Source of the DNA: Cystobacter fuscus
GTDB taxonomy: Bacteria > Myxococcota > Myxococcia > Myxococcales > Myxococcaceae
Direction of reading: 5' to 3'
Length of the DNA stretch: 64,000 bases
Assembly (NCBI RefSeq): GCF_002305875.1
Contig: NZ_CP022098.1
Location: forward strand, 8,742,001 to 8,806,000
The position numbers were made by a program, and so were the translations under genes. The notes beneath the pieces were generated by a model that did not search any database, was not told the DNA's origin, and saw nothing but the letters and a program-made list of their open reading frames with translations. Position 1 is the first letter of the stretch; every line of letters begins with the position of its first letter. This document shows positions 1-64,000 of the stretch, one piece after another.

Positions 1-1974
1 CACCTTGGCGGTGCCGATGGTGAGGAACACCTTCTTGATGAAGGGGAAGGGATCGAAGTCCTTGTCCGCCGCGTACGCGCCCATCACGTTGCGCAGGAAC
101 ATCATGGTGCCGCCACCGCCGGGGATGAGGCCCACGCCCACCTCGACGAGGCCCATGTACAGCTCGCTCGAGGCCTGGATGGCGTTGCCGCCCAGGGCCA
201 CCTCGGCGCCGCCGCCGAGCGTCAGGTTGAAGGGCGCCGTCACCACGGGCACCGGGCTGTAGCGCATGCGCTGGTTGGCCGTCTGGAGCGCGCCCGCCAT
301 CTTGCGCAGCGTCTCGAACTCGCCGGCCTTGGCCGCCCACAGCATGGAGAAGATGTTGGCGCCGGCGGAGAAGTTGCCGCCGTCGTTGCCCACCACCAGG
401 CCGCGGAAGTTCTTCTCCGTCTCATCGAGCGCGGTGTTCATCATCTCGATGATGCCGTCGTCGATGGAGTTCATCTTCGAGTGGAACTCGAGCAGCGTCA
501 CGCCATCGCCCATGTCCCAGAGGCTGGCGCTGTCGTTGCCGGAGATCTTCTTGTTGCCGCGCTTGAGGTACTCCACGCGCAGGGTGCGCGGGTTCTGCGC
601 CACGGTCTTCACGGACTTGCTGGGGATGTCCCAGTAGGTGTCCTTGCCGTTCTCCACGCCGTAGAAGGACGTGCGACCCGCGGCCAGCATCTCCTCCACC
701 CACGCGGCGGGCTTGAGGCCCAGCTCCTTCATGCGCTCCACGCCCTGCTTCACGCCGAAGGCATCCCAGGTCTCGAAGGGCCCCAGGTCCCAGCCGAAGC
801 CCCAGCGCATGGCGCCGTCCACGTTGACCACGTCGTCGGCGATCTCCGGAATGCGGCGGCTCGCGTAGGCGAGCGTGTCCAGCGTGACGCGCTCGGCGAA
901 CTTCGCCGCCTTGTCCTGGCCGCGCATCACCGTGGCCACGCGCTCGCGCACGTCCTCCACGTCCTTGGCCGCGCCCAGCGACTCGTAGCGCACCTTGCCC
1001 TGGGGCCGGTACTCGAACGTCTTCAGGTCCAGCGCGAGGATGTCCTTGCCGCCCGAGGCGCGATCCTTCTTGTAGAAGCCGCCGCCGGTCTTGTCGCCCA
1101 GCATCCCCTTCTCCACCATCTTCTTGAGGAAGTCGGGGGCGGCGAACACCTCGCGCTCTTCATCGTGCGCGAGCGTGTCGTAACAGTTCTTGGCCACGTG
1201 GCTGAAGGTGTCCAGGCCCACGATGTCCGCGGTGCGGAACACGGCCGACTTGGGGCGGCCCATGGCGGGGCCGAAGATCTTGTCCACCTCCTCGATGGAC
1301 AGCTCCGCCTTCTGCATGTCCGCCAGCACCCGCATCATCCCGTAGGTGCCGATGCGGTTGGCGATGAAGTTGGTGGTGTCCTTGCCGTACACCACGCCCT
1401 TGCCGAGCACCTCCTCGCCGAACTGGTGGATCGTCTTCATCACCTCGGGCGACGTCTCCGGGCCCGCGACGAGCTCCAACAGCTTCATGTAGCGCACGGG
1501 GTTGAAGAAGTGCGTGACGAGGAAGCGCTTGCGGAACTCGGGGCCGCGGCCCTCCAGCATGCCCTTGATGGACAGGCCCGAGGTGTTGGAGCTGATGATG
1601 GCGTCCTTGCGCGCGTGCTGCTCCACCTTGGCGAACAGGGCCTGCTTGACGGCCAGGTCCTCCTTCACCACCTCGATGACCCAGTCGCACTCGGCGATGC
1701 GCCCGATGTCGTCCTCGAGGTTGCCGATCTCCAGCGCGCCCAGCGCCTGCTCGGTGGTGATGGGGCTGGGCTTCTGCTTGCGCAGGTTCGCCAGGGCGCC
1801 CAGGGTGAACTTGTTGCGAAACGCCTTGGAGGCCGTGTCCTCGCCGGGCGCCGCCTTGGGCGGCACGATGTCCAGGAGGAGAGCGCGAACACCCGAGTTG
1901 GCCAGGTGCGCGGCGATGCCACTGCCCATCACTCCCGCGCCCAGCACTGCCACTTTGCGGATCCGCATCGTCAT
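1..1974 (-). CDS. 3-hydroxyacyl-CoA dehydrogenase / enoyl-CoA hydratase, FadN-like (3' end cut by window)
   Basis: Bifunctional fatty-acid beta-oxidation enzyme: hydrates 2-enoyl-CoA and oxidises 3-hydroxyacyl-CoA with NAD. The N-terminus carries the NAD-binding Rossmann motif (GAGVMGSGIAAHLANSG), followed by the two 3HCDH domains. A crotonase domain lies at the C-terminal side (GLIPGGGG and LGGGAE motifs). Dehydrogenase first and hydratase last is the FadN order, opposite to FadB. 658 codons are visible; FadN proteins are about 790 residues, so roughly 120 residues lie beyond base 1. ATG at 1974 is preceded by GGGAG at 9-base spacing; a second in-frame ATG is at 1968. It diverges from the aminopeptidase gene. 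A thiolase partner, if present, would be outside the window. Confidence 0.9.
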   Translation of the reverse strand, partial: MTMRIRKVAVLGAGVMGSGIAAHLANSGVRALLLDIVPPKAAPGEDTASKAFRNKFTLGALANLRKQKPSPITTEQALGALEIGNLEDDIGRIAECDWVIEVVKEDLAVKQALFAKVEQHARKDAIISSNTSGLSIKGMLEGRGPEFRKRFLVTHFFNPVRYMKLLELVAGPETSPEVMKTIHQFGEEVLGKGVVYGKDTTNFIANRIGTYGMMRVLADMQKAELSIEEVDKIFGPAMGRPKSAVFRTADIVGLDTFSHVAKNCYDTLAHDEEREVFAAPDFLKKMVEKGMLGDKTGGGFYKKDRASGGKDILALDLKTFEYRPQGKVRYESLGAAKDVEDVRERVATVMRGQDKAAKFAERVTLDTLAYASRRIPEIADDVVNVDGAMRWGFGWDLGPFETWDAFGVKQGVERMKELGLKPAAWVEEMLAAGRTSFYGVENGKDTYWDIPSKSVKTVAQNPRTLRVEYLKRGNKKISGNDSASLWDMGDGVTLLEFHSKMNSIDDGIIEMMNTALDETEKNFRGLVVGNDGGNFSAGANIFSMLWAAKAGEFETLRKMAGALQTANQRMRYSPVPVVTAPFNLTLGGGAEVALGGNAIQASSELYMGLVEVGVGLIPGGGGTMMFLRNVMGAYAADKDFDPFPFIKKVFLTIGTAKV

Positions 1975-2091
1975 CGAATGAGGCTCCCAATCAGGAAAAA
2001 GGAATGGCGGGAGACATCGCGCCGGTTGATTCAAAAGTCAATCGCCTGTTGAGGTCCCCTCTGTGGAGGCGTGGAGGGTAAGGTGCGCCCC

Positions 2092-3846
2092 ATGGCCCGA
2101 CGCGATCCGCACTCGTACAGCGATGACACCCAACCCGAGACCGAGCGCCTCACCTGGAAGGCGCGCGTGGACTTCCAGAGCCGGCAGCTTCATGCCGAGG
2201 CGACCCTCACGCTCAAGGAGGCGTCCGCGGGGCCGTTGGACCTGGACACCCGGGAGCTGGAGGTGGAGTCGGTGGTGGATGGAGAGGGCCGACCCCTGTC
2301 GTTTCTCGTGTCACCTGCGGAACCCATCCTGGGCAGCCGCCTGCGTGTGGAGCTGCGTCCGGGAGTGAAGCAACTGACGGTGCGCTACCGCACCTCGCCC
2401 GGAGCGAGCGCGCTGCAGTGGCTCACGCCCGCGCAGACGGCGGGAGGCCAGGCGCCGTACCTCTTCAGCCAGTGCCAGGCCATCCACGCGCGCTCGGTGG
2501 TGCCGCTGCAGGACACGCCGCGGCTGCGCATTCGCTACGAGGCGGAGCTCACCGTGCCCCGCGAGCTGAGGGCGGTGATGGCCGCGGGCTTCGTCGGGCG
2601 AGAGGAAAGGGGGGAGGAGGCGGTGGAGCGCTACGAGATGCCCCAGCCCATTCCGCCCTACCTGCTGGCGTTCGCGGTGGGACGACTCGCCTCCAAGGAG
2701 CTGGGGCCGCGCTCGCGCGTGTGGGCCGAGCCCGAGGTGATCGAGCGCGCCGCCGCCGAGTTCGAGGACGTGGACGCCATGCTGCGCGCGGCCGAGGCGC
2801 TCTTCGGCCCGTATGACTGGGAGCGGTTCGATCTGCTGACGATGCCGCCCTCGTTTCCCTACGGCGGCATGGAGAACCCGCGCCTGACCTTCCTCACCCC
2901 CACCCTGCTCGCCGGGGACAAGAGCCTGGTATCGGTGGTGGCGCACGAGCTGGCGCACTCGTGGACGGGCAACCTCGTCACCAACGCGTCCGCCGAGCAC
3001 TTCTGGCTCAACGAGGGCTTCACCGTCTTCGCCGAGCGGCGCATCGTGGAGGCGCTCTACGGCAAGGACGTGGCGGCGCTGCACGCCACCCTGGGGCGGG
3101 GCTCGCTGGAGGAGACGATCCAGCACTTCAAGGAGCACCCGCAGCTCACGTGCCTGCGCACCCACCTGACGGGCGTGGATCCGGACGAGGCCTTCTCACT
3201 CGTGCCGTACGAGAAGGGCTACCTCTTCCTGCGCGCCCTGGAGGACGCGGTGGGCCGCGACGCCTTCGACGGCTTCCTGCGCGACTACCTCCAGGCGCAC
3301 CGCTTCCAGGCGCTCACCACCGAGGAGTTCACCACCTTCGTGGAGCGGCGCCTGCCGGGCGCGCTGGCGAAGGTGGACGCCGAGGCCTACCTGAGCAAGC
3401 CGGGCATCCCCCCGGGCGCGCCCACGGCCCACTCCGAGCGGCTCGCGGCCCTGGCCCGCTTCACGGGACAGGTGCCCTCCACCGAGGACGTGAAGGACTG
3501 GACCCCGGCCGAGTGGCATCTCTACATCGATCGGTTGCCCGCGCGGACGCCGCACAAGACGCTGCGCGAGCTGGACGAGCGCTTCCACCTCACCCGGAGC
3601 GGCAACGCGGAGGTGCTGGTGGCGTGGCTGACGGTGGCGCTGCGCTCGGGCTGGGAGCCCGCCTGGGAGCGCGCCGCGGCCTTCCTCGGCGAGGTGGGCC
3701 GGATGAAGTACCTCAAGCCCCTCTATGGCGCGCTGGTGACGAGCCCCGAGGGCAAGGTGCGCGCGCGGCGGCTCTTCCAGGACTACGCCAAGCGCTATCA
3801 CCCCATCGCCCGGGCGGCGGTCGAGTCCATTCTCCAGCGCGCCTGA
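2092..3846 (+). CDS. M1 family zinc aminopeptidase (LTA4H/ERAP-like)
   Basis: 584-residue gluzincin that removes N-terminal residues from peptides. The substrate-binding GGMEN motif (about residue 263) is followed by HELAH (H285, E286, H289) and NEG with E308, the expected HEXXH-X18-E zinc site. A helical C-terminal region of about 170 residues resembles the leukotriene-A4-hydrolase-type tail and is shorter than in PepN. No signal peptide is seen, so it is probably cytoplasmic. ATG 2092 is preferred because it begins the conserved domain directly; an in-frame GTG at 2071 would add seven residues. Followed by a gene-free stretch, so probably monocistronic. The specific peptide preference cannot be read from sequence. 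Confidence 0.93.
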   Translation: MARRDPHSYSDDTQPETERLTWKARVDFQSRQLHAEATLTLKEASAGPLDLDTRELEVESVVDGEGRPLSFLVSPAEPILGSRLRVELRPGVKQLTVRYRTSPGASALQWLTPAQTAGGQAPYLFSQCQAIHARSVVPLQDTPRLRIRYEAELTVPRELRAVMAAGFVGREERGEEAVERYEMPQPIPPYLLAFAVGRLASKELGPRSRVWAEPEVIERAAAEFEDVDAMLRAAEALFGPYDWERFDLLTMPPSFPYGGMENPRLTFLTPTLLAGDKSLVSVVAHELAHSWTGNLVTNASAEHFWLNEGFTVFAERRIVEALYGKDVAALHATLGRGSLEETIQHFKEHPQLTCLRTHLTGVDPDEAFSLVPYEKGYLFLRALEDAVGRDAFDGFLRDYLQAHRFQALTTEEFTTFVERRLPGALAKVDAEAYLSKPGIPPGAPTAHSERLAALARFTGQVPSTEDVKDWTPAEWHLYIDRLPARTPHKTLRELDERFHLTRSGNAEVLVAWLTVALRSGWEPAWERAAAFLGEVGRMKYLKPLYGALVTSPEGKVRARRLFQDYAKRYHPIARAAVESILQRA

Positions 3847-4087
3847 ATCGCGACGTCGGAAACCGAGCGTGTACATGCCGAGCCGCGCGCGGGACTGCAG
3901 GGTGGGTCGCGAGCAATTGGCCCACCTCATTCACCGTCTGAGCTGGTGAACAGTGACGCGTGGCTTTCTCCCCCCCCACGTCAACGCCCATTGGAAGACG
4001 CTTCATCGGGAGAGGGCTGCCGGAGCCAGGCATTCGCACGGAGCCGAAAACGTTTCCTACCTATCGCCATCTGACGGATGACGTTGT

Positions 4088-4118
4088 CGGTATACCGCCC
4101 GACCTATAGGGTGTACCG
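4088..4118. promoter_or_regulatory. Two operator-like near-palindromes 21 bases apart
   Basis: CGGTATACCG at 4088-4097 is a perfect 10-base palindrome. GGGTGTACCG at 4109-4118 matches it at 8 of 10 positions and starts exactly 21 bases later, two helical turns, so a dimeric regulator could bind both on one DNA face. The outer arms GTATACC and GGTGTAC also form an imperfect inverted repeat. Binding is inferred from geometry only; no regulator is identified. Confidence 0.3.
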
Positions 4119-4200
4119 CGTCGGTCCGTAGATCAACGCGGACGGAACGGGTGGTCGGCGACCAGTCGGTGGGGGGAGATTGATCTGAACCTTTGTACAG

Positions 4201-4233
<33 letters not shown>

Positions 4234-4286
4234 CAACGCCTTAACTACTTGATATTACTGGGGATTTTTCGCAAGGAAACCAAGGC

Positions 4287-4853
4287 ATGGTTGGGAATGA
4301 TGATACTCACCCCATGGGTAGCCGCGCGGCCAGACCCTCTCGTGTCGGTGATGGAGGGGGCATAAGGCTGTTGGCGTTGCTGAGCGCCGCGATGGTGGCT
4401 TGCACCAGTTGCGGCCATGCACGGCCGAGCCGGGACCTGAATGCCCGGACCTACGTCATTGATGAGGACGCGAGCAACGTTGGCATTGCACTCGGGACGG
4501 GGGGCTCCGGGTACGACTGCGATGACGAACTCAAGAAATGCTTCACCCGCTGCTGGGAGTCCACCAAGCAGCCCTACCCGCACGTCGAACACAACGAGTG
4601 GTACTACGAGCACTGCACGAGGGAGTGCCGCAAGCAATACATGCAGTGCGTCGACGAGAAGGAGAAGGAGGAAGCGGAGCGGGTGAAGAAACGCCCTCCG
4701 CTCGAGTTCTCCAGTTTCGACGAGGCGCGAAACTGGATTCGGGCGCACAAGACCGAGGTCGCATTCGGGACCGTCGTCATCGTCGCAGGCACCGCCTTCA
4801 TTCTCGCCACTGGCGGAGGCGGCACACTGATTCTCGCCCCCCTCGTACTCTAG
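4287..4853 (+). CDS. Cysteine-rich putative lipoprotein, toxin-delivery-like, no toxic domain
   Basis: 188 residues, function not recognised with certainty. A hydrophobic segment (residues about 26-37) ends in AMVAC, a fair lipobox, so outer-membrane anchoring is likely. Residues about 70-120 carry a C-x-n-C-F-T-R-C / C-T-R-E-C / Q-C-V pattern, probably disulfide-bonded in the periplasm. A charged stretch follows, then a hydrophobic glycine-rich C-terminal segment ending in APLVL. It resembles the delivery half of myxobacterial exchanged lipoprotein toxins, which normally continue into a variable toxic domain; here the protein stops at that point. This resemblance is inference. ATG 4287 follows an AAGGA-type site; in-frame ATG 4314 is possible. 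GC is lower than in neighbours, suggesting acquisition. Probably cotranscribed with the next gene. Confidence 0.6.
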   Translation: MVGNDDTHPMGSRAARPSRVGDGGGIRLLALLSAAMVACTSCGHARPSRDLNARTYVIDEDASNVGIALGTGGSGYDCDDELKKCFTRCWESTKQPYPHVEHNEWYYEHCTRECRKQYMQCVDEKEKEEAERVKKRPPLEFSSFDEARNWIRAHKTEVAFGTVVIVAGTAFILATGGGGTLILAPLVL

Positions 4854-4866
4854 GCCCTCGCTCACA

Positions 4867-5259
4867 ATGACCTATAACAAGAACTTCGATGCCGATGCTG
4901 TCCTCCGAACCATGGAGGCCATGAGCAAACACCACTCCAAGGGGACACCAGAGGACGAGGCACTTCGGACCTGTGCGGCCGCGCTGCTCTTCGTCCGCGA
5001 CGAACTCAAACAACTCGGAGAGTTTCGCGAATTTTTTCGCAAAATCACAACCCCGGCAATCGATGGTGTCCAGGTCGCGCACACGTTCGCCTCGCGACAA
5101 GAGGCGGACGCGTGGCTCGCGAGTGGAACCGCGAAAGATGGTCAGCTCGTCAGGGTTGCCGGCCAGGGTTTCACGGTGGTGGACCATGGGCCGAAGGGGC
5201 TGAAACTCGTCCGAATACCGCTACCGGAAGAACTGCCACCTCACAAGCCAGGGCATTAG
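4867..5259 (+). CDS. Small soluble protein of unknown function, possible immunity partner
   Basis: 130 residues, no signal peptide or membrane segment, family not recognised. It starts 13 bases after the lipoprotein gene, so the two very likely share a transcript. The N-terminal half is predicted helical and charged (residues 10-60). The second half contains an alternating segment with GQLVRVAGQGF and GLKLVRIPLP, likely beta strands. Position directly behind a putative toxin-delivery lipoprotein, small size and cytoplasmic character suggest an immunity or chaperone role, but nothing in the sequence proves it. A hairpin terminator follows at 5269. Confidence 0.55.
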   Translation: MTYNKNFDADAVLRTMEAMSKHHSKGTPEDEALRTCAAALLFVRDELKQLGEFREFFRKITTPAIDGVQVAHTFASRQEADAWLASGTAKDGQLVRVAGQGFTVVDHGPKGLKLVRIPLPEELPPHKPGH

Positions 5260-5268
5260 TCCATGACC

Positions 5269-5322
5269 TGCCGGTCCCCTCACCGCCCGTGCACCACATG
5301 TGCACGAGCGGGAGGACCGGCA
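5269..5322. terminator. Convergent hairpin terminator
   Basis: Outer stem TGCCGGTCC (5269-5277) pairs perfectly with GGACCGGCA (5314-5322). An inner 12-base arm at 5283-5294 pairs with 5300-5311 with one mismatch around a CACAT loop. It lies between the ends of two converging genes and could stop transcription from either side. There is no long T-run. Confidence 0.7.
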
Positions 5323-5372
5323 AGTGACAACCCTTCAGAAGAGCAACGGAGCGCTGGGCGCGCTCCGAGCGG

Positions 5373-6710
5373 CTACCGCCACTGGTAGGCGCGCACCCAG
5401 TCGACTTCCATCGTCTGGGGCGTGTTGCGGATGAGGTCCGCCGTGGACTGCGGCACGCCGGGGTACGGGTAGGTGGCGCCATTGACGCCCTGCGGATAGC
5501 TGCCACCCACCGCCAGGTTGAGGATGATGTAGTACGGCTTGTCATACACCCAGTTGCCGTACCGGGTGACCTCCGACTTCGGCGTGGTCTTCACCAACAC
5601 GTCGTCGATGTACCACTTGATGTCCGTGGGGGAGTACTCGGTGCGGTACACGTGCCAGTTGCTCACGGAGGAGTTCGGGTAGAAGCGGCTGTTGATGGGC
5701 GTGTTACCCGAGTAGCCGGGGCCATGCAGCGCGCCCGACGTCCAGTCGCTGTAGCCCACGTTCTCCAGGATGTCGAGCTCACCGCACGCGGGCCAACCCA
5801 CCGTATTGATGTCATTGCCGAGCAACCAGAACGCCGGCCACAGCCCGGGACCCACCGGCAGCTTGATGCGCGCCTCGATGCGGCCGTGCGAGAACTCGCG
5901 CTTGCCCGCGCTCTCCAGACGGCCCGAGGTGTACGGGTAGCCATTGGTCGGCTTGTAGCGGGCGATGAGCTTGAGGGTGCCGTTGCTGACCTGCACGTTC
6001 TCCGACGAGGTCGTGTACTGCTGCTGCTCGTTGTTCACGTGGACGTCGGTGACATAGGCCCAGTTGGACGTGTTGATGCTGGTGCCGTCGAACTCGTCGC
6101 TCCAGATCTGCACCCAGTTGCCGCCCGGGTTGCCGCCACCGCCCACGGCGGCCCACGTGAAGGACTCCCAGCACCCGGCCGAGGCCGCGCGGCTGGCGAC
6201 CAGCGGTCCCGCGGCGCCCTGGTTCAGATCCGAGGTCACGAACAGGCCATTGCTCCGGGCCTTCAGGCCGATGGAGCCATTGCCATAATCCACCCACTGG
6301 AAGTGCTCCCAGTCACCCGGGCTCGCGCGGTTGGCCACGAGCTTGCCGCCCAGGTTCGTGTCCGCCGACACGTACAGGCCCGTCTCGGCCACGCGCAGCG
6401 TGATGTAGCCGTTGCCCGCGTCGCCCACCTGGAACTGCTCCCAGCCCTCCGCGGCGGCACGGTCGGCCACCAGGGGCGCGTCCGCGCTGATGTTCTTGTC
6501 CGCCGACACGTACTTCTGGGTGGAGCACGCCTTGAGCCAGATCGTCTGGCCGATGGGCGCCGCCGCCAGCGGACGCGCCTGGGTTTCGGTGACCTGGTCA
6601 GCGGGCTCCTGCGCGGCGCCACCACAGGCTCCGGCGCCCAGCATCACGCCCCCCATCCCCACCATCAGCAACCCACGCATTCCCAGCGTCTTCCACGGTC
6701 TCGAGCTCAT
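5373..6710 (-). CDS. Secreted GH16 endo-glucanase (laminarinase-like) with fascin-like beta-trefoil
   Basis: 445-residue exported glycoside hydrolase, expected to cut beta-1,3 or mixed beta-1,3/1,4 glucans of fungal or algal prey. The leader ends in LGAGAC (C29), a lipoprotein cleavage site. Residues about 50-190 hold three repeats around YVSAD, a fascin/actin-crosslinking-like trefoil likely to bind carbohydrate. Residues about 205-445 are GH16 with the catalytic ELDILEN motif (E311 nucleophile, D313, E316 acid/base). ATG 6710 has GAGGAGT six bases upstream; a longer in-frame start lacks this. Monocistronic, converging on the 5269 terminator and divergent from a sensor kinase with a palindromic site between them. 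GH16 assignment is firm; the exact glucan is inference. Confidence 0.93.
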   Translation of the reverse strand: MSSRPWKTLGMRGLLMVGMGGVMLGAGACGGAAQEPADQVTETQARPLAAAPIGQTIWLKACSTQKYVSADKNISADAPLVADRAAAEGWEQFQVGDAGNGYITLRVAETGLYVSADTNLGGKLVANRASPGDWEHFQWVDYGNGSIGLKARSNGLFVTSDLNQGAAGPLVASRAASAGCWESFTWAAVGGGGNPGGNWVQIWSDEFDGTSINTSNWAYVTDVHVNNEQQQYTTSSENVQVSNGTLKLIARYKPTNGYPYTSGRLESAGKREFSHGRIEARIKLPVGPGLWPAFWLLGNDINTVGWPACGELDILENVGYSDWTSGALHGPGYSGNTPINSRFYPNSSVSNWHVYRTEYSPTDIKWYIDDVLVKTTPKSEVTRYGNWVYDKPYYIILNLAVGGSYPQGVNGATYPYPGVPQSTADLIRNTPQTMEVDWVRAYQWR

Positions 6711-6784
6711 TGAAACTCCTCGCAGATGTCGGGCCTGGCTCCACCTCGGCGGCCAGGGCGGGCGCAAGGTGACTTATTGGAAAA

Positions 6785-6846
6785 CCGAGGAAAACTTAAA
6801 TGAATGATAATGTCCATGAGTGGACACTTTGGAGTTTTTCCCTCGG
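6785..6846. promoter_or_regulatory. Nested dyad between GH16 and kinase genes
   Basis: TGTCCA-TGAG-TGGACA (6811-6826) is a perfect interrupted palindrome. It is framed by CCGAGGAAAAC (6785-6795) and GTTTTTCCCTCGG (6834-6846), which pair apart from two extra bases. The local sequence is AT-rich against a GC-rich genome. The site lies about 85-100 bases before the GH16 start, as expected for an operator or activator site. Confidence 0.4.
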
Positions 6847-6982
6847 AAAACTGATTTTTTGACCCGGAACGCAGCCCTGGATTCTCTCGTTTCGCTGGTC
6901 CCGAGGTCGGCAGCCCGCCTGCTCCGGAAGCGCCCCGGAAAGGCCAGGGACGAGAGGAGGGAACACGTGGGGTTGTGAATGG

Positions 6983-9724
6983 GTGCGAACCGTCCCCGGC
7001 GCTCCGTTGCGCCTGACCTTCCAGCGCAAGCTGTTGCTCGCCTCCGCCGCGGTACTGCTGCCGGTGATGGTTTTACTGGGCGTGGATCTCGTCGAGGACG
7101 CGCGGATGACGCGCAAGACGCTCCTGGACGCCCAACGCCTCACGGCCCATGCCGTCGCCGTGCAGGTCACCGAGTCCTTCGAGGCGGCGATCGATCTGGG
7201 CTGGGCACTGGCCAATGATCCCCTCGTGCGCACACTCAACCCCGAGCTGCTGGATGCGCACCTGCTGAAGCTCACGGGGCACCACACCCGCTTCAGCTCG
7301 GTCGGGGTCTACGACGCCCGGGGCCACAACCGCGGCTGGGGGGATCCGGAGATGCCCGCCGAGCCCCGGCTCTGGATTGGAGACCGGCCCTTCTTCCAGA
7401 AGGTGATGGCCACCAACACGCCCGTCGTCTCGGAGGTGATCGAGCTGAAGCGGCCCGTGCGCACGGCGTTGATCGTCGCCGTGCCGATCCGCGACGCCCG
7501 GGGACAGCCCATCGGCGTGGTGGACGTGGTGATGGAGACCCACCTGCTGGCCCAACGCTATCTCTCCGCCCGACACCACTCCCAACAGGAGATCCTCCTG
7601 GTGGACCCCGCCGGCCGGCTGGCCTTCCACACCCACTCCCCCACCCTGTCGTTCGAGCACGGCCTGTCCTTCGCCTCGTTCCCCCCGCTGCACGCGGCGC
7701 TCGAGGGCCGCCCCGTGCGGATCGACCATGCCACGGACCCGCTCACCCAGGAGGACATCCTGGGGGCCTTCGTGCCCACGCCCCGCTATGGCTGGGCCGT
7801 GGGGGTGATGGCCTCGCGCGAGTCCGCGATGGCCCCGCTCACCCAGCGGCTGTACCTGAAGCTGGGCGCCGTCGTCGGCATCGCGATGTTCAGCGGCATG
7901 CTGGCCGTGGTGCTGTCGCGCCGCCAGACGCGGCCCGTGCGTCAGCTCCAGTCGCTCGCCCATGCCCTGGGCCAGGGGGACATGGCCCGGCGCGCCCACA
8001 TCCAGACGGGCGACGAGATGGAGGAGCTCGGCGAGGCCTTCAACCAGATGGCCATCCACATCGCCCAACGCCAGCGCGAAGTGGACGCCCTGCGCGCCGA
8101 GGCCGAGGACCATGCCCGGCAACTCGCCGCCATCATCGCCAGCGTGCCGGATGCCATCCTCCTGGCCAGTCCGGACGGTCGGCTGTTCGACGCCAATCCC
8201 GCCGGACGGCGGCTGCTGGGCGTCACGGAGCACACCCAGCTGGAGGTGCTGCTGACCGACCACCTCCAGCGCTCGTGGATCCGCCACCCCGATGGTCGCC
8301 CCCTGACCCAGGAGGAGCTGCCCTTGAGTCGCGCGTTGCGGGGGGAGACCTTCTCGGACCTGGAGCTGCGCATGCGCTCGCTCACGGGCGAGGAGTACCT
8401 CGTGAGCGTCAACGGGGCGCCGGTGCGCGACGCCACCGGGCGGATCATCCTCGGCGAGGTCGTCCTCCACGACATCACCGAGCGCAAGAAGATCGAGGAG
8501 GAGCGGGCCCGGCTCCTGGCGCGAGAGCAGGCCCTGGCCCGTATCGGGCAGGCCCTGGTGCGAGAGGTGGAGCTCGAGCGCATCACCTCCGTGGCCAGCG
8601 AGCAGTGCCGCCAGGCGCTCGGCGCGGACGCCGTCGGGCTGTGGCTGGCGCACCCGGATCCCACCCGCTTCACCCGGGTGGCCGCCCATGGCTTCTCGTC
8701 GGCGAGCCGCGAGGACGTGGAGGAGCTGCCCCTGTGCGAGCTGCCACCCGGGACCATCCAGGACGAGGAGATCCAGCTCATCGACGCCCATGGCGGAGGA
8801 GACGTGTCCTTCCCGGGCCACGCACTGGCGAAGCGGGAAGGCTTCGCCAGCGTGGTGCTCATTCCCCTGCACTCGCGCGGACGGCTGGTGGGCGTCCTGG
8901 CCTGCTTCTCCCGGGAGCCGCTGGAGCTGTCCACGAGCGAGCGCGAGTTCCACACCACCGTGGGCCAGCTCGTCGCCGTGGCCATCGAGAAGGCCCGGCT
9001 GTTCCAGGAGGTGCGCGAGGCCCTGCGGCTGCGCGAGGAGTTCATGTCGGCGGCGGCCCACGAGCTGAAGACGCCGGTGACCACGCTCCAGACGTGGGCG
9101 GACATCCTCACCTGGAAGGAGCCGGGCTCCGAGCGCCAGCGCAAGGGGCTCGCCGCCATCTCCCGGGGGGCCCGGCGGCTGGGACGGCTCGTGGAGCACC
9201 TGTTCACGGCCCTGCGGATGGCACCGGGTCTGACGAAGCTGGAGCGGGACCGGGTGGACCTGCGCGCCCTGCTGGCCGAGCATGTCGCCAGCCTGTCGCG
9301 CAGCACGGATCACCCCATCCACCTCGTCGCCGAGGAGACGCCCATCATCGAGGCGGACCGCCAGCGCATGGGCGAGGTGCTGGCACACCTGCTGGAGAAC
9401 GCCCTGCGCTACTCACCACCCGCCCGTCCCATCGAGGTCCGGCTGGGATGCGCGGGCAACGAGGCCGTGGTGTCGATCCACGACCACGGCCCCGGCATTC
9501 CCCTCGAGCGCCAGCCCCATGTCTTCGAGCCGCTCTACGAGCCCCTGCCCTCCGGGGCGCCGGGCTACGCGGGCATGGCCGGACTGGGGCTGCACCTGAG
9601 CGCGCGCATCATCGAGGCACATGGTGGCCGCATCTGGCTGGAGAGCGCCCCCGGCGAGGGCACCACGTTCTGCTTCAGCCTGCCGCTCCACGGAGTGGAG
9701 GGCACGCGGCACGCCAACGCCTGA
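6983..9724 (+). CDS. Membrane sensor histidine kinase (Cache-HAMP-PAS-GAF-HisKA-HATPase)
   Basis: 913 residues. Transmembrane segment 1 at about 14-36, a periplasmic Cache-type sensor (about 40-285), transmembrane segment 2 (about 292-312), then HAMP (about 313-365), PAS (about 377-500), GAF (about 515-670), HisKA with the phospho-acceptor H693 in AAHELKTP, and an HATPase domain with N-box LLENALRYS, DHGPGIP and GLGLH. No receiver domain is attached and no response regulator is adjacent, so it is an orphan kinase whose partner is elsewhere. GTG 6983 starts directly before the membrane helix; the start is not firmly fixed. It is followed after 43 bases by a metallophosphoesterase gene on the same strand. 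Confidence 0.92.
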   Translation: MRTVPGAPLRLTFQRKLLLASAAVLLPVMVLLGVDLVEDARMTRKTLLDAQRLTAHAVAVQVTESFEAAIDLGWALANDPLVRTLNPELLDAHLLKLTGHHTRFSSVGVYDARGHNRGWGDPEMPAEPRLWIGDRPFFQKVMATNTPVVSEVIELKRPVRTALIVAVPIRDARGQPIGVVDVVMETHLLAQRYLSARHHSQQEILLVDPAGRLAFHTHSPTLSFEHGLSFASFPPLHAALEGRPVRIDHATDPLTQEDILGAFVPTPRYGWAVGVMASRESAMAPLTQRLYLKLGAVVGIAMFSGMLAVVLSRRQTRPVRQLQSLAHALGQGDMARRAHIQTGDEMEELGEAFNQMAIHIAQRQREVDALRAEAEDHARQLAAIIASVPDAILLASPDGRLFDANPAGRRLLGVTEHTQLEVLLTDHLQRSWIRHPDGRPLTQEELPLSRALRGETFSDLELRMRSLTGEEYLVSVNGAPVRDATGRIILGEVVLHDITERKKIEEERARLLAREQALARIGQALVREVELERITSVASEQCRQALGADAVGLWLAHPDPTRFTRVAAHGFSSASREDVEELPLCELPPGTIQDEEIQLIDAHGGGDVSFPGHALAKREGFASVVLIPLHSRGRLVGVLACFSREPLELSTSEREFHTTVGQLVAVAIEKARLFQEVREALRLREEFMSAAAHELKTPVTTLQTWADILTWKEPGSERQRKGLAAISRGARRLGRLVEHLFTALRMAPGLTKLERDRVDLRALLAEHVASLSRSTDHPIHLVAEETPIIEADRQRMGEVLAHLLENALRYSPPARPIEVRLGCAGNEAVVSIHDHGPGIPLERQPHVFEPLYEPLPSGAPGYAGMAGLGLHLSARIIEAHGGRIWLESAPGEGTTFCFSLPLHGVEGTRHANA

Positions 9725-9767
9725 GTTCCAGCACTCCCCGCGCGCGTGCGTTAGACATGGGGTGTCC

Positions 9768-10856
9768 ATGTCCAGCCATCCCCCTCCCCTGGGCCGACTC
9801 CAGGTCCTCACCATCCTCTTCGTCGCCGTGATCCAGTTGCCCGCGGTGCTGTGGGCCTGCGGGGTCACCCACTCGCCCCTGCCAGCGCTGGGGGCGGTGC
9901 TGGTGTCCCTGCCCTATCTGCGTCACCTCCAGACGCCCTGGCAGTCCACGAGCCCCGCGCGCATGGCCTACCTGACGCTGGGCTGGTGGTCGGCGTGTCT
10001 TGTGTTCGGCGTGCTCCTGCTTCCCGCCACGCTGGCCATCCATGCGGGCCTGCCCCGCGCCTGGGTCTGGGGTGGGTGTGGCGTCATCGCGCTCGCCATG
10101 GGGGCGCACTCGGTGCTCGGCCGGCCCCGGCTGCGACGGCTCGTGGTGCGGGTGGAAGGACTCGCCCCCGAGTTGGACGGCTACCGCATCGGGCAGATCT
10201 CCGACGTGCACTGCGGCCCCTATGTCCCCGAGAGCCGCGTGGCCACCTGGGTCGCCCGCCTCAATGCCCTCGACGTCGACCTGATGTCCGTCACGGGAGA
10301 CCTCATCACCCAGGGCTCCTCGCACGTCGAGGCGGTCTCCCGGGCGCTCGGCGGGCTGCGTGCCCGGGATGGCGTGTTCGCCTGCATGGGCAATCACGAC
10401 TACTTCACGGATGGGGAGCGCTTCGTCCAGGCGCTGGAGCGGCAAGGCCTGACCGTGCTGCGCAACCGCGGCGTGGTGGTGAAACGGGGCAACGCGAGCC
10501 TGTACGTCGCGGGGGTGGACGACACCTGGACCTCGCGCCACGACCTGCGGCGGGCCCTCGCGGCGCGGCCGGACGGGGTGCCCACGGTGCTGCTCGCGCA
10601 TGACCCCAACCTGTTTCCCCAGGCCCAGGCCCGCCAGATCGAGCTGACGCTCTCGGGCCACACCCACGGCGGGCAGCTCGCGGTGCCGGGCGTGCGCGGC
10701 CTGTCCCTGGCCCGGTTCATCAGCCGGTGGACGGCGGGGCTTTACCGGCAGGGCCGCTCGTGGCTGTACGTGAACCGCGGCGCGGGCACCACCGGGCCGC
10801 CGGTGCGGCTGGGCGCTCCGGCGGAGCTGGCCGTCATCACCCTGCGCCGGGCGTGA
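9768..10856 (+). CDS. Membrane-anchored metallophosphoesterase, YaeI-like
   Basis: 362 residues. The first 125 residues contain about four hydrophobic helices. The rest is a calcineurin-like phosphoesterase with its dimetal motifs in order: ISDVHCG, TGDLI, GNHDYF, AHDPN and SGHTHGGQ. The layout matches the YaeI/YkoE group of membrane phosphoesterases, several of which act on UDP-sugar or lipid pyrophosphates; the substrate here is unknown. The catalytic domain lies just after the last helix. ATG 9768 precedes the first hydrophobic segment. It sits 43 bases behind the sensor kinase gene and may be cotranscribed. Confidence 0.9.
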   Translation: MSSHPPPLGRLQVLTILFVAVIQLPAVLWACGVTHSPLPALGAVLVSLPYLRHLQTPWQSTSPARMAYLTLGWWSACLVFGVLLLPATLAIHAGLPRAWVWGGCGVIALAMGAHSVLGRPRLRRLVVRVEGLAPELDGYRIGQISDVHCGPYVPESRVATWVARLNALDVDLMSVTGDLITQGSSHVEAVSRALGGLRARDGVFACMGNHDYFTDGERFVQALERQGLTVLRNRGVVVKRGNASLYVAGVDDTWTSRHDLRRALAARPDGVPTVLLAHDPNLFPQAQARQIELTLSGHTHGGQLAVPGVRGLSLARFISRWTAGLYRQGRSWLYVNRGAGTTGPPVRLGAPAELAVITLRRA

Positions 10857-10967
10857 GCCCCTTCCTCCCGACTCCTCCCGTCGGATGAGGTGTGCCATCG
10901 TGCGCGCCGGGCATGCCCCTCGCGCCACGCGGGGGCACGGGCCCACGTCACGTCTGGAGAGCTCCAC

Positions 10968-11330
10968 ATGTCGGGATTGAAGAAGTACACGGGCGGCTGT
11001 CACTGCGGGAAGGTCGCGTACGAAGTGAGCGCGAACCTGGACAACGTCATCTCCTGCAACTGCAGCATCTGCCAGAAGCGGGGAATGCTGCTCACCTTCG
11101 TGCCCCCAGAGCAGTTCGTGCTCCAGAAGGGCGACGAGAAGGCGCTCACCGATTACCAGTTCAACAAGAAGGTCATCCACCACCTGTTCTGCCCGGAGTG
11201 CGGCGTGGAGTCGTTCGCCACGGGGAGCACGCCGGACGGAAAGAGGATGTATGCCATCAACGTGCGGTGCCTGGAGGACGTGGACCTCGCCGCCCTCAAG
11301 CCCCAGCCCGTCGACGGCCGGCGCTTCTAG
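10968..11330 (+). CDS. GFA family (CENP-V/Gfa) zinc protein
   Basis: 120-residue protein of the glutathione-dependent formaldehyde-activating enzyme fold. Zinc ligands are visible as GCHCGK (about residues 10-15), CNCSICQK (about 31-38) and CPEC (about 79-82). Members bind zinc in a beta-barrel; many have no proven enzyme activity, so a formaldehyde role should not be assumed. GGAGAG lies a few bases before ATG 10968. Stand-alone gene with a possible hairpin just after its stop. Confidence 0.88.
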   Translation: MSGLKKYTGGCHCGKVAYEVSANLDNVISCNCSICQKRGMLLTFVPPEQFVLQKGDEKALTDYQFNKKVIHHLFCPECGVESFATGSTPDGKRMYAINVRCLEDVDLAALKPQPVDGRRF

Positions 11331-11664
11331 CGCACTTCCCCCACCGGGGCGGGAAGCCCCTCCACCCGGCGCGGCGCGAGTTTCGTGGGGATCGGCTTCC
11401 CTCTGGAGCAGGGCTGGCGGCGAGTCCATTGAGGAACAGGACATCCGCCGCCCGTCGAAGGTCGGAAAGCTGGATCCTCACGGGGCCCTCACCAGCCACT
11501 GCTCTCCAGCAAGGCCGGCCGGAGCGAGCTCCCTCAGGGCCTTCAGGAGTTCGGCTTCAACCTCTGCAATGGAGTTACTCGGATTCCAGAGATGCTCAGC
11601 GTACTCCTACTGGATACCGCTGGGTGACCTGTAGGACGGATAGGTGTGTGCGCATGTCCTCCGT
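11331..11664. other. 334-base gene-free stretch between converging genes
   Basis: No supported gene. A GC hairpin immediately follows the GFA stop codon (11335-11356). From about 11560 the composition drops toward the lower GC level of the SEC-C gene on the other strand. Confidence 0.55.
11335..11356 (+). terminator. Possible GC hairpin terminator
   Basis: CTTCCC (11335-11340) pairs with GGGAAG (11351-11356), and the inner C-run can pair with GGGG across ACC. It sits five bases after the GFA stop codon. No T-run follows. Confidence 0.4.
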
Positions 11665-13851
11665 CTACCGCCTGGTTATACAGCAGTGCTTGTATTTCTT
11701 TCCACTCCCACACGGACACGGAGAGTTCCGGCCGGGTCGGTAGGATCTGGGCGTCGGGTCCGCGGCCTCTTCAGCCTTCAACAACTCCTCCATGACTGAA
11801 TCGTACTTCCATGGAGCGTCGATGAACGCTACGCACTCGAAATACGAAGCGTTCTGCCGCAGGATGAGCCCGAAGCCTATTCCCCTGGTCGTTCTCTGCC
11901 GGTACTTATCCAGAGAGAGGCTAGACTGAACAGGCTCCTTCAGTAACTCGGGGACCAGGTCCACCGTCGAGACGATGGAGATCGTCAGGTCCTCCACGCG
12001 ATGGGTAGCGCAACTGAAGAACCCAGGCCCAGGGGCTGGGGAGGCTTTGGCATGCAGGAAGGCATCTGCTAGTTCCTTCAACTCCCCGAAGGTCATGGAC
12101 AGGATGCAGAATGCAACCCACCTGTCTTCTGGAGTGTCTCGCCGCCTCAGCTCCCCCAGGATCGCGCGCACCTCGGCTGGCACGTTGAGTTTGATGTTCG
12201 GCGGAGTCTCGACATGCCCTCGCTGGTAGGACATGGCCAAGTCGAACTGGTGCTGATAGCCCATGAGGGCCAGATAGGAGGACTCCCCCATCACCGACGT
12301 GAGCAGCGAGTCGACATGGATCAATCTCGACTCAAGATAGAATCCGAAATACTCCAGCTCGTCCCCGCGCAATACCGTCGACCGGCGCATTCCATCGATA
12401 CGCCGATCTGCGTAGTGCGCGAACACCTCGGGCCCGGGACAAAAGCGGGTGATGGTCTCAAGGATCGCGACCGAGAGCGCCCATGGGTATTCACCTTCGC
12501 GGAACAGGCCCATGGGATGAAGCCGGTGAAGCATGGCGCTCAGTTGGCTGACGTCATGCTGAGAGACAGCCATCAAATAGATCCTCTTCATCCTGGAGGT
12601 ATCTATCTCAACCGGATTTCGGGTTTCCCTCTCGATGAAGCGTGGACGCTCGGTGGACTGTACGTACTTCAGGGCGCGGAGTCCCTGTCCGAATGCATCC
12701 TCGATGGAGCTCCTCAAGTCGGAGCGCAGCCTCACCAGGTCTCCCAGCGCGGACTGTCGCCGGATCTGCTTGGCCTTCACCTCGATCAAGAACAGGAAGG
12801 GGGGCCAGTCGACGAGGACATCCAGCTCCGTGGTGCTCGCAGGATGGTCGGGGTCCGGATAGTCGAGCGTCGAGAAGATGGCGGACGGTGGGAACAGATT
12901 GCTCAGGCTATTCACGACCTGCTGCTGGATGGCATTGGCTTGGTGCTTCTGATATTTTTGGTAGAACTTTTCATCGGCTCTGGCGAGCGTCTCATATGCC
13001 GCCTGCAATTCGTCAAACGCACTCGTGACGTTGGCAAGCAGGAACCTGTCCTCCGAGAGCACGTAGAGGGGGTGTCTCGCAATTTCCTGGACATGTTTCA
13101 TGAACCGCCGGGCTTCCTGCGTGCACCCGATCAGCCGTCCCAGGGCCAGCCATTCCTCGCGGGAGACGGCTAGGGCCGGGTCAATGGATGACATGGCCAC
13201 GGGCAGCTCTCGAACGGCGGCCTGAGCCATAGCATCGAAGATGCGACACTGACTCTCGAATTGGCTGAGCTGCTGCTCCTGCGACGTGGCCTGCGAGGAT
13301 CGCCCGACGGAGAGCACGGCCCTCAGGGCTCGTTCCTCCGTGCTTCCGATTGCCAAGACCAGCTCTACGGCACGTGACGGGCCTATCCCCGCCCTCCTCT
13401 TGAACCACTCCTCGAACCTGCCCTGGGTTGCCCGGATCTCCTCGGCGGTCTGCTCGGCATACGCCGAACCGCGCAGGTAGGTCGAGTGGAGCTTCATGTA
13501 GGCGGACAGTTCGAACGTATCGTCACCTTGCGGCTGTCCCTCAGGGACTGGCGTGTGGTCAATATTCGAGAGGCCCTCCGTCTTGGCGAGCGCATGGATT
13601 GACTCGAGGCATTCTTCGATTTGAATGCAGGAGGGCATGCCTTGCCGCGCCGACGCACTGAACTTCGGGTATAGCCAGTAGGCGAGCAGCTCAAGCGACA
13701 GGGGCTTTTCCGCCACGGTGAGGAGGGATTCTCCGTCCAGCGGGCGAATCCCCAGATGAAGGAAGCATGCTGTGAACAGCTGCTCCGCGTTGACCTGCGA
13801 CGCGAGCTGTTCCAACTGCTCGATTGCCGTCTGCCGCTCCTTGGAGAACAT
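11665..13851 (-). CDS. Large protein with PD-(D/E)XK nuclease-like region and C-terminal SEC-C zinc motif
   Basis: 728 residues, not assignable to a named family. Residues about 340-360 read TELDVL then LIEVKAK, giving a D344...E357-x-K359 arrangement typical of restriction-like nucleases. The last 20 residues hold a SEC-C zinc motif (SPCPCGSGKKYKHCC). The remainder is mostly helical and charged, with no signal peptide or membrane helix. Composition is clearly less GC-rich than in neighbouring genes, a sign of horizontal transfer. ATG 13851 is chosen because upstream in-frame sequence looks non-coding; no strong ribosome site is visible. It lies 82 bases downstream of the DUF2169 gene on the same strand. 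A role in DNA or RNA defence is plausible but unproven; a housekeeping SecA-linked role is unlikely. Confidence 0.7.
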   Translation of the reverse strand: MFSKERQTAIEQLEQLASQVNAEQLFTACFLHLGIRPLDGESLLTVAEKPLSLELLAYWLYPKFSASARQGMPSCIQIEECLESIHALAKTEGLSNIDHTPVPEGQPQGDDTFELSAYMKLHSTYLRGSAYAEQTAEEIRATQGRFEEWFKRRAGIGPSRAVELVLAIGSTEERALRAVLSVGRSSQATSQEQQLSQFESQCRIFDAMAQAAVRELPVAMSSIDPALAVSREEWLALGRLIGCTQEARRFMKHVQEIARHPLYVLSEDRFLLANVTSAFDELQAAYETLARADEKFYQKYQKHQANAIQQQVVNSLSNLFPPSAIFSTLDYPDPDHPASTTELDVLVDWPPFLFLIEVKAKQIRRQSALGDLVRLRSDLRSSIEDAFGQGLRALKYVQSTERPRFIERETRNPVEIDTSRMKRIYLMAVSQHDVSQLSAMLHRLHPMGLFREGEYPWALSVAILETITRFCPGPEVFAHYADRRIDGMRRSTVLRGDELEYFGFYLESRLIHVDSLLTSVMGESSYLALMGYQHQFDLAMSYQRGHVETPPNIKLNVPAEVRAILGELRRRDTPEDRWVAFCILSMTFGELKELADAFLHAKASPAPGPGFFSCATHRVEDLTISIVSTVDLVPELLKEPVQSSLSLDKYRQRTTRGIGFGLILRQNASYFECVAFIDAPWKYDSVMEELLKAEEAADPTPRSYRPGRNSPCPCGSGKKYKHCCITRR

Positions 13852-13933
13852 GAGCGAAGCATAAGACGTATAGGGGCTTTGTTGAGGGAGGGCTGGTGCA
13901 GAGGGTCCGAGCAGGCCAGCAGGCAGGAGGCCC

Positions 13934-14965
13934 TCAGGGAGGGGTTCTTCCGCTCCCCGGCCCCATCCACACCTTGAGCCCCCGCACCTCATGCGCGCCC
14001 TGCTCCAGGGGGATGGTGCCCCTCCACAGCAGTAGCACGCGGCGCGCATCTGGCTCCAGGATGACTGTGTCCAGGCTCATCACCGGCTCGATGGGCCCGC
14101 CTTCCAGCGCCGCGCACACCCGCGGCCGCACTCCCGGAAGCTGGAATGTCAATCGCTCCTTGGGTGAGGCATTGACGAGGAGGACCGGCTCATTGCCCTG
14201 GAGGTAGCCCGGAGCCACCAGGCCCGGGGACGCGGCATTGAAGTAGCGCCGGTCGAAGTCCCTGGGCAGCAGCGGCTTGCGGCCCGACTCCCACGCCTTG
14301 TCGTAGGTGCCGGCGAGCGCGGCCCGGGGCTGCCAGTCCGGAGAGATGAAGCCGAACCCCACCGGGGGGACCCGCTGCCCAAACTGAATCAGGGGCCGGG
14401 CCGGGTCCTCAAGGTTGGGCAGCCGCAGCCCCTCCTCGTAGTGACGCGGACTGGCCCGGAAGCCCGCTCCCACCGGGTTGTGCGGCTCGAACTGCGGGTT
14501 CGCCGGAGCCGTGGCCGTCCGGTCACGTCCGCCGAAGGCCCGCTCATAGACGAGGGGCAACTTCTCGAAGGACAGCGGGCGCGTCATCGAGACCTGCCCC
14601 AGGCTCCGAACCCAGACCCGGTCCCCTACCACGCGGACCACCTTGCGCAGGGGGCCCACCCGGACCTCCACCTCCAACTCGGTGGTGTTCCGCGCGGGCG
14701 CATACGCGTGCCCGTTCAGGACCACGTCCGTGGCCAGCTTGGTGAAGGCTGTCTCGGGCTCGTACCGATAGCTCGACTGGCCCGGCTCCCCCCACGTCTC
14801 TCCCGTGAGGCTGACCGGCACGGGCGTGTCTGCCAGCTTCAGCCCGTCCTTCTCGAGCAGGTAGGTGGCCTTGACCACCACCACCACCAGCGGACGCAGT
14901 TCCTCGTCCGCCAGGGCGAGCGGCTCGACCGCGAAGGGCGTCTGGTTGTTGATGGCGAGTCCCAC
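13934..14965 (-). CDS. DUF2169 family type VI secretion adaptor
   Basis: 343 residues. The start NNQTPFAVE and the motifs YERAFGG, FNPVG-like HNPVGAGF and FDRRYFNAA are typical of DUF2169 proteins, which act as cytoplasmic chaperone/adaptors loading effectors onto PAAR-type spike tips of the type VI secretion system. GTG 14965 follows GAGGAAAGC with good spacing and begins the conserved domain; TTG 14983, close behind GAGGAGG, is the alternative. Divergent from the DUF4150 spike gene, 119 bases apart, which supports the role. No VgrG or structural type VI gene is in the window, so this is an accessory cargo locus. Confidence 0.87.
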   Translation of the reverse strand: MGLAINNQTPFAVEPLALADEELRPLVVVVVKATYLLEKDGLKLADTPVPVSLTGETWGEPGQSSYRYEPETAFTKLATDVVLNGHAYAPARNTTELEVEVRVGPLRKVVRVVGDRVWVRSLGQVSMTRPLSFEKLPLVYERAFGGRDRTATAPANPQFEPHNPVGAGFRASPRHYEEGLRLPNLEDPARPLIQFGQRVPPVGFGFISPDWQPRAALAGTYDKAWESGRKPLLPRDFDRRYFNAASPGLVAPGYLQGNEPVLLVNASPKERLTFQLPGVRPRVCAALEGGPIEPVMSLDTVILEPDARRVLLLWRGTIPLEQGAHEVRGLKVWMGPGSGRTPP

Positions 14966-15084
14966 GCTTTCCTCGGCTCCCAAATCCCTCCTCGGAGGGC
15001 AGTTCCAGGCCGGAGACTATCAGTGCACGGCCCTGTTGGGCGGGCCGCCCGGGGGCCATGCCCTGGGGGGCCCGGGGCGCTATA

Positions 15085-15561
15085 ATGGCGGTCATGGGGA
15101 AGAACTTCGTGGGCGTGAACAAGCTGTCCATTGTCAATGCCGACTCGGGCGGGACGACCATCGCGTTCCCGGACGTGTGCAAGACGCCCAGCCCGGCGGG
15201 CCCCGTACCCATCCCCTATCCGAACATCGCCCGCTCGGCTGACACCGACAAGGGCTCGAAGACGGTCACCGTGGAGGGCAAGCCCCTCTGCCTGAAGGAC
15301 TCGAACTTCTCCACCAGCACCGGCGACGAGGCCGGCAGCGCGGGCGGCGTGGCCTCGGGGAAGACAAAGGGCAAGGCCGAGTTCGTCAACTACTCCTTCG
15401 ACGTCTCCATCGAGGGCAAGAACGTGCCGCGCTCGTTCGACCTCATGCTCCACAACGACAAGAACACGCCGCCTTTTCCCGTGCTCCAGCCGCCCGTCAT
15501 CGCCATGGACAAGCAGGACGAGAAGCTCAAGTGCCCCTGCTGCGGGGACCTGCAGTCCTGA
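15085..15561 (+). CDS. DUF4150 PAAR-like spike protein
   Basis: 158 residues. The block IAFPDVCKTPSPAGPVPIPY is the hallmark of DUF4150, a PAAR-like domain that caps the VgrG spike of type VI secretion machines. No toxic extension is present; the C-terminus ends in CPCCGD, a possible zinc knuckle. ATG 15085 is preferred; ATG 15094 is also in frame. TATAAT overlaps the start region (15081-15086), which could be a chance -10 match. The DUF6484 gene follows after 17 bases, and the DUF2169 adaptor diverges upstream, forming the usual adaptor/spike module. Confidence 0.88.
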   Translation: MAVMGKNFVGVNKLSIVNADSGGTTIAFPDVCKTPSPAGPVPIPYPNIARSADTDKGSKTVTVEGKPLCLKDSNFSTSTGDEAGSAGGVASGKTKGKAEFVNYSFDVSIEGKNVPRSFDLMLHNDKNTPPFPVLQPPVIAMDKQDEKLKCPCCGDLQS

Positions 15562-15578
15562 CGGAGCGCGCCCACCCC

Positions 15579-16097
15579 ATGGCTCAGAACTCTCCCAGGC
15601 ACCCCGCATCCTCCCAGCCCGGGGAGGAGGATCCCCCCATCCATGGCATGCGCGTCGGCTGGGTGGTGGGTGTGGACTCGGACGGCTCGGTCCGGGTCGA
15701 CTTCGCGGGCAACCGGCACGGGCCGCTGCTGGCGCGCACCACCGTCCTGCTCGAGCCGGAGCAGTGGCGCCAAGCCGCGCGCGAGCGCCGGGAGGCGACG
15801 CTCTTCTTCGATGACGGCAGGCCCTCTCGCCCTGTCCTGACGGGCCTGCTCCAGCCCATGCCGCCCACGCCCCTGCTCGACGCCGTGCTGGCACAGCAGC
15901 TCCCCGAGGCGCCCCGGGAGGCCCAGGTCGACGGCCGGCGTGTCCTGCTGGAGGGGCGCGACGAGGTGGTGCTGCGGTGTGGCAAGGCCACCCTTGTTCT
16001 TCGCGCCGACGGCAGGGTCATCCTCCGTGGGGTGGAGGTCCTCACCGAGGCGGAAGGCGTCCACCGCATCCGCGGAGGGAAGGTGAAGATCAACTGA
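15579..16097 (+). CDS. DUF6484 family protein
   Basis: 172 residues. After a variable 30-residue start, a small beta domain opens with VGWVVGVDSDG and VDFAGN-HGPL, and the C-terminus holds short strands LEGRDEVVLRCG, LRADGRVIL and GGKVKIN, like the repeating edge of a spike-type beta helix. These blocks match DUF6484, commonly found beside DUF2169 and DUF4150 genes. Its biochemical role is unknown; a structural or connector function at the type VI spike is inferred from context. Cotranscribed with the DUF4150 gene and converging with the Imm49-like gene nine bases away. Confidence 0.8.
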   Translation: MAQNSPRHPASSQPGEEDPPIHGMRVGWVVGVDSDGSVRVDFAGNRHGPLLARTTVLLEPEQWRQAARERREATLFFDDGRPSRPVLTGLLQPMPPTPLLDAVLAQQLPEAPREAQVDGRRVLLEGRDEVVLRCGKATLVLRADGRVILRGVEVLTEAEGVHRIRGGKVKIN

Positions 16098-16106
16098 CGC
16101 GGGCCG

Positions 16107-16871
16107 CTAAAGCCCCAACTGCTCGGGAAACGGCTCGGACGGGGCCTGGAAGGCCTCCGAAGGCATGAAGGGCAGACGCGGCCGCGCGGGGATCCCCCAC
16201 AGTCCCGCCAGCCGGACCAACGCGAGACCCTCCACGAAGATGGAGGCCTCCGTCCGTGCGAAGTACGCATCGAGCGCGTCCTGGCGCCGGTCGGCCTCGA
16301 TGCCCTCCTCCCACTCCCGGGTGAGCACCGACAGGGCATGCCAGAAGGCGTCGGCATCCTGGCGCATGAGCGCGGCGAGGGCGTCGAAGCGGGCGGAGGA
16401 CCCCTCCAGGCAACGCTCGAAGGAGGCCAGCCGTGCCTCGTCCGGCTGCCGCTCCAGCAGCGGCCCGGAGAGCAAGTCGAAGTAGCGGAAGTCCTCCTCG
16501 GGCTCCATCTTCGGTGCCCAGGGGGTGTCCAGCTTCGCGCTAATACTGCGGGCCAGCGGCAGTTGGTTGAGCGCCAGCGCATCCAACAGGGGCTGTGCCC
16601 GGGACTTGCAGAGGTAGTACGTGTCCAGCCGGGGGTGGGCGGCGCGCTGGTCCAGCAGCCACTCGTAGAGGCGGGCGCTCTGGAAGAGCGAGTGCTGGAA
16701 GCCATCCACGTCCAGGTCGATCAGCAGCAGGCCGCAGCCGAGCTGGCGGGAGCGGGCACAGACGTCCAGCACGGTGGCGGCGTCCGGGCCGTCCTCGCGC
16801 AGCCGCTCCAGTCCGTCCTGGAGCTCTTCCTCGAGGTTCTCCAGCGTGATGTCCAACTCGAGCATGCCCAT
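16107..16871 (-). CDS. Imm49-like immunity protein
   Basis: 254 residues, soluble, almost entirely helical, with SRQLGCGLLLIDLD near residue 45, LARSISAKL near 110 and EEDFRYFDLL near 127, which fits the Imm49 family of predicted toxin-neutralising proteins. ATG 16871 has AGGAG five bases upstream. It is the last gene of a tight four-gene unit, eight bases behind the Imm11-like gene. Two immunity-type genes behind one nuclease gene suggest protection from more than one toxin, or a relic of an earlier effector. Family assignment is moderately certain; the toxin it blocks is inferred. Confidence 0.65.
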   Translation of the reverse strand: MGMLELDITLENLEEELQDGLERLREDGPDAATVLDVCARSRQLGCGLLLIDLDVDGFQHSLFQSARLYEWLLDQRAAHPRLDTYYLCKSRAQPLLDALALNQLPLARSISAKLDTPWAPKMEPEEDFRYFDLLSGPLLERQPDEARLASFERCLEGSSARFDALAALMRQDADAFWHALSVLTREWEEGIEADRRQDALDAYFARTEASIFVEGLALVRLAGLWGIPARPRLPFMPSEAFQAPSEPFPEQLGL

Positions 16872-16879
16872 GAGGGCTC

Positions 16880-17470
16880 CTAGGGAAGGGTCTCGCCCAT
16901 GGCGGCGACGCTGATGCCGGTGCAGTCGGCGGCCTTGAGCTTCTCCAGCAGGTCGGAGCGGATGAGGATGCGGTTCTTCAGCTCGCCGAGCCGGAAGAAC
17001 AGGGCGTCCTTCGGCACCTTGTCCTCGTGCACGTACAGTTTGCTGAGGCTGGTGCTCACCACCTTCCGCTTGGTCGGGTAGAGGTTGTACTCGGAGCGGT
17101 CCCAGTCGAAGCAGTCGAAGCTCTGGAGGGCGTTGGCGATGAAGTAGGGCTCGGGGACCTTCTTGCGCTTGCGGTCCTTGAGGGTGAAGGGCAGGAACTC
17201 CACCTGCTCGGGCCCCAACCCCGCCTGCTCCAGGATGGCCCGGGCCTTTTCCGAGACCAGCACCACCTTGTGGATGTTGTCGATGAAGTCGGTGACCATG
17301 TCGCCGTCCTTCTTCGACAGGGTGAGCTCCAGCTTGGGGGGATACTTGTCCCCCAGCGCCATGCCCTCGTTCAGCATCCAGTAGTCGTCGAAGGCGTCAT
17401 CGAGTTTCTCGATGACGCCCACACGGGGGTCACTGTTGATGACGAAGATGAAGTACTCGTGACGTGCCAT
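16880..17470 (-). CDS. Imm11-like (DUF1629) immunity protein
   Basis: 196 residues, soluble. MARHEYFIFVINSD at the start, EFLPFTLKDRKRK in the middle and SFDCFDWDRSEY are typical of DUF1629/Imm11 proteins, widespread in Myxococcus beside toxin genes. It lies between the AHH nuclease gene (17 bases upstream) and the Imm49-like gene (8 bases downstream), so coexpression is clear. Most likely it binds and silences the AHH nuclease, but which of the two immunity proteins does so cannot be told from sequence. Confidence 0.75.
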   Translation of the reverse strand: MARHEYFIFVINSDPRVGVIEKLDDAFDDYWMLNEGMALGDKYPPKLELTLSKKDGDMVTDFIDNIHKVVLVSEKARAILEQAGLGPEQVEFLPFTLKDRKRKKVPEPYFIANALQSFDCFDWDRSEYNLYPTKRKVVSTSLSKLYVHEDKVPKDALFFRLGELKNRILIRSDLLEKLKAADCTGISVAAMGETLP

Positions 17471-17487
17471 ATCCTGACCCTATCAGC

Positions 17488-18393
17488 TCACCCGGGCTTG
17501 ACCTGGCCGATCTGCCTGCCTGGCTTCATGGTCTTGATCTGCTTGAGAATCTTCTCGGAGACGGAGTCGAGATCGACCGCCACGTCCTCGGTGTCCTCGC
17601 AGGCTTTCGTCCGCATTGCCTTGGTGAGCTTCTGCTTTGCGTCCGTCAGCCAGTCCCTCATGGATTTGGAATAGGCGGCGTGCTTCTTCAGCCCCCAGGG
17701 ACAGTGCGCCGGCAGCTCGACAATCTTCGAGACGGAGGTCTCCTGCGGCAGCAGGACGATGTTGTTCGGGCCGTTGATGTTCCACTTCGAGGCACACAGG
17801 AGCTCGACGCGGCGCTTCGTCTTGTCGTCGTTGCCGCAGACGTACTCCTGGAGCGCGCCCTGCGGAATCAGGTGGTGGTAGTTGTGGTGGTATGGGTACC
17901 ACGCCCCATAGCCCTCGGCGGGCCCGTTCTTCACCTTGAAGGTGGGCTCGCGGCGCCCCAAGTACTTCTTGGGGACGTGCTCGGCCGGGAGTGTGTAGTC
18001 GTAGTGCCAGCCCTTCTCGTTGAGGCTCAGCCACTTGATGGACCCGCCGAAGCGGCGCTCGAAGAGCTTGCGAAACGCCTCCCTCGCCTCGCTCGTCTTC
18101 CGGGCGGTCCGGGACTTGGCCTTCACCTCCTGCGAAATCTTCGAGGTGAGCTTGAGGTCACCGCGCCTGCGCTTGTCGCCCGAGACATCCAGGACGTAGC
18201 CCAGCGCCAGGGCGTTCTTGCGGTGGTCCTTGTTGTACATGTCCAGGCGGGAGCCGCTGACCTTGTAGCCGTTCATGGCGTAGTGGCAGGCCGTCGTCCC
18301 ATAGCCGCCAGAGTGGCGCCAGATGCAGCCGGTCGTGTCATCCTGGTGGTACTGCGCTTTGAAGTCCCAGGAAACGTGCTTCTTCTTCCCCAT
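17488..18393 (-). CDS. AHH/HNH-type nuclease, predicted type VI effector
   Basis: 301 residues. Residues about 180-250 carry the catalytic block: HHNYHHLIPQG, then NINGPNNIVLLP and PAHCPWGLKKHAAYSKSM. This His-rich pattern fits the AHH branch of the HNH/endonuclease VII fold, found as the toxic domain of bacterial effectors that degrade DNA or RNA. The lysine-rich N-terminal part (about 1-150) may be the loading domain. No signal peptide, as expected for type VI cargo. ATG 18393 follows GGGAGG at good spacing. Flanked by a fused HEAT/ketosynthase-like protein upstream and two immunity-type genes downstream. Nuclease assignment is good; delivery route is inferred from context. Confidence 0.78.
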   Translation of the reverse strand: MGKKKHVSWDFKAQYHQDDTTGCIWRHSGGYGTTACHYAMNGYKVSGSRLDMYNKDHRKNALALGYVLDVSGDKRRRGDLKLTSKISQEVKAKSRTARKTSEAREAFRKLFERRFGGSIKWLSLNEKGWHYDYTLPAEHVPKKYLGRREPTFKVKNGPAEGYGAWYPYHHNYHHLIPQGALQEYVCGNDDKTKRRVELLCASKWNINGPNNIVLLPQETSVSKIVELPAHCPWGLKKHAAYSKSMRDWLTDAKQKLTKAMRTKACEDTEDVAVDLDSVSEKILKQIKTMKPGRQIGQVKPG

Positions 18394-18423
18394 CGCTACC
18401 TCCCGGGTACCGCCCGCTGGTAC

Positions 18424-20838
18424 TCAGGCCCGGGAGAGCCGCGCGGCCGCGAGCTCTCCGGAGTCGGAGCTGGACCAGACGAGGGCCTGGTCTCCGTGAG
18501 CATACCCCCTGGCGAACCCCTGGAGCACGGCACATACCGAGATGAGTCCACTGGCCGCTCCGGTGTCCCCCAGGCACTCGGCCGGGGCGTGGAGGTGGGT
18601 CCGCTCCAGTGGGTGCGTCTCCCGGAGCACCGACTGCGCGAAGCCCCACTCCAGGGCACGCGCGTGTTCGCCGTTGACGTCGCCGTAGATGTCTCCCACC
18701 GGCGGGGCACCGGCGGGCCAAGCCTGGCGGACGGCCTGTGTCAGGGCGCGCCCGGACTCCGCGCCCCTGCGAGCCTCCCCCACCGTCCGCCCCATCCCCA
18801 CTGCGGCCAGCGTGCCCAGCAGGGATGCGTTGCGCCGCGCCGCCTCGGTGCCAGTTTCCAGCAACACGGCGGCGGCTGCCTCGCCCGGCATCAGCCCCAT
18901 GGGGTGCTCCGGCGTCTTCAGCCGCCTCCGGCTGGCGAGCCACTGGAGTGTGTCCTCATCCACCAGGCTGTCGATGCCCAGCACCAGGGTCCGCTGGAAA
19001 CGCCTCTCCTGGAGGAACTGGGAGGCCTGCTGGAGGGCGAGCAGCCCCGAGGCATGGCCCGCTTGCAGCACCGAGACGTTCTGGACGGGGAGGGCCAGAC
19101 CGCCGTGCCGTAGCAGCCGCGAGGGGAGTTGCTCGGCGATGAGCTCGTCCTGGAAGTCGAAGTCGTCCCGCCGGGTGGGCGACAGGCAGAGCAGTAGCGC
19201 CGTCTGCCGGAAGAAGGCGGTGTCGCCTCCGGAAAGCTCAGCCGAGCGCAGCAGGTCCTCCAGAGCGAGTGTCCCCAGCTTGATGAGCCGGGCCAGGCCG
19301 GTGAACCCGTCCACCAACCCCCGCAGGGGGTGGCCCGTGACCACGGCCGCGCCGGGCTCGTCCAGCCGGAGAACCTGGAAGCGCAGAGGCCGGGGCCGGA
19401 CGATGCGCGCCCGGAGCGAGGCACATGACTCGACCGCTCCATGGCCGATAGCGCTCACCATCCCCATGCCCGTGAAGACGAGCGCGCTGGGCACCCGTGC
19501 GCGGGCCTGGGGGCGAGCCACCTGCTCGGAGCGCGGAGCGGAGGGCGGCGACGTCCAGCCCCGCATCAGCTCTCGGAACCGGCCGGCGGGCACCCGGCCC
19601 AGGGCGCCACGCATCCGCGCCAGCTCTCGCAGTTGCCGGGCCGCGAGGAGCCTGGTGTCGAGCTGGCACCGCCCCCCCGTGCGAATCGCCAGCTCCAGCG
19701 CCAGCACGGGTCGGCGGCGCATGGGACCATGCTCCAGGAACTCGAGGAGCCGCTCGGGACTCCACGGGTCGCCGCCCAGGTACCGCTCGGTGGGTTTGAA
19801 ACGGGAGTGCGCCTCCTTCCACCACGCCTCGATGCGCCCGGCGTCCGGAGAGAGCAGGTCGCCCTCTGGTCCCCCATCCTCCTCATTCTCCACGGGAGGT
19901 AGGACGAACCCCTGCTCCAGCGGCAGGCCGGTGATGGCCGTGAAGGCCTCTGCGGCCACCCGGGCCAATGCCTCGTCCCTCAGCCAGGGCAGTAGTGCTT
20001 GGGCTGCCGCCAGTCTTCCACTGAAGCCGAGCGCCCAGAGGGCATCGCGCCGGGTCGCGGGGGCGTCAAGCCCCCGCAGCAGCGGCTCAAGTTCCTGCCC
20101 GGATGAGCCCAGCGCCCAGACCTCGGCCACGGGCTTCCACGACTCCGAGAGGGACGCGATGGACTGCTCGTACGCATGCCACGCCTCCGGCAGCCCGAGT
20201 ATCAAGCCCGTCTCCAGGGCGGCGCCGCGTATCGCCGGGGCATCCGAGTGGAGCGCCTGCAGCAGGGAGGCCAGCTTGATCAGGGTGGGGAAGTGGCGGG
20301 CCGCGCGCAGGGCGGCACATGCGAGATCCGGGTCCTCGTCAGCCACGAGGTGGTCCAAGCTGCCAGGGGGAGGGTGCTGTCGGGCCACGAGGACGTCCAG
20401 GAGGGCGGCCCGGGCGGTGGGGCCGACGCGCTCGAAGGCGGCCAGCAGGTGAGGCGCCAAGCCTGGACGGGAGGAGAGGCGGAGCGCCTCTCGGAGCCCC
20501 TCGCGCTGGTGGGGCTCCCCCTCTTGCAGGACGTCCAGAATGGCCCCGCTCCAGTCTTCTTCCATGCCGAGGAGCGAGAGCCCTGCTGCGAAGGACTCCT
20601 CCCGGCTGTCCGCAGCCAGCCGGGGAAGCAGCAGGCGCCGGGCGACCTGGGGGCCTCCCAGCGCCAGCGCATCCACGTGAGCCAGCAGCCGCTCCTCCGG
20701 GCCACCCGCGACCTCCCGAGGCGTATAGAGGGGGGAGGAGAGGCTCTCTTCCCACCGATTGAGCAGGAAGGCGGCCTCGTCCAGGTGCTCCTCCGCGATG
20801 TCCCAGCGTAGAGGAGGCGGGTCAGTAGGGCGTGGCAT
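18424..20838 (-). CDS. TIGR02270-like HEAT-repeat protein fused to a ketosynthase-like domain lacking catalytic Cys
   Basis: 804 residues. Residues about 1-460 are alpha-helical HEAT-like repeats of the TIGR02270 type, often encoded beside type VI genes. A short linker leads to a thiolase-fold domain (about 480-804) opening with VFTGMGMVSAIG. Where active ketosynthases have their cysteine, this protein has QAGHASG, with H595 in the cysteine position. The usual HGTGT-type histidine motif reads GDVNGE, and the second His motif reads GDTGAASG. All three catalytic residues are therefore changed, so it cannot be a normal condensing enzyme. ATG 20838 begins the conserved part; no strong ribosome site is seen. 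First gene of the AHH nuclease unit, 30 bases upstream. A scaffold, effector-loading or peptide/acyl-binding role is inference. Confidence 0.78.
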   Translation of the reverse strand: MPRPTDPPPLRWDIAEEHLDEAAFLLNRWEESLSSPLYTPREVAGGPEERLLAHVDALALGGPQVARRLLLPRLAADSREESFAAGLSLLGMEEDWSGAILDVLQEGEPHQREGLREALRLSSRPGLAPHLLAAFERVGPTARAALLDVLVARQHPPPGSLDHLVADEDPDLACAALRAARHFPTLIKLASLLQALHSDAPAIRGAALETGLILGLPEAWHAYEQSIASLSESWKPVAEVWALGSSGQELEPLLRGLDAPATRRDALWALGFSGRLAAAQALLPWLRDEALARVAAEAFTAITGLPLEQGFVLPPVENEEDGGPEGDLLSPDAGRIEAWWKEAHSRFKPTERYLGGDPWSPERLLEFLEHGPMRRRPVLALELAIRTGGRCQLDTRLLAARQLRELARMRGALGRVPAGRFRELMRGWTSPPSAPRSEQVARPQARARVPSALVFTGMGMVSAIGHGAVESCASLRARIVRPRPLRFQVLRLDEPGAAVVTGHPLRGLVDGFTGLARLIKLGTLALEDLLRSAELSGGDTAFFRQTALLLCLSPTRRDDFDFQDELIAEQLPSRLLRHGGLALPVQNVSVLQAGHASGLLALQQASQFLQERRFQRTLVLGIDSLVDEDTLQWLASRRRLKTPEHPMGLMPGEAAAAVLLETGTEAARRNASLLGTLAAVGMGRTVGEARRGAESGRALTQAVRQAWPAGAPPVGDIYGDVNGEHARALEWGFAQSVLRETHPLERTHLHAPAECLGDTGAASGLISVCAVLQGFARGYAHGDQALVWSSSDSGELAAARLSRA

Positions 20839-20949
20839 GGCGGGTTGTATGTTAACGAATCGAATCTCCCAGGGACATGTCCCCATGTCCCCCACCGATT
20901 TTGAAGCCCGGGGATGAACGCCCGGCCTTCCCACCTCGAGGGCCCCGGC

Positions 20950-23064
20950 TCAGGCCGGGACGTTGTTGCGATCGAGGCGCATCCAGTGCCGGTGCTCGGC
21001 GATGGACTCGATGAACTTCGCGGTGAAGTGGTGGTGCCTGGCCCCCTTGGCGTCCGCGACGATGCCCGGCGCGGAGGAAGAGATGCCACCGGCCTCGAGC
21101 AGCTCACTGGCCTCGCGAGTGACGCCAATCGCCTTGCAGTGCCGGTAGGCCTCCTGGATGAACTGCATCGCGTCCGCGTCCTTCTTGAGCACCGCCACGC
21201 TCGCGGTGCCACCGGGCACGAAGACGGCGTCGTACTCGACCGAGGCCGTGGTGAGCGAGCTCTTGTCCACCATCACCGGCTGGCCATCCGAGCCCTTCAC
21301 CGTGCCCAGGCGCTTGGCGATGACCACCACCTGGCCCCCCGCCTTCTCGACGGCCGCGCGCGTGGCCGACAAGTCCTCCGCGTCGAAACCATCCGCCACC
21401 AGCACGCCGACGAGCCGCGTGGGGATGGCGTCCTTCTTCGCGTCCTTCTTCATGTACTCGATGCTCAGCGCTGGGGACTTGTCGATCTTCCCCTTCTCCA
21501 CGGCGCTCTTGGGCACGGGCAGGCCCAGTCCCTCGGCCACCTGCGTGACGAGCTCCTCGTCGATCTTCGCGAGGATCTGCTCCACGACGCGCGCGCGCAC
21601 CTCCTTGCGCTCCACCTTGCCCAGCTCGAACAGGATGGCCGCGATGATGTGCTCCCGCTCGGGCTTGGACATGCTGCGGTAGAACATGCCCGCCTGGGTG
21701 AAGTGATCCTGGAACGACTCACCACGCGCGCGCAGCTTCTCCCCGTCCACCTTCTCCGGGAAGTGCCGGTAGCCGCCCTCGGCCGCGGAGCTCATGAACG
21801 GGCAGCCGCCCCCGAGCGAGTTGGGGAAGTAGTTGGCGCGGCCCTCGAGGATGGTGTGCCGCTTGAAACCATCCTGCTGGTTGTTGTGCACCGGCGCGAG
21901 CGGACGGTTGATGGGGATCTCGACGAAGTTGGGCCCGCCCAGCCGGGAGAGCTGCGTGTCGAGGTAGGAGAAGTTGCGCCCCTGCAGCAGCGGATCATCC
22001 GTGAAGTCGATGCCCGGCACGACGTTGGCGGTACAGAAGGCGACCTGCTCGGTCTCGGCGAAGAAGTTCGTCGGGTTGCGGTCGAGCACGAGCTTGCCGA
22101 CACGGCGCACCGGGACGAGCTCCTCGGGGATGATCTTCGTCGAGTCGAGGATCTCGATGCCGAGCTTCGCCACGTCCTTCTCCTCGATGATCTGCAACCC
22201 CAGCTCCCACTCGGGGAAGTTGCCCTTCTCGATGTTCTCCCAGAGGTCGCGGCGGTGATAGTCCGAATCCTTGCCCCCGAGCTTCTGGCTCTCGTCCCAT
22301 ACGAGCGAGTGCACGCCGAGCTTCGGCTTCCAGTGGAACTTCACGAAGCGCGACACGCCCTTGTCGTTCACCAGGCGGAAGGTGTGGACGCCAAAGCCTT
22401 CCATCATGCGGTAGCTGCGCGGCAGGGCGCGATCGGACATGACCCACATGAGCATGTGGGCGCTCTCCGGCATGAGCGAGATGAAGTCCCAGAAGGAGTC
22501 ATGCGCGGTGGCCGCCTGAGGCATCTCGTGGTGCGGCTCCGGCTTGGCCGCGTGGATGACGTCCGGGAACTTGATGGCATCCTGGATGAAGAAGACGGGG
22601 ATGTTGTTGCCCACCAGATCCCAGTTGCCCTCCTCCGTGTAGAACTTCACGGCGAAGCCACGCACGTCCCGCGCCGTGTCCATGGAGCCGCGCGAGCCGG
22701 CCACGGTGGAGAAGCGCACGAAGACGGGCGTCTTCTTGGACGGATCCTGGAAGAGCTTCGCCTTGGTGAGATCGGCCAGCGACTCATAGGGCTGGAAGTA
22801 GCCGTGCGCGGCCGAGCCCCGGGCATGCACGACGCGCTCGGGGATGCGCTCGTGGTCGAAGCGCATGATCTTCTCGCGGAAGTGGAAGTCCTCGAGCAGG
22901 GTGGGGCCACGCGCGCCCACGCGCAGCGAGTTGTCGGTGTTCTCGATGGGAATCCCCTGGTCCGACGTCATCCGATGGCCCGTGGGATTCGAGCGATCCC
23001 TGGCGAGGGCCTCGTCCTTGCTGCGCGCGTCGATGCTCACTGTGTCCGGGGTCTTCTTGTGCAA
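20950..23064 (-). CDS. katE: Large-subunit (clade 2) catalase with DJ-1-like C-terminal domain
   Basis: 704-residue haem catalase of the HPII type, converting hydrogen peroxide to water and oxygen. The distal haem histidine is H80 in [23 protein letters not shown] and the proximal-side pattern near residue 360 follow. The last 150 residues (from [10 protein letters not shown]) form the flavodoxin/DJ-1-like domain that separates large from small catalases. The start is TTG 23064, six bases after a perfect AGGAGG (23071-23076); ATG 23100 would overlap that site and add residues unlike the family. Stand-alone, divergent from the phospholipase-like gene by about 210 bases. Confidence 0.95.
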
Positions 23065-23276
23065 GTGCGTCCTCCTGACGTCCCCTGCCCGGATAGGCAT
23101 GGGCAGGAGGGGAGGCGAGCGCTTCACGGAAACCTCACCCGGGTGTGCCCATTGGAGAACGGACCTCGGGGCGGACCTGTCGCGTGGAAGGCATCGCCTG
23201 GTGACCGGGCAAGCGCCCGACGCCTACCGCCCCCCTGAAATAGAACGGGCCCGTCGCGGTAGCATGACGCCTCCCC

Positions 23277-24572
23277 ATGCCCGCGCCCCGACTTCTCCCG
23301 CTCCTGCTGGCCACGGTCCTGCTGCCCTCACTCGCCAGCGCCTTCTCGGTGCCGAACCACGAGGCGCTGACGCGCGCCTCCGTCGACGCGGCGGTCGCAT
23401 CGGACGGCCTGCCCGAGCTCGCGGCGCACCGCGCCATCGTGGTGGCGGGCAGCCGGGACGAGGACCTGAACCTGCACGTCAAGTGGACCGGGTGGAACCA
23501 CTTCTTCCACCCGGGCCAGACGCTCGACATGGCCTTTCGCAAGGACTCCTCGGCGCGCGTGCGGGCCCTGTGGCAGGAGGCCGAGGAGGCCGCGAGCCAC
23601 GGGGACCTCGAGCAGGCGTTCGGCCGCGTGGGGCACCTGGTGCATCACATCCAGGACATGGCGTCGCCACCGCACGTGGTGCCGGTGATGCACGGGCTGG
23701 CGGATCGCTTCGAGCAACGGGCCATCGCGCCGGAGACCCTGGCCCACGGGCCCCGGATCGACATCCCGCCGATGCCCGGCGACGAGGCGCAGCTCGCCCT
23801 GGCCGAGGAGACGCTGAAGCTGGTGCGCACGGGCGCGCTGCCGGTGGTGGACGGCAACATCCCCTGGAGCGCGTTCTGGGCCGAGCCCGCCCATGCCCGC
23901 CCTGGCGTGTTCGGCGGCTATGGCGAAGTGGGCAACGCCTTTGGCGCGACGCGGGTGCGATGGGAGGGGCGAGAGTGGAAGGTGGACCCCGCCGTGTACG
24001 AGGACTTCGTGAATGGGCGGGCGGAGGCGGCGATGGCCTACTCGCGCGCCTTCCTGGTGTGGGCGACGGAGCGGATCACCACCCTGGCCGGGGAACGCCA
24101 GCAGGTCATGCGCGCCCAATGGGCTCCCTCCCCCGCGCTCGCCCTGGAGGTGATGGGAGGAGCCCTCGCGTCCCCGCGAGGCGCCACGCCGGTGGCCGGC
24201 GCGCGGGCACTGCTTCCCCTGCCGTGGGCGATGGCCCTGTCGGCCAGCTATGCCCAGACGTTGAGCGCTCCGCTCCTGGCGGGCGGGGCCGGCTGCTGGT
24301 CGCTGTCCGTGCTGTCTCCGCCGCTGTGGGCGGCGCGGCTGGGCTACGCGAGGGGGTTCGATCTGCGCGCCATGGTGGGCGGAGGGCTGTCCTTCCTCGG
24401 CGGCGCGCCCCGTCCGGAACTTCCCGTGGGCCTGCGGCTGCACACCCAGTTGGGCACGCGGCTGTCACTCAGCGCGGAAGCCCAATACCGGCTCTTCTCT
24501 CCATCCCTGGGACCCTGGGCGAACGGTATCTCCTTCACCCTGGGCACTGGATTCACTTGGGGCGACACCTAG
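23277..24572 (+). CDS. Exported zinc-dependent phospholipase C / S1-P1 nuclease-fold protein
   Basis: 431 residues with a clear signal peptide (cleavage near SLASA-FS, residue 22). The N-terminal half has the spaced zinc histidines of the phospholipase C/P1 fold: NHEALTRAS (about residue 26), NHFFHPG (about 74) and HLVHHIQDMASPPHVVP (about 121-137), the last being the H-x3-D-x-A-x-P-x-H signature. Residues about 285-431 are strands with alternating small and aromatic residues ending in FTWGDT, like an outer-membrane barrel or autotransporter-type tail. It probably acts on lipids or nucleic acids outside the cytoplasm; which substrate is unknown. The next gene starts about 50 bases downstream on the same strand. 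Confidence 0.75.
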   Translation: MPAPRLLPLLLATVLLPSLASAFSVPNHEALTRASVDAAVASDGLPELAAHRAIVVAGSRDEDLNLHVKWTGWNHFFHPGQTLDMAFRKDSSARVRALWQEAEEAASHGDLEQAFGRVGHLVHHIQDMASPPHVVPVMHGLADRFEQRAIAPETLAHGPRIDIPPMPGDEAQLALAEETLKLVRTGALPVVDGNIPWSAFWAEPAHARPGVFGGYGEVGNAFGATRVRWEGREWKVDPAVYEDFVNGRAEAAMAYSRAFLVWATERITTLAGERQQVMRAQWAPSPALALEVMGGALASPRGATPVAGARALLPLPWAMALSASYAQTLSAPLLAGGAGCWSLSVLSPPLWAARLGYARGFDLRAMVGGGLSFLGGAPRPELPVGLRLHTQLGTRLSLSAEAQYRLFSPSLGPWANGISFTLGTGFTWGDT

Positions 24573-24621
24573 ATCCTTGGCAAGCGGATGCCCACCATCA
24601 GATAGAGACGGCCACAGCCCC

Positions 24622-25395
24622 GTGAAGACCCCACACCCCAGACAACTCGTTTTCCTGAGCATGCTTCTGACCTTTGGCTTGACCGGCCACGCCGCGGATT
24701 CCGTCACGAACGCCTGCGGACAGAACCCGGCGTATTGCGCCGTGCTGACGGGCAAGGAAGCCGCCGTGCCCGCCACGAAGGGCGCGGCCGAGATTGCCTC
24801 CATCGCGGCCACCCTCCGCCTGCTGCCAACCGACATGAAAGCGCGAGTCGAACGGGAGTTGGTGGAATGCGCTGAGCGGGCGGATTTTCAGGTCAACATT
24901 CGTCGCTTCGCTGGCGATCAGCCATCGCGCGAGCAGTGCCAGGAGGTACTGCCCGGGTGGGATCCTTGCGGCAAGAAGGTAACCCGCGCCATGCAACTGG
25001 GCACCGAGAAGCACCAATTGGCCCTCCAGTGCATCCAGGAGCGATTCAACCGCCTGTTCCCTGGGCGTTTCAGCCTGGAGCAGCGCTATCGCTACGACAA
25101 GCAGACCAGAAGCACGAAACTCATCAGCCGAGAAGAAGCCCGCGTACTCCGGAAACAGGATTGTGGAGAGGAACTCAAGGGCACCCTCGTTCCCGATGTG
25201 GTCATCCACTCGGGCAACCCTCTTGAAGCCCTGGCCATCTACGACTTCAAGTTTCCTTGTCCTTCGACCAATCCTCCCTCTTGGAGCGAGTATCCCGAAG
25301 GGCATCCCCACTACCCTGAAAACCAAGGTAAAATGTACGAACAGGCATTGGGTGCAGCCGCATTCCGGGTGGCTCCCCGCTGGAGAGTCCGCTAA
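24622..25395 (+). CDS. Exported VRR-NUC-type (PD-(D/E)XK) nuclease effector
   Basis: 257 residues. GTG 24622 gives a clean signal peptide ending near TGHA-AD; a TTG at 24577 is an in-frame alternative that buries it. The C-terminal part holds PDVV (D192) and YDFKF (D208-x-K210), a restriction-like active site, followed by YPENQGKMYEQALG, typical of effectors paired with DUF3396 proteins. Many cysteines suggest disulfides after export. The stop codon overlaps the next start as TAATG, so the two products are translationally coupled. The toxic nuclease role follows from the active-site pattern plus the partner family; how an exported protein reaches its target is open. Confidence 0.72.
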   Translation: MKTPHPRQLVFLSMLLTFGLTGHAADSVTNACGQNPAYCAVLTGKEAAVPATKGAAEIASIAATLRLLPTDMKARVERELVECAERADFQVNIRRFAGDQPSREQCQEVLPGWDPCGKKVTRAMQLGTEKHQLALQCIQERFNRLFPGRFSLEQRYRYDKQTRSTKLISREEARVLRKQDCGEELKGTLVPDVVIHSGNPLEALAIYDFKFPCPSTNPPSWSEYPEGHPHYPENQGKMYEQALGAAAFRVAPRWRVR

Positions 25396-26279
25396 TGCAC
25401 CCACCTCCCAAGCTCAGAATCCACGTTCCTGAAATGGGGGCGCTCCTTCTCCGTGAGAGCTTGAGCATCTGTTTCTATCTTTCGCTCTCCCATCAGGACA
25501 TCGCGAAACATGTCAGGCGCGCTTTGGAGTTCTACCTTCGCGCAATCGGCCCCGGGGCGATGGCCTGGTATCCGGATGAGCACGGAGATTTGTGGGAACT
25601 TGACGACAAAGGATGGGCGCGCATTCAGCACAAACTCCGCGATGAGGGGGGAGGCATTGTTGATTTGAGGGATAGACCCGACGCGATCAGCGGGTATCAG
25701 TTCGAGTATCGGGGGAGAACAATAGATCCGTCCTATCCACGCGAAGTGTGCGCGATGGCCTTCTGGCTACCGACGGAGTACATGGAAGAGCACGGTCCGG
25801 GCCGTGTGCAGGAATTGGCCTTGGAACTGGGCGCCTTTCTCCCCTTCTGCTCCGGACACGCGGGGCTCTCCCTGCACCGCCTGGGCAGAACCCCTGGATT
25901 CCACGCCCTGTGTTCCAGCTACCCTGGAATGGATAGGACCGAGGTCGGGCACCTGTCCTGGAATCTGGGCACCCGCATCAATGGCATCCACTGGATGAAC
26001 TTCCTGGGCCCACCGGTGCTCGGGGAACTGGGCGGTGCCAGCGCGCTCCGCGCCCGCCTCTCCACTCCGGGAACCACCGTGCGGGAACTGGGAGACGAAC
26101 GCGCCGTCGTCACCCTGGGCGAAGCTCCCGAGGCCGGAGACACCGGGGAGGAGCAGCCGCTCCCGGCGTACCGGGAACTCGCGCGCGTCCTCGAGCCCTG
26201 GCTCTACCATGAGCCCTACATCAAGGATGAATTCACCCCCGAGGAGCTGCTCCGGTGGGAGCGTCGCTTCCTGGACTGA
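25395..26279 (+). CDS. DUF3396 (TsiV-type) immunity protein
   Basis: 294 residues, soluble. The start LRESLSICFYLSLSH, the mid-block VCAMAFWLPTEYMEEHG and GTRINGIHWMNFLGP are typical of DUF3396, named as immunity for VRR-NUC effectors of type VI systems. It should bind and block the nuclease encoded immediately upstream. ATG 25395 overlaps the effector stop by one base, ensuring the antidote is made with the toxin. No separate promoter is visible. The converging chalcone isomerase-like gene ends 20 bases away, with a short GC palindrome (26280-26291) between. Confidence 0.82.
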   Translation: MHPPPKLRIHVPEMGALLLRESLSICFYLSLSHQDIAKHVRRALEFYLRAIGPGAMAWYPDEHGDLWELDDKGWARIQHKLRDEGGGIVDLRDRPDAISGYQFEYRGRTIDPSYPREVCAMAFWLPTEYMEEHGPGRVQELALELGAFLPFCSGHAGLSLHRLGRTPGFHALCSSYPGMDRTEVGHLSWNLGTRINGIHWMNFLGPPVLGELGGASALRARLSTPGTTVRELGDERAVVTLGEAPEAGDTGEEQPLPAYRELARVLEPWLYHEPYIKDEFTPEELLRWERRFLD

Positions 26280-26298
26280 GCGGGGCCCCGCCCCCGCC

Positions 26299-26841
26299 TC
26301 AGTTCGCGAAGATGGGGTGGTTCTCCAGCCAGGACACGAAGAGCGCGTCCGCGAACGGCTTGCCCCCGATGTGGACACCGTGGGTGGCCTCGCCCTCCAC
26401 TTGCAGTCCGCCTCCCGGCACATAGGTGAGCGTGAGCTCGCCGCCCTTGGGCACGTCCCGCAACGAGCCGAGCAGCCGCTCCAGGTCGTCACTCAGCGGA
26501 GAGTGGCGCAGCGCGGCATTCCGGGCCAGTCCATCGCGGAAGGCATCCACGAGCTGATCCCGGGTGACATGGCGCAGGAAGCGCAGTTGCAGGCGCTTGA
26601 TGCAGTTGGAGGAGATGGCCTCGGCCTTCGCCTGCGGCGGCTGCTCGAAATAGAGCGACCAGACGTAGACCTTGAAGAAGAACATCTGCTGCAGTTCCAC
26701 GTGGGCCAGCGACAGTTGCTTGCCCTGCAGCGTGACTTCCTCGGGCACCCTCACCCCCGCGAGCTCCCGCGCCTGGGCCGAGCCCGTGCTCAACAGCAAC
26801 GCCGCCAATGTTCCCGCGAGCATCCATTCCTTGCGCACCAT
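26299..26841 (-). CDS. Exported chalcone isomerase-like protein
   Basis: 180 residues with a signal peptide (cleavage near AQA-RE, residue 25). The mature part opens with VRVPEEVTLQGKQLSL and continues with FFKVYVWSLYFE, matching the bacterial chalcone-isomerase-like fold (Pfam Chalcone_3). Bacterial members are mostly periplasmic with unknown substrates; no flavonoid chemistry should be assumed. ATG 26841 follows GAGGGGG at seven bases; GTG 26859 is possible but leaves a less ideal signal peptide. Stand-alone and divergent from the large hybrid kinase. Confidence 0.82.
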   Translation of the reverse strand: MVRKEWMLAGTLAALLLSTGSAQARELAGVRVPEEVTLQGKQLSLAHVELQQMFFFKVYVWSLYFEQPPQAKAEAISSNCIKRLQLRFLRHVTRDQLVDAFRDGLARNAALRHSPLSDDLERLLGSLRDVPKGGELTLTYVPGGGLQVEGEATHGVHIGGKPFADALFVSWLENHPIFAN

Positions 26842-27130
26842 CTCCGACCCCCTCGCCACCCCACCAACAGGTAGGGGCCATGGTGCGCACCCGCGAGCGG
26901 GCCGCCAACCAGGAACGCGGCCTCAGTGTCCGCTGGTGAGCGGAGGTACTGACGGGGAGCGCACGTGGGTCGGCCCAGGGTTCCCCTCCCTGGGCGAACC
27001 ATGCAGCATCCGCTCCGAGCCCAGGACGCTGGGACGGGGAGGAGCGCGAAATGGGCTTGTCGTTGCGTGACGCGGCCGATCCCAGCATCAACTGTCCGCG
27101 AAGCGCCCTCGCGCGAGTCCACCCGCCCCT

Positions 27131-30100
27131 ATGACTCTGAGTCAGACGCCCCCCGGTCAGGAGCCCTCGTTGAAGGTCGAGGACGAAGCACCCGCGCCCC
27201 CTGGAATCCCCCACCGGGAGAGCACCCCGGAGACGCGCGAGGCTCAGCGCGACGACGATCGGGAGCGGCTGGACATGCTCGTCAACCAGGCGAGCGTGGG
27301 CATCACCCAGCGAGCCCTCGACGGCACGCTGGTCATGGCCAACCAGCGCTTCTGCGACATCGTCGGGCGTGCGCTCGAGGACGTGATTGGCCACTCCCAA
27401 CAATCCCTGACGCATCCGGACGATCGCGACGCGCATGCCGCCCAGTGGCGAAAGCTGTTGGAGACGGGCGAGCCCTACACCGTGGACAAGCGCAACGTGC
27501 GGCCCGACGGCTCCGTGGTGTGGGTCAACAACCACGTCGCGCTCGCCCGGGACGAGCGGGGCCGCCCGAAGTTCGCCATCTGCGTCACCCAGGACATCAC
27601 CGCCCGCCGGGAGGCCGAGGAGCGCCTGCGGGAGCGAGAACGGCATCTGCGCTTCGCGCAGGAAATCGGGGGCATTGGCGTGTTCACGGTGGAGCTGGCC
27701 ACCGGCGTGTTGACCGTGACGCCGGAGTTCTGCCGGCTGTATGGCATCGAGCCGATGGAGCATCCCCCCGCCAAGGACATCGAGGCGACCCTCCTCCCCG
27801 AGGATCTGCACCACGCCTCGACGGTGGAGTTCCGCGCTCACGGCCGCGTGAGCGTCCAGGCCGAGTACCGGATCCGCCAGGCCCGCTCGGGACAGGTGCG
27901 GTGGATTGCCCGGCGCAGCGAGATGCTCCGGGACGAGAAGGGCCACCCCCTGCGGCTGCTCGGTGTCGTGCAGGACGTGACGGAGCGCCGGGCCGCCGAG
28001 GACAGGTTGCGTGAAACCAACGAGCGGCTCCAGCTCGCGCTCAACGCGGGCTCGGTGCTCGGCACGTGGGTGTGGAACATCCCGGCCGGTCTGCTCACGG
28101 GTGACGAGCGGTTCGCGCGGACCTTCGAGCTCGCACCGGAGCAAGCCGCGCGGGGGTTGCCGATCGAGGAATACGGGACGTTCGTCCACCCCGAGGATCG
28201 CCTCCGCGTCGAGGAGCAGACGCTCCTCACGCTGCGCACGGGAGGACCCTACCGCTGCGAGTACCGCGTCCGCCGTACCCGGGAAGGGCCCTACTTCTGG
28301 ATTGAAGCCAACGGCTACTGCGAACTCGGCGCCGACGGCCAGCCGCTGCGCTTTCCCGGCCTGCTGATGGACATCGACGAGCGCAAACAGGGGGAGCTGC
28401 GCCAGGCGGCCGTCATCGAGCTCGGCGACAGACTGCGCGACCTGAGCGACACGGCCGACATCGCGGGCACCGCCATGGAGCGGGTCGGGAGGCTGCTGGG
28501 CGTGCCGCGCGCGGGGTACGGCACGTTCGACGCCTCGCAGCAGTACCTCGAGGTCGAGCGGGACTGGGCCTCCCGCCCCGGCATCCTCAGCGTGGCCGGC
28601 CTGCACCGCTTCGCCGACTATGGCGTCTACATCGAGGCGCTCAAGCGAGGAGAGACGATCGCCATCGCGGACATCGAGCAGGACGAGCGGACGAGTGCCG
28701 GCGCCGACAACCTGCGGGTGCTCGGCATCCGGGCGCTGCTCAACGTTCCCCTGCTGGAGCAAGGCCGCCTCGTCGCGCTGCTCTACCTTCACGACGATCA
28801 GGTACGCCAGTGGAGCCAGGACGACATCGACTTCCTGCGGGATGTGGCCGATCGCATCCGGACGGCGAGCGAGCGCGTGCGGGCCGTGGCGCAACTGCGG
28901 CAAGCCAACGAGACGCTGGAGCAGCGTGTCGAGGAGCGCACGCGCGAGCGCGATCGGGTCTGGACCGTGTCGCAGGATCTGCTGGTGGTGTCCGACGCCG
29001 AGGGCAGGTTCCTGCGCGTCAACCCGGCGTGGACCACCCTCATGGGCTGGACGCCAGAGGAGCTGTTGGGCAAGACGTCCGTCTGGTTGGAGCACCCCGA
29101 GGATCTGGAGAAGACCCAGGCGGAACGGCGGCACCTGTCCGAGGGCCAGCCCGTCATGCGCTTCGAGAACCGCCTGCGGCACAAGGACGGCACCTACCGG
29201 CTGTTGTCCTGGAAGGCGGTCCCCATGCCCCAGGAGGGGATCACCTACTCCACCGCGCGGGACATCACGGACCAACGGCAGACCGAGGAGCAACTGCGCC
29301 AGTCCCAGAAGATGGAGGCGGTGGGCAAGCTCACCGGCGGCGTGGCCCATGACTTCAACAACCTGCTGCAGGTCATCGGAGGCAACCTCCAACTGCTGCA
29401 GCGCGACCTGGTGGGCAACGAGCGGGGGATGCGCCGCGTGCGCACCGCCATCCACTCGGTGGAACGGGGGGCCCGGCTCGCCTCGCAACTGCTCGCCTTC
29501 GCCCGCCGGCAGCCGCTCACCCCCGTGGTGCTCCACCTGGGCCGGCTGGTGCGCGGAATGGATGATCTGCTGCGCCGCGCCCTGGGCGAGAACGTGGAGG
29601 TGGAGACCATCATCTCGGGCGGGCTGTGGAACACGGCCGTCGATCCCAACCAGCTCGAGAACGTCCTGCTCAACCTGGCCATCAACGCCCGGGACGCCAT
29701 GGAGAAGTCGGGCAAGCTGACCATCGAGGTCAGCAACGCCCGGCTCGACGAGCGCTACGCGCGGATGCACCCGGACGTGAAGCCCGGACCCTACGTGCTG
29801 CTGGCCGTCTCCGACACCGGAAGCGGCATGCCCCCGGAGGTCATCGAGCGCGCCTTCGAGCCGTTCTTCACCACCAAGCCCGAGGGCCGCGGCACGGGGC
29901 TGGGCCTGAGCATGGTGTACGGCTTCGTCAAGCAGAGCGGCGGCCACGTGAAGATCTACAGCGAGGTGGGCCACGGCACGACGCTGAAGATCTACCTGCC
30001 CCGGTCGTTCCAGGCCGAGATGCCCCTCGAGGAGCTCCCCGAGGGCCCCGTGGAGGGAGGGACCGAGACCATCCTCGTCGTCGAGGACGACGCCGAGGTG

Positions 30101-30865
30101 CGCGCCACGGTGGTGGAGATCCTCACGGACCTGGGCTACCGCGTGCTCAAGGCCGCGGATGGCCAGGGCGCGCTGGCCATCATCCAGAGTGGCCTCCCGG
30201 TGGATCTGCTGTTCACCGACGTGGTGATGCCCGGTCCGGTGCGCAGCACCGACCTGGCCCGGCAGGCCAAGACCCTGCAACCGGGAATCGAGGTGCTCTT
30301 CACCTCGGGCTACACGGAGAACGCCATCGTGCACGGAGGGCGGCTCGACCCGGGCGTCCACCTGTTGAGCAAGCCGCACCGCCGGGAGGAGCTGGCGCGC
30401 AAGCTGCGGCAACTGCTCAACCAGCGCTCGCCGCGGCAGGAAAAGACTCCCCCGCGCCCCCCCGAGAAACCCCGGGCCCCCGAACCCCCGCCGCGCCCGG
30501 ACGAGCCCTCGCCCCTGCGGGTCCTGCTGGTGGAGGACGATGAGGACATCCGCGCGTCGGCGCTGGAGCTGATGGGCCTGCTGGGGCACGAGGTGGTGGC
30601 GGTGGGCAGCGCGGAGGAGGCCAGCCGCGTGCTGAAGCGCCAGCGCTTCGACGTGCTGTTCACCGATGTGTCACTGCCGGGCATGTCGGGCGTGGAGCTG
30701 GCCCGGGAAGTCATCCGGCTCCAGCTCGGGATGAAGATCGTCATCGCCTCGGGACACGGGAATTCGGTGCTCACCGGCGCGGACGCGCGCCTGCAGGGGG
30801 TGGTGGTCCTGCCCAAGCCCTACGCCCTGCCTCAAATCCAGAAGGTCCTGGAACAGAAGGAGTAG
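27131..30865 (+). CDS. Soluble hybrid histidine kinase, PAS x4 / GAF, two C-terminal receivers
   Basis: 1244 residues without membrane helices. Order: three PAS/PAC units (about 55-405), GAF (about 415-570), a fourth PAS (about 610-720), HisKA with H740 in VAHDFNNLLQVI, HATPase (about 850-970, DTGSGMPP and GTGLGLSMVYG), receiver 1 (about 985-1100, D1030 in FTDVVMPG), a proline-rich linker, and receiver 2 (about 1133-1240, D1179 in FTDVSLPG). The HDFNN-type H-box and attached receiver are CckA-like. Phosphate could pass within the molecule or to an outside phosphotransfer protein; no such partner is adjacent. Two different receivers suggest two outputs or a phosphate sink. ATG 27131 precedes a disordered 40-residue start. 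Confidence 0.93.
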   Translation: MTLSQTPPGQEPSLKVEDEAPAPPGIPHRESTPETREAQRDDDRERLDMLVNQASVGITQRALDGTLVMANQRFCDIVGRALEDVIGHSQQSLTHPDDRDAHAAQWRKLLETGEPYTVDKRNVRPDGSVVWVNNHVALARDERGRPKFAICVTQDITARREAEERLRERERHLRFAQEIGGIGVFTVELATGVLTVTPEFCRLYGIEPMEHPPAKDIEATLLPEDLHHASTVEFRAHGRVSVQAEYRIRQARSGQVRWIARRSEMLRDEKGHPLRLLGVVQDVTERRAAEDRLRETNERLQLALNAGSVLGTWVWNIPAGLLTGDERFARTFELAPEQAARGLPIEEYGTFVHPEDRLRVEEQTLLTLRTGGPYRCEYRVRRTREGPYFWIEANGYCELGADGQPLRFPGLLMDIDERKQGELRQAAVIELGDRLRDLSDTADIAGTAMERVGRLLGVPRAGYGTFDASQQYLEVERDWASRPGILSVAGLHRFADYGVYIEALKRGETIAIADIEQDERTSAGADNLRVLGIRALLNVPLLEQGRLVALLYLHDDQVRQWSQDDIDFLRDVADRIRTASERVRAVAQLRQANETLEQRVEERTRERDRVWTVSQDLLVVSDAEGRFLRVNPAWTTLMGWTPEELLGKTSVWLEHPEDLEKTQAERRHLSEGQPVMRFENRLRHKDGTYRLLSWKAVPMPQEGITYSTARDITDQRQTEEQLRQSQKMEAVGKLTGGVAHDFNNLLQVIGGNLQLLQRDLVGNERGMRRVRTAIHSVERGARLASQLLAFARRQPLTPVVLHLGRLVRGMDDLLRRALGENVEVETIISGGLWNTAVDPNQLENVLLNLAINARDAMEKSGKLTIEVSNARLDERYARMHPDVKPGPYVLLAVSDTGSGMPPEVIERAFEPFFTTKPEGRGTGLGLSMVYGFVKQSGGHVKIYSEVGHGTTLKIYLPRSFQAEMPLEELPEGPVEGGTETILVVEDDAEVRATVVEILTDLGYRVLKAADGQGALAIIQSGLPVDLLFTDVVMPGPVRSTDLARQAKTLQPGIEVLFTSGYTENAIVHGGRLDPGVHLLSKPHRREELARKLRQLLNQRSPRQEKTPPRPPEKPRAPEPPPRPDEPSPLRVLLVEDDEDIRASALELMGLLGHEVVAVGSAEEASRVLKRQRFDVLFTDVSLPGMSGVELAREVIRLQLGMKIVIASGHGNSVLTGADARLQGVVVLPKPYALPQIQKVLEQKE

Positions 30866-30988
30866 AGCCCCGAGGCGCCTCCCGCCGCCTGGGGAGGAGC
30901 CAACAGAACACGGGGCATCCCGGGAGAACCCACGCCCGGGGCATGCGATGGGCTTGCTCCCGGGAAGGCCGGACAGCAGGATTCCCGC

Positions 30989-31411
30989 ATGAGTGACAAA
31001 CTGATCCTGAGCGACGAGGAGTGGAAGAAGCGCCTGACCCCCCAGGAGTACCAGGTGCTGCGCCAGCACGGCACCGAGCGGCCGGGAAGCGGCTGCTTCC
31101 TGGGCACGAAGGAGCCCGGCACGTATGTCTGCGCCGGCTGCGGCAACCCGCTGTTCAAGGCGGGCGAGAAGTTCGAGTCCGGGACGGGCTGGCCCTCCTT
31201 CACCCAACCGCTCAAACCCGACGCGGTGGCGGAGTATCGCGACGTCTCGTACGGGATGGTGCGTACCGAGGTGAGATGCGGCCGGTGTGATGGGCACCTG
31301 GGACACGTCTTCCCGGATGGCCCTCCGCCCACGGGGCTGCGCTACTGCATGAACTCGGTGGCGATGAAGCACGCGCCGGAGGGACACACCCTCCCGCTCG
31401 TCACGAAGTGA
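30989..31411 (+). CDS. msrB: Peptide-methionine (R)-S-oxide reductase
   Basis: 140-residue MsrB, repairing the R-form of methionine sulfoxide in proteins. Zinc ligands CAGC and CGRC are present, GTGWPSF forms the substrate pocket, and the catalytic cysteine is C120 in RYCMNS. The resolving cysteine may be C36 in GSGCFLG. No signal peptide, so cytoplasmic. ATG 30989. It lies 123 bases behind the hybrid kinase gene and converges with the methyltransferase gene five bases away. Not fused to MsrA. Confidence 0.96.
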
Positions 31412-31415
31412 GGGC

Positions 31416-32300
31416 TCAGCGCGTGGCGCGCTCGACCTCGGTCAGGCGCTTCTTGGACAGCGACAGGTACTTCTCGTCCATGTCGATGCCCACGTAGCGC
31501 CGACCCAGCTTGAGCGCCGCCACGCCCGTGGTGCCACTGCCGTTGAAGGGATCCAACACCAGCGCGTCCTCGGGGGTGCTCGCCTCGATGACGCGCTCGA
31601 GCAGCGACACCGGCTTCTGCGTGGGGTGGCTGCCGTGCGCCTTCTCCTCCTTGCGCGGCGCCGTCATCGTCCACACGCGGCCGGACTCGTCGGCGTTCAG
31701 CTCCTCCTCGCCCGAGCGCGGCAGCGCCCACACGTCGCGCATCTGCTTGCCGCCGTTGTCCGCCTTCATCTTCGCGTAGTTGAAGGTGTGCTGGAGCTTC
31801 GCGGCCGGCTTGGGCGACGCCCAGATGAGCAGCTCGGAGGAGTGGGTGAAGTAGCGGCAGGCGAGGTTGGGGCTCGCGTTGGGCTTGTACCAGGTGACGG
31901 TGTTGAGCAGCTTGTAGCCGAGCTTCTGCATCGCGAAGCCCACCGAGAAGATGACGTGCTGGGTGCCGCTCACCCAGATGCTGCCGGTGGGCTTGAGCAC
32001 GCGCTGGCAGGCCTTGAGCCACGCGGTGGTGAAGGCGTGGTCCTCCTCCACCCCGCGCGACACGTCCCAGCCGCCCTTGTTCACCGCGGCGCGCTTGCCG
32101 TTCTTGCAGGTGAAACCGCCGTTGGACAGGAAGTAGGGCGGGTCCGCGAACACCATGTCGAAGGTGCCCGGCTCGAACTGCTCGAGCAGCGCGAGGCTGT
32201 CCCCCTGGTAGAGCCGGTACGCATCGCTCTTGGCGTAGAGGCTCTCGCGCAGGGTGGGCTGAACAAGCTTCAGGACAGGAGCTGCGGCTTCGGCGGACAT
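31416..32300 (-). CDS. Solitary DNA methyltransferase, DpnA-like beta class (N6-adenine or N4-cytosine)
   Basis: 294 residues. The catalytic DPPY (D53-Y56) precedes the SAM-binding DPFNGSGTTG near residue 245, the beta-class order. FADPPYFLSNGG and NKGGWD resemble DpnA/M.DpnII-type enzymes and wider N4/N6 methylases; the recognition site cannot be read from sequence. ATG 32300 has GGAGG four bases upstream, so longer in-frame starts are rejected. No restriction enzyme gene is adjacent, so it is either an orphan epigenetic regulator or linked with the divergent SWIM/MoxR operon 174 bases away. Confidence 0.88.
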   Translation of the reverse strand: MSAEAAAPVLKLVQPTLRESLYAKSDAYRLYQGDSLALLEQFEPGTFDMVFADPPYFLSNGGFTCKNGKRAAVNKGGWDVSRGVEEDHAFTTAWLKACQRVLKPTGSIWVSGTQHVIFSVGFAMQKLGYKLLNTVTWYKPNASPNLACRYFTHSSELLIWASPKPAAKLQHTFNYAKMKADNGGKQMRDVWALPRSGEEELNADESGRVWTMTAPRKEEKAHGSHPTQKPVSLLERVIEASTPEDALVLDPFNGSGTTGVAALKLGRRYVGIDMDEKYLSLSKKRLTEVERATR

Positions 32301-32474
32301 CTCGCCTCCGTCAGGGGGTCGGTGAACGGAGGGCAATGTGCCGCAACAATCGGCTACGTCTAATTCCCAGCCTGTTTTTGTCTGATCGATCCTGTAGCAC
32401 CAAAAGCGCGTTCGAAAAATTGACTGCTCCACTCCGCGCGGACCGAACCGCTATGCTCTCCCGCTCCAACGATC

Positions 32475-33803
32475 ATGGCTCCGCCCCTCACACCAGAACA
32501 GGCCCTCGCGCTCGCGCCCGACTCCTCCGTGGCCGCTTCCGGCCAGAAGCTCGCGCGGGAGCGGGAGTGGAAGCTCCTGGGCCGCGCCGAGCGCGCCGCC
32601 TGGGGCGAGTGCCAGGGCAGCGCGCTGTACCAGGTGCGCATCGACCTGACGGATCTCACCTCGTCGTGCTCGTGCCCCAGCCGCAAGATTCCCTGCAAGC
32701 ACTGCATCGGACTGCTGCTGCTGCTCGCCGCGGAGCGCCTGCCCCAGGAGACGCTCCCATCCTGGGTGGAGGGGTGGCTCACCCAACGCGCCGCCGCCGC
32801 CGAGCGCAAGGCGGCGAAGAAGGCGGCGCCCGCGCCGGAAGGCGCCACCCCGGCGGACACGAAGGCGCGGGCCAAACGCGCCTCCGAGCGCCAGGAGCGC
32901 ATGGCCCGGGGCATCGAGGCCCTGGGGCTATGGATGGAGGATCTCGTACGCGGGGGACTCGCCCGGCTCGACACGGCGACGCCCGTGCATGAGCAGGCGG
33001 CGCGGCTGGTGGACGCGGAGAGCCCGGGCCTCGCGGCGCAACTGCGTCTGCTCGCGGCGGAGCTGGAAGGGCGTCCCGAGCCCCGACGCCTCGTGGAGCG
33101 GATCGGGCGGATCGCCCTCGTCACCGAGGCCTGGCGGAAGCTGGAGCAACTTCCCGCCCCCCTCGCGGCGGATGTCCAGGCGCGGGTGGGTGCCCCGCTG
33201 CGTGACGAGGACGTCCTCGCCCGCGGCGAGCGCGTCCAGGGCACCTGGGCCGTCGTCAGCCAGGAGCTGGACGACTCGGCGCACGTGCGCGAGCAACGCA
33301 CGTGGCTGCTCGGCACCACCCATGGCCGGACGGCCCGCGTCCTCCAGTTCGCGGTCGGGGCCTCCGGGCAGTTCTCCGACAAGCTCATTCCAGGCACCGC
33401 CTTCGACGCGGAGCTCGTGTACTGGCCGAGCGCGGCGCCCCAGCGAGCGAAGGTCCTGGAGCGGAAGGGAGACCTCCGACCCTGGACGGGCACCCTGCCC
33501 TCGCTCACGCTCGACGCGCTCCAGCGGCGCTTCACCGAGGAGCTGGCCCGGCAACCCTTCCAGGAGCGCACGGCGGCGATGCTGGGTGGTGTCGTCCCCG
33601 TGCTGGAGAACGAGGAGCGGATGTGGCTGCGGGACGCCACGGGCGCGGCGCTCCGGCTCGGTCCGTGTGATCGGTGGAGGCTGCTGGCGCTGTCGGGCGG
33701 CCACCCGGTGGACGTGTTCGGCGAATGGGATGGGGAACGGCTGCGTCCGCTGAGCGTGCTCGTGGACGGGACGCTGTACGCCCTGGGTGGAGGTGAGCGG
33801 TGA
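32475..33803 (+). CDS. SWIM zinc-finger protein, first gene of MoxR/VWA operon
   Basis: 442 residues. The SWIM motif is C65-S-C67-x6-C74-K-H76 (CxCx6CxH), a small zinc fold that binds DNA or proteins. It is followed by a lysine/alanine-rich linker (about 110-140) and a helical then beta-rich C-terminal half of unknown fold. No signal peptide. ATG 32475 lies 174 bases from the divergent methyltransferase gene, so the promoter must be there. The stop overlaps the next gene's GTG (GTGA), so the two are translationally coupled. The SWIM domain may recruit the complex to nucleic acid or a partner; this is inference. Confidence 0.85.
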   Translation: MAPPLTPEQALALAPDSSVAASGQKLAREREWKLLGRAERAAWGECQGSALYQVRIDLTDLTSSCSCPSRKIPCKHCIGLLLLLAAERLPQETLPSWVEGWLTQRAAAAERKAAKKAAPAPEGATPADTKARAKRASERQERMARGIEALGLWMEDLVRGGLARLDTATPVHEQAARLVDAESPGLAAQLRLLAAELEGRPEPRRLVERIGRIALVTEAWRKLEQLPAPLAADVQARVGAPLRDEDVLARGERVQGTWAVVSQELDDSAHVREQRTWLLGTTHGRTARVLQFAVGASGQFSDKLIPGTAFDAELVYWPSAAPQRAKVLERKGDLRPWTGTLPSLTLDALQRRFTEELARQPFQERTAAMLGGVVPVLENEERMWLRDATGAALRLGPCDRWRLLALSGGHPVDVFGEWDGERLRPLSVLVDGTLYALGGGER

Positions 33804-35305
33804 ACGACCTGGATTCATTGACGCGCCTCGCGTTCCTGGGCACCGCCCACGCGCCCGAGCCCGATGCCCTGGGAGGAGTGGAGGGCCAGGCTGCGCGAGC
33901 CCTGAGTGCCCTGTCCGTGGAGAAGCGGGTGCTGCTCGCGGCCGGAGCGCGGGGCGTGGCACGGGCCGCGGGTGGCCGCCTGTCCCGGCTCGACGCGCCC
34001 GGGGAAGCGGCACCGCCCGACTCCCTGGAAGTCTGTCCTCCCCGTGTGAGCGCCCTCCTGGTGGAGGTCATGGCCTCCGCGGATGCCGAGATGCTGGGCG
34101 CGATCCTCGAGCGGATGGCCCATGCCCGCCGCCGCCTTCCCCCGGAGCTGCTGCCCCGCATGCTCGGATTCAAAGGACCGATGCGCGCGGCGATCGTTCC
34201 GGTGCTGGGCGAACGGGGCCGGTGGCTCGCCCGTCTCCACCCCGAATGGCGCTCCGCGCTGACCGGCACCGGCACCTCGTCCGAGGAGGCCGAGCGCGTG
34301 TGGACGGAGGGGTCCTTCGAGGAGCGGCGCACGGTGCTCGAGCAGACCCGGCTCACGGATCCAGCCCGCGCCCGAGCCTGGCTCCAGGGCACCTTCGCCC
34401 AGGAGAAGAGCGAGCACCGCGCCCGATTCCTCTCCAGCCTGAAGCAGGGACTCTCCCTGGAGGATGAACCCCTGCTGGAGTTGGGCCGCAAGGATCGCGC
34501 AGCCGGGGTGCGCGAGGTGGCCAGGGAGCTGCTCTCCCAACTGCCCACGTCCGCCTTCGCGCGGCGAATGGAGGAACGGGCCCGGGCGGCGCTGCTTTGG
34601 GAGCAACCCGCGACGCTCCGCGTCCGCTTCCCCGCGAAGTGGGACGCCGAGGCCGAACGCGATGGTCTGGACAAGCCGCCCGCCGGCATCGGCCAGGGCG
34701 AGCACTGGCTCCAGCGGCTCCTGTCGGCGCTCCCCTTGTCCACCTGGGAGCGCGCGTTCGGCGCCACGCCGGAGCAGCTCGTCGCCGCCGCCGGGCGGAG
34801 CGAGGACGGCATCGGGCTCTCGGAGGGCTGGGCCCACGCGATGCGCCTGGGTGCCTCCCCGGATTGGGCCTCCGCCCTGCTCGACTTCTGGGCCCGTCAG
34901 AAACCCAAGATGCTCCCACCCGAGCGCGCGGAGTCCCTGGCGTTCACGCTGTTCGAGGCCCTGCCTCCCTCGGAGCGCGCCGGGCATACCCTGCGCGTGC
35001 TCCGTGGAGCGCAGGCCCTGCCCCGCCTGGAGCAAGCCCTCGCCCTGACGCCCACGCCCTGGCCGGTGGAACTCGCTCGGGAGTGGCTGCTGGCCCTTCG
35101 TCAGCAGAACGACACGACGAACCGCGCCCTGGCCTTGTTCACCTCCATCCCGCGCTCCGCGCTCGTCCTGCCCGCGGAGTGCCTCGCCGCCGCCGCCGAA
35201 CCCTTCCATCTACCTCCCCCCCTGTCCCCCTGGCAGCGGGAGCTCGATCGCTTCCAGACGAGCGTCTCGATCTGCCGGACCCTTCACGAGGAGCTGAAAC
35301 CGTGA
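33800..35305 (+). CDS. DUF5691-like protein of MoxR/VWA operon
   Basis: 501 residues, soluble, leucine/alanine-rich and almost wholly helical, resembling an alpha-solenoid. It opens with LTRLAFLGTAH and contains LARLHPEWR (about 146) and WLQGTFAQEKSEHRARFL (about 194-211), consistent with DUF5691. No catalytic motif is visible. Starts at GTG 33800 inside the SWIM stop and ends overlapping the MoxR start (GTGA at 35302), so stoichiometric production with both neighbours is likely. A scaffold or adaptor role for the ATPase is inferred from context. Confidence 0.8.
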   Translation: MNDLDSLTRLAFLGTAHAPEPDALGGVEGQAARALSALSVEKRVLLAAGARGVARAAGGRLSRLDAPGEAAPPDSLEVCPPRVSALLVEVMASADAEMLGAILERMAHARRRLPPELLPRMLGFKGPMRAAIVPVLGERGRWLARLHPEWRSALTGTGTSSEEAERVWTEGSFEERRTVLEQTRLTDPARARAWLQGTFAQEKSEHRARFLSSLKQGLSLEDEPLLELGRKDRAAGVREVARELLSQLPTSAFARRMEERARAALLWEQPATLRVRFPAKWDAEAERDGLDKPPAGIGQGEHWLQRLLSALPLSTWERAFGATPEQLVAAAGRSEDGIGLSEGWAHAMRLGASPDWASALLDFWARQKPKMLPPERAESLAFTLFEALPPSERAGHTLRVLRGAQALPRLEQALALTPTPWPVELAREWLLALRQQNDTTNRALALFTSIPRSALVLPAECLAAAAEPFHLPPPLSPWQRELDRFQTSVSICRTLHEELKP

Positions 35306-36387
35306 CCGCCACCGCCCTTCTCCGTCAGCACGCCGAGCAGCAATACGCCGAGGAACTGGCCGCGCTCGCCCGGGCGGATGACCGGCCCAAGCCCCCGGGC
35401 TGGGCGCTCTCGCCCTGGGCCGTGCGCCTCTACCTGCTCGGCGGCACGCTGCCCAACGGCTTCCGGGTGAGCGCCAAGTACATCGGCAACGCGCGGCTGG
35501 TGGAGATCGCCGTGGCGACGCTCGCCACCGACCGGGCCCTGCTGCTCTACGGCGTGCCCGGCACCGCCAAGTCCTGGCTGAGCGAGCACCTGGCCGCCGC
35601 CATCTGCGGGGACTCGACGCTGCTCGTGCAGGGCACGGCGGGCACGGACGAGGCGGCCCTGCGCTATGGCTGGAACTACGCGCGGCTGCTCGCCGAGGGC
35701 CCCTCGGACAAGGCCCTGGTGCCGAGCCCCGTGATGCGCGCCATGCGTGAGGGAAAGCTCGCGCGCATCGAGGAGCTGACGCGCATGCCGGGCGAGGTGC
35801 AGGACGCCCTCATCACCCTGCTCAGCGAGAAGACGCTCCCGATTCCGGAGCTGTCCAGCGAGGTGCAGGCCCGTGCGGGCTTCAACGTCATCGCCACGGC
35901 GAACAACCGGGACCGGGGCGTGAACGAGCTGTCGAGCGCCCTGTTGCGCCGCTTCAACACGGTGGTGCTGCCCACCCCCGACTCGCTGGAGCAGGAGGTG
36001 GAGATCGTCGAGAAGCGCGTGGCGGAGCTGGGGCGCGCCCTGGCCCTGCCCGCGGAGAAGCCCGCGCTGGAGGAGATCCGCCGGGTGGTCACCCTCTTCC
36101 GCGAGCTGCGTGGCGGCGCGACGCTGGATGGGACGATGAAGCTCAAGACGCCCTCGGGCGCGCTGTCCACGGCCGAGGCCATCTCCGTGATGAACGGGGG
36201 CCTCGCCATGGCGGGCTACTACGGGGACGGCGTGCTCCGGGCGCCGGACCTGGCCGCGGGCCTCACGGGCGCCATCGTGAAGGATCCGGTGCAGGACCGG
36301 GTGGTGTGGCTGGAGTACCTCAAGACGGTGGTGAAGGAGCGCGAGGGGTGGAAGGACCTCTACCGCGCGTGCATGGAGGTCCTGTGA
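35302..36387 (+). CDS. MoxR-type AAA+ ATPase
   Basis: 361 residues. Walker A is GVPGTAKS (G84-S91). The region around RIEELTRMPGEVQDALITLL matches the MoxR Walker B/helix-2 segment, with EEL in place of the usual DEI. NVIATANNRDRGVNELSSALLRRF gives sensor 1 and the arginine finger. MoxR ATPases remodel target proteins with a VWA partner by a metal-dependent contact; the VWA gene is two genes downstream. GTG 35302 overlaps the DUF5691 stop, and the stop overlaps the next GTG. An open frame continues upstream but lies inside the DUF5691 gene. Confidence 0.92.
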   Translation: MTATALLRQHAEQQYAEELAALARADDRPKPPGWALSPWAVRLYLLGGTLPNGFRVSAKYIGNARLVEIAVATLATDRALLLYGVPGTAKSWLSEHLAAAICGDSTLLVQGTAGTDEAALRYGWNYARLLAEGPSDKALVPSPVMRAMREGKLARIEELTRMPGEVQDALITLLSEKTLPIPELSSEVQARAGFNVIATANNRDRGVNELSSALLRRFNTVVLPTPDSLEQEVEIVEKRVAELGRALALPAEKPALEEIRRVVTLFRELRGGATLDGTMKLKTPSGALSTAEAISVMNGGLAMAGYYGDGVLRAPDLAAGLTGAIVKDPVQDRVVWLEYLKTVVKEREGWKDLYRACMEVL

Positions 36388-38615
36388 GCACGGAGCCGGG
36401 CGCGGGCGTTCATGTGCTCGGCGTGCGGCACCATGGGCCCGGCAGCGCGCGCGGCGTGCGCTCCGCGCTGGAAGCGCTCCAACCCGACGTGGTGCTCATC
36501 GAGGGCCCTCCCGACGCGGACGAGCTGCTGCCATTGGCGGCCCAGGCCGGGATGAAGCCGCCGGTGGCGCTGCTCGTCTACGCGCTCGACGCGCCCGCGC
36601 ACGCCGTCTTCTACCCGTTCGCCGTCTTCTCCCCGGAGTGGCAGGCCATCCAATACGCCCTGGGGCGCTCGCTGCCCGTGCGCTTCATCGACCTGCCCCA
36701 GGCACACCAGCTCGTCCCCGAGGCCATGGCCCAGGAGAAGGCGGAGCCACCCCGAGAGGATGCGCTGGGGGGGCTCGCGCGAGCGGCCGGCCACGAGGAG
36801 GGCGAGGGCTGGTGGGAGCAGCTCATCGAGCAACGCCAGGACGCGCGGGGCGTCTTCGAGGCCGTGCTCGAGGCGATGACTGCCGTGCGCGAGGCGGGGG
36901 GAGACATTCCCGCGCGCGAGGCCCTGCGCGAGGCGCACATGCGGCGCTGCATCCGCCAGGCGAAGAAGGAGGGCTTCCAGCGGATCGCCGTCGTGTGTGG
37001 CGCGTGGCATGGCCCGGCGCTCGTCCAGGCGAAGCCCGCGCGCGAGGACGACGCGCTGCTCAAGGGCCTGCCGAAGACGAAGGTGGCGGCCACGTGGATT
37101 CCCTGGACGTATGACCGGCTCGGCTGGCGCAGCGGGTACGGCGCGGGCGTGGACTCCCCCGGGTGGTACGCGCACCTGTGGCTCACTCCCGAGCGGCCGG
37201 TGAGCACCTGGGCGGCACGCATCGCGCAGCTCTTGCGCGGCGAGGGATTGGACGCCTCGTCCGCGAGCGTCATCGAGACGGTGCGGCTCGCCGAGGCGCT
37301 CGCGGCGCTGCGGGGGCGGAGCGCGGTGGGGTTGGGAGAGCTGCGCGACGCCGCGCTCAGCGTGCTGTGCGAGGGGGACGCGACCCCGCTGGTGCTCGTG
37401 CACGACCGGTTGGAGGTGGGCACGGGCCTGGGCGAGGTACCCTCCGACGTGCCCGCGGTGCCGCTCGCGAGGGACCTGGCCGCGCTGCAGAAGTCGCTGC
37501 GCCTGCCGCCCACGTCCGAGAGCAAGCTCCAGGAGTTGGACTTGCGCAAGGAGCTCGACCGGGGCCGGAGCCGGCTGCTGCACCGGCTGCGGCTGCTCGA
37601 CATTCCCTGGGGAGAGCCCGAGGACGACACGCGCAACGCGAAGGGCACCTTCCGCGAGAACTGGCGCGTGAAGTGGGAGCCCGAGCTGGCCGTGCGCGTC
37701 GTGGAGGCGAGCCTCTTCGGCAACACGGTGGAGTCGGCGGCCACGAGCCGGGTGAAGGCCCGCGCCGCCGAGGCGAAAGAGCTGGACACGCTGACGGCCC
37801 TGCTGGAGGCGAGTCTCCTCGCGGAGCTGTCCGCGTCCATCGACACCGTGCTGCACCATGTGCAGGAGCTCTCCACGCGCTCGGCGGACGTGCCGAAGCT
37901 GATGGAGGCCTTCCCGCCCCTGGTGCGCACGGTGCGCTACGGCAGCGTCCGGGAAACGCCCACCGAGCCCATCCTCGCCATCATCCACGGGCTGCTCGAG
38001 CGCATCTTCATCGGGTTGCCCGGGGCGTGCGTCGCGTTGGACGAGGACGCCGCGCGCGAGCGCCATGGCCAGTTGAGCACCCTGCACGCCGCGATGGTGC
38101 TGCTGGAAGACAAGGAGCGCCTGGAGGAGTGGTCCCAGGCCCTGGACGGGCTCGTGCAGCGGGACGCGGTGCACGGGCTGCTGCGCGGAGCGGCGCTGCG
38201 GCTGCGGGTGGAGATGGGCCACGTGGAGGACGCCGTGCTGGGCCCACTCGCCCGGAAGGCACTGTCTCCGGCGGTGCCCCCCGCCGAGGCGGCCGCGTGG
38301 CTGGAGGGGCTCGTCACCGGGAGCGCGCTGCTGCTGCTGCACCGCGACGAGCTGTGGGCGGCGCTCGACGGGTGGCTCTCCGGCCTCACGCGGGAGACCT
38401 TCGTCGAGCAGCTTCCCCTGGTGCGGCGTGCGTTCTCGCGCTTCGGAGCGGCCGAGCGGCGCGCCATGGCGGATCGCATCCGGCGGCCCGCCACCGCGCC
38501 GGGAGCGGCCCGGAGCACGAGGGGTGGAGACGATCTGGATCCCGAGCGCGTGGCGCAGGTGCTGCCCGTGCTGTCGCTCATCTTGGGAGTGAGGCTCGAT
38601 GAAAACCTCGGATGA
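36384..38615 (+). CDS. DUF5682-like protein with TIKI/TraB-type motifs
   Basis: 743 residues. The N-terminal 230 residues contain G13-V-R-H16, E40 in VVLIEGPPD, and G206-A-W-H209, i.e. two GxxH motifs and an acidic residue as in the TIKI/TraB/EreA/ChaN superfamily, some of whose members are metalloproteases or hydrolases. The remaining 500 residues are mostly helical, without recognised motifs, and may form the docking surface for the ATPase. No signal peptide. GTG 36384 overlaps the MoxR stop; the reading frame ends 17 bases inside the VWA gene. Catalysis is predicted only from motif spacing. Confidence 0.78.
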   Translation: MSTEPGAGVHVLGVRHHGPGSARGVRSALEALQPDVVLIEGPPDADELLPLAAQAGMKPPVALLVYALDAPAHAVFYPFAVFSPEWQAIQYALGRSLPVRFIDLPQAHQLVPEAMAQEKAEPPREDALGGLARAAGHEEGEGWWEQLIEQRQDARGVFEAVLEAMTAVREAGGDIPAREALREAHMRRCIRQAKKEGFQRIAVVCGAWHGPALVQAKPAREDDALLKGLPKTKVAATWIPWTYDRLGWRSGYGAGVDSPGWYAHLWLTPERPVSTWAARIAQLLRGEGLDASSASVIETVRLAEALAALRGRSAVGLGELRDAALSVLCEGDATPLVLVHDRLEVGTGLGEVPSDVPAVPLARDLAALQKSLRLPPTSESKLQELDLRKELDRGRSRLLHRLRLLDIPWGEPEDDTRNAKGTFRENWRVKWEPELAVRVVEASLFGNTVESAATSRVKARAAEAKELDTLTALLEASLLAELSASIDTVLHHVQELSTRSADVPKLMEAFPPLVRTVRYGSVRETPTEPILAIIHGLLERIFIGLPGACVALDEDAARERHGQLSTLHAAMVLLEDKERLEEWSQALDGLVQRDAVHGLLRGAALRLRVEMGHVEDAVLGPLARKALSPAVPPAEAAAWLEGLVTGSALLLLHRDELWAALDGWLSGLTRETFVEQLPLVRRAFSRFGAAERRAMADRIRRPATAPGAARSTRGGDDLDPERVAQVLPVLSLILGVRLDENLG

Positions 38616-39750
38616 AGAGCGGCTGGAGCGCTGGCGATTGGTGCTGGGACAGCCGGCGCAGGAGTCGCTGGGGGTGTCGCTCGGGGAGACCGAGCGGAGC
38701 ATGGATAGAACCCTCGAGGCGCTGTACGACTCCGAGCGCAAGGCGGGACTCGGCGCGTCCTCGCCGCAGGTGGCGCGCTGGCTCGGAGACATTCGCGAGT
38801 ACTTCCCCGCCCCCGTGGTGCGCGTCATGCAGGGGGATGCGATGGCGCGGCTGGGGCTGACGGAGATGTTGCTCCAGCCGGAGATGTTGGAGGCGGTGGA
38901 GCCGGACGTGCAGCTCGTGGCCACACTGCTGTCCTTGCGCAAGGTCATTCCCCAGAAGACGAAGGAGACGGCGCGCCGGGTGGTACGCAAGGTGGTGGAC
39001 GAGCTGGAGCGTCGGCTGCGGGCTCCCACCGAGCGGGCGGTGCGGGGAGCGCTGTCACGGGCCTCGCGCACGCGCCGGCCAAGGGCCTCGGAGATCGACT
39101 GGGACCGGACGCTGCGGGCCAACCTGGGCAACTACCTGCCCGAGCGCAAGAGCGTGGTGGTGGAGAAGCTGGTGGGCCATGGACGCAAGCGCTCGAGCCT
39201 GCGGGACGTGGTGCTGTGCATCGACCAGAGCGGCTCCATGGCGGCGTCGGTCGTCTACTCGAGCATCTTCGGCGCGGTGCTGGCGTCCCTGCGGGCGGTG
39301 TCCACGAAGATGGTGCTCTTCGACACGGCGGTGGTGGACCTGAGCGAGCAGTTGTCGGATCCGGTGGATCTGCTGTTCGGCACCCAGCTCGGAGGGGGCA
39401 CGGACATCGACCAGGCGCTCGGGTATTGCCAGCAGATCATCACCCGTCCGGCGCAGACCATCCTCGTGCTCGTCACGGATTTGTACGAGGGGGGCAACGC
39501 GCAGCGGATGCTCCAGCGGGCCGCCGCGCTCGTCCAGAGCGGCGTGACGGTCGTATGTCTCCTGGCCTTGAGCGATCAGGGCACGCCCTCGCATGACCCG
39601 CACCACGCAGCGCACTTCGCGGCGCTGGGCATCCCCACCTTCGCATGCACGCCGGACCTCTTCCCGGAACTCATGGCCGCGGCCCTTCAGCGCAACGACT
39701 TGCGCGCCTGGGCCTCACGGCAGGAACTCCAGGTGGCCCGCCCGGGGTGA
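38599..39750 (+). CDS. VWA domain protein, MoxR partner
   Basis: 383 residues. The C-terminal half is a von Willebrand A domain with an intact metal site: D209-x-S211-x-S213 (DQSGS), GGGTDID, and TDLYEGG. The N-terminal 190 residues are helical and basic. An intact MIDAS means it can bind a ligand through Mg/Mn, most likely the MoxR ATPase. ATG 38599 lies inside the end of the DUF5682 gene (17-base overlap). It is the last gene of the five; the convergent Imm52 gene ends 16 bases away. Confidence 0.9.
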   Translation: MKTSDEERLERWRLVLGQPAQESLGVSLGETERSMDRTLEALYDSERKAGLGASSPQVARWLGDIREYFPAPVVRVMQGDAMARLGLTEMLLQPEMLEAVEPDVQLVATLLSLRKVIPQKTKETARRVVRKVVDELERRLRAPTERAVRGALSRASRTRRPRASEIDWDRTLRANLGNYLPERKSVVVEKLVGHGRKRSSLRDVVLCIDQSGSMAASVVYSSIFGAVLASLRAVSTKMVLFDTAVVDLSEQLSDPVDLLFGTQLGGGTDIDQALGYCQQIITRPAQTILVLVTDLYEGGNAQRMLQRAAALVQSGVTVVCLLALSDQGTPSHDPHHAAHFAALGIPTFACTPDLFPELMAAALQRNDLRAWASRQELQVARPG

Positions 39751-39766
39751 GCACGGCGGGGATGCT

Positions 39767-40519
39767 TCAAGGCGTGATGATGGGTTCCAGGAGACCCGCT
39801 CTGTCCAGCAGCCCCTGAACGCGCTGAGCGAGTTCCACGTGTTCGGGGTTCGACACCGTGAGCAGGTCAGGCGTGAGGATGACGAGCATCCCTTTGTCCT
39901 CTACCGGCTCGATACGCACGGGAGCAGGCAACGGAGGCACCGTGCCCCGGCTGCGCGGGAAATACATGATCCATCCCACGAACGTCCCCGCGATGCCGAT
40001 GGAGGTAACGGTTTCACGGAGCATCGTTTCACGGAGCATCGATGAGGTGACGAGGGCGAATCCTGGCTCCCAGGCAAGCACCATGCTCCGCATGAGCTCG
40101 GTCAGAACAGGTACGCTCAAAACCCGCTCCGCGTTTGACCCTCGGGTTGGCAAGCTACATACACAAACGTTGCTCACGGCTTCCGAGTAGGCGCCGCATG
40201 AGAAGTTCAAACCGCTGTCCTCGTAGTCGACGCACACACCGTTCCACGCCCAGACAGAGTAACCGAGATCCTCGAATTGCCGATCCCTGCCCCGGCGAAT
40301 CAGTTTTTCGAGAGACTCTCGAGTGGGCTCGATGGGACGAGATAGTGCGTCCTTTCGGGACCTGCCCTGTTGAAACCAACGCGAGAAGGAAGGGTCGACC
40401 TTCGCCATGGCGGACCAGAAGGCTTCCGCCCGCCGAGCACACTCCTCTGGAGACTCCTTCCTCGGTCCCCAATAGGCGCCTGCGTAATACGACTCAATCC
40501 GCTGAAACGTCTTCGGCAT
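39767..40519 (-). CDS. Imm52 family immunity protein (copy 1)
   Basis: 250 residues, soluble. ESYYAGAYWGPRKESPEECARRAEAFW near the start (in two parts) and VGWIMYFPRSRG-VPPLPAPVRIEPVEDKG are Imm52 hallmarks, the family that pairs with Tox-REase-5 toxins. It begins 15 bases after the toxin stop codon, so it is cotranscribed and should protect the producer and its kin from the upstream toxin. The C-terminal third (PEHVELAQRVQ) closely matches the second copy at 47041. Composition is somewhat less GC-rich than that of housekeeping neighbours. Confidence 0.85.
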   Translation of the reverse strand: MPKTFQRIESYYAGAYWGPRKESPEECARRAEAFWSAMAKVDPSFSRWFQQGRSRKDALSRPIEPTRESLEKLIRRGRDRQFEDLGYSVWAWNGVCVDYEDSGLNFSCGAYSEAVSNVCVCSLPTRGSNAERVLSVPVLTELMRSMVLAWEPGFALVTSSMLRETMLRETVTSIGIAGTFVGWIMYFPRSRGTVPPLPAPVRIEPVEDKGMLVILTPDLLTVSNPEHVELAQRVQGLLDRAGLLEPIITP

Positions 40520-40534
40520 GGGCAGCGTATCTCC

Positions 40535-42070
40535 CTACAAAGGCTGGGTATAAACCACTTCAATTCCGCTCACGTTGTTTTTCTCGAACAAGAGTCGGAT
40601 GGCTTCGGCGGTCTTCTCCTCGGCGATATGCCATCGGATGGAGATCCCCTTCCCTCTCACAGCCCCGAGCTGCCGCCTGGCCTGATCGACGAGGGCCTGT
40701 GCTCCCGTGTTCTTGAACCAGGGCTTGGGCTCCAGCGTGTCGAAGAACTTGTTGGCGTAGCCGGGCCCCTTGGCCTCCAGTAGCACACCATCCGTGAAGC
40801 CGTCGAACCTCACGCCCCCGGCCTTTGTGCTCATGCCCCCAACCCAGTAGGCATCGTCCGCCGAGTGCCCCGTGATCTGCTCCTGGTAGGCGCGGGCCCG
40901 AGCGGACATGGATTCCCCTGCGGGGCCCCACTGGCCCGGCCCCGGAGCCGGTGAGGGCGCCTGCCCACTCGCCTGCGTCCGCTGGAGGATGATGGCCGCC
41001 CCCGGCCCGCCGCTCAGCACCGTGGCCACCTTCCCCACGGGCACCACCACGCGCTCCATCGCCAGTGCCCCCTCGGCCGAGAGCGACAGCACCGGCACCA
41101 GGGCCTCCGCTCCCGCGAACGTCCTCGTCAAGGTGCTCGAGGTACCTCCCGCCGCGCCAAAGGTGACCAGGAGGTTCGTGGTCAGCTTGGAGAGCGCCTT
41201 CACCTGCTCTCCCCGCGTCATCAACCGGAAGCGCGCGAGGTACTCGGGCGAAGAGGCGAGGAGGGCCGCCACTCCCGCGGGGAGATGTCGCAGCGCCGCG
41301 ATGCTGTCCACCGGGTGTGAAAGCAACTGGCCCATCGCGTGGTACAGCTCGACGAAGGACTCCTCCGCCCCGTCCAGCACGCGGCTGATGTGGTCGGCGT
41401 CGTCATACACCTCGGCCAGTCCAGGCCCGTCCATGATGGGCCGCAGTCGCGCGTCCGCTCTCCGGAAGACCCATCCGTGCACGGTGTAGAAGCGCCCCAG
41501 CTCGAAGGGCCCGGCGCGAAAGGCGTTGTCCTTCCACACCACCGGGCCCACCTTCTGCTGTGTGCGTCCGTTGAGCGCCCAGGCGAGATAGCCATCCGGC
41601 CGCAGCACGGCCACGCGGTTGAAGCGCTCCACCCGGCGCACCAGCTCCTCGCGAGAGGCGGCCCCTCCCTCCAACACCTCGCGCAGCAGATGGCAGGCGG
41701 CCATGCGTGGCGGAAGTGAGCCTGGCGTCATGGGCCTTCGCATCAGCAAGGTCAGCACCCGGGCCGCCTCTTGTTGCGAAAGGGGAACCCTGGCCGAAGG
41801 CATGTCGTGGACGTTGTCCAGGCCCGCGAGTGTCAACAGATAGTCGAAGGCATCCATCCGCACGGCGCCACCGCTCACCGCGCGCACGGCCATGTCGGCC
41901 GGGCTCACCATGGCCACGGCCATGAGAGGGACACGCGCACCCCGGCGGCCCGACGCGACACTCGGGCCGTGGTCCAGGAACGCGCCGTCAGATGCCGTCG
42001 CGCAACCCGTGGCCACGGCAACCATCCCCAGCAACAGGGCCACCCACTTCCATACTCGCGCAGCGGACAT
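40535..42070 (-). CDS. Lipoprotein toxin with C-terminal Tox-REase-5 domain (SitA-like)
   Basis: 511 residues. The signal peptide ends in the lipobox VATGC (C23), placing it in the outer membrane. A long middle region (about 60-370), shared with the second copy, is probably for delivery or transfer and contains hydrophobic glycine-rich stretches. After a proline-rich hinge (APSPAPGPGQW) the last 130 residues form a restriction-enzyme-fold toxin with D423 in FDGF and E432-A-K434. Lipoprotein anchor, toxin tail and an Imm52 antidote directly downstream match the Sit toxins that Myxococcus swaps between siblings by TraA/B-dependent outer-membrane exchange. The exact Sit family is not assigned. 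ATG 42070 follows a GGGG-rich ribosome site. Confidence 0.83.
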   Translation of the reverse strand: MSAARVWKWVALLLGMVAVATGCATASDGAFLDHGPSVASGRRGARVPLMAVAMVSPADMAVRAVSGGAVRMDAFDYLLTLAGLDNVHDMPSARVPLSQQEAARVLTLLMRRPMTPGSLPPRMAACHLLREVLEGGAASREELVRRVERFNRVAVLRPDGYLAWALNGRTQQKVGPVVWKDNAFRAGPFELGRFYTVHGWVFRRADARLRPIMDGPGLAEVYDDADHISRVLDGAEESFVELYHAMGQLLSHPVDSIAALRHLPAGVAALLASSPEYLARFRLMTRGEQVKALSKLTTNLLVTFGAAGGTSSTLTRTFAGAEALVPVLSLSAEGALAMERVVVPVGKVATVLSGGPGAAIILQRTQASGQAPSPAPGPGQWGPAGESMSARARAYQEQITGHSADDAYWVGGMSTKAGGVRFDGFTDGVLLEAKGPGYANKFFDTLEPKPWFKNTGAQALVDQARRQLGAVRGKGISIRWHIAEEKTAEAIRLLFEKNNVSGIEVVYTQPL

Positions 42071-42277
42071 GGACCACCCCCCTGTCCCAGGAGACGAAGG
42101 CCCCCGGGAACGGCTTTTCGTTCAACGCCGTGCCCAGCAGTATGCCGCCCCGCACGAAGACAGCGCGCGAACCCTTTACCGAGCTCCGAGAATGTGGAGC
42201 CCCACCGACCTCATTCCACGTGCTCGCGCGTGAAGCCGACCCGCGCGCCCGTGCGCTGTGGCAAGCTCGCGGCCCGC

Positions 42278-43786
42278 ATGGAGACGTCCCCCCCGCTCCT
42301 CCGGTTGTCGAACATCACCCGAAGCTTTCCCGGCGTCGTCGCCAACGACCACGTCAGCCTCGACCTCCACGCGGGCGAGGTCCATGCCCTGCTGGGCGAG
42401 AACGGCGCGGGAAAGACGACATTGATGAACATCCTCTATGGGCTGGATGCACCGGACTCGGGGGAGATCCTCGTCGATGGGCTCCCCGTGCGCATGGGCT
42501 CTCCCGCCCAGGCGTTGCGGCGGGGCATCGCCCTGGTGCCGCAACATCCCCTGCTCGTGGAGCGCCATACCGTGGCGGAGAACCTGGCGCTCGGCCTGCG
42601 CGGCGGCTGGCTGATGACCCGGCACCGGCTGCGAGCCACCCTGCGCGAGCGGCTCGCCGGCCAACCCCTCCCGATGGACCTCGACATCCGGGTGGAGAAC
42701 CTCTCCGCCGGAGAGAAACAGCGGCTGGAGATCCTCCGCGCGCTGCTGCGCGGCGTCCGCGTCCTCATCCTGGACGAGCCCACCAGCGTGCTCACCCCCC
42801 AGGAAGTGGAGCCGCTCTTCCAGCAGCTCGCCCAGCTCAAGGCCCAAGGCGTGGGCATCCTCTTCATCAGCCACAAGCTGGATGAGGTGCTCGCGCACTC
42901 GGATCGCATCACCGTGCTGCGCGCGGGCCGCAAGGTGGGCGAGGCGTCCGCGCGCGAGACGACGCGGGAGCAGTTGGTGAAGTTGATGCTGGGACGCGAG
43001 GCGGTACCCCGGCCCCAGCTCGCACCGCCCCGGCCGGGCGTGCGGCTGGAGGTCCAGGGCCTGGAGGTCCGCTCGGATCGCGGCACGCGGGCGGTGAAGA
43101 ACATCCACTTCTCGCTGGCACCCGGGGAGATCCTCGGCATCGCGGGAGTCGCGGGCAGTGGCCAGCGCGAACTCGTGGAGGCGCTCACGGGCCTGCGGCC
43201 CTACCAGGGACAGGTGCGCTTCGAGGGGCAGCCCCTGCGGGCGACGTCACCGGCGGAGCTGTTCGCCCGGGGCGTGGCCCATGTCCCCGAGGAGCGCGCC
43301 GCCGGAACGGTGCCCTCGCTGAGCGTGGCGGAGAACCTCGCCCTGCGCACGTGGAACACGGCGCTGCGGCGCGGGCCCTGGCTGGACCGGGCGCGCATGG
43401 AACGCGAAGCGCTCGGCATCATCCAGACATATGGCATCGCCACACCGAGCCCACGCACCCCGCTGCGACTGCTGTCCGGAGGCAACATCCAGCGCGCGGT
43501 GCTCGCACGGGAGCTGGCGGGCTCGCCCCGGCTGCTCATCGCCGTCCATCCCACCTACGGGGTGGACATCGGGGCCACCGAGCGGGTGCACCGGCTGCTC
43601 ATCGAGCGGGCCCAGGAAGGCATGTCCGTGCTGCTGGTGACGGAGGATCTCGAGGAGCTGTTCACGCTCTCGCATCGCGTGGCCGCGCTCTACCAGGGCG
43701 AGCTGCGGGGACCCTGGCCCGCGGGCGAGGTGGACGTGGAGCGGCTCGGGCGGATGATGACGCAGGCGATGGAGGGCGCGGCGTGA
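42278..43786 (+). CDS. ABC transporter ATPase, nucleoside-type (YufO/NupO-like)
   Basis: 502 residues, two fused nucleotide-binding domains as in sugar/nucleoside importers. Domain 1 has Walker A GENGAGKTT (about 48), signature LSAGEKQRLE and Walker B LILDEPTS. Domain 2 has a degenerate Walker A (GVAGSGQREL, Q for K) and signature LSGGNIQRAV, the normal asymmetry of this family. ATG 42278 follows no strong ribosome site; an upstream in-frame GTG at 42233 is possible. The stop overlaps the first permease gene (GTGA). It diverges from the toxin gene by about 207 bases. Confidence 0.92.
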   Translation: METSPPLLRLSNITRSFPGVVANDHVSLDLHAGEVHALLGENGAGKTTLMNILYGLDAPDSGEILVDGLPVRMGSPAQALRRGIALVPQHPLLVERHTVAENLALGLRGGWLMTRHRLRATLRERLAGQPLPMDLDIRVENLSAGEKQRLEILRALLRGVRVLILDEPTSVLTPQEVEPLFQQLAQLKAQGVGILFISHKLDEVLAHSDRITVLRAGRKVGEASARETTREQLVKLMLGREAVPRPQLAPPRPGVRLEVQGLEVRSDRGTRAVKNIHFSLAPGEILGIAGVAGSGQRELVEALTGLRPYQGQVRFEGQPLRATSPAELFARGVAHVPEERAAGTVPSLSVAENLALRTWNTALRRGPWLDRARMEREALGIIQTYGIATPSPRTPLRLLSGGNIQRAVLARELAGSPRLLIAVHPTYGVDIGATERVHRLLIERAQEGMSVLLVTEDLEELFTLSHRVAALYQGELRGPWPAGEVDVERLGRMMTQAMEGAA

Positions 43787-44838
43787 TCCGCCTGGAACAG
43801 GAGCCCCGGCCCCGCCGGGCGAAGGCGCTCGGGGTGTACCTGGGCATGGGCGTGATCGCGTTCGCGCTGACCGGAGGCGTCTTCGCGGCGTATGGCGTGA
43901 GCCCGTGGGAGGTCTACCGCGCGCTGCTCGAGGGCACGTTGGGCGAGCGCCAGGGACTGGCCGAGGTCCTGCGCCGCACCCTCCCCCTGCTGCTCATCGG
44001 GGGAGGGCTCACCCTGGCCTTCCGCGTGGGGTTCTTCAACATCGGCGCGGAGGGACAGCTCCTGATGGGCGCGGTGGGGGGCACGGCCGTCGCGCTCTTC
44101 CTGCCACCGGGGGCGCTGAGCCTGCCCCTCATGTTCCTCGCGGGCGCGGTGGCCGGAGGGCTGTGGGCCCTGCCCGCCGCGTGGCTGCGCTCGCGCGTGG
44201 ACGTGAACGAGATCCTCACCACGTTGATGTTGAACGCGGTGGCCGGCTCCTTCGTGCTCTACCTCGTCAGTGGCCCGTGGCGGGGGGAGCAGGTCCAGGG
44301 CTACACCTATACCGACGCGTTCCCGGACGCGGCCTCGCTCCCGGTGCTGGGGGACACGTTGGTGCACTGGCCCACCGGGGTGCTCGGGGCGGTGCTCGCG
44401 CTGGCCCTGCAGGTGCTGCTCACGCGGACGTCCCTCGGCTACGCGCTGCGGGTGGTGGGGGCGAGCCCCCGGGCGGCGCGCTACGCGGGCCTGCCCACGG
44501 GTCGGGTGGTGCTGCTCACCGGCCTGCTCTCGGGCGGAGCCGCGGGGCTGGCGGGCGTGGGCGAGGTGGCCGGCATCCATCACCGGCTGTTGGATCCCAC
44601 CCAGCTCTCGCTCGGCTACGGCTTCACCGCCATCATCGTGGCGTGGCTGGCCCGGGGTCACCCGGCGCTGGTGCTGCTCACCGCGCCCCTCATGGGCGTC
44701 ATCCTCGCGGGAGGCGATCTGCTCAAGATCAGCTTCAACATGCCCTTCCGGGTCATCGACGTCTTCAGTGGAGTGTTGTTGCTCTGCCTCATCTCCGGCG
44801 AGGCCCTGGCGCGCTACCGCGTGAGGTGGGGACGATGA
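43783..44838 (+). CDS. ABC transporter permease 1, nucleoside-type (YufP/NupP-like)
   Basis: 351 residues with eight to ten hydrophobic helices. FFNIGAEGQLLMGA and DVNEILTTLMLNAVA (in the second third) are the conserved blocks of BPD_transp_2-type permeases for ribose and nucleosides. GTG 43783 overlaps the ATPase stop and the stop overlaps the next ATG, so all components are coupled. It should form a heterodimer with permease 2 in the inner membrane. Confidence 0.92.
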   Translation: MIRLEQEPRPRRAKALGVYLGMGVIAFALTGGVFAAYGVSPWEVYRALLEGTLGERQGLAEVLRRTLPLLLIGGGLTLAFRVGFFNIGAEGQLLMGAVGGTAVALFLPPGALSLPLMFLAGAVAGGLWALPAAWLRSRVDVNEILTTLMLNAVAGSFVLYLVSGPWRGEQVQGYTYTDAFPDAASLPVLGDTLVHWPTGVLGAVLALALQVLLTRTSLGYALRVVGASPRAARYAGLPTGRVVLLTGLLSGGAAGLAGVGEVAGIHHRLLDPTQLSLGYGFTAIIVAWLARGHPALVLLTAPLMGVILAGGDLLKISFNMPFRVIDVFSGVLLLCLISGEALARYRVRWGR

Positions 44839-45698
44839 TCGACGAAATGATCCAGGCGCTGCTCCGGGCGCTCTCCTTCGGCACGCCGCTGCTGCTGGCG
44901 TGTCTGGGCGTGCTCGTCAACGAGCGGGCGGGCGTGGTGAACCTGGGGGTGGAGGGAATGATGGCGCTGGGGGCCCTGACGGCCTTCGGCGTGGCGACGG
45001 AGACGGAGTCGTTGGGGCTCGCGGTGGCGCTGTCCCTGGTGGCCGGAGCGCTGGCGGCGCTGCTGCATGGCTTCGTGACGCTCACGCTGCGCGCCAACGC
45101 GTACGTGTCCGGGCTGGCGCTGACGATGTTGGGGCTGGGCGTGGCGGGGCTCCTGGGCAACCGCTACGAGGGAGCCATCCTCATGGAGCCCGCGCCCGAG
45201 CTGCCCTTCACCGTGGCGGCGGGAGTGCTGGCCGTGGGCCTCTGGGCCTTCCTGCACGCCACGAGACCGGGGCTGGTGCTGCGCTCGGTGGGAGAGAACC
45301 CGGCGGCGGCGGACGTGCTGGGCGTGAGCGTGGGCGGGGTGCGCTACCTGGCGGTGGCCTTCGGCGGCGCGCTGGCGGGACTGGCCGGCGCGTTCCTGTC
45401 GCTGGCCTACCGTCCGGCGTGGACGGATGGCATGACGGCGGGCCTGGGGTGGATCGCCGTGGCCCTGGTCATCTTCGTGGGGTGGAGCCCCCCGCGCGCG
45501 GTGCTCGGCTCGGTCTTCTTCGGACTGCTCTATTATTTGCAATTCCGGCTCCAGGATCAGAGCCGGGTGCCCACCGAGCTCTTCGCGGCCATGCCCTACC
45601 TGCTCGTGGTGGGGGTGCTGGCGCTCGCGGGGCTGCGGCGCACGCAGGGCTCGGCGCCGGCGGCGTTGGGCAAACCCTATCATCGGGGCGAGCGGTAA
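44835..45698 (+). CDS. ABC transporter permease 2, nucleoside-type (YufQ/NupQ-like)
   Basis: 287 residues, hydrophobic throughout. GVLVNERAGVVNLGVEGMMALG near the start (in two parts) and LRSVGENPAAADVLGVSV are typical of the second permease in BMP-family nucleoside importers. ATG 44835 overlaps the previous stop (ATGA). The binding-protein gene follows after 19 bases with AAGGAG upstream of its start. Confidence 0.92.
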   Translation: MIDEMIQALLRALSFGTPLLLACLGVLVNERAGVVNLGVEGMMALGALTAFGVATETESLGLAVALSLVAGALAALLHGFVTLTLRANAYVSGLALTMLGLGVAGLLGNRYEGAILMEPAPELPFTVAAGVLAVGLWAFLHATRPGLVLRSVGENPAAADVLGVSVGGVRYLAVAFGGALAGLAGAFLSLAYRPAWTDGMTAGLGWIAVALVIFVGWSPPRAVLGSVFFGLLYYLQFRLQDQSRVPTELFAAMPYLLVVGVLALAGLRRTQGSAPAALGKPYHRGER

Positions 45699-45717
45699 TC
45701 AGACAAGGAGCATACGG

Positions 45718-46869
45718 ATGAAGTCACCTGGGTTGTGGCTGGTATTGCTGGCATTGGGACTGGCGGGCTCGGCGCGAGCGGACGAGGCGAAGCTCAAGGC
45801 GTGCTTCGTCTACGTGGGGCCGGTGGGAGACATCGGCTGGAGCCATGCGCACGACGAGGCGCGCAAGCTGACCCTGAAGGCGCTGCCCTGGTTGGAGACC
45901 CAGTACGTGGAGTCCGTGCCCGAGGGCCAGGCGCTGCCCGTCATCGATCGGCTGGTGAAGGGCGGCTGTCAGGTGGTGTTCACCACGAGCTTCGGCTTCA
46001 TGGATCAGACGCTCGAGGCGGCCAGGAAATACCCGAAGGTGGTGTTCGCGCATGCCACGGGCTTCAAGCGGGCGCCCAACATGGCCACCTACATGGCCGA
46101 CTTCTACCAAATCTACTACCTCAACGGCCTGATGGCGGGGGCACTGACGAAGACCGGCAAGGTGGGCTACGTGGGCGCCTTCCCCATCCCCGAGTTGAAG
46201 CGTCACATCTCCGCGTTCGCCATGGGCGTGCGGGCGGTGAATCCCCAGGCCACGGTGAACGTGAAGTGGATCAGCGCCTGGGTGAGCCCGGTGAAGGCGC
46301 GCGAGGCGGCCGAGGCGCTGATGGCCGAGGGCAATGACGTGCTGGCCTTCACCGAGGACACGGCCACGGTGGTGCAGGTGGCGGGACGCAAGAAGGTGCC
46401 GTCCTTCGCGCACTACTCACCCATGCAGCGCTTCGCGCCGGACTTCGTGGTGTCCGGACAACTGGTGCACTGGGAGAAGATCTACATCGACTTCCTGAGC
46501 AAGGTGCGCGACGGCACGTACGCGCCGGGCAAGCTCCAGGACGTGGACTACTGGTGGCTGCTGCGCGAGGGCGCGGTGGAGATGGGCGGCCAGCCGGGAG
46601 TGCCCATCAATCCCAAGTTCGTGGACGCGCTGAAGAAGGCGCAGATGACGGTCAACGGCAAGCAGGTGTCCGTGCATGACCGGGTGCTGGAGCTGCTCAA
46701 GGACATGTCCTCGAGCAAGCCCGGCTTCGATCCCTTCACCGGCCCGCTCCAGGATCGCCACGGAGCCACGCGCGTGCCCGCGGGCAAGACGCTGACGAAG
46801 GAGGAGCTCAACCAGATGCAGTGGATGGCCCCCGGAGTCACCGGCCCGGTGGCCGACGAGCCCCGATAA
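45718..46869 (+). CDS. BMP/PnrA family substrate-binding protein
   Basis: 383 residues with a type I signal peptide (cleavage near ARA-DE, residue 22); the family is more often a lipoprotein, but no lipobox cysteine is present here. KACFVYVGPVGDIGWSHAHDEAR (in two parts) opens the binding fold; VVFAHATG, MADFYQIYYLNGLMAG and GYVGAFPIPEL are BMP hallmarks. Members bind purine nucleosides or related ligands. Completes a four-gene importer. A perfect hairpin follows the stop. Nucleosides could come from lysed prey; the ligand is inferred from family. Confidence 0.92.
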   Translation: MKSPGLWLVLLALGLAGSARADEAKLKACFVYVGPVGDIGWSHAHDEARKLTLKALPWLETQYVESVPEGQALPVIDRLVKGGCQVVFTTSFGFMDQTLEAARKYPKVVFAHATGFKRAPNMATYMADFYQIYYLNGLMAGALTKTGKVGYVGAFPIPELKRHISAFAMGVRAVNPQATVNVKWISAWVSPVKAREAAEALMAEGNDVLAFTEDTATVVQVAGRKKVPSFAHYSPMQRFAPDFVVSGQLVHWEKIYIDFLSKVRDGTYAPGKLQDVDYWWLLREGAVEMGGQPGVPINPKFVDALKKAQMTVNGKQVSVHDRVLELLKDMSSSKPGFDPFTGPLQDRHGATRVPAGKTLTKEELNQMQWMAPGVTGPVADEPR

Positions 46870-46888
46870 AGAAGCGAAGGACGCCAAA

Positions 46889-46916
46889 GGAGACGTCATC
46901 CAGAGATGACGTCTCC
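46889..46916 (+). terminator. Perfect 12-base hairpin after the importer operon
   Basis: GGAGACGTCATC (46889-46900) and GATGACGTCTCC (46905-46916) pair perfectly around a CAGA loop, 20 bases after the binding-protein stop. There is no T-run; it may terminate or stabilise the mRNA 3' end. Confidence 0.7.
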
Positions 46917-47040
46917 AGCAAAGGAGGCTGATTTTGGCCAGCAGCCGCATCACGCCCCCTCACCGGGGCGCCACCACCTGAACGCACTGCCGACGACAGC
47001 CCCGGCTCCGAGGTCTCCTCGGGCCGGGGTGTTTCATCCT

Positions 47041-47760
47041 CTAATCGAGCACCGGGCGAAGTAACCCCTTTGCGTCCAACACCTCCTGAACCCTGCGTCC
47101 GAGCGACACGTGCTCCGGGTTGGCGGCGGTGAGTCGCTCCGGCGCGCCAACGATCAGGTTGCCCTTGTCTTCGACGGGCTCAACGCGGACGGGCGGCGGT
47201 AGTGGCGGAATCTCCCCGCGACTTCGGGCAAGATAGGTGAGCCAACCCACAAAGCCTCTTGGATCTCTCGCAGGTCGAAGCGCCCTACGAAACTCATGGG
47301 TGGCGATGACGCCGAAGAGGGGATCCCATGCGAGCACCATTGCCCGCAGCACGTTCACGAGAACAGCCGTTTTCATCACGCGCGGCCCCTCTGGCTCGAT
47401 TTCGGGCCATGGGAGGTACAGCAAGCAGCAGTTGGGATAGGCCCCGGAAGCATCTCCACACGTGAGGTTCACCATGCCCCCGCGCCCGTCCTCGGCGTGA
47501 CCTGTCCAGGCACCGAAGCTGAAACCGTCTATTCCGAGTTGGTTCTCCTCACTCTGATAGAAGCGAAGGAAGGTCGCAAAGTCCGGCGTGAACTCCTGCT
47601 GGAGCGCCTCCTCCAGCGAGTCCCCCTGCTCGAACCAACGAGCGTAAATCTCGTCGCACTGCGAGAGGAGGCGAAAGAAAGCCACCGAGCGCCGGGCGCA
47701 CTCCTCTGCGGACTCCAGCCGGGCCGGCCAGTAGACGGCTGCATAGTAGCTTTCCATCAT
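47041..47760 (-). CDS. Imm52 family immunity protein (copy 2)
   Basis: 239 residues, paralogue of the gene at 39767. MESYYAAVYWPARLESAEECARR and VGWLTYLARSRG-IPPLPPPVRVEPVEDKG (each in parts) mark Imm52. Its ATG overlaps the toxin stop (ATGA), so it was translationally coupled to the toxin. The toxin has lost its native 5' end, so expression now depends on read-through from the insertion element or an internal promoter. Keeping an intact immunity gene behind a broken toxin fits selection for protection against siblings that still carry the full toxin. Confidence 0.85.
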   Translation of the reverse strand: MMESYYAAVYWPARLESAEECARRSVAFFRLLSQCDEIYARWFEQGDSLEEALQQEFTPDFATFLRFYQSEENQLGIDGFSFGAWTGHAEDGRGGMVNLTCGDASGAYPNCCLLYLPWPEIEPEGPRVMKTAVLVNVLRAMVLAWDPLFGVIATHEFRRALRPARDPRGFVGWLTYLARSRGEIPPLPPPVRVEPVEDKGNLIVGAPERLTAANPEHVSLGRRVQEVLDAKGLLRPVLD

Positions 47761-49308
47761 GGCACTCCTCCGGCTGCGGCTCGCTGGTAGACAACCTCGA
47801 TCCCGGTAACACCCGCATTCTCGAGCATCTTCTCAAGAATACCGACCATCTCCGGCTCTGCAACGTACCACCGGATAGGAACCCCATTCGCCACCCTGAA
47901 CTGGCGCTTGGCAGTCTCAAGGAGCTTCTTGGCGCCCTTGAAATACCTCTTGGGATCGAGCTTTTCGTCATAGTGCTTAGCGTAGTTGAAAGCCTTGCCG
48001 TCCTGCAGAACACCCTCCGAGATGCTGTAGCCGTCGAAGTCCGCCTTCTCTCCATTCCTCCAAACGCGATAGACCCACCCCGGCGGAGCCCCCGTCACTT
48101 GGCATTGGTAGCACCGAGAGTCCTCCGACATGCTCTCGTTTGCCTGCTCCCACTTCCCAGGACCGCCAGAGGGAGGCCAGCCTCCCCCGCCCTGCGCGCC
48201 CATGTTCGCCATGTGCAGAACGTAGGTGGCACTCAGCGCGTTTCCCGCTACGGCAACCGCGCCCCCTACAGGAACCGCGACCAATCGCACAGCGAGAAGC
48301 CCATCACTCGAGAGCGACAAGACTGGCACGCTCATACTCCCGAGCGTCCCCCCCCAGGACGATGCCTTCGCGGCCCCCGCCCCCGCGGTACCCACCGTCA
48401 GGACAATCCCCGTCGCCAGCCGTGACACGGTGCGGACCTTCTCCGCATAGGGCTTGTGCCGAAACTCGTCCCAAAGCCGCGGGGAGTTCTCGTAGAGCTG
48501 CCTCACTGCGCCCGGCAGCTGCGCGAGCCCCTCGAGCGTCTCGCCCGTGTAGAAGACGAGCCGGTAGAGGCCTTCCACCAGGTCCACCACGGCGAGAACC
48601 GCCCCCTCGGCCACCGCCAGCGCCGGGTTGTCGTCGGGCTCGTAAAGGCCCGTCGGTGGCACCCCTTTCGGGACCTCGAGCTGCTGGTTGACCGGAAGAA
48701 GGCGCTCTCCCTCAATGACATAGAAGGGACCAACCTCAAAGCGACCAGCCCGTAGCGTTCCGTCCTCGGCGAGCACAACCTGCCCCGCCTTCTGGATCGC
48801 TACTCCAGAGGTGACCCTTACCAAGTATCCGTCTGGACGAAGCACCAGCAGCCGCGAAAAGCGCCGCATGCGCGCGTGGAGTTCGTCCCTCGTCACCACC
48901 TCGGCCCCCGTGGCTACTTCCAAGAGCAGGTGCGCTGCCATGCGGCGGAGCCCGAAGTTACCCAGTGTCACCGGCGTAGAGAGCAGATGTGAAACCAGCG
49001 CCAGAGCCTGCTGGGGCGCCAACGTCCGCCCGTCCTTCGGCAACGCGCTGCTGGGGACACCCGCCTGGGAGAGGAACCCCTGGAAGTAGTCGAGCGTCAT
49101 GGGCACCTCGAACGGCCGCCCGTCGCCCACTCCATCCCGCCACCCAACGCCCTTGCCCTCCAGCTCCTCCTCCCGGTCGTCCTCGCTCACGCGTCGCTCC
49201 CGAGCCCGCGGTCGCTCTGCCGCTACAGCCCCTTTGGCCGCGTCTTCCTCCAGCGGTGCACCAACCTCGTGCTCAGCGGCGCCCCCGACCGTGTCCTCCA
49301 GGTCCTTA
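47757..49308 (-). pseudogene. Lipoprotein toxin with Tox-REase-5 domain, 5' end removed at an IS junction
   Basis: Second SitA-like toxin, matching copy 1 through the middle region (RMAAHLLLEV, LRPDGYLV, VGPFYVIEG, VPVLSLSSDG) and the toxin tail (FDGYS, QDGK, KRQFRVANGVPIRW). The catalytic E-x-K of copy 1 is D-G-K here, still acceptable for the fold. The coding frame runs unbroken into the end of an insertion element; the first possible ATG (49340) lies inside the element, so the first 11 residues would be IS-encoded. No signal peptide or lipobox remains. Reading rightward past both elements in the same frame gives a stop at 51073-51075 with no leader, so the true 5' end has been deleted or moved. 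Probably inactive as an exported toxin. Confidence 0.75.
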
Positions 49309-50857
49309 GTTCGAGTTTCGCACTTTCTGGCGAGGCTCAAGCCGCCGCTTGGGAGGAGCCCGGGAGGAGGAGGAGCGGTTTTTGTTGACCCTGCTCATCG
49401 CGCGGGGTCGCAGAAAATGCCGAGCGCAAACAGGCGTAGCGCAAGGTGGTGAGCATGTCGGCGAAGGAAGGGCGCACCTTGTGGCGGTACCAGGGGCGGA
49501 AGGGAGGCTCGTAGTGGGTGTGCCCTTCTCTGGCGAACCACAGCACGGTCAGGCTGTAGAGCAGCATGGCCATAGGAGCGGTTCTCCGCACCGCCAAGCG
49601 GCTCCAACCCTGCGGCTCCTCGAAACCCAGGTGGCTCTTGCTTCCTTGGAAGGCTTCCTCAATGGACCATCGTCCGGCGTACCCCTGCAACACCTCCTCC
49701 GCCGTCTGTGTGGAGACGGTGGAGTAGAAAGCTTGCACGGGTCGATTTCCCGTCAGGGGCTCGACGACGACGACCTTGAGCAGACGGTTGGGAACGCTGT
49801 ACCAATACACCAGCCCCTCGACGACACGCACCTTGTCTTGACGTCCATACAGTCGCAGCGTCAGGTGCCGCGCCTTCTGCTTTTCCAACATTTGTTCCGG
49901 GTTGGGCAAGCGAGGCCCACGCCGGCGAGGCCGACCCCGAGTCGTCGTCCGGCGCGCGGGGACAGGGGCGTGCAACCGGGCATCCAATGGCATTCGGCTG
50001 GTGAGGTCAAACCGGTCAGGGAGATGGGCCAGAACACTCTGTCCGCCGTAGGCCGAGTCGGCATACACGTGAAAGCGTCGCTCGGGCACTCCCTTGCTCA
50101 AGCACTTGAGCATTTCGACAGCCAGCTGGGGCCGCGTGCGATAAGTCAGGCGCCAGCGCGCTGCGGATTTGCGATTGAGATAAAGGCGGAAGAGGAGCGG
50201 CAGGCTGAAATAGCGGCCTGGAACACAAGGCAGTTGCACGCGCACGGCCAGCACGACCCACGAGTGCCCCCAGCTGAGGACAGCGCACTGGCGACTGCTG
50301 GCCAACGGGTCATGGTGCATGCCCGTGCCAAACATCTTCACGCCCCGCTTGCGCGCCAGGGTATCGTCCAGAGTGAGGGGCACTGCGCCCGGTTCAAGCA
50401 AGGGCCTGGCCAGGGCGAAGAGCGCCAGGCCCAATGCATCCAGGCTCCAGCGGGCGGTGGCGAAAACCCGGTAATAGGCCGAGTGGTGCTTGTCGCCCAC
50501 GGCTCCAGCGGCCACCAGGACCCCCGTCAGAGTGCGGCGTCCAGCGAACAGCCAGCCTTTGACCACCGTCACCCACGAGGCCCGCGTGGGCGCGTTCATG
50601 GTGGCGCCCAGCGCCAGGAGCAATTGGAGGAAGGAATCCGGCAAGAACATGGTGTCCCCTTGGCGAGAGGGGACAGCCAGCTCGACTCGACGCTCCCCAC
50701 CTCCGCCATCAGCTTGCAGTGGATGACTTCTAACGTCCTGCGGCGCCTCTCGCCCCTCCTGCTCGCCCTCCTGCCGCCAGCTCGCATGAGGAGCAGCCCA
50801 CTCTTCAGCCCCTTCTTCTCTTCCTCTCTCAGCGCATCAAAAGTGCGAAACTCGAAC
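49309..50857 (-). mobile_element. 1549-bp IS701-like insertion sequence
   Basis: The ends are perfect 18-base inverted repeats: GTTCGAGTTTCGCACTTT at 49309-49326 and its complement at 50840-50857. TTA flanks both sides (49306-49308 and 50858-50860), extending to CTTA or TTAG depending on where the end is set, consistent with the short duplications of IS701-type elements. It contains one transposase gene reading leftward. Intact ends and gene suggest a recent, potentially active insertion. Confidence 0.85.
49337..50650 (-). CDS. IS701-like DDE transposase
   Basis: 437 residues. LDDTLARKRG gives the first catalytic aspartate, YADSAYGG the second, and RWSIEEAFQGSK-HLGFEEPQGW the glutamate with the family's K/R spacing, the DDE triad of IS701/IS4-superfamily enzymes that cut and paste DNA. 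ATG 50650 follows AAGGGGA. No frameshift or stop interrupts it. The 3' end of the gene reaches almost to the left inverted repeat. The C-terminal segment is basic and glutamine-rich. Confidence 0.9.
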   Translation of the reverse strand: MFLPDSFLQLLLALGATMNAPTRASWVTVVKGWLFAGRRTLTGVLVAAGAVGDKHHSAYYRVFATARWSLDALGLALFALARPLLEPGAVPLTLDDTLARKRGVKMFGTGMHHDPLASSRQCAVLSWGHSWVVLAVRVQLPCVPGRYFSLPLLFRLYLNRKSAARWRLTYRTRPQLAVEMLKCLSKGVPERRFHVYADSAYGGQSVLAHLPDRFDLTSRMPLDARLHAPVPARRTTTRGRPRRRGPRLPNPEQMLEKQKARHLTLRLYGRQDKVRVVEGLVYWYSVPNRLLKVVVVEPLTGNRPVQAFYSTVSTQTAEEVLQGYAGRWSIEEAFQGSKSHLGFEEPQGWSRLAVRRTAPMAMLLYSLTVLWFAREGHTHYEPPFRPWYRHKVRPSFADMLTTLRYACLRSAFSATPRDEQGQQKPLLLLPGSSQAAA

Positions 50858-50860
50858 TTA

Positions 50861-51001
50861 GAGCTCGTTTCATAAATGGACCTGTCGAGGCAGGTGACGT
50901 TAGCGGCAGAGAGCGAGCCGCACAGCGCACACAACCCTCTCCGAGCAAGGTGAACTGGGTTACCTGTCCTGACCCAGTGGGTTCATTTTTGAAACGAGCA
51001 C
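50861..51001. mobile_element. 141-bp MITE-like element abutting the IS
   Basis: The ends form 22-base inverted repeats (50861-50882 against 50980-51001) matching at 19 of 22 positions, starting GAGCTCGTTTCATAAATG on the left and, complemented, GTGCTCGTTTCAAAAATG on the right. TTA flanks both sides (50858-50860, 51002-51004), the same triplet as at the IS. No transposase gene fits inside. Its repeats differ from those of the IS, so it would be moved by a different enzyme, or it is an internally deleted IS. Confidence 0.6.
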
Positions 51002-51331
51002 TTAGCGTAAATGCTCGCCGAGCCCCGTGGTCGAAGCGCTTGACGACGAATAGAAGGGCGCGAGGGGGGCGTTCACCGAAATGCGACAAGCACCGCAGCA
51101 CCCGGTCAGCTCAGGACAGGTGGGAAGGAGTGCCGTGGCGCGTCAGCCCCCGGCGGGTTGCACGAGTTGGTTGGGCAGGGGAATGGCTTCCCCGCGCAGG
51201 GCCGTCAGCGCGGCCTCTCACACGTAGCTCTGAGCACTCCCCCCCAAACGCCGCGAGCACGGCGGGAAGCCCTCGGGGAGGACTTCCGGCGCCGTGCTCG
51301 GCGGTGACGACGGACTACAAGGGCGAGACGA
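51002..51331. other. 330-base stretch without a gene
   Basis: Right flank of the mobile elements. No convincing gene; short open frames here have no family features. It does not contain the missing toxin leader. It ends in the strong hairpin following the L31 gene (51254-51300). Confidence 0.55.
51254..51300 (-). terminator. Two-tier hairpin terminator after rpmE
   Basis: Outer arms CGAGCACGGCG (51254-51264) and CGCCGTGCTCG (51290-51300) pair perfectly. Inner arms GGAAGCCCTC (51265-51274) and GAGGACTTCC (51278-51287) pair with one mismatch around GGG. Placed 32 bases after the L31 stop codon on the minus strand. Confidence 0.75.
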
Positions 51332-51607
51332 TCAGGCCTCGGCCTTCTTGCCGCCCTTCTTGGCGGGAGCGGCGGCGGGGGCAGCGCCCTCCGCGGCGCC
51401 CTCGGCGGGCTTCGCGGCGTACTTCTTGCGGAACTTCTCCACGCGACCCGCGGTGTCGAGCAGCTTGTACTTGCCGGTGAAGAAGGGGTGGCAGTTCGAG
51501 CAGACTTCCACCGCGAACGAGCCACGCGAGGACCGCGTCTCGACGACATTGCCGCACGCACAGGTGATGCGAGACGGGGCGTAAACCGGGTGCAGATCGG
51601 GCTTCAT
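51332..51607 (-). CDS. rpmE: 50S ribosomal protein L31
   Basis: 91 residues. [44 protein letters not shown] (in parts) are the L31 hallmarks. The CAC and CSNC cysteines make this the zinc-binding (C+) form. A 30-residue alanine/lysine-rich tail extends beyond the usual end, as in other myxobacteria. ATG 51607 follows GGGAG at six bases; longer in-frame starts have no support. About 120 bases separate it from the upstream UshA-like gene, enough for its own promoter. Confidence 0.96.
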
Positions 51608-51728
51608 GTTCAACTCCCTGCGCCTTGCCCCCACCCCAAGGTGGGAGGTCTGGCGTTTTCGAGGTAGGCCGGCGCTTATAACGGCGCGCCGGGCGGGGCA
51701 CAAGGCCCGTGACCGGGCCCTGTCCCTT

Positions 51729-52838
51729 CTAATGAGATGCGGACCCAGGGGACTCGATTCGCTCCACGAGCCGCTTCACCGCTGGATCATCCACCACGTC
51801 GCTCCCCAGCTGGAGGTAGGAGAAGCGAAAGGTGCGCTCGCCCGCCTTCCCGACCAGCTTCGCCTCGAGGGTGAGATCCTGGACACGCTTCTCCAGGCTG
51901 GCAATCGTCTCCCGCCACGAGGCCCGGACGGTCTCGTCCCTCGCGGCCGCGAGGCTGCGCCGGGCCTGCTGGAGGTTCTCCTCGACGAGCTTGATGCCCT
52001 GCTGGGCCCGCTCGGCGGACGAGAGATCCTGGAAGGGGCCCTTCCCCTCCACGGAGAGCTCCAGCCGGGCGACCTGCCGGCCCCGCTCTCCCCCCCCGAG
52101 GAGCACGGCGAAGTCGTTGCGCTGGGGCAGGAACGCCTGGCCCTCGTGGGACTGGAGGAGGAAGTCCACCGTGGTACCCACCTGCACCGACAGGGGTTGG
52201 AGCTCGGCCTGGGGAAGCGCCGCGAGCACCACCACCACGTCCACCTTCTCCTGCTCGCGCAGCCGGCGCGCCTCGGAGAGGGCCGCCTTGGTTGGAGGCA
52301 GGCCCTTCACCCCCTTGGCCGTGGAGACCGGGCCCGAGGGCGACACGCCCACCACGCCGAACTTCACCCCACCCACCGTCACCACGGTGGAGGCGGCGAA
52401 CAGGGGCTTGCCCTCCGCGTCCACGAGGTTGGCGGACAGCAGCTTGAGCTTCCTGCCCTTCACCGTCTGGGAGAGGAAGTCGGCCCCCAGGGTGAGATCG
52501 CGCGCGCCCACGGCCATGGCCGCGGTGCCCAGGGCATCCATCTGCTCGAGCAACAGCACGGCCCGCTCCTTCTCCCGAGCCATGCCTCCGGGAGCGGGTG
52601 ATTTGAAGAGAGCGTTTCCTGAATCCAGCACCAGCACCGGCCCCTTCGCGCGCTCCCGCGAGAAGACCGTCTTTCGTCTGGCCAGACCGCCAGACGGGTT
52701 GTGGCTTCAACCACAGGGGGCGATTTCGCCCCCATTGTCTCCGGTGAAGAGGAGCACCACGTGCTTGGGCTCCGCCCCGGCCACCCAGGGCGAGAGCAGC
52801 AGCGCCAACAGCGCCAGCAGCAACGGTCGCCTGCTCAT
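51729..52838 (-). CDS. UshA-like selenoprotein (in-frame TGA read as Sec44)
   Basis: 369 residues if the TGA at 52709-52707 is decoded as selenocysteine. A signal peptide (residues 1-22, cleavage near VAGA-EP) leads into a fold of the metallophosphatase/5'-nucleotidase type: [17 protein letters not shown], then Sec44, then [18 protein letters not shown], and [13 protein letters not shown] where enzymes of this family have GNHE-type motifs. Relatives carry Cys or Sec at this point (PCG-C/U). Several usual metal ligands are altered, so nucleotidase activity is doubtful; the CG-Sec pair suggests redox work. Both halves are in the same frame (370 codons, one TGA). A SECIS-like hairpin lies directly after the TGA. 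The ATG overlaps the stop of the YbgF-like gene (ATGA). Confidence 0.85.
52675..52709 (-). promoter_or_regulatory. UGA codon plus bacterial SECIS hairpin
   Basis: Read on the minus strand: TGA (52709-52707), ten bases, then CGTCTGGC (52696-52689), loop GGTCTG (52688-52683) and GCCAGACG (52682-52675). The 8-base stem is perfect. The loop begins with GGUCU as in the E. coli fdhF element, and 18 bases separate UGA from the loop, the same distance as in fdhF. This would recruit SelB and Sec-tRNA. Confidence 0.85.
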
Positions 52839-53686
52839 TTCTTGCTTCCCTTCTTCTTGGCCTTGTCCAGCTCCGCGAGCCGCGTCTTGGCCGTCTTGGC
52901 CGCCTCGGACTTCGGGTAGCCCTTCACGAGCTCCTCGAGCGCCAGCCGCGACTCGTCCTGCATCTTCAGCTTCTGGAAGCACTCCGAGGAGCGCAGGTAG
53001 GCCTCCGGCGTGGAGTCCGCCTTGGGGTGCTCCTGCAGCAGCTTGCCGTACTCGAAGAGGGCCTCGCGGCACTTGTCCTCGGCGAAGTAGCTCTCGCCCA
53101 GCCCGAAGTGGGCCTCGGCGACGAGCGCGTCCTTGGGCCACTTCTTGAGGAACTCCCCGTAGAGCTGGCGGGCGAGCGCCACGTCACCGGCCTTGGCCTT
53201 GTCCTGGGCCAGCACGAGGAACTCCTTCTTGTCCGTGGGACGCTTGAGCTCCTCGGCCTTCTTGCGGGCCTCGGCCTCCTTGAGCGCCTGCTCTCCCTTG
53301 AGCTCGAGCAGCCGCTTGTCGGTGTCCTGGCTCGTTCTCGCGAGCGCCGCCTCCAGCTCGCCAATCTTGTAGACGTACGTCTCCACCTGACCGCGCAACT
53401 GGGCCAGGTCCTCCACCGTCTTCTGCAGTTGGATGCCGATGTCCGCGCCCGAGCGGCGCGAGGCCTTGTCCAGACCTTCCAGGGCCTTGGACACCTGGGC
53501 GATCTTCTCGTCGATGAGCGGCAGCGTGGCGTCGAGTTGCTCGCGCGTGCGCTTCAGCTCCGCCTGGATCTGCGCCTGGGAGGCATCGAGTTGATCGAGC
53601 CGGGTCTCCAGCGCGCGTCCGCGAGCCGCCGGGTAGAAGCAGCCCGAGAGCAGGAAAGGGAGGGCGATGAGGGCAAGCCTTCGCAT
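52835..53686 (-). CDS. YbgF/CpoB-like lipoprotein with coiled coil and TPRs
   Basis: 283 residues. The signal peptide ends in the lipobox LLSGC (C16). Residues about 25-160 are a long coiled coil rich in E, K, Q and L. Residues about 170-275 contain three tetratricopeptide repeats (ARQLYGEFLKKWPKD, AEAHFGLGESYF, ALEELVKGYPKSEAAKTA). This is the layout of YbgF/CpoB, which coordinates cell-wall synthesis with outer-membrane constriction, but no tol-pal genes are adjacent. ATG 53686; the stop overlaps the selenoprotein start, so the two form a coupled pair. Separated by 78 bases from the end of the chemosensory operon. Confidence 0.87.
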   Translation of the reverse strand: MRRLALIALPFLLSGCFYPAARGRALETRLDQLDASQAQIQAELKRTREQLDATLPLIDEKIAQVSKALEGLDKASRRSGADIGIQLQKTVEDLAQLRGQVETYVYKIGELEAALARTSQDTDKRLLELKGEQALKEAEARKKAEELKRPTDKKEFLVLAQDKAKAGDVALARQLYGEFLKKWPKDALVAEAHFGLGESYFAEDKCREALFEYGKLLQEHPKADSTPEAYLRSSECFQKLKMQDESRLALEELVKGYPKSEAAKTAKTRLAELDKAKKKGSKK

Positions 53687-53764
53687 AGGCGGCGCATCCT
53701 ATCGGGCAAAGTCCCGGCGCGCGTGTGCTTCTTCACGCTCCGGGGAGGCCCACCTGTCCGCCCC

Positions 53765-55126
53765 TCAACGCGACGTCGGGGGAGTGGCCCGCTCCACGCG
53801 CTCGATGGCCCGCGCGCAGGCCACCAGGAGCCGGGAGTTGTTGAGGAAGAAAGGAGTGGCGCGCGCCCTGCCCTCCTCCAGGGAGCGCAGCGCGCGCCGG
53901 TACTCGCCCGCGGCCTCCGCCCACGCGCCGCGTTGTTCGAACACCAGGCCCAGCAGATAGCGCGCCGCGGCCAGGTTCGGATCCAACAAGAGGCACCGCC
54001 GCAGGGTTTCCTCCGTCTGGGGATCCGGCTGACCCTGGTTGCCCACCGCGTCCAGGACCTGGCTGAAGAGCGCATCGGCCTCCCGATGCACGGAGTCCTC
54101 GCCGCGAGCGGCTTCCGACGGAGCGTCCGGCCTCGTGGGAGACACCGCGGGAAGCCCCGATTGCGAGGGACGCACCGCGGACAGACCCGACTGCGAGGGG
54201 CGCACCGCGGGCAGACCCGACTGCGAGGGGCGCACCGCGGACAGACCCGACAAGGAAGAGGCTGGGCCACCGGGCGAAGCCGCGGGGGGCGCGCGGCCAT
54301 AGAAGAACGCGTCCGCGTAGCGCAGGGTGCGCAGGCTCGGCGGAGCGCTCAGCAGCGGCTCGGCGGAGGAGAGCACCAGCAACCCCTCGGACGCGAGCCG
54401 CTCGGCGAGCGACTCCACCACCCGGGTGAAGGACTCGGGGGTGAAGTAGATGAGCACGTTGCGGCAGACGATGATGTCGAAGCCCCGCCCCTCCACCGTC
54501 GAGGGGTAGGACGGCTCCATGAGGTTGTGGACGAGGAAGCTGGCGCGATCCTTCAAGTGTCCGACGAGCGAGTGGCGACCCGAGCCCAGGGGCACGAACC
54601 AGCGATCCCTCATGACGGGCGGCACCCGCTGGAGCTGCTCCGAGCTGAAGCACAGCTCGCGCGCGCGCGCGATCGCCGTCTCCGACATGTCCGTGCCCAG
54701 CACCGTGCTGGCCGGATCCGCGCCCGCCTCGGCGAGCATCACCAGCAGCGTGGCCACCTCCTCGCCGGTGGCGCACCCCGCGCTCCACAGCCGCAACGGC
54801 CGGCGGGCCCGGGCCACCAGGGGCACCAGCACGTGCGTGCGCAGCGCCTCGAGCTGGGCCTCGTCCCGGAACAGCTCCGTCTTCTGCACGGAGATGGCGT
54901 CGATGAGCTCGGCCAGCTCCGCGGCCCCCGCGGGGGATTGCAGGAAGAGCACGTAGCGCGCGCTCGTGCCGCCGTCCCGCCCCGCCAGCTTCTCGTCGAT
55001 GCGCCGGCACTGAAGCTCGCTCAGGGCCGTGCCCGTGCGGCGCGCCACGAGCGCGTGGATGGAAGCGAAGGGAGAGCGGGAGGGCGGCGCCACCGAGGCT
55101 TCAGCGACCCACGGAGAGGGACTCAC
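53765..55126 (-). CDS. cheR: CheR-type MCP methyltransferase with repeat linker and TPR tail
   Basis: 453 residues. An N-terminal helical CheR domain is followed by the SAM-dependent domain with [21 protein letters not shown] and [13 protein letters not shown]. It methylates glutamates of the MCPs encoded in the same operon. After the catalytic part comes a 40-residue linker of four 10-residue repeats ([10 protein letters not shown] type) and a short TPR-like C-terminus that may bind a receptor or partner, in place of the usual pentapeptide tether. GTG 55126 overlaps the end of cheB by 26 bases and is preferred; GTG 55093 is an alternative after the stop. Last gene of the operon. Confidence 0.9.
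54141..54260 (-). repeat. Four 30-base tandem repeats inside cheR
   Basis: Period-30 units at 54141-54170, 54171-54200, 54201-54230 and 54231-54260; the two central units differ by one base, the outer ones are more diverged. Each encodes ten residues of a Ser/Pro/Gln-rich linker. Unit number may vary between strains. Confidence 0.85.
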
Positions 55127-56159
55127 CGCGCACCAGGCGCACCAGCGTGCTCGCCACGTCATCTCCGTGGACCAGATGATCCACCGCCTTGCGCGCCACC
55201 GCCGCGCCCGGCATGCCGAACACCACGCAGGACTCCTCGTTCTGCGCCAGCGTCAGGCCCCCGGCCTGCTTGATGGCGAGCATGCCGTCCGCACCATCCT
55301 CGCCCATGCCGGTGAGGATGAGGCCCATGGCGCGCCGTCCGTACGCCTTGGCCGCGCTCTCCAGCAGCACCGTGCCGGAAGGCATGTGCCCGTCACGCTC
55401 CACGCCCGGCCGCAGCGCCACCCGGCCCCGGAAGGGAATGGACATGTGCTGGCCCGGCGGGGCGATGAGCACGTTGCCCGGCAGGAGCTGCTCACCGTCC
55501 TGGGCCAGCCGCACCTTGAGCTTGGAGGAGTTGGCGAGCCAGCCCGCCAGCGACTCGGAGAAGGCGGCGTTGATGTGCTGCACGATGACGATGGGCGTGG
55601 GGAAGTCCGCCGGCAGCTCCGACACCATGCGGAAGAGCACCTGGGGGCCTCCCGTGGAGCTGGCCACCGCGAGCACGCCATACGGCATGCCCACCGGCGC
55701 GGGCGGCGCCACGCCCCCACCCGGCAGGGGCGGCCGACGCTTGCTGTGGATGTGGCGGATGACGCGCACCGAGGACAGGAGCTTCACCTCGCGCGACAGG
55801 TTCCACGCCTCCGTGCCCGCGTCGATGGAGGGCTTGATCTGCAGCGCCAGGGCGCCGATCTCCAACGCCCGGCACGTGAGCTCCGGAGCCTGCTGCCGCG
55901 GATCCGCGGTGAGCATCAGGATGGGCGTGGGCACCTCGGCCATGATGTGCTCCACGGCCGTGAGCCCATCCATCACCGGCATCTCCACGTCCATGGTGAT
56001 GACCTGGGGACGGAGATCTCTCGCCGCGTCGAGAGCCTCCTGGCCGTTGGCGCACGTTCCCACCACTTCCAGATCCGGATCCCGGCTCAGTGCTTCGCAA
56101 ATCAGCTGTCGGCAGATGTGCGAGTCGTCAACGACCAGCACCGACACTTTCTTGCCCAT
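55101..56159 (-). CDS. cheB: Chemotaxis methylesterase / glutamine deamidase
   Basis: 352 residues. An N-terminal receiver (VSVLVVDD, phospho-acceptor D57 in TMDVEMP) is joined to the methylesterase with S168 in ASSTGG, H195 in VQHI and D288 in TGMGEDG, all catalytic residues intact. It removes methyl groups from the operon's MCPs when phosphorylated by the CheA encoded upstream. ATG 56159 has GGAAG four bases before it; an in-frame start 14 codons earlier lacks one. Lies 69 bases after cheA and overlaps cheR. Confidence 0.95.
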
Positions 56160-56228
56160 GTGACTTCCATACCCCGTGCGCACTCCCTGGAGTATAGCCA
56201 ATGTGGCCCGACATGCGGCATCGCGCCA

Positions 56229-58685
56229 TCAGCCGAGCAGCCGGCCAACCACATCCACGAGATCTTGACGCACCAGGTCACCCTTGGTGATGTACCCGTC
56301 CGCCCCCGCGGCGAGCCCACGCTGGCGGTCCGCCTCTCCGCCACGGGTGGTGAGGATGACCACGGGGAGAACCTTGTGGGTGGGGTGTTCCTTGAGCCGG
56401 CGGGTCAGCTCGAGCCCGTCCACGCGCGGCATCTCCAGGTCCGTGCAGACCAGGTCCACCGGATTCTGGGCGAGCAGGTCCAGGGCCTCCGCTCCGTCGG
56501 TGGCCATGAGGATGTCGTAGCCCACGGCCTCCAGCAGGGAGGAGATGAGCTCGCGCGTCAGGGGGGAATCGTCCACCACGAGGATGCGGCGGCGGGGGGC
56601 GGGGGCGGGACGAGGGGCGGCGGCCGAGCGGGCGATGCGCGAGCCCGCGAGGCCCCGGGCGCTGGCGATGAGGTGCGCCGCGGACAGCACCATGGCCAGC
56701 CGGCCATCCGCCAGGGTGGTGGCTCCGGTGAGGTGGGGGTAGTGGGCCAGCAGCCCCTTGAGCGGGAGGATGGCCTGGGTGCTCTCCTCCAGGACGCGAT
56801 CCACCGCGAGCGCGGCCATGGCGCCCTGACTGCGCACCACGAGCACCAGCGCGCCCTCGTCCAGGCCCTGCTCGGCGCCCAGACCGAGCAGGGAGCGCAG
56901 GGAGGCGAAGGGCATGGGCTGCTCATCCACCTGCAGCACCGCGCGCCCGGCCACTTCCTTGAGGTGGCCGGGCTCCACCTTCACCGCCCGCGAGACATGG
57001 GCGGCGCTCAGGCACAACGTCTCCTCGGCCACCGTCACGAAGAGCAGCGGGGAGACGGTGAGGGACACGGGCACCCGCAGCTCGAAGCGCGTGCCCGCCC
57101 CCGGCTCGGACGACACCAGCACGTCGCCGCCCAGCGCCCGGAGCGAGCTGCGCACGGCGTCCAGCCCCACGCCCCGCCCGGAGATGTCCGTGGCCACCTC
57201 GCGGGAGGTGAAGCCCGAGAGGAAGATGAGCTCGCGCGCCGCCTGATCCGTCAACGCCGACGCCGCGGCCTCGTCCAGGAAGCCCTTGCGCACCGCCGCC
57301 CGGCGCAGGAGCGCGGGCTCCAGGCCCACGCCGTCATCCTCCACCCGGAGCACGAGCCGGTTGCCATCGCGCGCGGCGACCAACGACAGCCTGCCCCGGG
57401 GGTGCTTGCCCGCGGCCACCCGGTCCACGCGCGATTCCAGGCCATGGTCCAGGGCGTTGCGCACCAGGTGCAGCAGCGGATCCCTCAGCGCCTCCACCAC
57501 GGCCCGATCGGCGCGCGTGTCCTCGCCCTCCACCTTCAGCTCCACTTCCTTGCCCAGCTCGCGCCCGAGATCGCGCACCATGCGCGGGTAGGGCTCGAAG
57601 AGCACCGACAGGGGCAGCATGCGCAGGCGCTGCACCTCGTCGGCCACGTAGCCCAGGTCCCTCAGCTCCTCGTTGGCCAGCAGCTTCTCCTCGCGGTGGA
57701 GGGTGGCCGCCAGCTCCTTGGCGCGGCCCAGCCGCTCGGCCAGCTCCGCGCCCGCCGGGCCCAGGTCCTCCGCGACGCGCGCCAGCAGGCTCAGCTCGCG
57801 CGCCAGATCCAACCGCCGGGTGGTGGCCAGCTCGCGGCGGCGCGACACCTGGGTGAGGTTGGTCACCGCGCTCGTCAATCGATCCAGGCTCGCCACGCCG
57901 ATGCGCACCGAGCCATCCGCGCGATCCCCCGGGCGGACCGCGGGGGAGGAGCCCGTGCCCCGGACGGGAGGCTCGGGCGCCGCGGGCGGCATCCGGCCAA
58001 TCGCGGCGGCGGTGGCCGTGACGACCGCCGAGGGCACGGGGCGCGCGGGCTCGCCCCCTCCCATCCGGCCTCCTCCCGGCGTCCGGGAAGCGACGGGCGG
58101 GGACGGTATCGTGGGTGGGGGCGCCTGACGCGACACCAGGGACGGAGCCACGAAGTTGAGCGACGCCGAGCCCCAGGCCGGAGTGACTTCCTCCTCGTCC
58201 CGCTCCAAGGGCTCGGGGCGCGGGGGAGTCGCGGGGGGAGGCACCACTCGGGACGAGGGGGCCGCACGCCCCTGCCCCGCTTCCGCGAGGCCGGACTGCT
58301 CGAGGCGGGTGCAGTCCTTCAGCCAGCGCACCAGCTTGTCCACCTCGGGAGGCGGCTGCGGAGGCTCGTGCACGGCGGCCCCGGACAACACCAACACCGC
58401 GTCCCCGGCCTGCAGGAGCGCGTCGATGGAGCCGGCGGACAGCGCATGCTCGACGCGCTCCGTGGAGCGCACCAGCTCCTCCATCTCGTGGACGACGGCG
58501 TTGATGGCGTCGAAGCCCATCATCCGCGCCTCGCCCTTGAGGCCGTGCAGCTCGCGCAACACGGTGCGGCCCGCCTCCAGGCTCGCTCCCGCCTCCAGCT
58601 CCACGATGCGGCGGTTGATGCGCTCCAGGCGCACTCCCACCAGCTCGCGGAACTGCTTGAGCAACTTCTCCCGCGCGCTGCTCAC
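56229..58685 (-). CDS. cheA: CheA-CheY hybrid histidine kinase
   Basis: 818 residues. N-terminal Hpt with H47 in ELHGLKGEA, a proline-rich unstructured stretch (about 140-260) in place of a clear CheY/CheB-binding domain, dimer and HATPase domains (VRNALDHGLE, DDGVGL, ISGRGVGLDAV), a CheW-like domain (about 545-680) and a receiver at the end (VVDDSPLTRE, CTDLEMPRVDG). Kinase-receiver fusion matches CheA3 of M. xanthus, where the receiver limits phosphate output. GTG 58685 overlaps the MCP stop (GTGA). Confidence 0.93.
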   Translation of the reverse strand: MSSAREKLLKQFRELVGVRLERINRRIVELEAGASLEAGRTVLRELHGLKGEARMMGFDAINAVVHEMEELVRSTERVEHALSAGSIDALLQAGDAVLVLSGAAVHEPPQPPPEVDKLVRWLKDCTRLEQSGLAEAGQGRAAPSSRVVPPPATPPRPEPLERDEEEVTPAWGSASLNFVAPSLVSRQAPPPTIPSPPVASRTPGGGRMGGGEPARPVPSAVVTATAAAIGRMPPAAPEPPVRGTGSSPAVRPGDRADGSVRIGVASLDRLTSAVTNLTQVSRRRELATTRRLDLARELSLLARVAEDLGPAGAELAERLGRAKELAATLHREEKLLANEELRDLGYVADEVQRLRMLPLSVLFEPYPRMVRDLGRELGKEVELKVEGEDTRADRAVVEALRDPLLHLVRNALDHGLESRVDRVAAGKHPRGRLSLVAARDGNRLVLRVEDDGVGLEPALLRRAAVRKGFLDEAAASALTDQAARELIFLSGFTSREVATDISGRGVGLDAVRSSLRALGGDVLVSSEPGAGTRFELRVPVSLTVSPLLFVTVAEETLCLSAAHVSRAVKVEPGHLKEVAGRAVLQVDEQPMPFASLRSLLGLGAEQGLDEGALVLVVRSQGAMAALAVDRVLEESTQAILPLKGLLAHYPHLTGATTLADGRLAMVLSAAHLIASARGLAGSRIARSAAAPRPAPAPRRRILVVDDSPLTRELISSLLEAVGYDILMATDGAEALDLLAQNPVDLVCTDLEMPRVDGLELTRRLKEHPTHKVLPVVILTTRGGEADRQRGLAAGADGYITKGDLVRQDLVDVVGRLLG

Positions 58686-60532
58686 CCGAGCACTCCCGGT
58701 GAGGAGGAGGAAGAGGACGAGGAAGAAGAGGAAGTGGAGGAGTCGATCTGGAAGCGCTCCACCACGCTCCTCAAGTCCCGGGCCAGCGTGGACAGATCCC
58801 CGTTGGCGCCGATGACCTGCTTGGTGGCGTTGTGGCTCTGCTGGGTGATGCGCAGGATGTCCGCCATGGCCTCGGCCAGCAGATCCGTGCCGCCCTGCTG
58901 CTGCTGGGTGGCGAGCGAGATGGCGCGCACCGCGTCCGAGGTCCTCCCGGCCAGCTCGACGATCTGCCGCAGCGACTCGGAGACCTGCTGGGCGAGCGTG
59001 GTGCCCGTCTCGGTGGCGCGCACGCCGCCCTCGGTGGCCATCACCGCGCCCCCCGACGCATCGCGCACCTCCTCGATGAGCCCCTCGATTTCCTTGGTGG
59101 ACTCGATGACGTTCTCCGCCAGCCGGCGCATCTCCGCCGCCACGAGCGAGAAGCCATGCCCCACCTCACCGGCCTTGGTGCCCTCCAGCTCGGCGTTGAG
59201 CGCGAGCAGGTCCGACTTGTCGGCCACGCCGTTGATGAACTCGACGATCTTCCCGATCTGCTGCACGCGCTTGTTCAACCGGGCCACCGCCGCGGCGATG
59301 GCCTGGTTGTCGTGACGCATGCGGCTCATGGTCTCCATGAAGGCCTCGGAGCTGGCCTGGCCCGCCTTGGCCGCCGCGAGCGTCTTGTGGGCGATCTCCG
59401 CCACGCTTCCCGCGTTCTCGGCGATCTGCCGCGCCGAGCGCGCCAGCTCCTCGGTGGTGGCGCTCGTCTGATCCAGGGAGCTGGCCTGCTCGGCGGCCCC
59501 GGCCTCGTAGCGCGAGGAGGTGGCGAGGATCTCCTCGGTGGTGGTGCCGATGCGGCTGCCGGCGCGCTGGAGCTGCGCGAGCACGCCCGCCAGGTGCGCC
59601 CGCATGGTGGAGAAGGCGGCGGAGACGGACCAGATCTCGTCCTCCGCGGGGATGAGGCGGGGCTGGCTGAGATCCCCCTCGGCGATGTGGTGGGCCGCCT
59701 CGCCGAGATGCCGCATGGGTCGGCCCAGGAGCGTGCCGCCCAGGTAGGCGGCCGCCAGCGCCACGGCGAAGACGAGCAGGCACATCGCGCCGCCCACCTC
59801 GATGGCGTCCATGCGCAGCTGCTCGACCAGGGCCGCCTGGCGCTCCGGGCTCGTCGCCAACAGCTCATCGTAGGCCCGGTGGGTGAGCACCGAGGACACG
59901 TCCCAGATGAACACCGCGGGCGTCACCACGACGATGGCGGTGAAGAGGATGAGCCGCAGGCGGATCTGCGCGCGCTTGGGCGCCACGGCGATGGCCTGCG
60001 GATGCGTCAGTCCCCGGGACGACAGGTACAAGCCCACCGCGCGCGAGCGCAGGGTGACCATGCAATAGGTGAGCAGCGCGGCGAGCGGCCCGAAGAGCAG
60101 GCCCGGCAGGCAGGTGCGCAGCTCCACGAGAGAGCCGGTGAACCCGCCCAGGCTCCACAGCGCGACGTTGGCGAACGCGGCGGCCAGCAACCACCCCACC
60201 AGCGTGGCGACGAAGGCGAAGTCCGCGAGCCGGTGGTTCTCCAGCAGGGCCTGGCTCAAGCGCTCGGGCGCCACGGGAGGGCGCAGGACCTCCACCTCGC
60301 GCAGCACGCGCAGCCGGCGCAGGGCCAGCAACCACACCACCGCGATGGCCGCCAGGCAGAAACTGCCCATCAGGGAGAGGAACAGCGTCAGGCTCTCCTT
60401 CAGGCGCAGGCTGGCGGTCAACAGCGCGTAGCGCGCGCCGAGCGCGGCGGTGATGACGTTGGCGGTGACGATGGCGCCCATCAGGGGGCGGCTGAAGGGA
60501 CGGTGTACCCACGACAAGACGGGACGGCTCAT
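58682..60532 (-). CDS. Methyl-accepting chemotaxis protein A (six-helix type)
   Basis: 616 residues. About six transmembrane helices occupy the first 265 residues with only short loops, so there is no large periplasmic sensor; sensing may occur in the membrane or through a partner lipoprotein. HAMP (about 266-320) follows, then the signalling domain with the hairpin tip EFINGVADKSDLLALNAELEGT (in parts). The C-terminus ends in a run of about twelve serines before GVLG. ATG 60532 overlaps the stop of the next receptor gene. Paralogue of the neighbour. Confidence 0.92.
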   Translation of the reverse strand: MSRPVLSWVHRPFSRPLMGAIVTANVITAALGARYALLTASLRLKESLTLFLSLMGSFCLAAIAVVWLLALRRLRVLREVEVLRPPVAPERLSQALLENHRLADFAFVATLVGWLLAAAFANVALWSLGGFTGSLVELRTCLPGLLFGPLAALLTYCMVTLRSRAVGLYLSSRGLTHPQAIAVAPKRAQIRLRLILFTAIVVVTPAVFIWDVSSVLTHRAYDELLATSPERQAALVEQLRMDAIEVGGAMCLLVFAVALAAAYLGGTLLGRPMRHLGEAAHHIAEGDLSQPRLIPAEDEIWSVSAAFSTMRAHLAGVLAQLQRAGSRIGTTTEEILATSSRYEAGAAEQASSLDQTSATTEELARSARQIAENAGSVAEIAHKTLAAAKAGQASSEAFMETMSRMRHDNQAIAAAVARLNKRVQQIGKIVEFINGVADKSDLLALNAELEGTKAGEVGHGFSLVAAEMRRLAENVIESTKEIEGLIEEVRDASGGAVMATEGGVRATETGTTLAQQVSESLRQIVELAGRTSDAVRAISLATQQQQGGTDLLAEAMADILRITQQSHNATKQVIGANGDLSTLARDLRSVVERFQIDSSTSSSSSSSSSSSPGVLG

Positions 60533-62328
60533 GCCCCCTCCCGATCCGCCACGCGGAAGCGCTGCACGGTGGCCTTCAAGTCGCGCGCGAGCGCGGACAG
60601 GTCCGTGTTGGCGGCCACCATCTGCTGGGTGGCCTCGGCGTTCTCCTCCGTCACGCGCAGGATGTCGCCCATGGCGGCGGCGAGCTGATCCGTGCCCGTC
60701 TGCTGCTGCTGGGTGGCGAGCGAGATGGAGCGCACGGCGTGGGACGTCTGCCGCGCCAGCTCGAGGATGAGGCCCAGGCTCGTGTCCACCTGCGCCGCCA
60801 GCGACGCGCCCCGCTCCGTCGTCTTCAGCCCCGCCTCGGTGGCCATCACCGCGGCCTGGGTGGCGTCGCGGATTTCATCGATGAGCCGCTCGATGGCCAG
60901 GGTGGAGGACAGCACGTTCTCCGCCAGCCGGCGCATCTCCGCCGCCACGAGCGAGAAGCCCCGGCCGGGCTCGCCCGCCTTGGTGCCCTCCAGCTCGGCG
61001 TTGAGCGCGAGCAGGTCCGACTTGTCGGCGATCTCGTTGATGAACTCGACCACCTTGCCAATCTGCTGCACCCGCTTGTTGAGCCGCACCACGGCGTCGG
61101 CGATGGCCTGGTTGTCGCCCTTCATGCGGTGCATGGCGGCGAGGAAGGCCGCCGCGCTGCGCTGCCCGCTCTGCGCCGCCCCGAAGGTCGTCTCCGCCAT
61201 GGCGGACACCGACTCGGCGTTGACGGCGATCTGCTGCGCCGAGCGCGCCAGCTCCTCGGTGGTGGCGCGCGTCTCGTTGAGCGACACGGCCTGCTCGCCC
61301 GCGCCGGACTCCTGATCCGCGGACGTCGCCACCAGTTGCTCGGTGGTGGAGGAGATCTGAAGCCCCGCGCGCTGCAATTGCACGAGCGCCTGGGCGAGCT
61401 GCGCCTGCATGCGGGTGAAGGCGGCGGACACGGCCCACACCTCGTCCTCGGCGGGGATGAAGCGGGGGGTGCGCACCTCGCCCTGGGCGATGCGCGTGGC
61501 ATCCTCCGACAGGGCACGCAGCGGCTCGGCGAGCGCCGTGCCCGCCACGTACGCCGTGCCCAGCACCAGCACCACCACCAACCCGGCGAGCAGCCCCAGC
61601 GGCAGGCCCGTGGCCCGGCGCGCCTGATGCACCACGCGCTGTTGCTGCTGGGGATCCCTCGTCTGGAGGATCTGATCGAAGGTGTCCATGGTGCGGCTGA
61701 CCGACACGTCGAGGATGAAGACGGACGGACAGAGCACCGCCACGGCGGTGAACAACACCAGGCGCCTGCGCAGCCGCAACCGCTCGGCGGGCAGGGCCGA
61801 GATGACCTCCTGCGGCGACAAGCCCTTGTCCGCGATGAGCACGGCGGCCCGGCGGCTGCGGCGCACCACCAGCAGATAGACGAGCATGGAGGACAGCGGC
61901 CCGAGCGACACCCCCACCAGGCCGATGCGCACGCCCACCATCCAGTGCACTCCGGCCAGCGAGGTGTAGGTCGCCGCCAGCAGCAGCGTGCCCCCCAACC
62001 ACCCCTGGAGGGTGAACCAGAAGGAGCGCCCGGGAACGCGGCGGACCTCCTGCAACGCCCGGCGCAGGTTGTCCGGGCTCGGAGGCAGCCGTCCCTGCTC
62101 CAGCGCCCACAGCACCCGCAGCGCGTGCCGCTCCTGGGCGGAGCTCAGCAGGACGTTCATCGTCATCACCGCCCCCACCAACCCGAGGAACAACCCCAGG
62201 CCCTCGCGGGGCAGCGAGTGCGTGACGTACCCGTACAGCAACGACAACAACAGGCCCAGCACCCCGCCCCACCAGGACGGCCGCAGGGTCCACGCCGACA
62301 GCCCCTTGAGATCCTTCGGCACCCTCAC
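60529..62328 (-). CDS. Methyl-accepting chemotaxis protein B (six-helix type)
   Basis: 599 residues, same layout as the downstream receptor: several membrane helices in the first 260 residues, HAMP (LAEPLRALSEDATRIAQGE), then signalling helices with EFINEIADKSDLLALNAELEGT (in parts). The signalling halves of the two receptors are highly similar, the membrane halves less so, indicating tandem duplication followed by sensor divergence. GTG 62328 follows GGGGAGG and overlaps the CheW-like stop (GTGA); the longer open frame upstream belongs to other genes. No C-terminal CheR-tethering pentapeptide is present. Confidence 0.92.
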   Translation of the reverse strand: MRVPKDLKGLSAWTLRPSWWGGVLGLLLSLLYGYVTHSLPREGLGLFLGLVGAVMTMNVLLSSAQERHALRVLWALEQGRLPPSPDNLRRALQEVRRVPGRSFWFTLQGWLGGTLLLAATYTSLAGVHWMVGVRIGLVGVSLGPLSSMLVYLLVVRRSRRAAVLIADKGLSPQEVISALPAERLRLRRRLVLFTAVAVLCPSVFILDVSVSRTMDTFDQILQTRDPQQQQRVVHQARRATGLPLGLLAGLVVVLVLGTAYVAGTALAEPLRALSEDATRIAQGEVRTPRFIPAEDEVWAVSAAFTRMQAQLAQALVQLQRAGLQISSTTEQLVATSADQESGAGEQAVSLNETRATTEELARSAQQIAVNAESVSAMAETTFGAAQSGQRSAAAFLAAMHRMKGDNQAIADAVVRLNKRVQQIGKVVEFINEIADKSDLLALNAELEGTKAGEPGRGFSLVAAEMRRLAENVLSSTLAIERLIDEIRDATQAAVMATEAGLKTTERGASLAAQVDTSLGLILELARQTSHAVRSISLATQQQQTGTDQLAAAMGDILRVTEENAEATQQMVAANTDLSALARDLKATVQRFRVADREGA

Positions 62329-62696
62329 GCGGCCTCCCCGGGCGCCAGGAAACGGCCGAAGTCCACCAGCGACATCACCGGCCACAACATGCCACGCACC
62401 TGGATGAAGCCCCTCAAGCTGCCCCCCGCCACGCGCACGAGCAGGGCCGGCGCGGGCAGGACCGCGAAGGGCTCGGCGTCGATCTCCAGCGCACTCACCC
62501 CCACCGCCTCGCCCGAGGCGGCCACGAGGATGCGCCCGGAGATGCACTCCTCCGCGAACGCCGCGCAGGCCGAGCCCGCCCAGCCCCCGAACGTCTCGGG
62601 AGACTCGATGGAGGCCACTTCATGCGCGGCGAACGCCACGCGGCCCTCGCCCGCACGGCACAGGAGCGTGCCGGAGATACGGCTGTCCGTCCGCAT
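62325..62696 (-). CDS. CheW-like protein, short divergent copy
   Basis: 123 residues. GRVAFAAHEVASIESP and GFIQVRGMLWPVMSLVDFGRFL (in parts) keep the CheW core, but the protein is about 20 residues shorter than the neighbouring CheW. It should help dock the CheA hybrid to the receptors or modulate that contact. ATG 62696 has GGGAGG upstream, lying inside the end of the preceding cheW gene; three bases separate the genes. Its stop overlaps the MCP start. Confidence 0.83.
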   Translation of the reverse strand: MRTDSRISGTLLCRAGEGRVAFAAHEVASIESPETFGGWAGSACAAFAEECISGRILVAASGEAVGVSALEIDAEPFAVLPAPALLVRVAGGSLRGFIQVRGMLWPVMSLVDFGRFLAPGEAA

Positions 62697-62699
62697 CGC

Positions 62700-63134
62700 T
62701 CAGCCTCCCTGGCTGAGGTGGTCGAACAGTCCCTCGGGGTCGATGACCGCCACGTCGCGCTGCGCGCTGCGGGCCGGGCCACGCAGGTGCAGGTGCACCC
62801 CGTTGGCGCCCAGCGGCTCCAGGCGTCCATCCACCTGGGACACGCCCGCCACGCGGCTGGCCGTCAACGCCAGGGTGCCGCGCGTCAGCCGCACCAGCAC
62901 CGCGCGACGCGTGGGCTCGCGCTCCCCGGAAACCAACATGCTGATGTCCACCACGGGGATGACCTCCCCACGGTGGGCGAAAACGCCCAGCAGATGCCCG
63001 GCGGCACCGGGCACCCGCGTCAGCTCCGGAAAGCTGACCACTTCCGCCGCGCACTCGGCGGGCACGGCATACCAACTGCCGCCGCAGGCGAAGACGAGGT
63101 AGGACTGCCGTGTCTCGGTCTCGATCGAGGCCAT
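62700..63134 (-). CDS. cheW: CheW coupling protein
   Basis: 144 residues. YLVFACGGSWYAVPAECAAEVV and LLGVFAHRGEVIPVVDISMLV (each in parts) are CheW blocks. Couples receptors to CheA. Twenty-seven bases downstream of the OmpA-type lipoprotein gene and three bases before the second CheW-like gene. Confidence 0.92.
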   Translation of the reverse strand: MASIETETRQSYLVFACGGSWYAVPAECAAEVVSFPELTRVPGAAGHLLGVFAHRGEVIPVVDISMLVSGEREPTRRAVLVRLTRGTLALTASRVAGVSQVDGRLEPLGANGVHLHLRGPARSAQRDVAVIDPEGLFDHLSQGG

Positions 63135-63161
63135 TCGCGCGCAGCCTACCTCAAAAGAGGG

Positions 63162-63920
63162 CTAGCGAACGAACTCGACGCGACGGTTGGCCGCCCAGGC
63201 CTCTTCCGTGGCCCCCTGCTCGGCCGGCCGGTTCTCCCCGTAGCCCACCGCCTTGAGGCGGTTGGCCGGGACCCCGAGGTCCAGCAGGTACTTGCGCACC
63301 GAGGCGGCGCGCTTGTTGGACAGCTGGAGGTTGTACTCCTCCGTGCCACGCTCGTCCGCATGCCCGGCGAGCTCGATCCGGCCCGAGCCCGCGTCCTTGA
63401 TGCACTGGGCCAGCTCGCTCAGACGGCCCTGGGCGTCGGCGGGCAGGGTGTACTCGTTGAAGCCGAAGCGGATCGGCTCCCAGTTGCACTGGCCCTGGGG
63501 GGCCGAGGCGGCCACGCACTTGTTCTGCTGGCACTCCTGGCCATCACCGCAGTCCGTGCTGGAGTTGCAGGCGCCGGGCGGCAGCGCGCAGCGGCCCTTC
63601 TGGCACTCCTGGGCTCCGGGGCAGTCGGCCTTGGCGGTGCACTGCGGCGCGGCGCACTTGCCACCCTCGCAGATCTGCCCGCCCGTGCACTGCTCGTCAC
63701 GCGAGCACTCGGGCGCCTTGGGCACGCACTTGTTCCCCTGGCACGCGAAGCCCTCCTTGCAGTTGGCGTCGGTGGAGCACTCCTGGCACGTGCCGTTGAC
63801 GCAAACCTCGCCCTTCTCCTGGCAGGTCTCGTCGCTCTTGCAGTTGGGGTAGGTCGGCGGGCAGCCGGTGAGTACGGCCACGGCGAGGGCGAGCCCCGCG
63901 ACCATCGAGATCCGACGCAT
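63162..63920 (-). CDS. Cysteine-rich OmpA-family lipoprotein, CrdB-like
   Basis: 252 residues. The signal peptide ends in the lipobox VLTGC (C20). Residues about 20-135 contain five repeats of the Dickkopf-like pattern C-x-D-x-x-C-x-x-G-x-x-C-x-x-G-x-C, probably all disulfide-bonded. The C-terminal 105 residues are an OmpA peptidoglycan-binding domain (AGHADERGTEEYN, NRRVEF). First gene of the chemosensory operon, the position held by crdB in the M. xanthus che3 cluster. With receptors lacking large periplasmic domains, it could be the envelope sensor that feeds them. ATG 63920 has GGAGG four bases upstream; a longer start adds 13 residues without support. Confidence 0.88.
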   Translation of the reverse strand: MRRISMVAGLALAVAVLTGCPPTYPNCKSDETCQEKGEVCVNGTCQECSTDANCKEGFACQGNKCVPKAPECSRDEQCTGGQICEGGKCAAPQCTAKADCPGAQECQKGRCALPPGACNSSTDCGDGQECQQNKCVAASAPQGQCNWEPIRFGFNEYTLPADAQGRLSELAQCIKDAGSGRIELAGHADERGTEEYNLQLSNKRAASVRKYLLDLGVPANRLKAVGYGENRPAEQGATEEAWAANRRVEFVR

Positions 63921-63967
63921 TGATCCTCCAAAAAATGATGTCATCCAGCGGATGGGCAACGCGCTCG

Positions 63968-63997
63968 CCTCTAGCCCGCCCTGGAACGCCGAGTCAA
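63968..63997 (-). promoter_or_regulatory. Weak sigma-70-like promoter candidate for the chemosensory operon
   Basis: TTGACT (63997-63992, minus strand) and TAGAGG (63973-63968) are 18 bases apart, about 50 bases before the lipoprotein start codon. The -35 match is good, the -10 match poor. In M. xanthus che3 a CrdA-type regulator gene is divergent here; it would lie beyond the window end. Confidence 0.3.
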
Positions 63998-64000
63998 AGC

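What the first reader, a model, noticed from the sequence alone, without database searches (positions are those of the whole stretch)
11665..13851. Low-GC 728-residue protein joining a restriction-like site to a SEC-C motif
D344...E357-x-K359 and a C-terminal CPCG...HCC zinc motif sit in one large helical protein of foreign composition beside secretion cargo genes. It could be a single-gene defence nuclease.
Basis: partly seen in the sequence, partly recalled or inferred. Interest (0 to 1): 0.55.

Follow-up and report, generated by a model that had tools for sequence, protein, structure and literature searches.

The report
Probable one-gene phage-defence nuclease
This bacterial gene encodes a diverged member of an apparently unnamed protein family that joins a DNA-cutting type of fold to a small metal-binding tail; its relatives often sit in known anti-virus gene sites, so it is probably a one-gene defence against phages, although this copy has one altered active-site position and nothing has been tested in the laboratory.

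Summary
In detail: a 728-residue low-GC protein with D344, E357-x-K359 and a true SEC-C motif, beside secretion-cargo genes. Relatives with the same build (15-20% identical over the alignment) occur on plasmids, prophages and chromosomes of several phyla. D344 is conserved in 31 of 31 rows, K359 in 30; position 357 is E (11) or Q (20). AlphaFold2 gives a confident restriction-like core that superposes on PD-(D/E)xK nucleases. Position argues for defence: both E. coli copies of one type are the sole gene between psu and integrase of P4-like satellites, and one copy lies between gpA and the portal gene of a P2-like prophage, both published anti-phage hotspots. At 10 of 13 tested loci, hand-picked neighbours match defence models such as Gabija, Mokosh, Avs2, Shedu (no control). 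Caveats: the window protein is the longest branch, alone of 31 rows has Q at the helix-A glutamate (309), lies outside the Q-x-K clade that carries the position evidence, and has no defence neighbours. I rate it a new variant of a known kind: NERD-like single-gene defence nuclease with SEC-C tail; function untested.

The parts
11665..13851 (-). 728-aa gene: helical N-terminal region, NERD-like PD-(D/E)xK nuclease core, C-terminal region, SEC-C tail
13081..13851 (-). residues 1-257: helical N-terminal region, modelled mostly at low to medium confidence
   Evidence: AlphaFold2 model
12562..12984 (-). residues 290-430: restriction-like nuclease core (H294-316, E325-332, E340-349, E352-359, H372-399, E423-430)
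   Evidence: pLDDT by tens 92-96 except 69, 81, 89 over 361-390; PD-(D/E)xK matches
12820..12822 (-). D344 codon, D in 31 of 31 rows
12775..12783 (-). E357-V358-K359 codons (position 357: 11 E, 20 Q; position 359: 30 K, 1 R)
12925..12927 (-). Q309 codon (CAG) where the other 30 of 31 rows have the helix-A glutamate
12358..12402 (-). R484 to E498: both residues invariant in 31 of 31 rows, just downstream of the nuclease core
11752..12339 (-). residues 505-700: helices, then beta-beta-alpha-beta-beta; no clear known fold found
   Evidence: model pLDDT 80.7; best structural Z 4.5
11680..11730 (-). SEC-C metal-binding motif, residues 708-724
   Evidence: PF02810 above cut-off; matches SecA and YchJ tails
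11574..20916 (.). stretch without a match at this place in same-genus genome G001, which has about 1.9 kb of other DNA there; G003 (break at 11414) has 6.9 kb and G002 (break at 11317) 6.0 kb; it contains the gene
13934..14983 (-). neighbour: DUF2169 protein (type VI secretion-associated, recalled)
15058..16097 (+). neighbours: Tox-PAAR-like (15058-15561) and DUF6484 (15531-16097)
16880..18393 (-). neighbours: Imm11 immunity protein (16880-17470) and AHH-family nuclease toxin (17488-18393)

Best explanation
The gene is a strongly diverged member of a family, not modelled as a whole in Pfam, NCBIfam or PADLOC as searched, of single-gene, horizontally carried proteins: helical N-terminal region, NERD-like PD-(D/E)xK nuclease, C-terminal region, SEC-C metal finger. 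Most likely role: intracellular anti-phage defence. Proposed working: the helical and C-terminal regions hold the nuclease in check and sense infection; once triggered, the nuclease core cuts nucleic acid (probably DNA) with metal ions held by D344 and E357 and with K359; the SEC-C tail binds a metal and docks a protein partner. Shown: architecture, conservation, gene position. Predicted: fold. Inferred: catalysis, substrate, trigger, docking, and that this copy still works as its relatives would.
For: Relatives with the build: tblastn of the window protein matches 40 of 72,556 plasmid records, one covering at least 80%; a relative used as query (E limit 1e-30) matches 31 records, 30 covering at least 80%. 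Six full-length plasmid proteins are 709-745 aa; all five scanned have SEC-C, two pass the NERD score and three match it weakly. Conservation over 31 rows: D344 31, Q389 31, R484 31, E498 31, K359 30, E or Q at 357 31. Model: alpha-beta-beta-beta-alpha-beta core mostly at pLDDT 89-96; rows over it include Nt.BspD6I Z 9.2, Can2 7.8, AF1548 7.6, Card1 7.0, McrBC 6.7, a Holliday junction resolvase 5.3. One longer row, 'Upx' (9wuf, Z 7.5, 351 residues, rmsd 5.5, model 21-577), is by recall a single-gene PD-(D/E)xK defence protein. E. coli: 2 of 5,426 genomes have a copy covering at least 80% of the query and in both it is the only annotated gene between psu and integrase of a P4-like satellite, the published P4 hotspot (PMC9122126). 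L254 lies between P2 gpA-like (phrog_91) and portal (phrog_68) genes with only a doubtful 81-codon ORF besides, the published P2 hotspot. PADLOC matches in neighbours at 10 of 13 tested Q-x-K loci: Gabija (L069), Mokosh I (L030, L036), AbiEii (L035), Avs2 (L034), Shedu SduA (L285), type I specificity subunit (L275), DUF262 proteins (L274), candidates PDC-S02 (L032) and PDC-S20 (L276); none at L031, L033, L277. The window copy is absent from three same-genus genomes and of foreign GC.
Against: Q309 replaces a glutamate found in the other 30 of 31 rows, and no acid lies in residues 295-316, so metal binding may be weakened. The protein is a very long branch (3 changes per site) on the E-x-K side, not in the Q-x-K clade on which nearly all the position evidence rests. 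It does not reach PF08378 even at E 1. Its block carries secretion-cargo genes, not defence genes. Neighbour genes were chosen by eye without a matched control, and two of the ten hits are candidates only. On the E-x-K side one neighbour gene was tested, without a hit (L147). Foldseek alone gave nothing below E 0.001, and a profile of the nuclease region finds no significant solved structure by sequence (best Can2, E 0.38).
Confidence: 0.55

Rival explanations
1. Defence-family descendant that has lost or changed its nuclease: the core folds, but Q309 makes it inactive or reassigned, for example to nucleic-acid binding.
For: Q309 unique among 31 rows; longest end branch of the tree; among 194 other genomes searched in the phylum, 5 have a relative matching beyond SEC-C, and those are far from it.
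Against: Intact 728-codon frame, and D344, E357, K359, Q389 and the whole SEC-C motif kept; decay would be expected to hit these too.
Confidence: 0.2
2. Housekeeping or maintenance nuclease of mobile elements (recombination, replication, exclusion of rival elements) rather than phage defence.
For: 9 of 17 annotated loci show an integrase or recombinase in the stretch displayed; found on plasmids, prophages, satellites and an ICE-like island.
Against: It occupies variable cargo sites (P4 psu-int, P2 gpA-portal), not core modules, and neighbours match defence models at 10 of 13 tested loci.
Confidence: 0.13
3. Type VI secretion effector: a DNase delivered with the adjacent PAAR-like/DUF2169 cargo module.
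For: It starts 82 bp downstream of a DUF2169 gene on the same strand, near Tox-PAAR-like, DUF6484, AHH and Imm11 genes.
Against: GC step at the gene's edge, as for a separate import; none of the 17 annotated loci of relatives shows a PAAR, VgrG or DUF2169 gene in the stretch displayed; no loading domain in Pfam; relatives lie in phage satellites.
Confidence: 0.08
4. Protein-quality or Sec-pathway accessory protein: SEC-C is the functional part, as in SecA and YecA.
For: The SEC-C domain of SecA binds SecB, and YecA is suggested, in work not peer-reviewed, to be a chaperone (PMC8076867, passages).
Against: 4 of 26 rows of A4 lack the SEC-C cysteines while keeping the nuclease residues; sporadic distribution.
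Confidence: 0.04

Closest known systems
NERD-domain nucleases (Pfam PF08378), including the NERD parts listed for Mokosh type I and Nhi-like defence systems (PMC10952713, table passage)
   Same: PD-(D/E)xK core with D...(E/Q)xK; 4 of 15 relatives scanned pass the PF08378 score
   Different: No helicase domain found; own N- and C-terminal regions and a SEC-C tail; the window protein itself does not reach PF08378
Upx (recalled: a single-gene PD-(D/E)xK defence protein; the paper I had in mind is not held)
   Same: Solved chain 9wuf aligns over 351 residues, model 21-577, Z 7.5, rmsd 5.5; by recall also a lone defence gene
   Different: 1212 residues; Z is tied with unrelated-length rows, so kinship is a lead only; no sequence match to it with the family profile at E 10
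Shedu (SduA, DUF4263)
   Same: Single-gene defence nuclease (recalled); a SduA gene lies beside one relative, L285
   Different: No DUF4263 match in the window protein; no SEC-C in Shedu as recalled
CRISPR ancillary nucleases Can2/Card1
   Same: Nuclease core superposes at Z 7.0-7.8
   Different: No CARF match in Pfam; activation must differ
SEC-C proteins: SecA C-terminus, YecA, YchJ, PADLOC candidate PDC-S12
   Same: The same C-terminal metal motif
   Different: Similarity of the window protein to them is confined to the C-terminal end
Anti-phage genes of P2/P4 hotspots (PMC9122126)
   Same: Relatives occupy exactly those intervals
   Different: 'SEC-C' and 'NERD' do not occur in that paper's main text; its supplements were not read

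Membership tests
PD-(D/E)xK nuclease superfamily | alpha-beta-beta-beta-alpha-beta core with the motif on its strands | tested here: met
   Predicted, not solved; structural matches Z 5-9 to PD-(D/E)xK enzymes
PD-(D/E)xK nuclease superfamily | D and (E/Q)xK residues | tested here: met
   D344 31/31, E or Q at 357 31/31, K359 30/31
PD-(D/E)xK nuclease superfamily | acidic residue on the first core helix (common, not universal; recalled) | tested here: not met
   Q309 in the window protein; E in the other 30 rows
PD-(D/E)xK nuclease superfamily | metal-dependent nuclease activity | not testable with these tools
   needs purified protein
NERD family PF08378 | score above the curated cut-off of 22.1 bits | tested here: not met
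   Window protein: no PF08378 match at E 1. Of 15 relatives scanned at E 1, 4 pass, 6 match below cut-off, 5 do not appear
SEC-C motif PF02810 | score above cut-off; CPCGSGKK-type cysteine pattern | tested here: met
   36.6 bits against 20.4
SEC-C motif PF02810 | binds a metal ion | not testable with these tools
   needs biochemistry
Upx | same overall fold as the solved Upx chain | tested here: inconclusive
   9wuf Z 7.5 over 351 residues, rmsd 5.5, tied with other rows; no sequence match
Anti-phage defence system | located in defence islands or anti-phage hotspots | tested here: inconclusive
   Met for relatives (without a control), not for the window copy
Anti-phage defence system | protects cells from phage | not testable with these tools
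   plaque assays needed
Anti-phage defence system as modelled in PADLOC-DB 2023 | match over more than the C-terminal end | tested here: not met
   Window protein and 7 of 9 relatives match only at the C-terminal end, the longest being L254 from residue 623; 2 of 9 have no match
Type VI secretion effector | PAAR, VgrG, MIX or other loading domain in the protein | tested here: not met
   Pfam finds only SEC-C above cut-off
Type VI secretion effector | secreted by the type VI machine | not testable with these tools
   needs the native host

The most novel reading that the evidence does not exclude
A class of one-gene immune nucleases that use a SecA-type SEC-C finger to dock on SecB or another protein-export or chaperone partner, so that phage-induced disturbance of protein handling, not phage DNA itself, releases the nuclease.
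Probability: 0.08. Interest if true: 0.75.

Novelty: new variant of a known kind. Interest (0 to 1): 0.5.

Why it matters
If true, it adds a single-gene anti-phage family that the three profile libraries searched with it (Pfam, NCBIfam, PADLOC) do not model as a whole, found from E. coli satellites to plasmids of Bacteroidota and, as a shortened copy, of a cyanobacterium, and small enough to clone and test directly. It would also give the SEC-C motif, known mainly from protein export, a role in immunity. The natural E-to-Q exchanges (position 357 in one branch, position 309 in the window protein) are a ready experiment on which acids such a nuclease needs.

Tried and rejected
Scans that gave nothing: genome contigs with the single protein (17 stretches, none confirmed); phage records with the window protein and with a relative (no match in 50,697 records); viral contigs with the E. 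coli copy.

Rejected: 'preprotein translocase SecA' or 'prepilin peptidase' as annotated on some relatives, because similarity of the window protein to SecA is confined to the C-terminal end. Rejected: obligate partner of Mokosh, because the gene orientation differs between L030 and L036 and other loci tested have other systems or none. Foldseek gave no match at E 0.001 or below in three searches. The C-terminal region modelled alone gave no structural match above Z 4.5, so its fold stays open. No sigma-70-like promoter was found in 11300-14200, which means little in this organism.

Rows left out of the 31: L033 (split frame), L255 (broken), L277 (shortened), L036, L252 and L273 (close to L030, L251 and L272), and repeat fetches of the same genes (L001, L006, L033-type duplicates such as L250, L256-L264, L267, L268). 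PADLOC neighbour genes were chosen by eye, 29 genes at 13 Q-x-K loci plus one at L147; Q-x-K loci not tested: L068, L070, L148, L251-L255, L265, L271-L273, L278. Integrase counts come from annotation only.

Papers: PMC9122126 passages and section 10; PMC10952713, PMC12458937, PMC12409351, PMC8076867, PMC9519451 passages only; others as search listings. 'Not described' rests on paper searches in an open-licence library, and on Pfam, NCBIfam and PADLOC; PHROGs was used only for neighbours. Subscription papers (for example the Upx source, not held) and supplements were not seen.

Full report
WHAT IS THERE. The reading frame 11665-13851 on the minus strand encodes 728 residues. A 728-codon open frame is not chance: 300 base shuffles of the gene gave stop-free runs of at most 384 codons. 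Pfam finds one family above cut-off, SEC-C at residues 708-724 (E 4.1e-9), which matches the SecA and YchJ tails of solved structures. The acidic pattern by itself is weak evidence: such a pattern appears in three quarters of residue shuffles.

COMPOSITION AND PLACE. The gene has 59.8% GC (GC3 0.759) in a 68.7% window, and the low-GC stretch is the gene itself; 13934-20916 beside it has 68.8%. Alignment to three same-genus genomes shows a variable place between a GFA-family gene (10890-11330) and a catalase gene (20950-23127): matches stop at window 11573, 11414 or 11317 and resume at 20917-20983, and the three genomes carry about 1.9, 6.9 and 6.0 kb of other DNA there. None of the three has the gene at E 1e-5. 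The block also holds DUF2169, Tox-PAAR-like, DUF6484, Imm11 and AHH genes.

RELATIVES. A direct pattern scan found no close relative, but tblastn on plasmids matched 40 of 72,556 records, several with the same overall build. Identity to the window protein is 15-20% over the 26-row alignment; local BLAST identities are about 20-27%. I gathered 31 rows in two groups, one with Q-x-K (20 rows) and one with E-x-K (10 rows plus the window protein), separated at 100/99 support; the window protein is a very long branch on the E-x-K side, and the program warns that such places are unsure. Among 194 other genomes searched in the phylum, 5 have a relative matching beyond SEC-C. In the order around Pseudomonas rubra, 3 of 293 genomes including the centre have a Q-x-K member. 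In E. coli, 2 of 5,426 genomes carry one type and 7 of 5,426 another. The family is therefore sporadic, and 9 of 17 annotated loci show an integrase or recombinase.

CONSERVATION. Over 31 rows: D344 31, Q389 31, R484 31, E498 31, K359 30 (one R, L039), position 357 11 E and 20 Q, position 342 29 E and 2 D, position 309 30 E and one Q, which is the window protein (codon CAG). Q-x-K in place of E-x-K is a known variant in this superfamily (recalled). SEC-C cysteines are kept in 22 of 26 rows of A4; L040, L251, L270 and L271 lack them.

FOLD. AlphaFold2 with 18 rows gives mean pLDDT 73.9; the nuclease core lies mostly at 89-96 with a dip to 69-81 over 361-380, and the N-terminal region is much lower. 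The order H294-316, E325-332, E340-349 (D344), E352-359 (E357, K359), H372-399 (Q389), E423-430 is that of PD-(D/E)xK enzymes. Structural rows over this region: Nt.BspD6I Z 9.2 (rmsd 4.2 over 181 residues), Can2 7.8, AF1548 7.6, Card1 7.0, McrBC 6.7, Holliday junction resolving enzyme 5.3. Row 8, titled Upx (9wuf), aligns 351 residues over model 21-577 at Z 7.5 and rmsd 5.5; Upx is, by recall, a single-gene PD-(D/E)xK defence protein, so this may hint at kinship beyond the core, but the Z is tied with others and the family profile finds no sequence match. Foldseek alone gave nothing at E 0.001 or below. The C-terminal region alone folds with pLDDT 80.7 as helices plus beta-beta-alpha-beta-beta and SEC-C without a clear match. 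Of 15 relatives scanned, 4 pass the Pfam NERD score; the window protein does not appear even at E 1, so I call it NERD-like, not NERD.

WHERE RELATIVES LIVE. In both E. coli genomes with the first type, the gene is the only annotated gene between 'phage polarity suppression protein' (psu) and the integrase of a P4-like satellite at ssrA. Rousset and colleagues define the psu-int interval as a hotspot of anti-phage systems and the gpA-gpQ interval as the P2 hotspot (PMC9122126). L254 lies in that second interval: the gpA-like gene ends at 7300, the relative is 7986-10139, the portal gene is 10208-11233. Elsewhere, PADLOC models match neighbours at 10 of the 13 Q-x-K loci tested: Gabija A and B at L069, Mokosh A and B at L030 and L036, AbiEii at L035; DUF262 proteins at L274, type I specificity subunit and PDC-M16A at L275, PDC-S20 at L276, PDC-S02 at L032; Avs2 at L034 and Shedu SduA at L285. 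No hit at L031, L033, L277. These genes were picked by eye and no matched control was run; L030 and L036 are close kin; L032 and L276 have candidate systems only; and the E-x-K side was hardly tested (one gene of L147, no hit).

HOW IT PROBABLY WORKS. A single gene occupies the P4 site, so sensor and effector should be in one chain. I propose that the helical and C-terminal regions restrain the nuclease until infection, after which it cuts nucleic acid; the SEC-C tail is probably a protein-docking metal finger, as in SecA, where it binds SecB (PMC8076867, passages). None of these steps is shown. For the window copy, Q309 may weaken one metal site; the retained D344, E357, K359, Q389 and SEC-C argue against simple decay.

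VERDICT. It is a new variant of a known kind. The searches behind 'not described' are listed under Tried and rejected; subscription literature and supplements were not seen.

Noticed in passing
window 11574-20916: Same-genus genomes carry other DNA of very different length at this site (about 1.9, 6.9, 6.0 kb): a chromosomal turnover site between GFA and catalase genes.
   Followed up: partly
window 11415-11573: This left edge is shared with G001 but not in the matches to G003 and G002, so the edge of the variable block differs between genomes; possibly the remnant of an earlier cargo gene.
   Followed up: no
window 25395-26279: TsiV-type immunity protein (for VRR-NUC effectors, E 8.9e-52), a second type VI cargo site close by, also of lower GC3 (0.739).
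   Followed up: no
window 16107-16871: Weak Imm49 similarity (19 bits, below cut-off) in a 254-aa protein next to Imm11.
   Followed up: no
L033 7177-9281: The Salmonella plasmid copy is split into two overlapping frames and carries no gene in the PLSDB table.
   Followed up: partly
L255 3859-6016: A prophage-borne copy is broken into pieces, with a stop inside.
   Followed up: no
L274 9914-14774: Seven E. coli genomes carry this NERD-type gene; in the one inspected (EcPF16) it is followed by a 778-aa YecA-family protein that also ends in a SEC-C-type match, then two DUF262 genes: two SEC-C proteins side by side in a defence-like island.
   Followed up: partly
L036 10882-13981: A His-Xaa-Ser peptide system (hxsA, hxsC, hxsB) lies near the family member on the Agrobacterium plasmid, two genes in between.
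   Followed up: no
L039 1501-3969: An E-x-K group member in which K359 is replaced by R, the only such row of 31.
   Followed up: no
model m48a0420cfc25, residues 21-577: Long structural alignment (351 residues, Z 7.5) to the solved protein titled Upx (9wuf).
   Followed up: partly
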